From an uncultured Alphaproteobacteria bacterium (GTDB taxonomy: Bacteria; Pseudomonadota; Alphaproteobacteria; HIMB59; GCA-002718135), in NCBI GenBank assembly GCA_902610845.1, contig CACLXJ010000007.1, forward strand, positions 1 to 40,339: DNA of 40,339 nucleotides, written 5' to 3'. The notes beneath the pieces are model-generated. The model was not told the DNA's origin, ran no database searches, and was given only the letters and a program-made list of their open reading frames with translations. Of this stretch, positions 1 to 40,339 are shown piece after piece. Position numbers and translations under genes: made by a program. The number at the start of each line of letters is the position of its first letter. Position 1 is the stretch's first letter.

Positions 1-12
1 TAATTTCATAGG

Positions 13-1062
13 ATGAAAATTTTACCTAATAAAATAAATAAATTTTTTGACAGTATCTTGTCAAAACTATTTGTTCCAAAAAAAGATAGAAATTTACTTA
101 TAAAATCACTTTTAGATTCTTCCATTAGAGGTGTCGATAGTCACGGTATTAGATTATTTTCTCATTATGTAAAATGTATTGAGAATGGAAGAATAAAAGC
201 AAAACCTAAAATGAAACTGATAAAAAAAAACAGAGGTGTAGCTGTCTATGATGCTGATGATGGCTTAGGGCATGTTGCAGCTTTAAAGGCATCAGCAATA
301 GTATCATCTATGGCAAAGAAGAATGGAATTGCTTCAATTGGCATAATAAACTCCTCACACTATGGCGCTGCAGGTGTATATTCTATGGAAATTGCACAAA
401 ATGACTGTGTTGGTTTTTCATTTACACACTCCGATGCATTTGCCATTCCTTACAATGGAAAAAATCCATTTCATGGAACTAACCCTTATTCATTTACAAC
501 ACCAATAAACAAAAAAGACTTTATACATGCAGATTTTTCTTCAACTTCGATAGCCTGGAATAAAGTAATGAGAGCTAGAGCAAATTCTACTAAATTAAAT
601 TCTGAGATTGCACTTGATAAATCCGGCAACTATACAACGAACCCTTACAATGCTGTTTCTTTGGCTCCTCTTGGAGGTAAGGAATATGGATATAAGGGTT
701 TTGGATTATCCTCCTCTGTAGAAATAATGTGTGGACCACTTATAGGAATGGCTCATGGATACCGTTTATTATCAATGATTGGACCAGATTTTAGTACACC
801 AAGAAAATTAGGACATTTCTTAATTGCCATTTCATTAGATGCTTTTACTACTAAAAAACAATATTTTAAGGGTATGCAAAACTATATGAGTGATCTAAAA
901 AAACAAAAGTCAAAAAAAAATAATAATCCAATATTATATCCAGGCGAAAAAGAAAAAATAACTTCTAAGAAAAGATTTAAATCAGGTATTCCAATAGATA
1001 AGGAATTAAAAACTGATTTTTTATATCTAGCAGATAAATACGAAATAAAAATTAATTTATAG
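13..1062 (+). CDS. Ldh2-family (malate/L-lactate dehydrogenase type) NAD(P)-dependent oxidoreductase
   Basis: A 349-residue cytosolic protein of the Ldh2 family, which reduces 2-oxo acids or oxidises 2-hydroxy acids with NAD(P)H; relatives include 2,3-diketogulonate reductase and ureidoglycolate dehydrogenase. Visible family marks are DSHG (D42-H44), the GLGHVAA stretch, NSSHYGAAG with H116 as likely catalytic His, and the NP..F..P nucleotide-site segment. An in-frame TAA lies at bases 1-3, so the first ATG at 13 is the start; a weak AGG directly precedes it. Its 3' end overlaps the convergent uxuA gene by 11 bases. The position beside sugar-acid genes suggests a sugar-acid or lactate substrate, but the sequence does not fix which. 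Family call firm, substrate unknown. Confidence 0.82.
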   Translation: MKILPNKINKFFDSILSKLFVPKKDRNLLIKSLLDSSIRGVDSHGIRLFSHYVKCIENGRIKAKPKMKLIKKNRGVAVYDADDGLGHVAALKASAIVSSMAKKNGIASIGIINSSHYGAAGVYSMEIAQNDCVGFSFTHSDAFAIPYNGKNPFHGTNPYSFTTPINKKDFIHADFSSTSIAWNKVMRARANSTKLNSEIALDKSGNYTTNPYNAVSLAPLGGKEYGYKGFGLSSSVEIMCGPLIGMAHGYRLLSMIGPDFSTPRKLGHFLIAISLDAFTTKKQYFKGMQNYMSDLKKQKSKKNNNPILYPGEKEKITSKKRFKSGIPIDKELKTDFLYLADKYEIKINL

Positions 1063-2239
1063 CTTTTATTACACCTTTAAGTTGGTCCAACCCCTTCATT
1101 CTGCCTAATAAAGAATACCCAGGTATGATTGAATTAAATTGGTCATGAAGTATTGTATGCCCATGGTCAGGCCTCATAGGAATTTGTTTAATAGGGTGAT
1201 TATTATTTTTTCTTTTCTTTTCCTCTTTTAATATTGCTTTGATAATTGATACCATGTCTAGACTCCCATTAAGATGGTCATCTTCATAAAAATCAAGAGA
1301 TTTTGGAATATATCTTATATTTCTTAAATGAATAAAATTAATATAAGAACCGTATTTTTTAATTATATTTACTAAATTATTTTTTTTGTTAACACCAAGA
1401 GAACCTGTACAAAAAGTTAAACCAACATTCGTATCTTTTTTTATATTCACTATAAAATTAATATCTTTCTCATTAGAAACAATTCTAGGTAACCCATAAA
1501 CATTATACGGAGGATCATCTGGATGAATATTATAATGGATATTATATTTTTTTATGATTGGATAAATTTCTTCTATAAAATCTTTTAAGTTATTTTGTAA
1601 ATCACTATGGTCCAATTCTTCAAATTGATCAATTTCATAATTTAAATCTTTTATTGTATACTTTCTATCATTTGCAGCTAACCCACCAAGTAAAGACAGC
1701 TTAAGTTTTTTTAAATCACTAGAATTCATTTTTTGTAATATTTTTTTTGAATTATATATATCTTTGGATGAATACCTCTTTTTTGCAGTTTTAGATTTCA
1801 AAATAAAATTTTCAAATGCACAGACATGAAGGTGATTATATTTGAGAGCTAAAGCACCATTTGGAAGTTGATGATTTAAATCTGTTCTCACCCAATCAAT
1901 TAAAGGCATAAAATTATAACAAATATTTTTAATATTATTCTTTCCTAAATTTACCAAAGACTCTTTATATTGATCTATGTAATATCTATACTTTCCTGAT
2001 CTTTTTTTTATATCATTATGAACAGGTAGACTTTCAACAACACTCCAAGTTAATTTTTTATTTTTACTAATGTTGAAACTTTCAATAAATTTTTTTCTTT
2101 TCTTAATTTCGATTGAGCTCCATTTATCACCATATTTTATTTGCGCTAGTGATGATACAATTCCTTCGACTCCAATTTGTCGAATTTGATCTAATTGTGA
2201 AGGATCATTATGACCAAACCATCTAAATGAATACAGCAT
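1052..2239 (-). CDS. uxuA: Mannonate dehydratase
   Basis: Dehydrates D-mannonate to 2-keto-3-deoxy-D-gluconate (KDG) in the cytosol, a step of hexuronate breakdown. The 395-residue length matches E. coli UxuA (394). The N-terminus carries the family motif FRWFGHNDP, followed by WSVVESLPVH and CYNFMPLIDWVRTD. Probable metal and active-site residues are H239 in HPDDPP, the Cys of FCTGSLG, the His of IHLRN and RPDHGH at 356-361. The product would feed KdgK and Eda encoded at 18800-20246. UxuB (fructuronate reductase) and UxuC are not in the window. A minus-strand -10-like TATACT (2253 to 2248) lies only 8 bases before the ATG, so the leader would be very short. Identification is strong. Confidence 0.95.
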   Translation of the reverse strand: MLYSFRWFGHNDPSQLDQIRQIGVEGIVSSLAQIKYGDKWSSIEIKKRKKFIESFNISKNKKLTWSVVESLPVHNDIKKRSGKYRYYIDQYKESLVNLGKNNIKNICYNFMPLIDWVRTDLNHQLPNGALALKYNHLHVCAFENFILKSKTAKKRYSSKDIYNSKKILQKMNSSDLKKLKLSLLGGLAANDRKYTIKDLNYEIDQFEELDHSDLQNNLKDFIEEIYPIIKKYNIHYNIHPDDPPYNVYGLPRIVSNEKDINFIVNIKKDTNVGLTFCTGSLGVNKKNNLVNIIKKYGSYINFIHLRNIRYIPKSLDFYEDDHLNGSLDMVSIIKAILKEEKKRKNNNHPIKQIPMRPDHGHTILHDQFNSIIPGYSLLGRMKGLDQLKGVIKAIN

Positions 2240-2335
2240 GCGACAATAGTATAATTAATATAAAGATAAATAAATAGTTATTTATTTTTAGTTGATTTAA
2301 TATTAATCTTATTATTAAATAAATTTTAAGGAGGA
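2240..2335. promoter_or_regulatory. Divergent promoter region between uxuA and the sugar-binding-protein gene
   Basis: This gap serves both strands. On plus, TTGATT (2292-2297), 17 bases, then TTAAAT (2315-2320) is a plausible promoter, followed by the strong Shine-Dalgarno AAGGAGG at 2328-2334. On minus, TATACT (2253 to 2248) is a -10 candidate for uxuA. A perfect inverted repeat with 9-base arms (2268-2276 and 2279-2287) and a GT centre lies between them. It is entirely A/T in its arms, so it may be chance or an operator. Promoter calls are by eye. Confidence 0.4.
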
Positions 2336-2338
2336 ATG

Positions 2339-3367
2339 ATGAAAAAATTTATAACATTAATAGTTTCTTTTTTCGCTTTAATATCATCACCTGTTTTTGC
2401 AGGCGGTCATGGTGTTACTAAAGTAGCTCTAGTTCCAGGTGGCCCGCACCCTTATTTTGCTGCGTGGGAACAAGCTGGATTAGATGCTGTAAAAGATTTT
2501 GGATTAGGTAAAGCTGATTACAGAGTCCCTGCAGAGTGGGATCTTAGTCAACAAAATGAACTAATTGAAAGTTTAGTTGGTCAAGGTTACAACGCAGTTC
2601 TCGTGTTCCCTGGTGATGCAGTTGGAACAAATAAAATTTTAGGTGAACTTGATGATGCTGGTGTACCTACTGCTGCTTTAGCAGGTTGTGTAGAACAGCC
2701 AACTCAAGCTAAGTTTTGCTTTGGAACTGATACAGGTCACTCAGCTTATCTTGGTACTAAAGAATTAATTAAAGCACTTGGTGGAAAAGGTAAAATTGCC
2801 CACTTCACTGGCTTCCTAGTTGATCCTAATACAACACTAAGAATTAATGCTGTTGAACAAGCTGTTTCAGAAGCAGGTGGTGGAGTTGAAATTATACAAG
2901 TAATTGCAGATATTGATGCTTACGAACCAGCTGATGAAAAAATCAATGCTTTTATGGCAGCTCAAGGTGGTGAAGTTGATGGTATTGTTACTACAGCATG
3001 GGTTCCAGCTGTTGTAGCTGCTCAAGCTTTAACTAACATGGGTGATAAAAGAATTAAAATGGTTGGAATTGATCATGATGAAGTAGTTTTAAAAGCTATT
3101 AAAGATGGTTTTGTACATGGAACAATGTTGCAAAATCCATATGGTCAAGGATACATTGGTTCTTATGTAATGGATAAAGTTAGACAAGGCTGTGAATTTA
3201 AATCAGATGCACCTTGGAAATCCACTGCACAAACTGATCAATTTATTGACTCTGGAACAGTATTTGTAGACATCAGTGATGTTGATACTTACGTAATGGC
3301 TATGAGAGGAATTTCATTAGAAATCCTTGAAACATTTGATAGCACTTACTTAAACTGCCCAAGTTAA
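2339..3367 (+). CDS. Periplasmic sugar-binding protein of a CUT2 (ribose-type) ABC transporter
   Basis: Captures a sugar in the periplasm for the permeases encoded downstream. An N-terminal signal peptide (KKFI, hydrophobic core, SSPVFA then GG) precedes a Peripla_BP_4-type fold: repeated Rossmann-like segments such as VALVPGGPHPYFAAWEQAG and the hinge-proximal VGIDHDE. Two ATGs occur, at 2336 and 2339. The Shine-Dalgarno AAGGAGG (2328-2334) leaves 1 base to the first and 4 to the second, so 2339 is preferred. Its base composition is slightly richer than its surroundings, as is usual for highly expressed binding proteins. Sharing an operon with fucose-oxidation enzymes suggests L-fucose or a related aldose as ligand; that is inference. 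Confidence 0.9.
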   Translation: MKKFITLIVSFFALISSPVFAGGHGVTKVALVPGGPHPYFAAWEQAGLDAVKDFGLGKADYRVPAEWDLSQQNELIESLVGQGYNAVLVFPGDAVGTNKILGELDDAGVPTAALAGCVEQPTQAKFCFGTDTGHSAYLGTKELIKALGGKGKIAHFTGFLVDPNTTLRINAVEQAVSEAGGGVEIIQVIADIDAYEPADEKINAFMAAQGGEVDGIVTTAWVPAVVAAQALTNMGDKRIKMVGIDHDEVVLKAIKDGFVHGTMLQNPYGQGYIGSYVMDKVRQGCEFKSDAPWKSTAQTDQFIDSGTVFVDISDVDTYVMAMRGISLEILETFDSTYLNCPS

Positions 3368-3378
3368 AAAAATTAATA

Positions 3379-3402
3379 GGGGGCTTAAAGGCCCCCTTTT
3401 TT
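3379..3402 (+). terminator. Terminator-like hairpin between binding protein and first permease
   Basis: GGGGGC (3379-3384) pairs with GCCCCC (3391-3396) across a 6-base loop, followed by six T (3397-3402): a textbook intrinsic terminator. The permease ATG is at 3405, 2 bases beyond the T run, so termination here would be partial, giving excess binding protein relative to permease. The permease has no separate Shine-Dalgarno. Confidence 0.85.
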
Positions 3403-3404
3403 CT

Positions 3405-4391
3405 ATGAATTTCAAAATACCTAATTTTGTAAAAACAAATCAATTTGGTTTGTTGTGTCTTGTAATTATTTTTATTTGTATTTTTTCATTCTCTACTGAT
3501 GGTTTTACATCAAGGTTTAATATTTATGCATTATCTAGAGTAGTAGCATTAGATATTATGATAGGCCTTGCAATGATGGTTGTCATTTTAACTGGAGGAT
3601 TAAATTTATCTTTAGGTGCATTAGGTGTTTCAGCAGCAATGTTTGGAGGTTGGTGCATGGAGAGTATGGGTATACCAATTTCAATTTCAATAATTCTAGT
3701 TTTAGCTTTTGGGTCATTCTTAGGTTGGATTAATGGTTTTGTAACTGTAAGAACAGGTGTTCATAGTTTTATAGTGACTTTAGCAACTATGAGTATTTAT
3801 TTTGGTTTTATGACTCTTCTTACAGAAGCAGAAGCATTTAGAAAACTACCTGAAATTTTTACAGATTTTGGAAGTTTAAAACTTTTTAATAAATATATCT
3901 CTCCACTTTTAATAATAAGTGTCTTAACTTGTTTTATTCTTTATTATGTATTTAAATATACTGATATTGGCAGAAAACTAATTGCAGCTGGAGCAAATCC
4001 TGATGCAGCAGAGCTATCAGGTATTTCAGTTGATAGAATGTTTATTTATTGCCACATGCTATCTGGATTTTTAGCAGCTTTAGCAGGAATAATGTTAACA
4101 GCAAGAATTGGTGCTGCAATTCCTTCTATGGCAGGTCATTTAGGTTTTGATTGGTTGTTACCAGCATTCTTAGCACCAGTTTTAGGAGGCACACTTTTAT
4201 CTGGAGGAAAAGTAACAGTTTTTGGAACTATGCTTGGAGCTATACTTGTTACTTTAATTAATAATGGATTATATCTTATTGATGTTGGAGAATTTTGGGT
4301 AAGATTTTTTCTTGGAATGATTTTATTAGGAGCAGTTTTATTAGACAGAGCTAGAGAATATTTCACAGTTAAAAATTCAATTGTATCATGA
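3405..4391 (+). CDS. Sugar ABC transporter permease (CUT2/RbsC family), first copy
   Basis: Inner-membrane permease of 328 residues with about eight to ten hydrophobic segments and the BPD_transp_2 signature: LTGGLNLSLGALGV, then GWINGFVTVRTGVHSFIVTLATM and, near the C-terminus, PAFLAPVLGGTLLSGGK. It begins just after the terminator-like hairpin and ends in a 4-base ATGA overlap with the second permease, so the two are translationally coupled. The two permeases are clearly homologous but diverged, implying a heterodimeric channel. Ligand unknown; the operon suggests fucose or a related aldose. Confidence 0.9.
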   Translation: MNFKIPNFVKTNQFGLLCLVIIFICIFSFSTDGFTSRFNIYALSRVVALDIMIGLAMMVVILTGGLNLSLGALGVSAAMFGGWCMESMGIPISISIILVLAFGSFLGWINGFVTVRTGVHSFIVTLATMSIYFGFMTLLTEAEAFRKLPEIFTDFGSLKLFNKYISPLLIISVLTCFILYYVFKYTDIGRKLIAAGANPDAAELSGISVDRMFIYCHMLSGFLAALAGIMLTARIGAAIPSMAGHLGFDWLLPAFLAPVLGGTLLSGGKVTVFGTMLGAILVTLINNGLYLIDVGEFWVRFFLGMILLGAVLLDRAREYFTVKNSIVS

Positions 4392-5356
4392 GTAATCTAC
4401 TTAAAAAAGATTGGTTTGGACTTGGCTTAGTTATAATACTTGGTTCAATTTTAATTTCATTTTTTAAGCCAGCATTTATCTCTCCATTCAATTTATATGT
4501 TTTAATGCTGAGTGTAAGTCTTATGCTAGTTGTTGCTATGTCTCAGATGATAATAATTGCTATTGGTCAAATGAATTTGTCTGTTGGAGCTATTGGTGGC
4601 TTAGTTGCTATTTCCTTTACCGGTTTAATGGAAGTTTATTCCATGTCTATATTACCTGCTATGTTAATTGGATTATTAATAGGATTAGCTTGTGGTTTTA
4701 TTAATGGATATATAACTGTTAAAACAGGCATTTCTGCTTTTATTATTACACTGGCAACACTCTATATTTTTAAAGGAATGAATTTAGGTATAACAGAAGC
4801 ACAACCTTTTTATGAAATTCCTGATGCTGTTAAATTTTTTGGAAATGCTAAAATTCTTGGACCAATTCCATATCTAGTAATAATTCCAATAATTATAACC
4901 ATTTTGATGTGGATTTTAATGAATAGAACATCACTTGGAAGATACATGTTAGCTTATGGGAATAATGTTCAATCATCTGAACTTATAGGAATATCTTCAA
5001 CCAAAATAGTTATTTATGCTCATGTTATATCAGGTCTTTTAGCTGCAATAGGAGGGATGTTGGTGGTGTGCAGATTGCAACTTGGAACACCTAATATTGG
5101 TGACTCGTGGCTATTACCATCTTTTGCAGCTCCTGTTATTGGAGGCGCAATTTTAGCAGGTGGAAAAGTTGATGTCATAGCAACTGCTTTTGGAGTCATT
5201 CTAGTTTCAATAATTTCACAAGCTTTAGTAATTTTTAAAATTGATCCATTTTTTGTACAAATATTTCTAGGTTTTATGATTTTATTAGCTGTCTTTATAA
5301 ATAGATATAGAGAGTATAGAGAAGAAAGAAGAACAAAGGTGTTTTCTTATGAGTGA
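4388..5356 (+). CDS. Sugar ABC transporter permease (CUT2/RbsC family), second copy
   Basis: Paralogue of the preceding permease, 322 residues, with matching landmarks: AIGQMNLSVGAIGG, GFINGYITVKTGISAFIITLATL, and PSFAAPVIGGAILAGGKVD. Multiple membrane segments; both it and its partner end in a basic cytoplasmic tail (RYREYREERR here). Its start ATG overlaps the upstream stop (ATGA) and its 3' end overlaps the ATPase gene by 8 bases, so permease, permease and ATPase are made as a coupled unit. Classic ribose-type systems use one permease gene; two is a common CUT2 variant. Confidence 0.9.
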   Translation: MSNLLKKDWFGLGLVIILGSILISFFKPAFISPFNLYVLMLSVSLMLVVAMSQMIIIAIGQMNLSVGAIGGLVAISFTGLMEVYSMSILPAMLIGLLIGLACGFINGYITVKTGISAFIITLATLYIFKGMNLGITEAQPFYEIPDAVKFFGNAKILGPIPYLVIIPIIITILMWILMNRTSLGRYMLAYGNNVQSSELIGISSTKIVIYAHVISGLLAAIGGMLVVCRLQLGTPNIGDSWLLPSFAAPVIGGAILAGGKVDVIATAFGVILVSIISQALVIFKIDPFFVQIFLGFMILLAVFINRYREYREERRTKVFSYE

Positions 5357-6857
5357 TAATATACTCGAACTTAAAAAAATCACAAAAAATTTTCCCGGTG
5401 TTAAAGCATTAGATAATGCAAACTTTAGTCTTAAAAAAAAATCAATCCATGCTTTACTTGGTGAAAATGGAGCAGGTAAATCTACATTAATTAAAATAAT
5501 TACAGGTGTTTATAATCAAAATGAAGGTGAACTATTTTTGAACAATAAAGCACAAACTTTTAATTCACCTAATGAAGCAATGAATTCAGGAATTTCAGTT
5601 GTTCACCAAGAAAGAAATCTTATTAGAAGATTCTCAGTTGGTGAAAATTTAATGTTAACTAATCTACCTAAAAATAACTTAGGATTAATAGATTATAACG
5701 CAGTAGCTAAAGAGTCAAAAAAATGGCTTAATATTATGGAATTAGACATCGATCCAAACACAATAGTTTCAGATTTAACTGTGGCAAAAATGCAATTATG
5801 CGAAATAGCAAAAGCTCTTTCATTAGAATCAAAAATATTATTACTAGATGAACCAACATCATCGTTATCACCTCAGGATACAAAAAACTTGTTTGTATTA
5901 CTTAAGAGACTGGTTGCTGAGCAAGACGTAAGTATTGTTTTTGTAAGTCATAAACTTGAAGAAGTTTTTGAGATCTGTGATGAAGTTACTGTTTTAAGAG
6001 ATGGTAAAAATGCATGTGAGTCAGAACAAATTACAAATCTTAATAGACAACAATTAGTAAAATTAATGATTGGTAGGGATGAGCAAATAATTAATTCAAA
6101 AAAAGAAGTAAATTTTGAAGATAAAAATTTATTAAATTTACAATCTATAAACACTGATTTAGGCCATAAAGACATCAATTTAAATCTTAAAAAGGGTGAA
6201 ATTCTTGGTTTATATGGCTTAGTTGGAGCTGGAAGGACAGAGCTTTTAAAATGTGTTCTAGGTTTAGAAAAAATAAATTCTGGTCAAATTTTACTTAATG
6301 ATAAAGAAATAAAAATTAAATCTCCAAAAGATGCATTAGAAAAATTTAAAATTGGATACATTAGTGAAGATAGAAAAAAAGAGGGATTAATTTTAATGCA
6401 TGATGTGTTATCTAATGCAGGTATAACAGTCTGGTCAAATCTTAAAAAAATACTTGCATTTTTAAATGATCAAATAGTTTACAATAAAGTCGATCCGTAT
6501 GTAAAACAGCTAGAAGTAAAAACACCCTCTTATCAACAGATTGTTTCCAATCTCTCAGGAGGCAATCAGCAAAAAATAAGTGTAGCAAAGTGGTTAGCAT
6601 CTGGAACTGATATACTCTTTATTGATGAACCTACTGTTGGTATCGATATAAAAACTAAATCTTATTTACATGAATTAATAATAGATCTATCATTAAAAGG
6701 TACTTCTATTATTTTGATAACAAGTGATATGCCCGAAATGATTAGTCTTGCGGATAGGATTATTACAATGAAAGATTTTAAAGTTGTAGGTGAGACAATT
6801 AACAATCATAATTATGAACAAATGAGTTCTTCAATAATGGACAATATTCATGAATAA
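5349..6857 (+). CDS. Sugar ABC transporter ATP-binding protein with two nucleotide-binding domains (RbsA/MglA family)
   Basis: Cytoplasmic ATPase that powers the CUT2 importer; 502 residues, the usual length for tandem-domain members. Domain 1 has Walker A GENGAGKST (38-46) and Walker B LLLDEPTSSLSP, but its signature motif is degenerate (LTVAKMQ in place of LSxGQ). Domain 2 has a degenerate P-loop (GLVGAGRTE), a clean LSGGNQQ signature and Walker B ILFIDEPTVGID. This asymmetry is typical of the family and implies one fully competent site built from both halves. It overlaps the permease gene by 8 bases and the following reductase gene by 8, tying transport directly to catabolism. Confidence 0.95.
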   Translation: MSDNILELKKITKNFPGVKALDNANFSLKKKSIHALLGENGAGKSTLIKIITGVYNQNEGELFLNNKAQTFNSPNEAMNSGISVVHQERNLIRRFSVGENLMLTNLPKNNLGLIDYNAVAKESKKWLNIMELDIDPNTIVSDLTVAKMQLCEIAKALSLESKILLLDEPTSSLSPQDTKNLFVLLKRLVAEQDVSIVFVSHKLEEVFEICDEVTVLRDGKNACESEQITNLNRQQLVKLMIGRDEQIINSKKEVNFEDKNLLNLQSINTDLGHKDINLNLKKGEILGLYGLVGAGRTELLKCVLGLEKINSGQILLNDKEIKIKSPKDALEKFKIGYISEDRKKEGLILMHDVLSNAGITVWSNLKKILAFLNDQIVYNKVDPYVKQLEVKTPSYQQIVSNLSGGNQQKISVAKWLASGTDILFIDEPTVGIDIKTKSYLHELIIDLSLKGTSIILITSDMPEMISLADRIITMKDFKVVGETINNHNYEQMSSSIMDNIHE

Positions 6858-7851
6858 AAGACAGCTAGGAAAAACAAATATAAATCTTACTGCTATTGGT
6901 TTTGGAGGCGCTCCCTTAGGTAACTTATTTGAAAGCTTAGATGAACGTAGTTGTTATGATATTCTAGAAAAAACGTATGAAGCTGGTGTTAATATTTATG
7001 ATACATCACCACTTTATGGGTACGGTCTCAGTGAACATAGGTTAGGAAATTTCTTAAAAACAGTAGATGAAGAAAGTTACTTTTTATCAACTAAAGTTGG
7101 CAGGTATCTTACTCCAGCTAAAAAGGAAAATATAGACAGAGGAAGATTTGCAGGAAGTTTAAATTTTTCTCCAAACTTAGATTATTCTTATGATGGAGTT
7201 ATGAGATCATTTGAACAATCATTATTAAGATTAGCAGTTTCAAAAGTTGATATTTGTTTAATCCATGATGTAGATCGATTTAATTTTGGAAACGAAGTTG
7301 ATCACTATTTTAAATTAGCCATGGATGGAGCATACAAAGCTGTTCAGAAGCTAAAAGAAGAAAAAGTAATTAAAGCTATTGGAGTTGGAGTAAATGATTC
7401 AGATATATGCGCAAGATTTGCAAGTGCCGGAGATTTTGACTGTATGGTGTTAGCTGGGAGATATTCATTATTAGATCAAAATGCTCTTAATGATTTTTTC
7501 CCTATTGCTGAAAAAAATAATATAGGAATTATTCTTGCAGGAATTTTTAATTCAGGAATTTTAGCTAAAGGTGTTGGTGATAATATTACTTATTTTTATG
7601 ATAAAATTCCAGAAGAAGTAAAACAACGATACTTTAAAATAGCAAATATTTGTAAAAAACATGACGTACCTGTTCCAGCAGCGGCAATCCAATTTTGTTA
7701 CACAAATAAACTTGTTACTTCCATGATACTAGGTATGGATAGACTTGATCAAATCCAACAAAACTTAGATTTTTTAAATTTTCCTATCCCTGAAGATTTG
7801 TGGAAAGATTTACTTAACGAAAAACTAATTGATGAAAGATGTCCAATATGA
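6850..7851 (+). CDS. Aldo-keto reductase, probable L-fucose (D-threo-aldose) 1-dehydrogenase
   Basis: Likely oxidises L-fucose (or L-galactose/D-arabinose) to the 1,5-lactone with NAD(P)+, the first step of non-phosphorylated fucose breakdown. The 333-residue protein shows the AKR tetrad D51, Y56 (YDTSPLYGYG), K82 (LSTKVGR) and H139 (LIHDVD), plus the N-terminal RQLGKTNINLTAIGFGGAPLGN strand. Its start overlaps the ATPase gene by 8 bases and its stop overlaps the fuconate-dehydratase start as ATGA. The fucose assignment rests mainly on its two downstream neighbours; the AKR family itself is broad. Confidence 0.85.
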   Translation: MNKRQLGKTNINLTAIGFGGAPLGNLFESLDERSCYDILEKTYEAGVNIYDTSPLYGYGLSEHRLGNFLKTVDEESYFLSTKVGRYLTPAKKENIDRGRFAGSLNFSPNLDYSYDGVMRSFEQSLLRLAVSKVDICLIHDVDRFNFGNEVDHYFKLAMDGAYKAVQKLKEEKVIKAIGVGVNDSDICARFASAGDFDCMVLAGRYSLLDQNALNDFFPIAEKNNIGIILAGIFNSGILAKGVGDNITYFYDKIPEEVKQRYFKIANICKKHDVPVPAAAIQFCYTNKLVTSMILGMDRLDQIQQNLDFLNFPIPEDLWKDLLNEKLIDERCPI

Positions 7852-9134
7852 AAATAATTGATATTAAAACTCAGGATATTCGTTTTCCAACATCGAAAGA
7901 TAATTTGGGAACTGATGCAGTCCATGTTGATTGTGACTATTCTGCAACTTACGTCACAATACTTACTGATCAAAAAGACTTATCTGGAATCGGATTAACA
8001 TTTACTATTGGAAAAGGTAATGATCTTTGCTGTACAGTCATTGAATATTTTAAAGAATTTATTATTGGAAAAGATATTGAAGAAATAGAAAGAGATATTG
8101 CATCCATATGGGAAAAAATTACTAATCATAGTCAACTTCGATGGGTAGGACCACAAAAAGGTGTTACGCATCTTGCAGCTGCAGCTTTTTTTAATGCAAT
8201 ATGGGACTTAATTTCTAAATATCATAAAAAACCACTTTGGAGATACATAATAGAATTAAAAACAGGAGATTTATTAGATAAACTTTCATTTTCATACATT
8301 GATGATGTTATCACTAAAGATGAAGCTGCTAAAATAATCGATCAGAAAAAAATAAATCTACCTTCAAATTTAGATGATTTAAACTCCACTATTTTCCCAG
8401 CATATACAACTGCAGCAGGATGGTTAGGTTATTCAGATGAAAAAATGAAGGGACTAGTTGAGGAAAATTTAAGTAAGGGCTGGACTCATTTTAAAATGAA
8501 AGTTGGTCAAGATATAGAAAGGGATATTCATCGCTGTAAGTTAGTAAGAGAATTAATAGGTCATGAAAATAAATTGATGGTGGATTCCAATCAAATATGG
8601 AGTGTTAATGAGACCATTGAAAATATAGGAAAGTTAAAACAATTTGATATTTTATTTTATGAAGAACCAACTAATCCCGATGATGTTTTAGGTTTTAAAA
8701 AAATTAAAGATGCGCATCCTGATGTCAATTTAGCAACTGGTGAGATGATACAAAATAAAGTTATGTTTAAACAATTTATAGAAAACAAATCTTTAGATTA
8801 TTGTCAAATTGATAGCTGTAGAATTGCAAGTATTAATGAAATTTTGCCAGTTCTTTTAATAGCTAGTAAGTTTAATACTCCTGTTATTCCTCATGCAGGT
8901 GGTGTTGGTTTGTGTGAATATGTTCAACATTTGAATCTTATTAATAAATTTATAATATCTAATCATGATTTATTACTAAGTGAATACGCTGAAAGTTGTT
9001 CTGAACATTTTGAAAATCCAGCAATAATTAGAGATGGCGGATATGTTACTCCTACAAATGCTGGATACTCTGTAAAAATTAAGGATAGTTCTCTTAATGA
9101 ATTTGATTATAATAATGGGATTTATTGGAATTAA
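7848..9134 (+). CDS. L-fuconate dehydratase (enolase superfamily)
   Basis: Removes water from L-fuconate to give 2-keto-3-deoxy-L-fuconate. With the start at 7848 it has 428 residues, close to characterised L-fuconate dehydratases and human ENOSF1. The N-terminus KIIDIKTQDIRFPTS is characteristic of the family. Catalytic KMK at 216-218 (K218), metal ligands D246, E272 (EEP) and E299 (ATGE), and general acid H349 in PHAGGVGLCEYVQHL are all visible. An alternative ATG at 7839 adds MSN. The 7848 ATG is preferred because it makes the ATGA overlap with the upstream stop and matches where homologues begin. The next gene starts with no gap. Confidence 0.93.
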   Translation: MKIIDIKTQDIRFPTSKDNLGTDAVHVDCDYSATYVTILTDQKDLSGIGLTFTIGKGNDLCCTVIEYFKEFIIGKDIEEIERDIASIWEKITNHSQLRWVGPQKGVTHLAAAAFFNAIWDLISKYHKKPLWRYIIELKTGDLLDKLSFSYIDDVITKDEAAKIIDQKKINLPSNLDDLNSTIFPAYTTAAGWLGYSDEKMKGLVEENLSKGWTHFKMKVGQDIERDIHRCKLVRELIGHENKLMVDSNQIWSVNETIENIGKLKQFDILFYEEPTNPDDVLGFKKIKDAHPDVNLATGEMIQNKVMFKQFIENKSLDYCQIDSCRIASINEILPVLLIASKFNTPVIPHAGGVGLCEYVQHLNLINKFIISNHDLLLSEYAESCSEHFENPAIIRDGGYVTPTNAGYSVKIKDSSLNEFDYNNGIYWN

Positions 9135-9959
9135 ATGTACGTAGATAGTCATCAACATTTTTGGAAACTTTCAAGAGGAGATTATTCATGGATGACTCCA
9201 GATATGAAAGTTTTATATAAAGATTTTTTTCCAGAAGATCTTGAACCATTAATTAAAGATAAAAATATAACCCAAACAGTCATTGTTCAAGCAGCTGATA
9301 CCGTAGCAGAAACGGAATTTACATTAAGTCTAGCATCCAAGTATGATTTTATTGCAGGTGTAGTTGGTTGGGTTGATTTAGATAGTGATAAAGCTAAAGA
9401 TGATATTGATAAACTCTGTGAAAGTAATTTCTTAAAAGGTTTCAGACCAATGATACATGATATTCAAGATGATGAATGGATGTTAAAAGATAATCTAGGT
9501 GAAAATTTAAAATATATGAATAATAAAAATTTATCATTTGATGCTTTAGTTAGACCAAATCATTTGAAGCATCTTATTAAATTTGTAAATAAATATGATT
9601 ATCTTCCAATTGTAATTGATCACATTGCTAAACCAGTAATTGTTAATTCAGAAATTGATGAATGGAAAAAAGATATGACTGAATTGTCAAAGGCTAATAA
9701 CGTTCATTGCAAATTCTCAGGAATTGTAACTGAAGTGGGCAAAGATTATAAAAAAAATCAACTAGATCCTTATATAGATTTTATTCTCAATTTATTTGGT
9801 TCAGATAAATTAATGTGGGGAAGTGATTGGCCTGTGCTAACTATGGCTGATTCATATGGAAACTGGTTTGATTTAGCTATGGATTATTGCTCTTCTTTCT
9901 CATCAGATGAAAAAAATAAAATTTTTTCATTAAATGCAAAAAATTTTTACAATCTTTAA
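9135..9959 (+). CDS. L-fuconolactonase (amidohydrolase family)
   Basis: A 274-residue amidohydrolase-2 protein that would hydrolyse L-fucono-lactone to L-fuconate, between the aldo-keto reductase and dehydratase steps. The metal-site HxH is H6-Q-H8 in DSHQHFW. IDHIAKP holds the second metal or substrate His, and WGSDWPV (D231) is the C-terminal catalytic Asp motif. The ATG directly follows the TAA of the dehydratase gene (TAAATG), so translation is probably coupled. Other sugar-lactone specificities in this family are possible, but the neighbours favour fuconolactone. Confidence 0.9.
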   Translation: MYVDSHQHFWKLSRGDYSWMTPDMKVLYKDFFPEDLEPLIKDKNITQTVIVQAADTVAETEFTLSLASKYDFIAGVVGWVDLDSDKAKDDIDKLCESNFLKGFRPMIHDIQDDEWMLKDNLGENLKYMNNKNLSFDALVRPNHLKHLIKFVNKYDYLPIVIDHIAKPVIVNSEIDEWKKDMTELSKANNVHCKFSGIVTEVGKDYKKNQLDPYIDFILNLFGSDKLMWGSDWPVLTMADSYGNWFDLAMDYCSSFSSDEKNKIFSLNAKNFYNL

Positions 9960-9977
9960 TTTTCATTTATAATTTTA

Positions 9978-10742
9978 ATGGTGAAAAATATTTTAATAAC
10001 TGGTGGTGCTGGGGGTATTGGCTTAGAAATAGTTAATTATTTTGAAAACAAAAATTTCAATATAATAATTTTAGATAAAGCTTCAAAAAAAAATTTTAAA
10101 ACAAATTTTAAAAAACCAAAAAAAAACATTATTTATTTTGAGGTTGATCTTTTAAAAGTAAAAATAACTGAAAAAAAAATACAAGATATAATTTCGAAGT
10201 ATAAAACTATTGATATTTTGATAAATTGTGCAGGTATCCAATATATTTCTACAGTAGAAAATTTTCCTACAAAAGAATGGAAAAAAGTTATTGATATAAA
10301 TCTAACAAGTAGCTTTATAACATCTAAAACTATTATTCCTGTAATGAAAAAAAATAAATGGGGAAGAATTATTAATATTTCTTCAGTGCACGGATTAGTA
10401 GCTTCAGAAAATAAATCAGCCTATGTCGCATCTAAGCATGGTTTGATTGGATTAACAAAAGCAATTGCATTAGAGTTATCTAAAACCAAAATTACCTGTA
10501 ATGCTATTAGTCCTGGATGGGTACTTACTCCTTTAGTGGAAAAACAAATAAAAAAGTTGGCATCTAAAAATAAAACTTCAGTAGAACTGGAAAAAAAGAA
10601 TTTACTCTTTGAAAAACATCCTAACCAAAAATTTGTGAGTGGCAAAGAAATTGCCTCTTTGGTAAATTTCTTAATTTCTAAAGATGCCCAAAATATCACT
10701 GGATCCTCTTATTCAATTGATGGAGGATGGATAAGTGTATAA
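9978..10742 (+). CDS. Short-chain dehydrogenase, 3-hydroxybutyrate-dehydrogenase-like; possible 2-keto-3-deoxy-L-fuconate dehydrogenase
   Basis: A 254-residue classical SDR. The glycine-rich GGAGGIG nucleotide motif is near residue 10, and an acidic ILDK at the end of the second strand favours NAD. Catalytic S136, Y149 and K153 (YVASK) are present. SSVHGLVASENKSAYVASKHG (H138, K146) and SPGWVLTPLVEKQI closely resemble D-3-hydroxybutyrate dehydrogenase, whose carboxylate-binding residues these are. Placed 18 bases after the fuconolactonase, it could instead oxidise C4 of 2-keto-3-deoxy-L-fuconate, a step done by an SDR in known fucose pathways. Sequence argues for a small hydroxy-acid substrate; context argues for the fucose pathway. 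Left open. Confidence 0.8.
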   Translation: MVKNILITGGAGGIGLEIVNYFENKNFNIIILDKASKKNFKTNFKKPKKNIIYFEVDLLKVKITEKKIQDIISKYKTIDILINCAGIQYISTVENFPTKEWKKVIDINLTSSFITSKTIIPVMKKNKWGRIINISSVHGLVASENKSAYVASKHGLIGLTKAIALELSKTKITCNAISPGWVLTPLVEKQIKKLASKNKTSVELEKKNLLFEKHPNQKFVSGKEIASLVNFLISKDAQNITGSSYSIDGGWISV

Positions 10743-10779
10743 TTTTTTTTAATTTTAAATTATAATTATAAAATTATTT

Positions 10780-11775
10780 ATGCAAAATGATGAATTAATA
10801 AATAGCGGTGGCGGTTGGGCTCCAGGCAAACTTGATCATGATAAAATTCCATTTCTTGTTTGGCCTCCAAAACCTCTAAAATTTTTAAAATGGTTATTGC
10901 ACCCAACAGATGGGTATATATTTCCTTGGGCAGCATTGCATTTTAGTTTAGCACTACTCTCATATTTTTTTTTGCTTCCTTCTTATGAAACTTTATCTAC
11001 TTTTAGTATCAGTTGGATAGGGATAATTTTTATTAGAAATTTTATTTTTGTACTAATTTATTCTAGTGTCTGGCATTATTATCTTCATGTTTACCGTTTT
11101 CAAAAAGATCAATACAGATTTAATCTAAGACCATTAGGTAAGGGAAAAAATTGGCTATTTGGTTCTCAAACTAAAGAAAATATGTTTTGGAGTTTATTTA
11201 GTGCTGTGCCTATTCAAACATTTTATGAATCTGTAATGTTATGGTGTTTTGTAAATGACTATATGTTATTTCCAATCAAAGATTGGTTTTCTTCTCCTTT
11301 CATAATTATTTATTTTGTACTGTTAGTTTTGTTTGTTCCAATGATACAACATATTCATTTCTATTTTTTCCATCGTATTATGCATTTCAGTTTTTTATAT
11401 AAGTGGTTTCATTATCTTCATCATAAAAATGTGAATGTCGGTCCTTGGTCTGGACTATCTATGCATCCAGTTGAGCATGTTTTTTATCTTACAACTATAC
11501 TGGTTCATTTTATTATTCCTTCGCATCCAATTCATTTCATTTATCAAGGAATTCATACAACCATTGGTGCACAAAAAGGTCATTCCGGCTATGAAAGATT
11601 AATCGTAAATCCAAAAACTGGTAAATCTCTTCCAAGTGCAGGATACTATCATTATCTTCATCATAAGTATTTTGAATGTAACTACGGAGAAATTACACAT
11701 CCATTTGACAAATGGTTTGGTACATTTCATGATGGAACTAAAGCTACTCATAATAAATTATTTAATAAAAAATAA
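10780..11775 (+). CDS. Membrane fatty-acid hydroxylase / sterol-desaturase family protein
   Basis: A 331-residue integral membrane di-iron oxygenase candidate. Several hydrophobic segments (around residues 40-70, 80-100, 140-200 and 230-260) frame the histidine clusters that bind iron: HFYFFHRIMH, YLHHKN, HPVEH and HYLHHKY. The family hydroxylates or desaturates lipids or sterols; the substrate here cannot be read. It is on the same strand as the fucose operon but separated by 37 AT-rich bases with TATAAT-like boxes close to its ATG, so it may have its own promoter. No obvious functional link to sugar use. Confidence 0.85.
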   Translation: MQNDELINSGGGWAPGKLDHDKIPFLVWPPKPLKFLKWLLHPTDGYIFPWAALHFSLALLSYFFLLPSYETLSTFSISWIGIIFIRNFIFVLIYSSVWHYYLHVYRFQKDQYRFNLRPLGKGKNWLFGSQTKENMFWSLFSAVPIQTFYESVMLWCFVNDYMLFPIKDWFSSPFIIIYFVLLVLFVPMIQHIHFYFFHRIMHFSFLYKWFHYLHHKNVNVGPWSGLSMHPVEHVFYLTTILVHFIIPSHPIHFIYQGIHTTIGAQKGHSGYERLIVNPKTGKSLPSAGYYHYLHHKYFECNYGEITHPFDKWFGTFHDGTKATHNKLFNKK

Positions 11776-11862
11776 TAAACATAAATTTTCTTCTTCACTT
11801 CAAACGTAATTAAAAGTTATACAAATAATAATTTTATTATTAAAATTTAATACTTTCCAAAA

Positions 11863-11878
11863 TACTAGTATACTAGTA
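11863..11878. promoter_or_regulatory. Perfect 16-base palindrome, probable GntR-family operator (autoregulation)
   Basis: TACTAGTATACTAGTA reads identically on both strands, 12 bases before the ATG of the GntR/FCD regulator. It contains TATACT (11869-11874), a good -10 box with TTTAAT 17 bases upstream, so a bound dimer would block the promoter. Its 11-base core GTATACTAGTA recurs exactly in front of the 13928 operon. FCD-type GntR regulators commonly bind such palindromes. Confidence 0.65.
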
Positions 11879-11890
11879 CTTGCATATTTG

Positions 11891-12592
11891 ATGTTAGATA
11901 TTAAAATTCATTTAAATAGAAAAAAATCTCTAGGTGATCAAATTTATTCAACCTTACGAGAAAAAATAATTTCAACAGAGTTATACCCCCTTACCGAAAT
12001 TTCAGAGGGTGAACTATCAAAAATCATTAACGTCAGTAGAACTCCAATTAGAGATGCTCTTAAAAAATTGGAAAATGAAGGCTTAATTAATACCATTCCT
12101 CAGGTTAAGTCAGTAGTATCTAAAATAAATACTAATCAAATTAGTGAAACAAATAAAATAAGGTCAGTTTTAGAGATTAATGTTGTTGAGCAACTATCTT
12201 CTAATATTAATTCAAATCAAATAAAAAAACTAAAGCAAATTAATCTCTATATTCTAGAAAATCTTAAGAAAAAAAATTTAAGAAAAGTTTTTTATTTTGA
12301 TAATATGTTTCATCAAACATTAGCGATACAAGCAAAAATGCCTATTTCTTGGAAGATTATTTCCCAAATTAATTCTCAAATTGATCGAGTAAGAAATATT
12401 TCATATATGCATGAAGATGATAATACATTTGGGCCAGTACAAGCTATAAAAGATCATCAAGAAATAGTAAAATATTTATCTTCTAAAAATATGCTAAAAG
12501 TAGTTCAATCGATGAAAAAACATATATCTTCTTTAGAGAGATACACAGATTTTATAAAAAAAACTAAAAAGTATAAAGATATTATAAATTAG
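11891..12592 (+). CDS. GntR-family transcriptional regulator with FCD ligand domain
   Basis: DNA-binding regulator. Residues 10-70 form the winged helix-turn-helix (GDQIYSTLREKIISTEL, then LSKIINVSRTPIRDALKKLE and EGLI). Residues 90-220 form the all-helical FCD ligand domain, with D/H residues typical of a metal-assisted carboxylate pocket (FHQTLA, KDHQEIVK). A TTG at 11888 precedes the ATG at 11891; the ATG is the likely start. A perfect palindrome overlaps its presumed promoter and recurs before the CUT1/fucosidase operon, so it probably represses itself and that operon. The inducer may be a sugar acid or pathway intermediate. It ends 5 bases from the convergent dioxygenase gene. Confidence 0.9.
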   Translation: MLDIKIHLNRKKSLGDQIYSTLREKIISTELYPLTEISEGELSKIINVSRTPIRDALKKLENEGLINTIPQVKSVVSKINTNQISETNKIRSVLEINVVEQLSSNINSNQIKKLKQINLYILENLKKKNLRKVFYFDNMFHQTLAIQAKMPISWKIISQINSQIDRVRNISYMHEDDNTFGPVQAIKDHQEIVKYLSSKNMLKVVQSMKKHISSLERYTDFIKKTKKYKDIIN

Positions 12593-12597
12593 TATTA

Positions 12598-13554
12598 TTA
12601 ATTATAATCGTTTTCAATTCGAGTAAGCCAATATGCAGCATCAAAATTTTTATCATTTGTAATATGACGCCATAATCTTATCCTGTTTAAAATATCTAAC
12701 CTTCCACTATCAGCCTCAAACCATGGTTCAGTTTTTTGAAGAATTTCTTTAATACTATTTTTTTCTACACCTCTATTCCAATAAAGAGCTTCTTCTTTGT
12801 GATTATTTTTATATGTTTTTTTAGTCCATAGTTTAACTTGTTTTTGCGTTGGCATTAATCGAATTTTAAAACCGTATCTTATTTTTTTAGAATTATTAAT
12901 TCCTGCTCCATGCCATATGTTGTGATGAAAAATGATAACAGTCCCTGCAGAACACACTACATGCTTTTGCCCCCTAATATTATGATATCTTGCTATAGCA
13001 TATTCATTCACCATTCTAAAATGAGATCCCGGAATGTATCTCGTTCCACCCATATTTTTTTCAACTGCAGTTGGGAAATAAAATAATTGAATATCAAAGG
13101 TTTTCTCCCTTGGATCTATTACACAGTCATTATGATTGCCTTGAGATATTTTTTGATTTGCATCATGATAATATTCTGATGGAAAAGTAATATGTAAAAA
13201 ATGATGATCTAATTTAGGCTTATCTCCGACTAAACTTTTTATCGCTCCTGATAAAACTGGATTAGACATCACATCATTCAATGCTGTTTTTTTTCTATAA
13301 GCTTTCTTTAATGATGTTCCAGCTTTTACCAGCGGTATCTTACTTGTTTTCATAATTTCATTATAATGTTCAGCCAACCAAGATTGGTCAGTATTCTTTT
13401 TATTTAAAGAGGTTGAAGTGTGACCGATTTCATTTAAAAATTTTTTGTTAGTTTTGTCATCAATAATATTTTCGAATATTAAATATCCTTTAGAAACAAA
13501 TTCAGCCATCTGATTGTCTGTTAACATAAAATTATTTTTTTTATTTTTTTTCAT
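12598..13554 (-). CDS. Phytanoyl-CoA dioxygenase (PhyH) family Fe(II)/2-oxoglutarate oxygenase
   Basis: A 318-residue oxygenase. The iron-binding facial triad is visible as H141-N-D143 and H215 (HNIWHGAG), with R226 (KIRYGFKIR) positioned to bind 2-oxoglutarate. GGTRYIPGSHFR is the usual PhyH strand. Substrates in this family range from phytanoyl-CoA to ectoine and small natural products, so none is assigned. Its start overlaps the stop of an 87-residue gene by 4 bases, making a two-gene operon. The operon diverges from the CUT1/fucosidase operon, with the palindrome at 13877-13890 in the shared gap. A downstream Met (at residue 10) is an alternative start. Confidence 0.88.
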   Translation of the reverse strand: MKKNKKNNFMLTDNQMAEFVSKGYLIFENIIDDKTNKKFLNEIGHTSTSLNKKNTDQSWLAEHYNEIMKTSKIPLVKAGTSLKKAYRKKTALNDVMSNPVLSGAIKSLVGDKPKLDHHFLHITFPSEYYHDANQKISQGNHNDCVIDPREKTFDIQLFYFPTAVEKNMGGTRYIPGSHFRMVNEYAIARYHNIRGQKHVVCSAGTVIIFHHNIWHGAGINNSKKIRYGFKIRLMPTQKQVKLWTKKTYKNNHKEEALYWNRGVEKNSIKEILQKTEPWFEADSGRLDILNRIRLWRHITNDKNFDAAYWLTRIENDYN

Positions 13555-13814
13555 TTTATTTTTTCAAAAAAGAATTCGTATTTCAAATATCCTGTTCTAT
13601 ATTCATCACCTCTTGGATGTTGTTCTAATTGACTACTTTGAAATAATCTCCATCCATCATGTACTGCTTCAATACCTCTTTCATAAGGTGGATTGTCATT
13701 GTCTCCCGGCATTCCAATTTTTTTTTTATCCCCATAATGTCTCGCCCATCCAATGACGTTTGATTCCAAGCTAGAATTAGATAAATACAGTATTAAGATA
13801 TCCTGTCTTTTCAT
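13551..13814 (-). CDS. Small conserved-looking protein of unknown function paired with PhyH oxygenase
   Basis: About 87 residues, soluble, with an ordered, non-repetitive sequence containing WARHYGDKKKIGMPGDNDNP and GWRLFQSSQLE, and ending LKYEFFFEK. I do not recognise a named family. A TTG at 13826 would add four residues; the ATG at 13814 is taken as the start. The stop overlaps the PhyH start (ATGA), so the two are co-translated. The plus-strand open frame across this stretch is low-complexity and is judged a shadow. A partner or accessory role to the oxygenase is plausible but unproven. Confidence 0.7.
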   Translation of the reverse strand: MKRQDILILYLSNSSLESNVIGWARHYGDKKKIGMPGDNDNPPYERGIEAVHDGWRLFQSSQLEQHPRGDEYRTGYLKYEFFFEKIK

Positions 13815-13876
13815 AATAATATTCAAAATTACCCTAATATTTCAAAAAAATAAAGCAATAGTCTTTGATTTAACTG

Positions 13877-13890
13877 GTATACTAGTATAC
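13877..13890. promoter_or_regulatory. Perfect 14-base palindrome, probable GntR operator for the CUT1/fucosidase operon
   Basis: GTATACTAGTATAC is self-complementary and shares the 11-base core GTATACTAGTA with the palindrome before the GntR gene. It overlaps -10-like boxes (TATACT at 13878; TATACA at 13886 with TTGATT at 13865). It sits 38 bases before the binding-protein ATG and about 63 from the divergent small-protein/PhyH start, so it could control both directions. Confidence 0.65.
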
Positions 13891-13927
13891 ATTTTTTCCA
13901 TACATTCACTACGAATGAGGAGGATAA

Positions 13928-15226
13928 ATGAAAAATATAATTAATTTTTTCTTAACAATCTGCGTTGCAGTTTTTTTCTCTGCTTACGCAAATGCTAAGA
14001 CCAAAGTATCACTATGGAGTGAGTCTGCAGCTGAGCCACAATTTTCAGCTTTAAATCAAATTGTTGCTGACTTTAATGCAAGTCAAGATGAAATTGAAGT
14101 AGAACACACTGCATATGAAAATACACCTTATGAAACTACTTTGAAAACAGCTTTTTCTGGAGGAACACCTGCGGATATCGTTACTATCAATGGTGGTTCA
14201 AATATGTATCAATATGCTGAAGTTGGTGGATTGGTTGATATTACAGATTTTGTAAATTCTATCTCAGACAGAATTGCACCAGGTGTTGAGTCTGTTTATA
14301 CATTTGATGGAAAACTTTGGGGAGTTCCACAAGGTTTGCATATTGGAAACTTGATTTGGTATAGAAAAGATATGTTTGAAGAAATGGGAATTGATCCAAA
14401 AGAAATGGAAACTTGGAGTGGCTTCACTGGTGTTGCCCAAAAGTTTTTAGATGCTGGAATTACTCCTATTGCTTTTGGTAACTCAGAAGGTTGGCCAGGT
14501 AATCACTATAATAATCATTTACTTAGAAGAATGTTAAGTACTGAAGATTATATAAATATTGGTTTAAGAACCTACAACCCTACTTTAGAAGCAGGAACGA
14601 AATTTAACGATCCAGCAGCTGTAAAAGCTTGGGAGCTTTATAGAAGTTTACTAGATAATGGCTATTTTACTTCAGGTTATTTAGCAGATGATTTTCCAAC
14701 TGCTGCAGGTTTAATGATGACTGGTAAAGCTCCAATTTTCTCTAATGGATCTTGGGTTGCTGGGATGATAAAAGATCAAGCTCCAGATGCTCCAATAGGA
14801 GTTATGGCTTTTCCTGCTGTAGAAGGTGCTCCAGGTGCTAATACTGAACTTGTAATTAATAGTGTTGTACTTTCAATTACAAGAGGAGCAGTCGCAAACG
14901 ATACGGTTGATGCTGCAAAAAAATTCCTAGATTATTATACAACTGCTGCTGCTGTGAAAGTTTGGTCTGAAGCGACTCAATCTTTAGCTCCATATACGCA
15001 TGATACTTCTTCTTGGGATTATGATCCAATCATTCAAGATATTAGTGGAATTATTGCTACATCTACTAGTTCAGCTCCATTCCTTGACATGTTAGAAGAT
15101 TACGCTTGTAATGTTCCACATACTTGGGATGCAAGTCAGGGTATATTGACAGGTGATCTTACACCTCAACAAGCCGGTGATGATCATGAGCAATGTGTAC
15201 TAGACTTGATAGAAACTAAGTACTAA
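13928..15226 (+). CDS. Periplasmic sugar-binding protein of a CUT1 ABC transporter
   Basis: Extracytoplasmic binding protein, 432 residues, SBP_bac_1 family (oligosaccharide or glycoside type). The signal peptide runs to about residue 23 (hydrophobic core then AYANA, mature KTKV). Typical family parts follow: KVSLWSE, FSGGTPADIVTINGG, LWGVPQGLHIGNLIWYRKD and a late SIxRGA segment. It has a strong Shine-Dalgarno GAGGAGG (13917-13923) 4 bases before the ATG and a probable GntR operator upstream. A perfect hairpin follows it. Because the operon encodes a cytoplasmic alpha-L-fucosidase, the ligand is probably a fucoside or fucosylated oligosaccharide; that is inference. Confidence 0.9.
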   Translation: MKNIINFFLTICVAVFFSAYANAKTKVSLWSESAAEPQFSALNQIVADFNASQDEIEVEHTAYENTPYETTLKTAFSGGTPADIVTINGGSNMYQYAEVGGLVDITDFVNSISDRIAPGVESVYTFDGKLWGVPQGLHIGNLIWYRKDMFEEMGIDPKEMETWSGFTGVAQKFLDAGITPIAFGNSEGWPGNHYNNHLLRRMLSTEDYINIGLRTYNPTLEAGTKFNDPAAVKAWELYRSLLDNGYFTSGYLADDFPTAAGLMMTGKAPIFSNGSWVAGMIKDQAPDAPIGVMAFPAVEGAPGANTELVINSVVLSITRGAVANDTVDAAKKFLDYYTTAAAVKVWSEATQSLAPYTHDTSSWDYDPIIQDISGIIATSTSSAPFLDMLEDYACNVPHTWDASQGILTGDLTPQQAGDDHEQCVLDLIETKY

Positions 15227-15243
15227 AAATCATAAAATATTAA

Positions 15244-15270
15244 TTGAAAGGACGTTAATCGTCCTTTCAA
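15244..15270 (+). other. Perfect 11-bp hairpin between binding protein and permease
   Basis: TTGAAAGGACG (15244-15254) pairs exactly with CGTCCTTTCAA (15260-15270) across a 5-base loop. No T run follows (AAATTAAAT then the permease ATG at 15280), so this is more likely an mRNA-stabilising or processing hairpin, or a weak or Rho-type attenuation element, than a classical terminator. It occupies the same place as the hairpins in the other two ABC operons here. Confidence 0.75.
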
Positions 15271-15279
15271 AAATTAAAT

Positions 15280-16164
15280 ATGAAAAGTAAAAGAACAAAT
15301 AGATTTGCTCATTTAATCTTTATTGGACCAGCATTTTTTTTCTATACAATGTTTTGGATAATTCCAACACTAGTAGCTATATGGATTAGTTTCACACGAT
15401 GGAATGGTATTTCATGGGCTCATATCAAGTGGGCAGGTTTTTCAAATTATTTTAAATTGTTAAACGATAGATTTTTTTTCACTGCTTTACAAAATAACTT
15501 ACTTTTTGTTTTTTGTGCTGTCGCTATTATATTTTTTACTGCCTTAGCTATCGCTTTAATTCTAAATTTAAAACCATTTGGCTGGAGAATGTTTCAAACG
15601 ACCTTCTTTGTGCCTATAGTAATTTCAAGTGTAGTTATAGGCCTTCTATTTAAATTATTTTTAAGTCCAACAACTGGAATTATTAACGAATTTGCTGATT
15701 TTTTTAATTTGGAAAGCTTGAAAAATGTACAGTGGTTAGGAAGTAAAGAAACTGCAACTTATTCGGTTATGACCGTTTATATCTGGAGAGATTTAGGTTT
15801 TTCAATCTTATTATTTGGAGCAGGCTTACAATCAGTACCAAAAGATCTGATTGAGGCTGCAAAAATTGATGGCGCTTCTGTTCTCGCTACAATACGTTTT
15901 ATAACCATTCCATTAATTAGAAATATTTCATTGGTAGTAATTATACTTGCCGTAACAAATGCATTTTTGTTATTTGATTTAGTATATGCAATGACTTTAG
16001 GAGGTCCATATCATGCTTCAGAAGTTTTAGCCACGTACATGTATTATCATGGATTTTCAAGAGGGCAGATCAGTTACGGTACAGCCATTGCTGTTCTTCT
16101 GTTTTTTATCGTAGTTATTGTAACTGCAATTCAATTAATAATTGCTAGACTTATCGAGAAATGA
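15280..16164 (+). CDS. CUT1 sugar ABC transporter permease (MalF/UgpA type)
   Basis: Inner-membrane permease, 294 residues, about six membrane segments. The ATPase-docking EAA loop reads [19 protein letters not shown] in the C-terminal third, and [20 protein letters not shown] is typical of the UgpA/MalF group. The ATG lies 9 bases beyond the intergenic hairpin with no Shine-Dalgarno. The 3' end overlaps the second permease by 4 bases. No CUT1 ATPase gene follows in this operon. Confidence 0.92.
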
Positions 16165-16994
16165 GTATCACTGAAATTCCAATTTGGGCTAGAGTATTAT
16201 GTTACGCATTATTATTAACATTTGCAATAACTATTATATTCCCATTTATGTGGATGGTTTTTACTTCATTGAAGTCAATGGAAGACTACACTAACAATCC
16301 TTTTGGATTGCCAACAAAATTTGTATTTCAAAATATTGTAGAAGCATGGGGTACTGGGAATTTTTTAAGACTATATATAAATTCTATTGGCATAACTTCA
16401 GTTTCAGTTTTAGGAATTGTTATATTTTGTGGCGCCGCAGGATATGGATTAGCGCATTTTGAATTTAGAGGAAGAATGTTAATTTTCTTTTATTTCCTGT
16501 TAGGAATGATGATTCCTCCTCAAGTAATATTAATTCCTGCATTTAAAATTATGAATACAATAGGATTAGTAAATACTTATTTTGCTGTTATCTTTACGTA
16601 TTTAGCCTGGGTACCTTTTGCAATATTTTTTTTTAGGGCATATTTTCTTGGCATACCAAAAGATTTAATTGAAGCTGCAAAGATTGATGGTGCCTCAGAC
16701 TTAGTAATATTTTTTCAAATAATGATGCCTTTAGCTAAACCTGCTGTTGTTACAGTTGCAATAATTTACTTTGTATGGATATTTAATGATTTTATGTGGC
16801 CTTTAATTTATTTAAATGATCACGATCTTAGAACAGTGACTCTGGGAATGATGTCCTTTCAGGGAAAATATAGTGGAGCTACAACTTTAAAAACTGCAGC
16901 CCTAATGCTTGCCACTTTGCCACCTATGGTGGTATTTTTAATATTTAGAAATCAAATCCAAAGTGGGTTAGTTGATGGTGCTTTAAAAAGATAG
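16161..16994 (+). CDS. CUT1 sugar ABC transporter permease (MalG/UgpE type)
   Basis: Second channel subunit, 277 residues, about six membrane segments. The EAA loop is [19 protein letters not shown], followed by [22 protein letters not shown], a MalG-group landmark. The ATGA overlap with the first permease implies coupled synthesis. Eight bases separate it from the alpha-L-fucosidase start, with AGGAG between. The system must borrow an ATPase (a MsmX/UgpC-like shared subunit) from elsewhere in the genome. Confidence 0.92.
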
Positions 16995-17002
16995 GAGAAT
17001 TG

Positions 17003-18466
17003 ATGAATAATATAAATGAATATCAATCTAAGTGGGAGTCTATAAAAAAACATGAAACTCCAAGTTGGTTTAAAAAAGCTAAGTTTGGAATTTATGCTCA
17101 TTGGGGACCTTACTCAGTTCCTGCAGCAGGACCAAATGTTACTTGGTATCCGTATTGGATGTATAGAGAGCCAAGCCCTCAATTTGATTACCATGTAAAA
17201 AATTTTGGTCACCCTTCAAAATTTGGATATAAAGATTTTATTCCCATGTTTACTGCTGAAAAATTTGATGCTGAAGAATGGGCAGATTTATATTCAAGAT
17301 CAGGTGCGAAATTTGCAGGACCGGTTGCAGAACATCATGATGGTTTCCCCATGTGGAATTGCTCAGACACTGAATGGTGCGCTTCTAAAATGGGACCAAA
17401 AAGAGATGTTGTTGGTGAATTAGAAAAAGCAATAAGAGGTAAAGGAATGAAATATATGGTTGCAATGCATCATGCTGAGAATTGGTATTTTTTTCCTCAT
17501 TGGAATAAAGACTTTGATACTTCTAAGAAAGAATATGAAGGTTTATATGGTGAACTTCACAATTTAGATAATAGTGGTAATCAAGCAATTTATCCTGATC
17601 ACTGGGGAAGAAAAACAGAAAGCCAAGATAAGCCTAGTAAAGCGTTTCATGATCGTTGGTTAAATAGACTAAAAGAGGTAGTTGATAATTACCGCCCTGA
17701 TTACGTTTGGTTTGATTTTGGTATTAGATATATTCATGAAAAATACAAAAAAGATTTCCTTTCATATTATTATAATAAGGAGAAAGAGTGGGGGAGTGAA
17801 GTTGTTGTATCCTATAAATGGCATGACCTACCTCCTGGCTCTGGTTTATTGGATCTAGAATTAGGAAGAGAGTCAGAGTTAACACACTATGACTGGATCA
17901 CAGATACTACAGTTCATGATGGAAGTGCATGGGCTTATATGAAAGACTCTGAATATAAATCAACAACTGATTTAGTTCATTACTTAATAGATAATGTAAG
18001 TAAAAATGGATATATGCTTCTAAATATTGGACCGAAACCTGATGGAACTATTCCGGATGAGGATAAAAGTCTTTTAGAAGGTATTGGCAAATGGCTTGAA
18101 GTAAGTGGAGAAGCAATTTTTGATACTGAAACTTGGGATCAATATGGAGAAGGACCAACAGAAATGACTGAAGCTGGGCCATTTTCTGATAATCGTGCAA
18201 AACTTAAATATACAGCTCAAGACTTTCGTTTTACCACTAAAGGAAACTCTCTTTATGCGACTGCACTGGGTTGGCCGAGTAAAGATTTTACAATAGAGAG
18301 TATGGATAAGCTCTTTGATAATGAAGTGGAGTCAGTTGAACTTCTTGGAAGTAATGAAAAAGTTGAATGGAAACAAACAAAAGAGGGTCTTCACATTACT
18401 AGACCAGATAACAAACCTTGTGACCATGCAGTTAGTTTCAAGATCAATAGAAAGGAAAATCTTTAA
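17003..18466 (+). CDS. Cytoplasmic alpha-L-fucosidase (glycoside hydrolase family 29)
   Basis: Releases L-fucose from fucosides with retention of configuration. The 487-residue protein has the GH29 barrel start WFKKAKFGIYAHWGPYSVPA, then AEHHDGFPMWN and MVAMHHAENW. DYVWFDFG carries the probable nucleophile D238. A C-terminal beta domain (about 370-487) follows. There is no signal peptide or membrane anchor, so cleavage is cytoplasmic and the substrate must be imported whole by the co-encoded CUT1 system. A TTG at 17000 precedes the ATG; the ATG at 17003, 5 bases after AGGAG, is the likely start. The stop abuts the mutarotase ATG. Confidence 0.94.
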   Translation: MNNINEYQSKWESIKKHETPSWFKKAKFGIYAHWGPYSVPAAGPNVTWYPYWMYREPSPQFDYHVKNFGHPSKFGYKDFIPMFTAEKFDAEEWADLYSRSGAKFAGPVAEHHDGFPMWNCSDTEWCASKMGPKRDVVGELEKAIRGKGMKYMVAMHHAENWYFFPHWNKDFDTSKKEYEGLYGELHNLDNSGNQAIYPDHWGRKTESQDKPSKAFHDRWLNRLKEVVDNYRPDYVWFDFGIRYIHEKYKKDFLSYYYNKEKEWGSEVVVSYKWHDLPPGSGLLDLELGRESELTHYDWITDTTVHDGSAWAYMKDSEYKSTTDLVHYLIDNVSKNGYMLLNIGPKPDGTIPDEDKSLLEGIGKWLEVSGEAIFDTETWDQYGEGPTEMTEAGPFSDNRAKLKYTAQDFRFTTKGNSLYATALGWPSKDFTIESMDKLFDNEVESVELLGSNEKVEWKQTKEGLHITRPDNKPCDHAVSFKINRKENL

Positions 18467-18790
18467 ATGATACGCTTAGGCATGACTCTTGGTGTTAGAG
18501 AAGATAAGATTGATGAATATAAAAGATTACATGCAAATGTATGGCCAGAAGTTTTAGATAATTTGACAGAACTTAATTTTAAAAACTTTTCTATCTATTT
18601 ACATAAAAACACATTATTTGGTTACATGGAATATCACGGAGATAATCTTGAAAGAGATAACAAATTAATGGCTGAAAATACCAAGGTACAAGAATGGTGG
18701 AGTTTATGTGGACCATGTCAAGTTCCAGATCCAAATAGGAAAAAGGGTGAGTGGTGGTCAATAATGGAAGAGGTCTTTCACCACAATTAA
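18467..18790 (+). CDS. L-rhamnose/L-fucose mutarotase family protein
   Basis: A 107-residue ferredoxin-fold sugar mutarotase of the RhaM-like family (not FucU), speeding interconversion of alpha and beta sugar anomers. Family marks are RLGMTLGVREDKIDEYKRLH with H22, VWPE (26-28), YSI-like FSIYLH and the C-terminal WW pairs (EWWSLCGP, EWWSIM). It starts immediately after the fucosidase stop. GH29 enzymes release one anomer, so a mutarotase here probably supplies the anomer that the fucose dehydrogenase uses. L-fucose rather than L-rhamnose is inferred from context. Confidence 0.9.
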   Translation: MIRLGMTLGVREDKIDEYKRLHANVWPEVLDNLTELNFKNFSIYLHKNTLFGYMEYHGDNLERDNKLMAENTKVQEWWSLCGPCQVPDPNRKKGEWWSIMEEVFHHN

Positions 18791-18799
18791 TATTTAAAT

Positions 18800-19696
18800 A
18801 TGAAAACAAAAATATGCTCAATCGGTGAAGCTATGATTGAGATTTCAAATATAAAAGATAGTTTTTACAATCAATCATTTGCTGGTGATACACTTAATTT
18901 TTGTAATTATCTTGATAAGAAAAAATTAAACGCTTTTTTTTTAAGTGCCATTGGAAAATCTGAAATAAATCAATCTCTTTTAGAATTTATCAAATCTAAA
19001 AAAATTTCAACGAAACATATAAAACAAATTAACCAATTTGAAGTCGGATTATATTTAATAAAAAATAAAATTAATGGAGAAAAGCAATTTTTCTATTGGA
19101 GAAATGAAAGTGCAGCGAAACAATACTTTAATAGTATTGATTTTTTAAATTTATATAATGAGCTTAAAAATTTTGACTACATATATTTTTCTGGCATTAC
19201 TCTTTCAATAATACACATATCAAAACTAAATAATTTTATTAAATTATTAAGGCTTCTAAAAAATAAAAAAATAAAAATAGTTTTTGATTTTAATATTCGT
19301 CCAAGTCGATGGAATAAAAAAAATTTAAATAAATTTTTTGACTCAGTCCTAAAATTTGTAGATATATGTTTTTTATCTGGTGAAGATATGAATTATTGGA
19401 AAAATAAAAACAATATCAAGTCTTATGAACAAATACTTAGGAAATATAAAATTAAACATAGTATATTCAGAAAAAATGCTGAAATTACCTATGTATTTTT
19501 AAACAAAATTAAGCATGTTTTTAAGAATAAATTAATCAAAAGAGTAGTTGATACCTCAGGTGCCGGCGATGGATTTAATGCTGCTTATTTATCAAATTTT
19601 ATTGTAAATAATGATCCAGTTTTAGCATTAAAAGCTGGTAGCAGTTTAGGTTCTAAAATAGTAATGAAAAAAGGCGCTATAGTAGATGTTAAATAA
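18800..19696 (+). CDS. kdgK: 2-keto-3-deoxygluconate kinase (PfkB family)
   Basis: Phosphorylates KDG to KDPG with ATP. It has 298 residues. The N-terminal CSIGEAMIEI and the sugar-binding FAGDTLNFCNYL are typical of KdgK. The C-terminal PfkB motif DTSGAGDGFNAAY (251-263) contains catalytic base D257 and the anion hole. It overlaps eda by 11 bases, so substrate passes from kinase to aldolase within one transcript. The likely sources of KDG are mannonate dehydratase at the left end of the window and other uronate routes. Sequence is more A/T- and Lys-rich than the fucosidase gene next to it, the usual look of low-expression genes here. Confidence 0.92.
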   Translation: MKTKICSIGEAMIEISNIKDSFYNQSFAGDTLNFCNYLDKKKLNAFFLSAIGKSEINQSLLEFIKSKKISTKHIKQINQFEVGLYLIKNKINGEKQFFYWRNESAAKQYFNSIDFLNLYNELKNFDYIYFSGITLSIIHISKLNNFIKLLRLLKNKKIKIVFDFNIRPSRWNKKNLNKFFDSVLKFVDICFLSGEDMNYWKNKNNIKSYEQILRKYKIKHSIFRKNAEITYVFLNKIKHVFKNKLIKRVVDTSGAGDGFNAAYLSNFIVNNDPVLALKAGSSLGSKIVMKKGAIVDVK

Positions 19697-20246
19697 TCAC
19701 TTAAAATCGGATCTCCATAAACAACAAGTATTGCCAATTTTAAACACAACAAATCTTGAGAATGATATTTCAAGATTAAAAAAATATTTAAATCAAAATA
19801 AATCAATTAAATATTTCGAAATAACATTAAGAGAAAAAGAATCTTTTTCTATTGCTTTAGAATTAAAAAAATATTTTTCTGATTGTAAATTTGGACTAGG
19901 CTCTGTTTTAACAAAAGAAGATTTAATTAGAGGTCAAGATCATAACTTTAGCTTTTTTGTTTCTCCTGGAATTATTGATGAGATTTTAGAAATTAATAAT
20001 TTATTATATATTCCTGGAGCTGAAACAGTTAGTGAGTTTATACATCTTAATAAAAAAGGTTATAAAATAATTAAATTTTTTCCAGCAAATTTAAATGGAG
20101 AGCAAAAAAAATTACAATCAATTGAAAATATTCTAAAGGATATAAAATTTATTCCAACAGGTGGGGTTAATAAAGATAATATTAATAAATATCTAGATTT
20201 AAAAAATGTTTTATGTGTTGGGACTTCAAATTTTGAAGAATTTTAA
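19686..20246 (+). CDS. eda: KDPG aldolase (2-dehydro-3-deoxyphosphogluconate aldolase)
   Basis: Class I aldolase cleaving KDPG to pyruvate and glyceraldehyde-3-phosphate. It has 186 residues, shorter than the usual about 205-213. The Schiff-base lysine is K130 in IKFFPA. E45 and R49 (FEITLR) are the catalytic Glu and substrate Arg; FVSPG and PTGGV form the phosphate-binding side. It overlaps kdgK by 11 bases. It might also accept 2-keto-3-deoxy-fuconate-like substrates, but nothing in the sequence shows this. Its TAA shares the tetramer TTAA with the stop of the convergent ureohydrolase gene. Confidence 0.92.
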   Translation: MLNNHLKSDLHKQQVLPILNTTNLENDISRLKKYLNQNKSIKYFEITLREKESFSIALELKKYFSDCKFGLGSVLTKEDLIRGQDHNFSFFVSPGIIDEILEINNLLYIPGAETVSEFIHLNKKGYKIIKFFPANLNGEQKKLQSIENILKDIKFIPTGGVNKDNINKYLDLKNVLCVGTSNFEEF

Positions 20247-21181
20247 TTTACTTTTGTCATTGTACAAAGCATTTCAAAGGCAATTGTTGCTCCTACTAAT
20301 GAAGTCATATTATTTACATCAAATGGTGGTGATACCTCTACAACATCACCTCCTACAAAATTGATTTTGTTTAGTGCTCTTATAATAGTTTGTGCCTCTC
20401 TCACATTAAAGCCTCCAACTTCTGGAGTTCCAGTACCTGGTGCAAAAGTTGGGTCTATTCCATCAATATCAAATGTAAAATAAGTATCTGTATTAGCTAG
20501 AACTTCATAAATTTTTTCAATACATTTATTAAATCCCATTTCATAATAATCATCTATAGTAATAATAGTTACACCTTGTTCTCTAGTCCAACTCAAATCT
20601 TCAGGATCATATAAAGCCCCACGAAGACCAAGGATTACATATTTTTTTGCATCTATTAGATTTTCTTCTATAGCTCTTCTAAATGGTGTTCCATGAGTAT
20701 ATTTAAATCCTCCAAAATAAGTGTCCCAAGTATCAGAATGAGAATCAAACTGAAATAAACCTATTGGTTTTTCTTTTGCAATACCTCTAAGAATTGGTAG
20801 GCTAATTAAATGATCACCTCCAATTGACAATGGTATTGTTTTGGAATTATAAATATTTGAGTAAAATTTTTCTATTTTATCTAAACTATCATTTAAGTCC
20901 GCTGGATTTACCGGACAATCACCAATATCTGCAATATTAAATTTATCATAAGGGCTCTTAAGTGAAACAGGGTGATAAAGCCTTACAAGTGATGATGAAT
21001 TTCTAATTTCTCTAGGACCATGTCTAGCTCCAGGTCTATTAGTAGTTCCTCCATCCCATGGTACACCTGCAATACAGTAGTCTAATTTATTTAACTCTTT
21101 CACAACAGGTAAACGAAAAAAAGTAGCAACATCAGCAAAGCGAGGAGTTTCCATGCTAGATAGAGGTTTAATTTGAGTCAT
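20243..21181 (-). CDS. Ureohydrolase of the agmatinase/guanidinobutyrase family
   Basis: Hydrolyses a guanidino compound to urea and an amine; 312 residues. The binuclear Mn site is read from SIGGDH, FDSHSD and FDIDGIDP, and PGTGTPEVGG is a family loop. RPGARHGPREIR is typical of the SpeB clade. The spacing and HGTPFRRAIEE, with LGLRGALYDPED, resemble guanidinobutyrase or guanidinopropionase more than classical agmatinase. Substrate is left open. It faces the eda gene (sharing the stop tetramer) and diverges from the peroxiredoxin gene, 48 bases from its ATG. Confidence 0.88.
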   Translation of the reverse strand: MTQIKPLSSMETPRFADVATFFRLPVVKELNKLDYCIAGVPWDGGTTNRPGARHGPREIRNSSSLVRLYHPVSLKSPYDKFNIADIGDCPVNPADLNDSLDKIEKFYSNIYNSKTIPLSIGGDHLISLPILRGIAKEKPIGLFQFDSHSDTWDTYFGGFKYTHGTPFRRAIEENLIDAKKYVILGLRGALYDPEDLSWTREQGVTIITIDDYYEMGFNKCIEKIYEVLANTDTYFTFDIDGIDPTFAPGTGTPEVGGFNVREAQTIIRALNKINFVGGDVVEVSPPFDVNNMTSLVGATIAFEMLCTMTKVN

Positions 21182-21229
21182 AAAAGTATCTTATGGTATA
21201 TAGGTTTGGATTATACAAGACAAATCAAT

Positions 21230-21772
21230 ATGGATTATAGCAAATTTCCTAAACCGCAAAATGATGGAAAAGCAGATCATCTTTTAAATAAGTTTTTGCC
21301 AGATATTTCTCTTAAAAATCAACAGGGAAATCTATTAAAAATAAAAAGATCTGACACTTTTCGTTTAATTTTATATTTTTATCCTATGACAGGTAATCCT
21401 AATGAAAGTTTACCTAAAAATTGGAATCAAACACCAGGAGCCATTGGGTGTACTGTGGAGACCTGTTGTTTTAGAGATAACTATGAAGAGTTAATCAAAC
21501 TAAATGCGCTGCCTATAGGAATATCCACTCAAACAATAGATTATATTAAGGAAATGACAGATAGATTAGTAATTCCTTATGATGTTTTAAGTGATTCAGA
21601 AAATATTTTGCTCAATTCGTTAAAAATGCCAAATTTTGAAATTGAAAACAAAATTTATTTTAAAAGATTAACTCTTATTGTGGAAAAAAATATTGTTAAA
21701 AAAGTATTCTATCCTATTTTTCCTCCTAACAAACATATAAATGAAGTTCTACAATGGCTAAAAGCAAACTAA
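21230..21772 (+). CDS. Peroxiredoxin (BCP/PrxQ-like thiol peroxidase)
   Basis: Reduces hydroperoxides using a redox Cys. From the ATG at 21230 it has 180 residues. FRLILYFYPMTGNP and GCTVETCCFRDNYEEL are the AhpC/TSA core. C74 is the probable peroxidatic Cys and C79 (with C80 beside it) the resolving Cys five residues on, the PrxQ/BCP arrangement. The common TPGCT motif is expanded here to TPGAIGCT. An in-frame TTG at 21173 would extend it into the divergent ureohydrolase gene and is not favoured. Its 3' end overlaps the next gene by 19 bases. Confidence 0.85.
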   Translation: MDYSKFPKPQNDGKADHLLNKFLPDISLKNQQGNLLKIKRSDTFRLILYFYPMTGNPNESLPKNWNQTPGAIGCTVETCCFRDNYEELIKLNALPIGISTQTIDYIKEMTDRLVIPYDVLSDSENILLNSLKMPNFEIENKIYFKRLTLIVEKNIVKKVFYPIFPPNKHINEVLQWLKAN

Positions 21773-22089
21773 CTTTTTTTTTATTTTCTGTATTTTTGTG
21801 TTTTTCTAACCTATCAATAGCTAATCCTAATATAGATCAATGGTTAGAGTCAGAGAAATCTTATAAAGATCTTATTAATGAAGGATTTGAAGTAAAGAGC
21901 TACGCTATAAGTGATATTGAGGTTGGAAATGATTTAACAATAATCTTATTTGTTACAGTTCTCCAAAAAGATAACGAATTATATGAGTGTCAGGAATATC
22001 AAACTATAGATAAAAATGTTGAGACTTTAGATATGAACTTAATATGTAAAGAATTAGTTCAACCTTATGAAAGAGGTATAGGAACCTAG
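21754..22089 (+). CDS. Small secreted protein of unknown function
   Basis: A 111-residue protein with a clear signal peptide (KSK, hydrophobic LTFFLFSVFLCF, cleavage after SIA). The mature part is about 88 residues, acidic, with two Cys (YECQEY and LICKEL) that could form a disulphide in the periplasm. I recognise no family. It overlaps the peroxiredoxin gene by 19 bases, so it is probably co-transcribed. Its TAG stop sits in the palindrome GAACCTAGGTTC, whose central CTAG also supplies the stop of the convergent NUDIX gene. Confidence 0.7.
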   Translation: MAKSKLTFFLFSVFLCFSNLSIANPNIDQWLESEKSYKDLINEGFEVKSYAISDIEVGNDLTIILFVTVLQKDNELYECQEYQTIDKNVETLDMNLICKELVQPYERGIGT

Positions 22090-22667
22090 GTTCGTTCAAT
22101 GTTTAAAAAAAACCATTGTAATGCTATTAGTGTAAGTCCATTTAAAATTTCTTTTTTATTCATCTTTGTTTTTACCTCATCAAAACTATAACTTTTAACT
22201 AATATATCCTCATTTTCATTCTCTAGACCTCTTATAATTTCTTTATCTGGAGCAATTACCTCGCCTAAAAAAAGATTATAAAAAGATTCGGATGATCCTG
22301 GAGCTGGAAAGTAACCTTGTATAGATGTAAGATTGCTTACTTCACATCCAGTTTCTTCCAAGCATTCTCTCTTTGCGGTATCCACTGGAGTTTCACCGGG
22401 GTCAATTATTCCAGCAACTATTTCATCTAGATAATTTTGACTATCTTTAGAAATTGTTCCTGGTCTGAACTGTTGAATTAAAATAATTTTTTTATTTACA
22501 GGGTCATATGGTAAGACTGCAGATACTTGTGAGCCACCAAATAACTCTCTTTTTATTTCATTACTCCAATTTCCATCATATTTTTTATATTTAAGAATTA
22601 CTTCATTCATTTTAAAGAAACCATTGTGAATATTCTTTTTATCTAAAATTTTAAATTTTGGACTCAT
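22086..22667 (-). CDS. NUDIX hydrolase, ADP-ribose pyrophosphatase-like
   Basis: A 193-residue NUDIX protein that likely splits ADP-ribose (or a similar nucleoside diphosphate sugar) to AMP and a sugar phosphate. The Nudix box reads GIIDPGETPVDTAKRE then CLEETG, matching GX5EX7REUXEEXGU. Upstream AVLPYDPVNKKIILIQQFRPG and downstream GYFPAPGSSES are typical of the NudF/ADPRase group. It diverges from msrA with 40 bases between starts, and shares its stop tetramer CTAG with the preceding plus-strand gene. Confidence 0.9.
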   Translation of the reverse strand: MSPKFKILDKKNIHNGFFKMNEVILKYKKYDGNWSNEIKRELFGGSQVSAVLPYDPVNKKIILIQQFRPGTISKDSQNYLDEIVAGIIDPGETPVDTAKRECLEETGCEVSNLTSIQGYFPAPGSSESFYNLFLGEVIAPDKEIIRGLENENEDILVKSYSFDEVKTKMNKKEILNGLTLIALQWFFLNIERT

Positions 22668-22672
22668 AAAAA

Positions 22673-22700
22673 TTGATATATTTTATATTACATATATATT
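22673..22700 (+). promoter_or_regulatory. Promoter candidate for msrA, giving a leaderless transcript
   Basis: TTGATA (22673-22678), 16 bases, then TATATT (22695-22700). The expected start of transcription about 7 bases on falls at the msrA ATG (22708). A perfect TATAAT at 22701-22706 is too close to the ATG to serve it. No Shine-Dalgarno is present. Called by eye. Confidence 0.4.
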
Positions 22701-22707
22701 TATAATT

Positions 22708-23169
22708 ATGGAAAAAGCATTATTTGGTGCAGGTTGTTTCTGGGGTGTGGAAGAAACATTTTGTAAGACTTCAGGTGTAATAAACACCTTAGTTGGTTAT
22801 TCCGGAGGTGATACTATCAACCCTTCTTATGAAAGTGTTTGCCAAGGAAATACAAATCATACTGAGGTTGTTTTAGTTGAATTTGATAATTCTAAAATAT
22901 CTTATGAAGATCTTCTGATGGTTTTCTGGAAGTGTCATGATCCTACTACTTTAAATAGACAAGGTCCCGATATTGGAACACAATACAGATCAGCAATCTA
23001 TTATTACAACGAAGATCAAAAAAATAAATCTATTCATTCTAAAAATGAATATGCTAGTAGTGGTGGATTAAATATTGTTACTGAAATATCAGAAGCTAAG
23101 GAATTTTATAAAGCTGAAGAATATCATCAAAAATATATCCAAAAAACAGGTTTACACTGCGTTATATAG
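22708..23169 (+). CDS. msrA: Peptide methionine-(S)-S-oxide reductase
   Basis: Repairs oxidised methionine using thioredoxin. At 153 residues it is a compact MsrA. Catalytic C10 lies in GAGCFWGVEETF; GYSGG, the NHTEVV segment and FWKCHDPTTLNRQGPDIGTQ are all family hallmarks, as is the EEYHQKY motif near the end. A C-terminal Cys (HCVI) may resolve the disulphide. No signal peptide, so cytosolic. No Shine-Dalgarno; see the promoter entry just upstream. Confidence 0.96.
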   Translation: MEKALFGAGCFWGVEETFCKTSGVINTLVGYSGGDTINPSYESVCQGNTNHTEVVLVEFDNSKISYEDLLMVFWKCHDPTTLNRQGPDIGTQYRSAIYYYNEDQKNKSIHSKNEYASSGGLNIVTEISEAKEFYKAEEYHQKYIQKTGLHCVI

Positions 23170-23189
23170 ATTAATTCTTTAGAGAACTA

Positions 23190-23372
23190 ATGTCTGTCGA
23201 TTTTTATTACGCATTTTTAACAGGCTGGGTAATACTTTTATTATTTTGGAGTACTATTGTTTTCTTTATATATTTGAGAAAACCTCCTAAATCCAAATTA
23301 ACTAAAAGTTTTGTAATCAAATCCTATCTGTTTTTTTTGGCACTATTGTTTATAATTTTATTTTTTCGATAA
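23190..23372 (+). CDS. Small two-span membrane protein of unknown function
   Basis: A 60-residue open frame whose product has two hydrophobic segments (about residues 8-28 and 42-59) separated by a basic loop (RKPPKSKLTK), as expected of a hairpin in the inner membrane with the loop in the cytosol. It starts 20 bases after msrA and is probably co-transcribed. No family recognised. Length and composition leave some risk that it is not expressed. Confidence 0.5.
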   Translation: MSVDFYYAFLTGWVILLLFWSTIVFFIYLRKPPKSKLTKSFVIKSYLFFLALLFIILFFR

Positions 23373-23523
23373 ACCGATTCGTTTTTCTTATAAATTATGT
23401 ATCAACATATAGTAGGTCTAAAAGATTAAAATACTAACATATTGATAATTAACAAATTTTTTATATTTAGTATTGAATACTAGTTTTTTCATAAATATAA
23501 ACTAACTCATTTAGTAAAATATT
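23373..23523. promoter_or_regulatory. 151-base gap before the GcrA-like gene
   Basis: One of the longest gaps in the window. It contains a GATTC (GANTC class, 23376-23380) and an inverted repeat TAGTATT-G-AATACTA at 23468-23482, 41 bases before the ATG. No RNA gene is visible. It probably holds the promoter of the GcrA-like gene; no confident -35/-10 pair was found. Confidence 0.3.
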
Positions 23524-23748
23524 ATGTCTATATTAAAAAATTATTTTAAACAAAACAGTGTGATGCTCAGTTTCTCAAGTTGCCAATGGCCAATTGGCGA
23601 TCCTCAGGAAAAAGACTTTCATTTTTGTGAGGCTGATACCGTTGCTGGTAAACCTTATTGTCAGAGCCACTGTGATGTTGCCTACATTGACGAAAAAGAG
23701 CTAAAAAAACAAAAAGATGCTCAAAAAAATCGTCCAATTGCTGCTTAA
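23524..23748 (+). CDS. Truncated GcrA-family protein (sigma-factor-interacting domain only)
   Basis: A 74-residue protein matching the C-terminal part of GcrA, the alphaproteobacterial cell-cycle regulator. CQWPIGDP (20-27), DFHFCEAD (31-38) and GKPYCQSHCDVAY (42-54) are the family signature, with C20, C35, C46 and C50/H49 as possible metal or structural ligands. In Caulobacter, GcrA is about 173 residues, with an N-terminal DNA-binding domain reading methylated GANTC sites and a C-terminal domain binding sigma70. Here the N-terminal domain is absent: only about 19 residues precede the signature. It may bind RNA polymerase without its own DNA targeting. The only neighbouring clue is cfa downstream. 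Confidence 0.8.
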   Translation: MSILKNYFKQNSVMLSFSSCQWPIGDPQEKDFHFCEADTVAGKPYCQSHCDVAYIDEKELKKQKDAQKNRPIAA

Positions 23749-23798
23749 GTCTAAATCAACAAATTATTTTCTCATTAAATGTTAATAATTTAGAGTTA

Positions 23799-23826
23799 TT
23801 GACATAAGTAATGATTTTCTTAAAAT
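23799..23826 (+). promoter_or_regulatory. Promoter candidate for cfa, giving a leaderless transcript
   Basis: A consensus -35 TTGACA (23799-23804), 16 bases, then TAAAAT (23821-23826). The ATG at 23835 lies 9 bases after the -10, so transcription would begin at or within a base or two of the start codon. No Shine-Dalgarno is present. Best-looking sigma70-type promoter in the window. Confidence 0.55.
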
Positions 23827-23834
23827 AATAAATC

Positions 23835-25019
23835 ATGCTATTCAATGTATTGAAAAAACTAAATTTTGATGGAACATTAGAAATTATAGATTCTAATGAC
23901 AAGATTTATAAATTTGGAAATTCAAACCCTCACGTTTGTATAAAATTAAAAAATAAATCTATTGAAAGAAAACTATTCTTAAACCCTAATCTTCATATGG
24001 GTGAAGCATATATGAATGAGGAGTTAGTTGTTGAAAAAGGCACTATAGAAGACTTTCTTAATTTAATGACTAATTCTTACGATGACTTTATTTCTAACAA
24101 TAAGTTTTATAAATTTTATGAATATTTATCTTCTATATTTATGCCATTTCAGCAAATTAATCAGCTTATAAATTCAAAAAAAAATGTAGCACACCACTAC
24201 GACATAAATGAGGATTTATATAAATTATTTCTTGATAAGGATATGCAATACTCTTGCGCTTATTTTCACAATCCCAATATGAGTTTGGATCAGGCACAGA
24301 AAGATAAAAAACAACATATAATTAAAAAACTTCAAATTACAGAAAATATGAATGTTCTTGATATTGGTTGTGGTTGGGGAGGAATGGCAATTGAAATAGC
24401 TAAATCTACTGGAGCCAAAGTTAAAGGAATTACGCTTTCAGAAAATCAATTTAAAACTGCATCTGAGCGAGTACAAAAAGAAGGTTTGGCTGATAAAGTT
24501 TCTTTTGCACTACAAGATTATAGAAATGAGACTGAAAAATATGATCGTATAGTATCAGTTGGAATGTTTGAGCATGTTGGTGTTAAATATTTTAAAACTT
24601 ACTTAATTAAAGCTAACGATATTTTGAAAGATAATGGAGTTTTTCTTTTACATACAATTGGTCAAAGGAGCAAACCAACTGCTACTAGTCCTTGGATAAG
24701 AAAATATATTTTTCCTGGGGGTTATATCCCATCATTATCTGAAATCATGAATGAAACAGAGAAACTTAATATAAATGTAACAGATGTTGAAGTTTTAAGA
24801 TTACATTACGCTCATACTATTTCACGATGGTATCAAAATGTTATCGAAAATAAAGATAAAATTATAAAGATGTTTGATAAGCGTTTTTTTAGAATGTGGG
24901 AGTTTTATCTATTGGCAAGCAAGTATTCCTTTGTAAATATGGGTAATGTTGTTTTCCAAATACAAATTGCAAAAAATATTAACAATTTGCCTCTCACAAG
25001 AAATTATATCTACAACTAA
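23835..25019 (+). CDS. cfa: Cyclopropane-fatty-acyl-phospholipid synthase family methyltransferase
   Basis: Adds a methylene bridge from S-adenosylmethionine to unsaturated acyl chains of membrane lipids. It has 394 residues. An N-terminal lipid-side domain (about 1-120, with NPNLHMGEAYMNEELVVEKG) precedes HHYDINEDLYKLFLDKDMQYSCAYF. The SAM-binding LDIGCGWGG (D176-G183) and KVKGITLSENQ follow, then SVGMFEHVG and FPGGYIPS. All are standard CFA-synthase landmarks. It is likely transcribed from its own promoter just upstream. Related SAM enzymes making furan or methylated fatty acids cannot be excluded. Confidence 0.93.
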   Translation: MLFNVLKKLNFDGTLEIIDSNDKIYKFGNSNPHVCIKLKNKSIERKLFLNPNLHMGEAYMNEELVVEKGTIEDFLNLMTNSYDDFISNNKFYKFYEYLSSIFMPFQQINQLINSKKNVAHHYDINEDLYKLFLDKDMQYSCAYFHNPNMSLDQAQKDKKQHIIKKLQITENMNVLDIGCGWGGMAIEIAKSTGAKVKGITLSENQFKTASERVQKEGLADKVSFALQDYRNETEKYDRIVSVGMFEHVGVKYFKTYLIKANDILKDNGVFLLHTIGQRSKPTATSPWIRKYIFPGGYIPSLSEIMNETEKLNINVTDVEVLRLHYAHTISRWYQNVIENKDKIIKMFDKRFFRMWEFYLLASKYSFVNMGNVVFQIQIAKNINNLPLTRNYIYN

Positions 25020-25069
25020 ACAGTTTATATTTATTGAATTTCCAAGATAGGTAATATAATCTTTTATTT

Positions 25070-26095
25070 ATGGCACTAACCCTTAATAATTATATAATTA
25101 GAGCATCAATTTTCTTAGTCGCTGTCTTTGTTATTATTGTTCTACTATACCCAGTCTTACAAAATGCTTTTTTATCAAATATCTTTATCAACATTATAAT
25201 ATTATTAGCCTTAGTAATTGGTATTGTATTTAATTTTTTTCATCTCATTAACTTAAATTATAAATATATATCGTACTCCAACTTTAATATTACAAATTCT
25301 ATAGAAGCATTCTCTACTTTAAGAGGGCAAGACAAAAATATTTCTCTTGAGTTAAAAAATCTTGATGGAAAGTTTTTTTTCAAAAGTTCATCAATAAATA
25401 GATTAATAGAAAACTCTGATATGACTTTAGTAAGTATAAGAGAAACTTCACGCTACTTAGTTGGTTTATTAGTTTTCTTGGGTCTGCTAGGAACTTTTTG
25501 GGGTCTCCTTAAAACAATTGGTTCAGTAGGTAATGTTATTAGCGGTTTAGGTATAGACGATACAAATGTTGCAGGTTTTTTTAACTCTCTCAAAGATGGA
25601 TTAAATGCTCCACTTGAAGGAATGAGCATTGCATTTAGCAGTTCTTTGTTAGGTTTAACCGGCTCTTTAATATTAGGATTACTTGACTTAAACCTAGGAC
25701 AAGCTCAAAATAAATTTAGCCAATATTTTGAAAAAATACTTAATAGCAATTCTTCTCCAGATTTTTCTAGAGTAGAAGATAAGCCTACTGGTGAAGCAAT
25801 TCAAAAAATCTATGACAATTTGGAAAACCTATTAAGCACTTTTAAAAAATCATCTGAGAACCAGACAAAAATATCTAATAATCTAGATAAGTTTAATGAA
25901 ATACTTAACAAAATTAATTCTAACTCCTCAAATCTTGATAAACAATTATCAAACTTCTTATCTTCACAATTAAATACGCAATCCACTCTAATCAACCTGT
26001 CAGAAGCTTTAAGTAAAAACGGAATATTAGAAGCAAAAACAATAAAAGAGTATTTTCAGAAAATTGAAAAAGAACTGAAGAAAATTAAAAAATAA
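25070..26095 (+). CDS. MotA/TolQ/ExbB-type membrane motor subunit with cytoplasmic coiled-coil tail
   Basis: A 341-residue membrane protein. Predicted spans are at about 12-30, 38-58, 129-150 and 185-207. LVGLLVFLGLLGTFWGLLKTIG and PLEGMSIAFSSSLLGLTGSL are the conserved MotA/ExbB channel helices. The C-terminal 100 residues are Ser/Asn/Leu-rich helix. It is followed after 2 bases by a MotB-like partner, so the pair should form a proton-driven stator-type complex. No flagellar or Ton genes are nearby. TTGAAT (25034) and TATAAT (25055-25060) stand just before the ATG, suggesting a near-leaderless mRNA. Confidence 0.82.
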   Translation: MALTLNNYIIRASIFLVAVFVIIVLLYPVLQNAFLSNIFINIIILLALVIGIVFNFFHLINLNYKYISYSNFNITNSIEAFSTLRGQDKNISLELKNLDGKFFFKSSSINRLIENSDMTLVSIRETSRYLVGLLVFLGLLGTFWGLLKTIGSVGNVISGLGIDDTNVAGFFNSLKDGLNAPLEGMSIAFSSSLLGLTGSLILGLLDLNLGQAQNKFSQYFEKILNSNSSPDFSRVEDKPTGEAIQKIYDNLENLLSTFKKSSENQTKISNNLDKFNEILNKINSNSSNLDKQLSNFLSSQLNTQSTLINLSEALSKNGILEAKTIKEYFQKIEKELKKIKK

Positions 26096-26097
26096 TA

Positions 26098-27864
26098 ATG
26101 TCTACTAGGTCTTTAAGAAATAGACTTGCTGATACAACAAACATATGGCCTGGTTTTGTTGATGTATTAGCCACTCTGTTAATAGTAATTATATTTGTGC
26201 TAATGGTTTTTACTGTTTCACAAATATATCTTAGTGATGCCATATCCGGGCGAGATAAGGCACTTGAAGATTTAAGAATACAAATAAATGAATTATCTAA
26301 AATACTTGTTATAGAAACTAAGAATAAGGAAGAAGCGCTATCAACTCTTTCTGAAACAGAAAAAAAACTTGAAGATACAGAATCGAATTTACAAAGCGAA
26401 CAATTATTAAGTGAGCAATTACAAACAGATGTTGCAAAAAAAAGATCAGAAATATTTGTTCAGGAACAAAATATAATTGCTTTATCTGAGCAAATTACCA
26501 GCCTTTTAAAAGAATTAAGAATAGTTGCAAATGCATTAGAAACTTATGAAGGACAAAAAATTACTTTACTTGAAACTGAGGGACTTGGAGAGCGAATTAA
26601 TAAAGCACTTGCAACAAGAATTGATCAACTAAAAATTCTTAATAAAGAATTAGATAATGCTAATTTTAAACTACTTGAAAGTGATAAATCTCTAAAATCC
26701 ACAATTACAGAATTAAATGAGAAGAATAAAAATTTAATGGCCATTAACGAAAGTTTGGGTTTAGAAGAGGGAGGGATTGAAGAGCAGTTACTTGCTATTA
26801 AAAATAAAAATGAAAAACTCTTAAGTTTAAATAATGAATTAGAAAAGACGAATGTTGAGCTATCATTAAGAGATGAAGAATTACAAAGTCAAATATCCCA
26901 ATATCAAGAACTAATGAATGATCTTTTAGAAATTAATGATAGTCTGGACTTAAAAGATGCGTCACTTAATGAGCAACTTGATGCAATTAGGTTTAAAAAT
27001 GAAGAATTGGCAAGGTTAAATAAAGATTTAATTCAGAAAGATAGCACCATTTTTAATCTGCGAGGGAAAATATCAGAGCTTAATAATGTTCTTTCTTTGT
27101 CAGAAGATAAACAAAAACAACAACTTGAAAATCTTGAGCTACTTCAAAGTCAAATTGTTTCATTAGAACAAGAAAATCAAACACAAAAAGAAACTTCTCT
27201 TGAAGAAATTAAAAATATGGAAATACAATCTTCAAAAACCTTGGAACAGGTAGAAATTCTTTCTAATCAAATTGATACCTTACAAAAAGAAATTGCTACA
27301 CTTAATAATGCTCTAGAAGCTAGTGAAAGTCAGGCTTTGATTAAAGATTTAGAAATAGAAGTACTTGGTGAAAAATTAAATAAGGCCCTTACATCTAAAG
27401 TATTTGAACTCCAAAAATATAGATCTGAGTTTTTTGGTAAACTACAATCTATTTTAGGCGATAGAAAAGACATCAAAATTGTAGGAGATAGATTTATTTT
27501 TGAATCAGAACTTCTTTTTGATTCTGCTTCAGCAGATTTACAACTCTCTGGTAAAGAAAAATTAAGTGAAATTGGACTTACTTTAAAAGAGACTACTAAT
27601 GATATTCCATCAGATATTGACTGGATTATCATGGTAGAAGGACACACTGACAAAAAACCTATACAGACAATTAGATATCCATCTAACTGGGAATTATCTT
27701 CAGCTAGAGCTAATACAGTTTTAAAACTTCTTCTTGATCTTGGTTTTCCACCAAATAGATTAGCATCAGCAGGATATGGAGAGTTTTTTCCTATAAGTGA
27801 TGGAGAAACTGAGAGTGATCTACAGCAAAATAGAAGGATTGAATTAAAGCTCACTTCTCGCTAA
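26098..27864 (+). CDS. MotB-like protein: one membrane span, long coiled coil, C-terminal OmpA peptidoglycan-binding domain
   Basis: A 588-residue partner of the preceding MotA-type protein. The N-terminal WPGFVDVLATLLIVIIFVL span carries D22, matching the ion-carrying Asp of MotB. Residues about 50-440 are almost pure coiled coil, including a 63-residue tandem repeat (I216-about 248 repeated at I279-about 311; 63 is nine heptads). LGERINKAL (163-171) recurs as LGEKLNKAL (423-431). The OmpA-like domain (about 450-588) has FDSASADLQLSGKEKL, VEGHTDKKP and LQQNRRIELKL. It likely reaches across the periplasm to anchor on the cell wall. Confidence 0.85.
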   Translation: MSTRSLRNRLADTTNIWPGFVDVLATLLIVIIFVLMVFTVSQIYLSDAISGRDKALEDLRIQINELSKILVIETKNKEEALSTLSETEKKLEDTESNLQSEQLLSEQLQTDVAKKRSEIFVQEQNIIALSEQITSLLKELRIVANALETYEGQKITLLETEGLGERINKALATRIDQLKILNKELDNANFKLLESDKSLKSTITELNEKNKNLMAINESLGLEEGGIEEQLLAIKNKNEKLLSLNNELEKTNVELSLRDEELQSQISQYQELMNDLLEINDSLDLKDASLNEQLDAIRFKNEELARLNKDLIQKDSTIFNLRGKISELNNVLSLSEDKQKQQLENLELLQSQIVSLEQENQTQKETSLEEIKNMEIQSSKTLEQVEILSNQIDTLQKEIATLNNALEASESQALIKDLEIEVLGEKLNKALTSKVFELQKYRSEFFGKLQSILGDRKDIKIVGDRFIFESELLFDSASADLQLSGKEKLSEIGLTLKETTNDIPSDIDWIIMVEGHTDKKPIQTIRYPSNWELSSARANTVLKLLLDLGFPPNRLASAGYGEFFPISDGETESDLQQNRRIELKLTSR

Positions 27865-27905
27865 TTTGCCTTAAATTTAACATAAACTGATCATAAAAAA
27901 TTGAT

Positions 27906-28409
27906 ATGAGATTTTTAATTTTATTTGTATCTAGTTTGTTTAGCTCTTACTCTGTATTTGCTGCTTGTAGTGACCAACCAGCAAATGAGGTTGATTGGAC
28001 TAATTGTAATTTTGTAGAAAATCTAGATCTATCTGGTACCGGCCTGGCAAATTCTCAAATGTCAGGAGTCAATTTATCTTTATCTAATTTTGAAAAATCT
28101 CAGCTTAACAACTCAAATTTATCCATAGGTAATTTTATCTTCTCAAATTTTAGTAATTCAAATTTATATGCTTCAAATTTACAAGGAGCAAATTGCAATA
28201 ATGCTAATTTTGACAATGCAAATCTTGCTAAAGTAAACTTTGAAGGATCCAATCTTTTTGGAGCAACTTTTAAAGGTGCAAATCTGTATGATGCTAATCT
28301 TCTTGGTGCTAACATATCAGGTGCAATTTTTGATGAAGCAAATTTGTCGAATGCAGTTTGGGTAGATGGTAAAAAATGTGCTCTTGGATCTATAGGCAGT
28401 TGCCAATAA
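27906..28409 (+). CDS. Secreted pentapeptide-repeat protein
   Basis: A 167-residue protein with a signal peptide (hydrophobic LILFVSSLFSSYSVF, cleavage near VFAA). About 20 pentapeptide repeats of the A(N/D)Lxx type follow from residue 38 to 150 (NLDLSG, NLYASNLQGANCNNANF, ANLYDANLLGANISGA). It should fold as a right-handed quadrilateral beta-helix in the periplasm. Cys pairs near each end (CSDQ...NCNF and KKCALGSIGSC) may cap the fold by disulphides. Function unknown; export argues against a gyrase-protecting role. Confidence 0.88.
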   Translation: MRFLILFVSSLFSSYSVFAACSDQPANEVDWTNCNFVENLDLSGTGLANSQMSGVNLSLSNFEKSQLNNSNLSIGNFIFSNFSNSNLYASNLQGANCNNANFDNANLAKVNFEGSNLFGATFKGANLYDANLLGANISGAIFDEANLSNAVWVDGKKCALGSIGSCQ

Positions 28410-28537
28410 TTTTTTTATTTCTTTTTATTTACAGTTGCAAAATGTCAACCGTATCTGAAATACAAAAAAATGATGATAATAAAGTTAATTTTAAGATCTC
28501 AGGAAGTAAAGAAACCGGTATTCAAATAAATAACTAA
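28400..28537 (+). CDS. Candidate tiny lipoprotein (TTG start)
   Basis: Reading from TTG at 28400 gives 45 residues: MPIIFLFLFIYSCKMS, then a polar tail ending GSKETGIQINN, stop at 28535-28537. The hydrophobic run followed by IYSC looks like a lipoprotein signal with a lipobox Cys at residue 13. It overlaps the end of the pentapeptide gene by 10 bases, the spacing style of this genome. A shorter ATG start at 28442 (31 residues) would lose the lipobox. Only a weak AGG precedes the TTG. Function unknown. Confidence 0.4.
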   Translation: MPIIFLFLFIYSCKMSTVSEIQKNDDNKVNFKISGSKETGIQINN

Positions 28538-28583
28538 AATATTAATTTACTTTTATTAAATTTAATGATTTGACCTTTTAACA

Positions 28584-29486
28584 ATGAGTCAAAATTCTTA
28601 TTTATATGCTTTTAGTGTAGTTTTTCTTGCTGGAATTTTTTGGAGTTTTGGCGCGTTGACCGTTAGATATATGGTGGATGGTCATCAATATGTTTTTCAA
28701 TATTTATTTTATAGAGGTTTAACAATTTCAATTATTCTTCTTATATATTTATTTTTTCGTGAAGGTTTTGCTTTTTATAAAAATTTTCTCAAAATAGGAA
28801 TACCATCTATACTTGGAGGTTTATTTCTAGCAACAGCTTTTACTGGGTTCATCTTTTCTATTACTATGACTACGGCTGCGGTTACATTATTTATGTTAGC
28901 AGCCATGCCCTTTATTGCAGCCATTGTTGGTTATTTTGTTCTTGGCGAAATACTTAAAAGATCAACATTAATTGCAATGGTTGTAGCATTCATAGGTGTT
29001 TGCGTAATGATTATAAATGACAGTATTTCTGGAACTGCTTTAGGTGCAATAATAGGATTTATTTCTGCAACTGGTTTTGCATTATACACGGTAACAATAA
29101 GATGGAAACCTGAAACACCAAAATTCACAACAGTTGTTTTAGCGGGGATATTTTGCACAATTTTTGCATTCTTTATTTTAGGCTTCTCTTTTGAACCTTT
29201 TATTTTGATGCCTGAAATAAATAGTTATTTGAGTATACTTCATGGAATAATTGTTGCAGCTGGCTTAATACTTTACAGTCTTGGAGCAAAATACTTACCC
29301 TCAGCTGAGCTAGCACTTTTATCGTTAATGGAAGTTGTTGGAGGAGTTCTGTGGGTTTGGCTACCTATTTTTGGAATTAATGAAGTACCAAGTACAACTG
29401 TAATAATTGGAGGTTTTATAATAACTTTAGCTGTAGTTTATTATGGTTTTGCCGCAAGGCAGATTGATATCAATATTAAAACTTAA
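28584..29486 (+). CDS. EamA/DMT-family membrane transporter
   Basis: A 300-residue inner-membrane protein with ten hydrophobic spans in two repeated halves, the drug/metabolite transporter (EamA) pattern. Landmarks are [17 protein letters not shown] in the first span and [31 protein letters not shown] closing the first half. The matching [18 protein letters not shown] closes the second half. Substrate cannot be told from sequence. It ends in the tetramer TTAA shared with the stop of the convergent hemA gene. A TTGACC lies 9 bases before the ATG, too near to be its -35. Confidence 0.88.
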
Positions 29487-30718
29487 ATATTTCCTATAAC
29501 TTTATTAATATTTTTCCTTGGTAAATTATTTTTAGACCAAACTATATCAAGAGCCTTAATCATTTTTTCAATATGCTCTTTTCTATGTTTTGGAGTAACT
29601 GTTATTCTTAGTCTTTCTAGACCCTTAGGTACAGTTGGATAAAAAATTGGTTGTGCATAAATACCATGATCTTCAATTAAATCTTTAGATACTTTCTTAC
29701 ATAAAAAAGGATCATTAATTAACACTGCTACAATATGAGAATTTGTATCTAAGTAAGGAATAGCTAAAGAGTCTAAATTTTGTCTAATTAGAGCTGCATT
29801 TTCTCTTATTCTTATCCTAAGTTGTTCTGCAAGAGAGACGATATCGATTGCTTTAGATGCTCCGGCGGCAATTGAAGGGCAAATAGACGTAGTAAAGATA
29901 AAACCTGGTGCAAAACTCCTAATATAGTCAATTATTTCAGAACTAGCTGCAATGTATCCACCCATTTGACCAAATGCTTTAGCTAAAGTTCCATTAATAA
30001 TATCTATTTTATTTTCAACACCCATTTCTACAGCAATACCTCTGCCTTCTTCACCATATAATCCTACCGAATGAACTTCATCAAGATAAGTCATACAATT
30101 ATATTTTTTTGCTAATTCAACTATCTTTATAATTGGAGATCTTATACCTTCCATAGAATACAAACTTTCAAATACTATAAGCTTAGGATTATCAGCATCG
30201 GCTTGTTTTAGTAATGCCTCTAAATGATCTACATCATTATGATTAAAAATATGACATTTAGCTCCACTATTTTTAATACCTTGAATTAATGAAGCATGAT
30301 TTAATTCATCAGAAAATATTTCAATATCTTTAATTTTTTTTCCTAAAGTCCATAAAGTTGATTGGTTTGCTGTATATGCTGAAGCAAAAACTAATGCTGA
30401 CTCTTTATTATGAATGTTTGCAAGTTTCTTTTCAAGTTCAGTGTGATAACTTGATGTGCCTGAAATATTTCTTGTACCTCCTGAACCAGATCCATATTCA
30501 AGTAGTGTTTTTACTATTTCGTTTACCACTTCAGGATGCTGACTCATATTTAGATAATCATTAGAGCACCAAACCTCAACTTCTCTTTCTTTATTTCTGA
30601 AACTTTCATCTGCATTTGGGAAACTTTTTATAGGCCTATCTATGTTTCTAAATTCTCTATAGAGACCCTGTTCTTTGAGATTTTTCAGTTCAGATTTGAA
30701 GAAGTCTTTATATTCCAT
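29483..30718 (-). CDS. hemA: 5-aminolevulinate synthase
   Basis: Condenses glycine with succinyl-CoA to 5-aminolevulinate, the first haem precursor in the C4 (Shemin) pathway typical of alphaproteobacteria. From the ATG at 30718 (MEYKDFF) it has 411 residues and the PLP lysine is K247 ([11 protein letters not shown]), one off the well-known K248 of Rhodobacter. An in-frame ATG at 30739 would add MVRYLIN and is less likely. [25 protein letters not shown] and [12 protein letters not shown] are further family motifs. It lies 55 bases after the cytochrome b561 gene on the same strand. Confidence 0.96.
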
Positions 30719-30773
30719 ATTTATTAGATATCTCACCATATCTTTAATTGTAAGTGTTTAATTGAATGAATTG

Positions 30774-31337
30774 TCACACCTTATTTCTACTAAAAGCCAT
30801 TCTTTTCCAAACTCCATATTTATCCTTAATCATAAATCGATGGTATAATGCTGCCGCAATATGAAGTGAAAAAACAGCTGTTAAAATAAGAGCTGAGTAA
30901 TAGTGTATAATTAGTGCATCAGGATAAAGAATAAAGTTTTCTTCAATTAGAGGTGGTATTTTAATTAATCCCAAAAGGTAAACATCTCCTCCTTCTAACC
31001 AGGTCATCAAAGTACCTTGTATGGGTATAAGAATTACCAACCCATACAGAATAAAATGAACTAAATTTGAAACTAATTTATGAAATAATGGAATGTTTTC
31101 ATATTTTGGATGAGTATTAAATATGTATTTCCAAATTAACCTAAGCACAACTAAACTAAATACTACGGTGCCAAAAAATTTATGTGTAATAATAAAACCC
31201 ATCTTAAGAGGCGAAAATTCCATATTATGAAGGCTAATACCTGTTGCAACTTGCCAAAAAAGAAGAAGTGCTAATGACCAGTGAAATAGCTTTGCAACTA
31301 AGCCCCAAGAAGATTTTGTACCTTTAAATTCAACCAT
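30774..31337 (-). CDS. Cytochrome b561 family membrane haem protein
   Basis: A 187-residue inner-membrane protein with four spans and haem-ligand histidines H19 (LFHWSLALLLF), H52 (ITHKFFGT) and later His in VLHFIL-like HFILYG and SLHIAAALYHRF. This is the bacterial b561 group that passes electrons from or to quinone, for example quenching superoxide at the membrane. It is placed directly before hemA on the minus strand and divergent from the hemC gene (42 bases between starts), so a haem user is embedded in the haem-synthesis cluster. Confidence 0.9.
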   Translation of the reverse strand: MVEFKGTKSSWGLVAKLFHWSLALLLFWQVATGISLHNMEFSPLKMGFIITHKFFGTVVFSLVVLRLIWKYIFNTHPKYENIPLFHKLVSNLVHFILYGLVILIPIQGTLMTWLEGGDVYLLGLIKIPPLIEENFILYPDALIIHYYSALILTAVFSLHIAAALYHRFMIKDKYGVWKRMAFSRNKV

Positions 31338-31379
31338 TACTTATTTTATTATATAGTGCTATCTAAAGAAATATAATCA

Positions 31380-32888
31380 ATGAAAATTAGAGTTTTATCG
31401 AGAAAAAGTGACTTAGCAGTAATTCAAGCTCGTGAATTTTCTGAGTATTTGCAATCAAAATATCCTTTTGTAGAAATAGAATTTTTAACAAGAAGTACCT
31501 CAGGAGATAAAGATCTTAAAACTCCTCTTTCTGAAATGCCAACGGAAGGAGTTTTTACAAATGATTTAAGGGATGAATTAATAAATAATAAATGTGATCT
31601 AATTGTTCACTCTTGGAAGGATCTTCCAATTGAAGTTGGTGATAAAACTAAAATAGCCGCAACATTAAAACGAGCTGATAAACGAGATATATTATTCTTA
31701 AAAAAAAACAAAACTATGGATAGTAATAAAATTACCATTCTTTGCTCGTCTCCAAGAAGACAATACAATTTAGAAAATTTTATTAAAAATTATCTTCCAC
31801 AAAAGTTTGATAAAGTTAATTTTGAAAATATAAGGGGTAACATACCTACTAGATTTAAAAAATTTTTGGAAAACACTCATAGTGATGGCTTTATTGTTGC
31901 CAAAGCAGCAATTGATAGATTGCTTTTAAATAATTATTCTGAATTCAATCAATTAAAAACAACTTTAAAAAAATATATTAATGAATGTTTGTGGTCTGTT
32001 TTACCATTGTCTATAAACCCTTGTTCTCCTGGACAAGGTGCTCTAGCTATTGAAACAAGAATTAAAGATAATAAACTTAATGATATTTTAAAAGATATTA
32101 ATGTTACTGAAGATTATTCAAATGTTACTGAAGAAAGAAGTATTTTAAAAAACTATGGAGGAGGATGTCATCAAAAAATAGGAGTATCTTATATCTCTCA
32201 TAAATTAGGAACAGTTGTTTCTAAAAGAGGTGAGGATGAAAATGGAAATCATTTTGAGAGCTGGGATTTTATTGATCCAAAGGATATAAGTTTTTCTAGT
32301 AATACAACAGATGAAATTTATCCTGAAAATTTAAAAAATTATAAAATATTTTCTAGAAAACAATTAAATGAAAATGTTGAAGATATAAATAATTTACAAA
32401 ATAAATGTATTTATGTTTCACGAATTAGCTCAATCCCAGATAAGTCAAATATCCAATCAAATAATGTTATTTGGACTAGTGGTTTAAGAACATGGAAAAA
32501 TTTATCTGAAAGAGGTATTTGGGTTAATGGAACTTCAGATGGTTTGGGTGAGGATTTTGATAAAGATATTAATGCACTTACAAATAATCCTTGGGTTAAA
32601 TTAACTCATTTTCAATCTCCTGAAAGTTCGATAAAAAATAAAATTGAGACGTATGAATTGGAGTCCATTGATTTTAAAATAGATATAGAAAAGAAAAAGT
32701 ACTTTTATTGGATGAGCAGTTCAGCTTTTAAGGCGAGTATTAATAAATATCCTAAAATTATAGAAAAATATCATTTTTGTGGCCCAGGAAATACTTACAA
32801 TGAGATTAGTAAAATATTAGGTAATGATAAAAATCTTTTTGTTGAGCTATCTTATGATAGTTGGAAGAAAAAATTATTAAAAGCCTAA
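31380..32888 (+). CDS. hemC: Porphobilinogen deaminase with C-terminal HemD-like (uroporphyrinogen-III synthase) extension
   Basis: A 502-residue protein, about 190 longer than normal HemC. Residues 1-300 are hydroxymethylbilane synthase: SRKSDLAVIQA, VHSWKDLP with catalytic D81, RGNIPTRFKK, PCSPGQGALAIE, and GGGCHQKIG with C263 as the dipyrromethane-cofactor Cys. Residues about 330-502 look like a diverged uroporphyrinogen-III synthase: CIYVSRISS, IWTSGLRTWKNL, YFYWMSSSAF and FCGPGNTYNEI fit the sparse HemD pattern. This gives a bifunctional HemC-HemD candidate. It opens a plus-strand operon with hemE (gap 3 bases), hemH and hemF. The HemC half is certain; the HemD half is inference. Confidence 0.88.
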   Translation: MKIRVLSRKSDLAVIQAREFSEYLQSKYPFVEIEFLTRSTSGDKDLKTPLSEMPTEGVFTNDLRDELINNKCDLIVHSWKDLPIEVGDKTKIAATLKRADKRDILFLKKNKTMDSNKITILCSSPRRQYNLENFIKNYLPQKFDKVNFENIRGNIPTRFKKFLENTHSDGFIVAKAAIDRLLLNNYSEFNQLKTTLKKYINECLWSVLPLSINPCSPGQGALAIETRIKDNKLNDILKDINVTEDYSNVTEERSILKNYGGGCHQKIGVSYISHKLGTVVSKRGEDENGNHFESWDFIDPKDISFSSNTTDEIYPENLKNYKIFSRKQLNENVEDINNLQNKCIYVSRISSIPDKSNIQSNNVIWTSGLRTWKNLSERGIWVNGTSDGLGEDFDKDINALTNNPWVKLTHFQSPESSIKNKIETYELESIDFKIDIEKKKYFYWMSSSAFKASINKYPKIIEKYHFCGPGNTYNEISKILGNDKNLFVELSYDSWKKKLLKA

Positions 32889-32891
32889 AAA

Positions 32892-33890
32892 ATGACAAAT
32901 ATTTTATTCGAAAATGCTCTCAAAAGAAATATTCAAAAAACACCACCCATTTGGTTCATGAGACAGGCTGGGAGGTACCATTCGCATTATCGCAAGCTCA
33001 AAGAAAAATATACTTTTGAAGAACTTTGTAAAACTCCGGATCTAGCCGCAGAAGTCGCTTGTGGTCCAATACAAGAGTTTGATTACGATATTGCAATTTT
33101 ATTCAGTGATATTTTATTCATCTTGGAGGGACTTAGTTTAGAATTAAAGTTTGACCCAGGACCAAAATTTAATTCTTATATAAATTCAGAAAACATTAAT
33201 GATTATAGTAATATTGATCGTGCCATTGATCATATGCAATTTCAATTTGAAGCTATAAAAATAACAAAAGAAAAATTGCCAAATAATAAAAGTTTAATTG
33301 GATTTGTTGGTGGACCTTGGACATTATCAAAATATGCATTTGGAAATAATAACTCTGATTTAATTGACACTAAAATGAATTTAGAATTTATTTCAAAAAT
33401 TCTTTTACCCCTTCTAAAGAAAAATATTCAATTACAATTAGATGCAGGTGTTGAACTTGTCATGATTTTTGATAGTTCCTTGTATGATTTAGATAAAATA
33501 AATTTTCATGAAATTTATTCAAAATTTTTGGAAGAGATTGCAATTTCTTTTCCAAATAAAATTGGCTATTATTCAAGAGGTAGGAGTTTAACAGATCTAA
33601 ATTCTATCATCAGTTTCCCGTTTGCTGGTTTTGGCTATGATCACACAATAGATCTTAAATTTATGTTTGAAAATCAAAAACATGGATTTATTCAAGGAAA
33701 TTTCAATGAACAATTAATTTTAAGTGAAACAGATACATTTCTTAATGATTTAAAAGATTTTATTGAAAAAATGAAATCAATTGAAAATCTTAATGGCTGG
33801 ATTTGTGGCCTTGGACATGGAATTAACAAAAATACTCCAGAAAAAAATGTTCATTTATTTATAGAAAATATCAGAAAAGAATTTAGCTAA
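32892..33890 (+). CDS. hemE: Uroporphyrinogen decarboxylase
   Basis: Converts uroporphyrinogen III to coproporphyrinogen III by removing four carboxyl groups. It has 332 residues, slightly short of E. coli HemE (354). PPIWFMRQAGRYHSHYRKL holds the active-site Arg cluster; LFSDILFILEGLSL carries the catalytic Asp (SDIL). FVGGPWTLSKYAFG, FDSSLY and GLGHGINKNTPEKNV complete the usual set. Starts 3 bases after the hemC stop and ends 5 before hemH. Confidence 0.96.
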   Translation: MTNILFENALKRNIQKTPPIWFMRQAGRYHSHYRKLKEKYTFEELCKTPDLAAEVACGPIQEFDYDIAILFSDILFILEGLSLELKFDPGPKFNSYINSENINDYSNIDRAIDHMQFQFEAIKITKEKLPNNKSLIGFVGGPWTLSKYAFGNNNSDLIDTKMNLEFISKILLPLLKKNIQLQLDAGVELVMIFDSSLYDLDKINFHEIYSKFLEEIAISFPNKIGYYSRGRSLTDLNSIISFPFAGFGYDHTIDLKFMFENQKHGFIQGNFNEQLILSETDTFLNDLKDFIEKMKSIENLNGWICGLGHGINKNTPEKNVHLFIENIRKEFS

Positions 33891-33895
33891 TAGAT

Positions 33896-34921
33896 ATGGT
33901 TAAATATATAGGTGAAAAAGATTATGAGCACGGAAGTAAAGAAAAAATTGGTGTTTTAATTACTAACCTAGGCACTCCAGATGCTCCAAATAAAAAAGAA
34001 CTAAAAGTATATCTTAATCAATTTTTGTCAGACCCTAGAGTAATCGAATTACCTAAAATCTTATGGCAAATTATATTGAAGCTAGTAATTTTGCAAATAA
34101 GACCTTCTAAATCAGCAGAAGCATACAAACAAATTTGGACTGATAAGGGTTCCCCACTTTTAGATATAGCAAACAGACAACTAAATAAAATACAATCATC
34201 TTTTTCTTCAAAAAATGAAAATATAGTTTTTGAAGTAGGTATGCGTTACGGCAATCCATCTATTTCAGATGCTTTATCAAAACTTCAAACAAAACAAATA
34301 AGAAGATTATTAGTCTTGCCTATGTATCCACAATATTGTGCTGCAACAACAGGTAGTACATTTGATGAGGTAACTAATGTTTTGCAAAAATGGCGTTGGA
34401 TACCTGAAATGCGATTTATCAATCAATATTTTGAAGAAAAAAATTATATAGAAGCATTATCAAATTCTATAAAATCATTTTGGAAAAAAAATAAAAAACC
34501 ACAAAAAATTATTTTTAGTTACCATGGTATACCAAAAAGATATTTGACTAACGGTGATCCATATCATTGCTTTTGCCTTAAAACTACAAGATTAGTCAAA
34601 GAACATTTGGAATTATCCGATGATGAAATAATGACAACTTTCCAAAGTAGATTTGGTAAAGCGGAATGGTTAAAGCCATATACAAGCGAGACTTTAAAAG
34701 AATTACCGAAGCAAGGAATTAAAAATATACATATAATATCTCCAGGTTTCAGTAGTGATTGTCTTGAAACACTAGAGGAGCTTGAGGAAGAAAATAAAGA
34801 ATATTTTATGGAATCAGGTGGAGAAAATTACCATTACATACCTTGCTTGAATGATCATGACGATCATATAAACGTTTTTGTAAACCTTATAAAAAAACAT
34901 ATTCAAGGTTGGCCACTATGA
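33896..34921 (+). CDS. hemH: Ferrochelatase
   Basis: Inserts Fe(II) into protoporphyrin IX, the last step to protohaem. It has 341 residues. GVLITNLGTPDAP opens the domain; FLSDPRVIELP is a porphyrin-side segment. FSYHGIPKRY contains metal-site H210, and SDCLETLEELEEENKEYF contains E291, matching the conserved His/Glu pair. Four Cys occur toward the end (YHCFC, SDCLE, PCLND), so an iron-sulphur cluster is possible but not shown. Its TGA overlaps the hemF ATG (ATGA). Confidence 0.95.
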   Translation: MVKYIGEKDYEHGSKEKIGVLITNLGTPDAPNKKELKVYLNQFLSDPRVIELPKILWQIILKLVILQIRPSKSAEAYKQIWTDKGSPLLDIANRQLNKIQSSFSSKNENIVFEVGMRYGNPSISDALSKLQTKQIRRLLVLPMYPQYCAATTGSTFDEVTNVLQKWRWIPEMRFINQYFEEKNYIEALSNSIKSFWKKNKKPQKIIFSYHGIPKRYLTNGDPYHCFCLKTTRLVKEHLELSDDEIMTTFQSRFGKAEWLKPYTSETLKELPKQGIKNIHIISPGFSSDCLETLEELEEENKEYFMESGGENYHYIPCLNDHDDHINVFVNLIKKHIQGWPL

Positions 34922-35727
34922 TTTCAGATCCAAAATTTAATACTGCAAAAGAATGGTTTGAAAAACTACGAGATAACTTGGTTGAAACTATACAAAACAT
35001 TGATGAAAAAAAATTTGAAATAAGTAACTGGGACCACAAAAGTGATGGTGGCGGTAAAATGAGTAAAATTAAAGGTAATATTATTGAAAAAGGTGGAGTA
35101 AATATATCTACTGTTGCAGGGACATTTAATGAAAATATGAGAGAAGCTATTCCAGGTGCTAAAGAAGATCCAAATTATAATGCAACTGGCATCAGTGTTG
35201 TATTACATCCTGTTTCACCAAAAATTCCTTCTATGCATTTTAATACAAGACTCATTAAAACCACTCAGGAATGGTTTGGTGGAGGTATGGATATTACACC
35301 TTGTTTAATATTTGAGAATGAGAAAAAATATCATCATGGTTTAGAAGTTTTATGTAATAAATATGATAAATCTTATTATCCCAAATTTAAAAAATGGTGT
35401 GATGATTATTTTTTTCTTAAACACAGAAATGAACCAAGAGGTGTTGGGGGAATATTTTTTGATTACCTTCAAACTGGTGATTGGGGAAAAGATTTCGAAT
35501 TTGTCCAAGAAGTAGGTAATTATTTTCATAAATTTATTAAAACTACTTTAACTACTCTTAAGGATGAAGAGTGGAGTGAAGAAGAAAAAAAGATACAATT
35601 AGTTAAGCGTGGTCGCTACGCTGAGTTCAATCTATTATATGATAGGGGTACCAAATTTGGATTAGAGACGGGAGGTAATATTGATGCCATTCTCATGTCA
35701 ATGCCTCCAGTAGCTAATTGGGATTAA
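34918..35727 (+). CDS. hemF: Coproporphyrinogen-III oxidase, oxygen-dependent
   Basis: Oxidative decarboxylation of coproporphyrinogen III to protoporphyrinogen IX, using O2. From the ATG at 34918 it has 269 residues; a TTG at 34909 is rejected because the later ATG makes the ATGA overlap with hemH. DGGGKMSKIKGNIIEKGGVN, SVVLHPVSPKIPSMHFNTR, WFGGGMDITPC and RYAEFNLLYDRGTKFGLETGG are HemF signatures. Oxygen dependence fits an aerobic surface-ocean life. Its stop lies 1 base from the convergent hemG stop. Confidence 0.96.
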   Translation: MISDPKFNTAKEWFEKLRDNLVETIQNIDEKKFEISNWDHKSDGGGKMSKIKGNIIEKGGVNISTVAGTFNENMREAIPGAKEDPNYNATGISVVLHPVSPKIPSMHFNTRLIKTTQEWFGGGMDITPCLIFENEKKYHHGLEVLCNKYDKSYYPKFKKWCDDYFFLKHRNEPRGVGGIFFDYLQTGDWGKDFEFVQEVGNYFHKFIKTTLTTLKDEEWSEEEKKIQLVKRGRYAEFNLLYDRGTKFGLETGGNIDAILMSMPPVANWD

Positions 35728-35728
35728 A

Positions 35729-36250
35729 TTACATTTCTTTTATAACTTTGCCAAATTTTTTAACTTCATCCCAATTTGTAAACTCATAACTTTTAGTTAC
35801 ATCAGTTGGCCCTTTAGTAAACCACATTATCAATCTAATAATATATTTATCTAAAAATCTATAAGATGGATAATCAACTTTACCAGCAAATACACTTAAT
35901 TTAGTAGGTTTCCAATTAGTGTCATTTAAAAATTTTTTAACATAAGGGTTTGTTTCAGGGGTGTTTTTATTTTTTTTTCTTGCAACCACGTTTACCGAGA
36001 AAAATGCAGTCTTAATCTGATTAAATCTTTCTAAGTTTTTTTTAACAAACTCAATTACCCTAGGATTATGCTTACCATATCTAATACTTGCCCCTATAAT
36101 AATCTTGTCATACTTATTTAGGTTTTCTTCATAAGCATCTTCAATTGAACAAATTTTAATTTGATCTGTATTATGATTTTTTACTAAAGTATTACAAATA
36201 GCAACTGTTTGACCATCGGTAGTTGAATATATAATTAATGTATTTGACAT
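35729..36250 (-). CDS. hemG: Protoporphyrinogen oxidase, flavodoxin type
   Basis: Oxidises protoporphyrinogen IX to protoporphyrin IX, passing electrons to respiratory quinone. It has 173 residues. An FMN-binding YSTTDGQT loop (8-15) and IIIGASIRYGKHNP form the flavodoxin fold. NVVARKKNKNTPETNPYVKKF corresponds to the long-chain insert that sets HemG apart from plain flavodoxins and is close to the E. coli version. Most alphaproteobacteria use HemJ for this step; HemG is chiefly gammaproteobacterial, so its presence beside hemF is notable. It is convergent with hemF (1 base between stops). Confidence 0.9.
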   Translation of the reverse strand: MSNTLIIYSTTDGQTVAICNTLVKNHNTDQIKICSIEDAYEENLNKYDKIIIGASIRYGKHNPRVIEFVKKNLERFNQIKTAFFSVNVVARKKNKNTPETNPYVKKFLNDTNWKPTKLSVFAGKVDYPSYRFLDKYIIRLIMWFTKGPTDVTKSYEFTNWDEVKKFGKVIKEM

Positions 36251-36327
36251 CTATAAAATTTAATAAATTTATATATAAAGATAGTAAACAATCTTTAAAA
36301 ATAAAATTTAAAAACTAATTTATTATT

Positions 36328-36723
36328 ATGTCTCAAAAAGAATATAAATTTATTGGCTTAAATATGGAGTCCATTTCTATAATCTACGGAATATTTCTTA
36401 TTATTTGGGCATTGACTGCAAATTTTTTAAGTTCAACTAACTCTATTACATCTTTTATACCTTCATTTCTTGGTGCGCCTGTTTTATTTTTTGCAATACT
36501 TGCTTTAATATATCCATCAAAGAAAAAATTATTAATGCACATAGTAGTTCTTTTTGGATTATTAATTGCAATTGGTGGACTTGATGTTCTAAGAAGTGTT
36601 ATTTCTGGAAATTTTTTAGTTCTTTTTTGGGCTGATTTATCAAAATTGATGATGCTTTTAACAGGTTCTTTTTTTACATTTCTTTGTATTCAATCATTTA
36701 GATTTGCAAGAAGTTTAAGATAG
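36328..36723 (+). CDS. Small four-span membrane protein of unknown function
   Basis: A 131-residue protein with four hydrophobic spans (about residues 14-34, 45-63, 69-87 and 96-122) joined by short polar loops; the loops with Lys (PSKKKLL) and the C-terminal RFARSLR suggest both ends are in the cytosol. No family recognised. It lies between divergent hemG and convergent nth. Its TAG ends one base before the nth stop. The 77-base gap before it is almost all A/T with no clear promoter. Confidence 0.7.
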   Translation: MSQKEYKFIGLNMESISIIYGIFLIIWALTANFLSSTNSITSFIPSFLGAPVLFFAILALIYPSKKKLLMHIVVLFGLLIAIGGLDVLRSVISGNFLVLFWADLSKLMMLLTGSFFTFLCIQSFRFARSLR

Positions 36724-37374
36724 TTATTTTTTTGTTATTATTTTTGTCTTTCTGCCTGGATTGCAAATTTTGCATATTTCACACTCCAAACCAAAACAAC
36801 TTCTAGCCTGACAAAATTCTCTTCCATAAAATATTATTTGTAAATGAAGTTTATTCCAAGATTTTTTTGGAAACAAATCTTTTAAATCCTTTTCTGTTTG
36901 AACGACATTTTTACCATTTGTTAAACCCCAGCGTTGAGATAAACGATGAATGTGTGTATCAACTGGAAATGCTGGATGACCAAATCCTTGAGACATAACT
37001 ACACTTGCAGTTTTGTGACCTACACCTGGTAACTTTTCTAGTTCCTCAAAACTTTCTGGAACTTTCCCTTTAAATTTTTTTACAAGTATTCTTGAAAGTT
37101 CAAAAATTGCCTTTGATTTTTGAGGTGCTAATCCACATGGACGAATAATATTATAAATTGTTTTTTTGAGTACCTTTGTCATCTTTATAGCTGTGTTTGC
37201 TTTCTTAAAAAGCGATGGTGTAACTTGGTTAACTCTTTCATCTGTACATTGTGCACTAAGAAGAACAGCTACAACTAATTCAAATTTATTTTTGTGTTTT
37301 AGAGGGATAGGAACTTTTCTATATATACGATTGAGTATTCTAGAGACCTCTTGCGCCTTTTCTATTCTTTTCAC
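36724..37374 (-). CDS. nth: Endonuclease III (GTG start)
   Basis: DNA glycosylase/AP lyase of base-excision repair, removing oxidised pyrimidines. It has 216 residues. The helix-hairpin-helix LPGVGHKTA supplies catalytic K121 and FPVDTHIHR supplies D139, one off E. coli K120/D138. The iron-sulphur loop has five Cys at 188, 193, 198, 201 and 204, unlike the E. coli spacing (187, 194, 197, 203). The start codon is GTG at 37374, supported by a strong AAGGAGG nine bases upstream on the minus strand (37390 to 37384). Confidence 0.95.
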   Translation of the reverse strand: MKRIEKAQEVSRILNRIYRKVPIPLKHKNKFELVVAVLLSAQCTDERVNQVTPSLFKKANTAIKMTKVLKKTIYNIIRPCGLAPQKSKAIFELSRILVKKFKGKVPESFEELEKLPGVGHKTASVVMSQGFGHPAFPVDTHIHRLSQRWGLTNGKNVVQTEKDLKDLFPKKSWNKLHLQIIFYGREFCQARSCFGLECEICKICNPGRKTKIITKK

Positions 37375-37516
37375 TGTTTAAAGCCTCCTTCAAGAGTTAC
37401 GTATTAAGTAATACTAATAATTATGACAAAATATAGCACTTATTAATACTAATAATATTGAATATTTCCATTGAAGTAGTATGGGTCTACCATCAAATTT
37501 CTATGGAGGAAATAAT
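37375..37516. promoter_or_regulatory. Divergent regulatory gap between nth and the peptide-transporter operon
   Basis: 142 bases with a strong Shine-Dalgarno at each edge (AAGGAGG on minus for nth; GGAGG at 37505-37509 on plus). Between them an exact 13-base direct repeat, TAATACTAATAAT, occurs at 37409-37421 and 37444-37456. ATGACA (37423-37428) followed by TAATAC (37444) is a weak plus promoter candidate. The repeats could be activator sites or AT-rich chance. Confidence 0.35.
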
Positions 37517-39091
37517 ATGAAAAAGACTTTAAGCATTGTTTTGTCTTTGCTTTTCATGGGTATTTTTTCACCAGCATTTTCAAACACTATTAAATGGTCA
37601 ATGCCTGGTGACTCTTTAACTCTTGATCCGCATGCACAAAATGAAGGACCAACTCACATGGTTTCGCGTCAAGTATATGAAGGTTTAGTAACTCCAGGTA
37701 TTAATATGGAAATACTTCCTCAGCTTGCTGAATCATGGAAAACAACTGCTGATGACACTTGGATATTTACAATACGTAAAGGTGTAAAATTTCATGATGG
37801 ATCAGATTTAACAGCTAGTGATATTGCTTTCAGTATCAATAGAGCAAAAACTGCTCCATCTGATATGGTAGATTTAATTAAAAGCATTAAATCAGCATCA
37901 GCCTTAACTGATCACACAGTTCAGATTGTAACAGATGGACCAAATCCAATTCTTTTAAATCAATTAACTCAGATATTTGTTATGTCTGAAGATTGGGCAA
38001 AAGCAAATGGTTGTGAAGTTTCATACAACTGGGATGCAGGTGAAACATCTTATTGTGCTTCTAATGCAAACGGAACTGGACCTTTCAAAATTAATTTTAG
38101 AGAACAGGACGTAAGAACTGTTTTTGAAAAAAATAATGATTGGTGGGGCGATGATAGTACTTTCAATGTAGATACTATTGAATTACTTCCAATTGCAAAT
38201 GATGCAACAAGAGTTGCAGCACTTCTATCTGGAGAAATTGACTACACAAACGTTGTTCCAGTTCAAGATATTGAGAGAATCAAATCTTCTGCTGTACATG
38301 GTGTAAAAATGACTCCTCAAAATAGAACAATATTTTTTGGAATGGATCAAGGTTCTGCTGAATTAAATTCATCTAATATCAAAGGTAAAAATCCTTTTGC
38401 TGATAAAAGAGTTCGTTTGGCTATGTACCATGCTTTAGATATGGAAGCTATTAAGGATAAGGTAATGAGAGGACAAAGTGTTCCTGCAGGAATTATCACT
38501 GCTCCTGGTGTAAACGGTCATACAGCTGCACGTGATGAAAGATTACCTTATGATCCAGAGCTATCAAAAAAACTATTAGCAGAAGCTGGTTATCCAGATG
38601 GATTTGAGGTTACACTAGATTGTCCAAATGATCGTTATATTAATGATGAAGCAATCTGTGTTGCTGCAATTGGTATGTTTGCTAAAATTGGAGTTGATGT
38701 AACTCTTGATGCAAAAACTAAAAGTCAACACTTCTCAGAAGTTAAAGAAGGTGACGCAAATGGTATGACAAGTGACATGTACATGTTAGGTTGGGGTGTT
38801 CCAACTTTTGACAGTCATTATGTATACTCATACTTATTTGACAGTGCTGGTAGCTGGAATAAAGTTAATTTCAGCAATGCTAAAGTTGATGAGTTAGTAG
38901 CAGCAATGGGTGTTGAAACTGACCAAGATAAAAGAAATGCTATGATTGCTGAAGCTTGGGATATTACTCAAGATGACGTAACATATCTTCCTTTACATCA
39001 CCAAGTTGTTAACCAAGCATCAAAAAGTAATGTCGATGTTCCAATTAGAATGAACAACGAACCATTATTTAGATTTGCAAACGTAAACTAA
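37517..39091 (+). CDS. Periplasmic peptide-type (SBP_bac_5) ABC substrate-binding protein
   Basis: Binding protein of a Dpp/Opp-like importer, 524 residues from the ATG at 37517. A longer frame from 37481 would place 12 residues before the signal peptide; GGAGG 7 bases before 37517 decides the start. Signal peptide: KKTLSIVLSLLFMGIFSPAFS. The mature part shows DSLTLDPHAQNEGPT, YEGLVTPG, WTFTI-like WIFTIRKGVKFHDGSDLTASDI, and FADKRVRLAMYHALD, all family landmarks. Ligand could be di- or oligopeptides or another solute. A perfect hairpin follows it. Confidence 0.92.
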   Translation: MKKTLSIVLSLLFMGIFSPAFSNTIKWSMPGDSLTLDPHAQNEGPTHMVSRQVYEGLVTPGINMEILPQLAESWKTTADDTWIFTIRKGVKFHDGSDLTASDIAFSINRAKTAPSDMVDLIKSIKSASALTDHTVQIVTDGPNPILLNQLTQIFVMSEDWAKANGCEVSYNWDAGETSYCASNANGTGPFKINFREQDVRTVFEKNNDWWGDDSTFNVDTIELLPIANDATRVAALLSGEIDYTNVVPVQDIERIKSSAVHGVKMTPQNRTIFFGMDQGSAELNSSNIKGKNPFADKRVRLAMYHALDMEAIKDKVMRGQSVPAGIITAPGVNGHTAARDERLPYDPELSKKLLAEAGYPDGFEVTLDCPNDRYINDEAICVAAIGMFAKIGVDVTLDAKTKSQHFSEVKEGDANGMTSDMYMLGWGVPTFDSHYVYSYLFDSAGSWNKVNFSNAKVDELVAAMGVETDQDKRNAMIAEAWDITQDDVTYLPLHHQVVNQASKSNVDVPIRMNNEPLFRFANVN

Positions 39092-39103
39092 TAAATTTTA
39101 TAT

Positions 39104-39129
39104 TTTCTGGCCAGTAAACTGGCCAGAAA
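39104..39129 (+). other. Perfect 11-bp hairpin between peptide-binding protein and permease
   Basis: TTTCTGGCCAG (39104-39114) pairs with CTGGCCAGAAA (39119-39129) around TAAA. No T run follows (TTAACCC then the ATG at 39137). Same position and probable role as the hairpins at 3379 and 15244: holding up 3'-to-5' decay of, or limiting read-through from, the binding-protein mRNA. Confidence 0.75.
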
Positions 39130-39136
39130 TTAACCC

Positions 39137-40114
39137 ATGTTTAGCTATTTCTTTAAAAGACTCTTTCAATCTATTCTTGTAATGATTGTTGTTGCTTTTG
39201 TTTCGTTTTCCTTATTTAATTTTGTAGGTGATCCAGTAAATAGTATGACTGGAGAAGATGCTTCAGATGAAAGACGCGCTGAAGTTAGAGAAGTATTAGG
39301 TTTAAATGATCCCGTCTATGTTCAATTTTCTCGATTTTTAGTTAACGTAATTCAGGGTGATTTTGGAATATCATATCAATTAAAAAGAGAAGTATCAGAC
39401 TTAATTGCAGAAAGAATGCCTGCTACTTTAGAATTAGTTTTTGTTTCCGCATTAATTGCGATCATCAGTGGTGTTATCTTGGGTGTATATACTGGTATCC
39501 ATAGAGATAGTTTTATTTCTAATATTATTCTTGTGATTTCTCTAGCTGGGGTATCACTGCCAACATTCATAATAGGAATAATGTTAATTTATTTGTTTTC
39601 AGTAATCTTGGGAGTTCTTCCATCTTTTGGAAGAGGTGAAGTCACCCAATTAGGTTTTTGGACTACAGGATTTTTGACTACTTCCGGATTAAAAGCACTT
39701 ATACTCCCATCTGTTACACTAAGCTTATTTCAAATGACTTATGTTATTAGATTAGTTCGGGCTGAAATGATGGAAATTTTACAAACAGATTATATTAAAT
39801 TTGCCAAAGCAAGAGGTATAAAAAGGAGTGCTATTAACTATAAGCATGCGCTTAAAAATGGATTAATTCCAGTTATTACTATTACAGGTATCAACATCGG
39901 AACTTTAATTGCTTTTTCAATTATTACGGAGACAGTTTTTCAATGGCCTGGCATGGGGTCATTATTTATCAAAGCAGTATACTTTGTCGATATTCCTATA
40001 ATGTCAGCATATATGATCATGGTAGCTTTCATATTTGTTATGATAAATTTTATTGTAGATATCACATACTATTTTATTGATCCTAGAATTAGATTGAAGG
40101 AAGAGGGTAGTTAG
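39137..40114 (+). CDS. Peptide-type ABC transporter permease (DppB family)
   Basis: Inner-membrane permease, 325 residues, six spans. The N-terminal span YFFKRLFQSILVMIVVAFVSF, the periplasmic GLNDPVYVQFSRF and GDFGISYQ stretches, RMPATLELVF and the ATPase-contact loop TDYIKFAKARGIKRSAI are DppB/OppB hallmarks. TETVFQWPGMGSLF closes the C-terminal region. The ATG lies 7 bases past the intergenic hairpin. It is followed after 2 bases by the DppC-type permease. Confidence 0.94.
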   Translation: MFSYFFKRLFQSILVMIVVAFVSFSLFNFVGDPVNSMTGEDASDERRAEVREVLGLNDPVYVQFSRFLVNVIQGDFGISYQLKREVSDLIAERMPATLELVFVSALIAIISGVILGVYTGIHRDSFISNIILVISLAGVSLPTFIIGIMLIYLFSVILGVLPSFGRGEVTQLGFWTTGFLTTSGLKALILPSVTLSLFQMTYVIRLVRAEMMEILQTDYIKFAKARGIKRSAINYKHALKNGLIPVITITGINIGTLIAFSIITETVFQWPGMGSLFIKAVYFVDIPIMSAYMIMVAFIFVMINFIVDITYYFIDPRIRLKEEGS

Positions 40115-40116
40115 AA

Positions 40117-40339
40117 ATGCTACTTAAAACCTATAATAAAATATATGATACTGATATTGGATACAGTTTCTTTAATTCTAAATTAGCAGTAATTTCTTCA
40201 ACAATATTTTTTACTATACTTTTTTGTTCTGTATTTGCTGGGATAGTTGCTCCTTATAATCCTTTTGATCCAGCATCAGTTTCTTTAATGGATGCCTTTA
40301 CCCCACCAGTATGGTCGGAGGGAGGAAGTTTTAGCTTTA
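40117..40339 (+). CDS. Peptide-type ABC transporter permease (DppC family), cut by the window end
   Basis: The first 74 codons of a second permease. After a short polar N-terminus comes a membrane span (LAVISSTIFFTILFCSVFAG) followed by APYNPFDPASVSLMDAFTPP, the conserved periplasmic segment of DppC/OppC proteins. The rest, and presumably the DppD/DppF ATPases, lie beyond the window. It starts 2 bases after the dppB-like stop. Confidence 0.88.
   Translation, partial: MLLKTYNKIYDTDIGYSFFNSKLAVISSTIFFTILFCSVFAGIVAPYNPFDPASVSLMDAFTPPVWSEGGSFSF

Follow-up and report, generated by a model that had tools for sequence, protein, structure and literature searches.

Paired GTATAC-centred palindromes as candidate operators of a GntR-family regulator in a presence/absence module of an alphaproteobacterial fucose locus

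Which genes does a GntR-family regulator encoded inside a run of fucose genes control, and through which DNA sites does it do so? We addressed this question in a 40,339-nucleotide stretch of DNA from an uncultured Alphaproteobacteria bacterium (contig CACLXJ010000007.1, hereafter the window). The regulator gene (11891-12592, + strand) encodes a protein of 233 aa from its ATG, with a TTG at 11888 possible as a start too. A first-pass annotation of the same letters had predicted a GntR regulon made up of this gene and the CUT1/fucosidase operon. Our best explanation, which we consider quite probable, is that a VanR-type regulator acts on two operators within one module and represses its own gene and the CUT1/GH29 run until it meets its ligand.

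The perfect 16-base palindrome that the first-pass annotation described before the GntR gene was confirmed. This operator 1, TACTAGTATACTAGTA (11863-11878), has its 3' edge 12 bp before the regulator ATG; all other perfect even palindromes of the window are shorter. The description of the second site was right in its parts and off in its register: the 14-bp palindrome GTATACTAGTATAC (13877-13890) is perfect and the 11-mer common to both sites, GTATACTAGTA, is exact, but the two palindromes first named have unlike centres (TA/TA vs CT/AG). Once the second site is lined up with operator 1 by its centre, a common 16-bp unit emerges, WACTRGTATACTAGTA, which is centred on GTA/TAC and has the same register in both sites. 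Operator 2 is then AACTGGTATACTAGTA (13872-13887), which has the same base as operator 1 at 14 of 16 positions and ends 40 bp before the start of the SBP gene; the 14-bp palindrome is its core plus an overlapping second GTATAC (13885-13890), 8 bp from the first.

Could the likeness of two AT-rich palindromes be an accident? The window holds five perfect 14-bp palindromes, site 2's included, so this one would be unremarkable on its own. An accident is nonetheless scarcely credible, given the common 16-mer register, the retention of the sites in relatives described below, and the expectation for the 16-mer of site 1, which is 0.0004-0.0007 copies in the 1.08 Mb of the genome assembly (Markov models of orders 1-3 from the window). 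The 11-mer, for which the same models predict 0.34-0.49 copies on both strands, occurs at two places only in the assembly (57 contigs, 1,082,979 bases, ~59% complete); the earlier statement that 40 kb holds no third copy thus extends to the whole assembly, and the suggested genome-wide scan revealed no excess of random copies. Sites with up to 3 mismatches were not enriched (111 places vs 141 with the reversed control pattern), the weak-match counts were at or below the control in 6 of 6 genomes, and no further regulon members emerged from them. The sole 1-mismatch place (C4:56199) falls within a coding gene. We also considered DNA looping between the operators and set it aside: their spacing of 2009-2011 bp in 5 of 5 genomes is near-constant because the coding sequence between them is conserved, and it carries no evidence either way.

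Operator 2 precedes a run of + strand genes. These are a CUT1-type ABC transporter (13928-16994; Pfam SBP_bac_8 and BPD_transp_1) with its binding protein (13928-15226) and permeases (15280-16164 and 16161-16994), a GH29 alpha-L-fucosidase (17000-18466; Pfam Alpha_L_fucos, 4.7e-95), and the downstream genes at 18467-20246 for a rhaM-family mutarotase (18467-18790), a KDG-kinase-like PfkB protein (18800-19696) and a KDPG/KHG aldolase (19686-20246). Judged by gene spacing, the run would be transcribed as one unit. Reading the other way from the same gap are an 87-aa ORF (13551-13814, - strand; no family match) and a PhyH-family protein (12598-13554, - strand; Pfam PhyH, 3.9e-14), a divergent arrangement kept in 6 of 6 genomes. 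The upstream half of the fucose genes (2336-9959, + strand) comprises an rbs-type ABC transporter, an aldo/keto reductase, an MR_MLE dehydratase and an amidohydrolase. No operator was found in front of this catabolic operon (at 2336) in 5 of 5 genomes, where the best 16-mer match had 4-6 mismatches; the visible regulon is limited accordingly.

One scan of genome contigs yielded four full relatives of the regulator, one partial and one distant. The full relatives, from single-cell genomes AG-912-F03, AG-894-D19, AG-453-C10 and AG-898-L16, are 91-92% identical to the regulator and the partial one 79%; the distant Salinicoccus relative (24%) entered the protein alignment only. Conservation in front of orthologous genes, proposed in the first-pass annotation as a check, was found at both sites: with the window included, operator 1 is kept in 5 of 5 genomes where it is readable and operator 2 in 6 of 6, each at most 1 base off WACTAGTATACTAGTA. 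Both are retained in the four relatives in which both are readable, and site 2 in a fifth, amid drifted flanks. The 6 genomes together supply 11 sites, which agree throughout in columns 3, 4 and 6-16 and all contain the GTATAC core. Of the 16 columns of operator 1, 15 are invariant, vs 28 of the 72 other columns of its gap (binomial 7e-6). The 16-mer of operator 2 alone stands out weakly (14/16 vs 56/99; p 0.009), and the block 13864-13890, picked after seeing the alignment, has 25 of 27 invariant columns vs 45 of 88 around it (p 5e-6). Invariant in all 6 genomes are the 9-mer TTTGATTTA at the left edge of operator 2 (13864-13872, + strand) and the 14 positions 13877-13890. The depth of this footprint is modest because the four full relatives are so close to the window in the regulator (91-92% identity).

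The placement of the sites is conserved as well, with 12-13 bp between operator 1 and the start codon and 40 bp for operator 2 in five genomes (47 in the sixth). What lies before operator 1 differs in three ways among the genomes, and the operator is always kept. In the window it is preceded by a fatty-acid-hydroxylase-family gene on the same strand, in three relatives by a second fatty-acid-hydroxylase-family gene reading away (family assigned in one of the three), and in the fourth relative by two inserted genes (BKACE and SDR).

We then asked how specific the sites are across the genus. The regulator (E 1e-20 or better) was present in 6 of 102 genus genomes; the pattern WRCTDGTATACTAGTW occurred in all 6 and once each in 3 others, and the reversed control pattern in 0 of 102. 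Two of the three single matches lie inside open reading frames, by eye those of a permease (G067) and a recG-like protein (G129), and the third (G126) overlaps an ftsZ-like frame at its end, with an lpxC-like frame following, again by eye. A search of 101 genomes allowing one mismatch returned 10 positives, namely the same 6 and four single matches (three in reading frames, and the G126 place). The co-occurrence of pattern and regulator reflects linkage and is not independent support, because both operators sit in the regulator's module. This matters for the idea that some other regulator of the cell, be it of the GntR family or not, owns the sites and that the adjacent GntR gene is a mere target; weak GntR-like homologues do exist in 6 of 36 other genus genomes (G003, G019, G025, G027, G034 and G035). 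The rarity of the pattern among the 96 regulator-less genomes (three matches, two in coding sequence) speaks against such an owner less strongly than it seems, given that linkage. Site 1 lies just before the regulator's own start, and the GTATAC core fits the FCD class of this protein; we therefore consider a foreign owner very unlikely.

In a search for orthologues beyond the genus, 37 of 385 class genomes match the regulator at E 1e-15 (the window's own counted), and the matches listed are at most 33% identical. A narrow palindrome filter, which also misses TGGTATAATGTATACCA, returned no GTATAC-type palindrome beside the regulator in 11 class-level loci of such distant homologues (at most 33% identity). 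Over these 11 loci and 4 sister-family loci (one of them, L115, being truncated and its ends therefore misplaced), a single palindrome appeared, AGCCGGTGCAACGGCT behind L106, and it is not GTATAC-centred.

The protein itself belongs to the class that such sites call for. An N-terminal winged HTH (PF00392, GntR: 2.6e-14, 53.1 bits, cut-off 27) and a C-terminal FCD domain (PF07729: 2.2e-13, 51.2 bits, cut-off 24.3) place it in the FCD (FadR/VanR) subfamily of the GntR superfamily. No NCBIfam equivalog scored above its cut-off, the best being phnR_burk (74.4 bits vs 271.5). An AlphaFold model (pLDDT 87) is predicted to share the whole-chain fold of solved FCD regulators: its best structural match was 7u5q (Z 28.3 over 217 residues), with further matches to AlkR/VanR (Z 23.1), McbR (21.5), TM0439 (19.6) and the Atu1419-DNA complex (17.8), and PmiR also fell within Z 19.6-23.1. 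All 10 aligned sequences keep His141, His189 and His211, and the 5 full-length orthologues have Asp137, residues that would put the regulator in the metal-binding FCD group defined by Asp/Asn and three His. The candidate sites, with GTATAC in 11 of 11, have the GTM-N0-1-KAC core of FCD-type palindromic operators. The regulator is thus a VanR-type FCD GntR protein, of the class that binds GTATAC-centred palindromes.

We compared the regulator and its candidate sites with described systems. Operators of the FCD subfamily are given as NyGTM-N0-1-KACNy, a considerable number of them with an extra half-site 7-12 nt away (PMC4494728). The GTATAC of the candidate operators fits this form, and their boxes are mostly TAGT/ACTA, one base per box off the commoner TKGT/ACMA (PMC4494728). 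UxuR and other FadR-subfamily regulators with a 2-nt GT/AC spacing share the GT-(2 nt)-AC palindromic core, in many cases the extra half-site 7-12 nt away, and the single site in the middle of a divergent gap, but they have other targets and TKGT/ACMA as their commonest boxes (PMC4494728). Atu1419 of Agrobacterium fabrum, a VanR-type repressor by its PDB titles, binds ATGTATACAT palindromes, some of them over -10 boxes, and coordinates zinc through Asn137, His141, His192 and His214, the zinc likely contacting the effector (PMC7797058). It resembles the regulator here in being an FCD GntR protein with GTATAC-centred palindromes and Asn/Asp plus three His at near-identical positions, and its targets include the atu1418-1419 promoter region and hence its own gene, much as operator 1 would have it (PMC7797058). 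It differs in that its region serves hydroxycinnamic acid degradation, that its ATGTATACAT is 10 bp long vs the longer WACTAGTATACTAGTA here, and that it has been shown to be tetrameric (PMC7797058), whereas the present regulator may act as a dimer; the two are 18% identical on the structural alignment.

NanR of E. coli is likewise a GntR repressor of sugar genes with closely spaced GTATA cores (PMC8012715). The NCBIfam NanR match (2.7e-14, 53.4 bits) is, however, far under its cut-off of 260, and NanR has direct repeats and a 32-residue N-terminal extension (PMC8012715), whereas the sites here form a palindrome rather than GGTATA direct repeats and the protein has no long extension, its GntR HTH match beginning at residue 16 of 234. 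The FucR regulators, namely the GntR-family BT1272 of Bacteroides (PMC3878776) and FucR of mat consortia (PMC5507952), provide a similar sugar-specific control of fucose genes; compared by description, the Bacteroides FucR controls one operon, fucRIAKUP, with another gene set (PMC3878776).

We next considered the mode of action. The first-pass annotation derived repression from an overlap of both sites with -10-like boxes. That argument is weak, because promoter-like matches in 11780-13930 are no more frequent than chance (15 vs 15.2 expected); one of them uses site 1 (TTAATA-16-TATACT, 11847-11874) and none uses site 2. The TTTGATTTA region may hold a -35 element (TTTGAT, 16 bp before TATACA), which the promoter scan did not find. 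As promoter positions were not fixed by the scan, the real promoter might be downstream of the operator, and the regulator might then activate the transporter operon, or repress itself and activate the operon. The operators lie 12-13 bp and 40 bp (47 in the sixth genome) from the starts, which leaves little room for a promoter downstream of them, and the related NanR and Atu1419 are described as repressors; on these grounds activation seems unlikely. Repression, by class precedent and the short distance to the start codons, appears likely. A perfect palindrome can also fold on itself, and the sites might accordingly be RNA structures (a terminator or leader hairpin) instead of DNA operators. 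We rejected this reading as extremely improbable, since shuffled sequences fold as well as the sites do (z -0.70 and 0.28) and 11780-13930 contains no terminator-like site.

The first-pass annotation further proposed that the divergent PhyH pair may be co-regulated. The divergent gap (13815-13927) is 113 bp long, operator 2 has its centre 8-9 bp off the midpoint, and the PhyH pair starts 57 bp to the left of this operator; a single GntR site near the middle of a divergent gap usually regulates both operons (PMC4494728). We assigned no minus-strand promoter to the pair, because transcription from the best match (13845-13816) would begin roughly where the coding sequence does. Co-regulation of the pair from operator 2 is plausible by this analogy. 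For the predicted regulon, then, sites that are conserved, specific across the whole genome and of the FCD operator type make autoregulation and control of the transporter/fucosidase operon well-supported predictions; the mode would likely be repression, and the PhyH pair is a possible further member.

Under our preferred explanation, a dimer of the regulator would bind WACTRGTATACTAGTA at operator 1, ahead of the regulator gene, and at operator 2, ahead of the CUT1-GH29-mutarotase-kinase-aldolase run; by covering the promoter region it would most likely repress both. Release may follow when the FCD metal site binds a small carboxylate that arises in fucoside breakdown, for example L-fuconate or a 2-keto-3-deoxy sugar acid, so that a sugar acid made from imported fucosides would free the regulator. 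Operator 2, with its overlapping second core, may serve the PhyH pair too. The module, where present inside the otherwise continuous fucose gene run, would give the downstream half its own switch.

The first-pass annotation missed that the regulator block is a presence/absence module in an otherwise continuous run of fucose genes. The module (9960-16999, like the operators assigned to neither strand) comprises SDR, FA_hydroxylase, GntR, the PhyH pair and the CUT1 transporter, with both operators inside, and lies between GH29 and AmdH2, the amidohydrolase (lactonase) gene flanking it upstream. GH29 (E 1e-60 or better) is present in 34 of 102 genus genomes vs 6 with the regulator. We read the locus in all 34, some of which are cut by contig ends. 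In 20 of them, GH29 directly follows AmdH2, the ends of the tblastn hits being 31-43 bp apart, and the locus lacks module, regulator and operator. Six carry the module, which measures 7.0-9.2 kb in the five where it is fully visible; the contig of G109 begins within it. G124 has GH29 from residue 104 only. G018, G020, G107 and G015 combine GH29 with an AKR of 70% identity and lack all the genes between, and in G002 the AKR stands directly before GH29.

The remaining two genomes bear traces of the module. G027 has a 539-bp gap between AmdH2 and GH29 in which the final 62% of the second permease gene survives (97% identical), and its junction lies at TTAATTTTC, a sequence also found at the AmdH2 end and in that permease gene of G116 and G030. 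This remnant has the clear signature of a deletion scar. In G127, whose GH29 is 99% identical to that of the window, the AmdH2-SDR spacer and the SDR start codon are joined in frame to GH29 (M-M-K-N-I-N-E-Y), for which a second deletion is the simplest reading and a probable one. In a tree of AmdH2 (27 genomes), five module genomes cluster with G027 and G127 in a single clade (support 1.000), with G027 beside G116 (0.834) and G127 beside G000 (0.937). A KDGK tree (23 genomes) joins these genomes with G124 (1.000) and places G027 beside G030. The FucDht tree sets G000 and G127 with the compact G024 (0.988) and away from the other module genomes; the GH29 tree has G104 and G109 outside the main module clade, and the flanking arginase gene mixes split and compact types. 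These last three results do not fit one simple history. From the AmdH2 and KDGK clades, the scars and the conflicting trees together, we infer that the module belongs to a single haplotype of the AmdH2-KDGK stretch, that the locus recombines, and that the module has been lost at least once and probably twice.

The PhyH pair separates the two halves and points the opposite way, and the downstream half would therefore not be simply readable from the upstream promoter; with read-through lost, the module should bring the fucosidase, mutarotase, KDG-kinase-like and aldolase genes under the control of the module itself. We give an even chance to the proposal that it is a plug-in control and uptake unit, which, when present, splits the fucose operon and puts these four genes under its own repressor and which, when deleted through recombination between short repeats (9 bp in G027; in G127 with the SDR start codon taken over by GH29), lets them rejoin the upstream operon, giving two wirings in close relatives.

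The GH29 fucose operon of Ca. Indicimonas (AEGEAN169), part of a non-phosphorylating fucose pathway in marine Alphaproteobacteria (PMC11366302), is probably the same locus. It is described as conserved in gene arrangement, with mostly low transcript levels, and the word 'regulator' is absent from the main text of that paper (PMC11366302); the two architectures and the operator pair reported here differ from this description. The regulator class, the operator type and the GH29 fucose operon of such bacteria are thus already known. The operator pair and the split/compact alternative appear to be new, as we found no published account of them or of this regulator among open-licence papers.

Streamlined ocean bacteria such as SAR11 have been described as poor in canonical regulation (PMC10308909). 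The operator pair offers a concrete and cheap binding test and singles out a promoter to follow in metatranscriptomes. With both gene orders, split and rejoined, in close relatives, one could ask if open-ocean bacteria gain and lose local control of algal-sugar use as one unit. If our reading is true, two wirings of one pathway in related ocean cells would constitute a natural on/off experiment in the regulation of streamlined genomes.

We found that the fucose genes are interrupted in some genomes by a regulator/transporter module of 7-9 kb, which is absent in others (window 9960-16999; loci L147, L148, L149 and L152-L153). In the genus genome G027, a remnant of the permease is retained at a 9-bp repeat (L148), and a start-codon fusion is seen in G127 (L147).

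The α-L-fucosidase gene GH29 probably has a history of its own in one module-bearing relative, G104. Its product (L048 15085-16590) is 78-79% identical to the GH29 of the window, while the remaining genes of the stretch reach 89-96%. The GH29 tree separates it from the main module clade and places its long branch next to genomes that, of these genes, carry only the aldo/keto reductase and GH29. Taken together, the lower identity and this placement make a single-gene swap of GH29 in G104 likely. In G124, a genome of the module haplotype, the GH29 match (L150) begins at residue 104, the first 103 residues are missing and the match adjoins other sequence; the G124 fucosidase is possibly broken.

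Gene content before operator 1 also varies. In one relative, the stretch from the fatty-acid-hydroxylase-family gene to operator 1 holds two genes (L048 8189-9870), one of the BKACE family and one encoding an SDR; a second hydroxylase-family gene occupies their place in the other three full relatives. Beside PhyH, an 87-aa ORF on the minus strand (13551-13814) had no Pfam or NCBIfam matches; it is kept together with PhyH, within the fucoside locus, in all six of six genomes.

A weaker, sister-family FCD homologue is adjoined by TGGTATAATGTATACCA in three of the nine loci scanned (one side; L034, L022 and L024). In L034, TGGTATAATGTATACCA lies within the gap separating the FCD regulator from a gene that, by eye, resembles thiamine-dependent enzymes. 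This sequence is a candidate operator of a different FCD regulator.

Finally, since no ATPase gene was found in the CUT1 gene run (window 13928-20246), the CUT1 transporter would have to rely on an ATPase encoded elsewhere.
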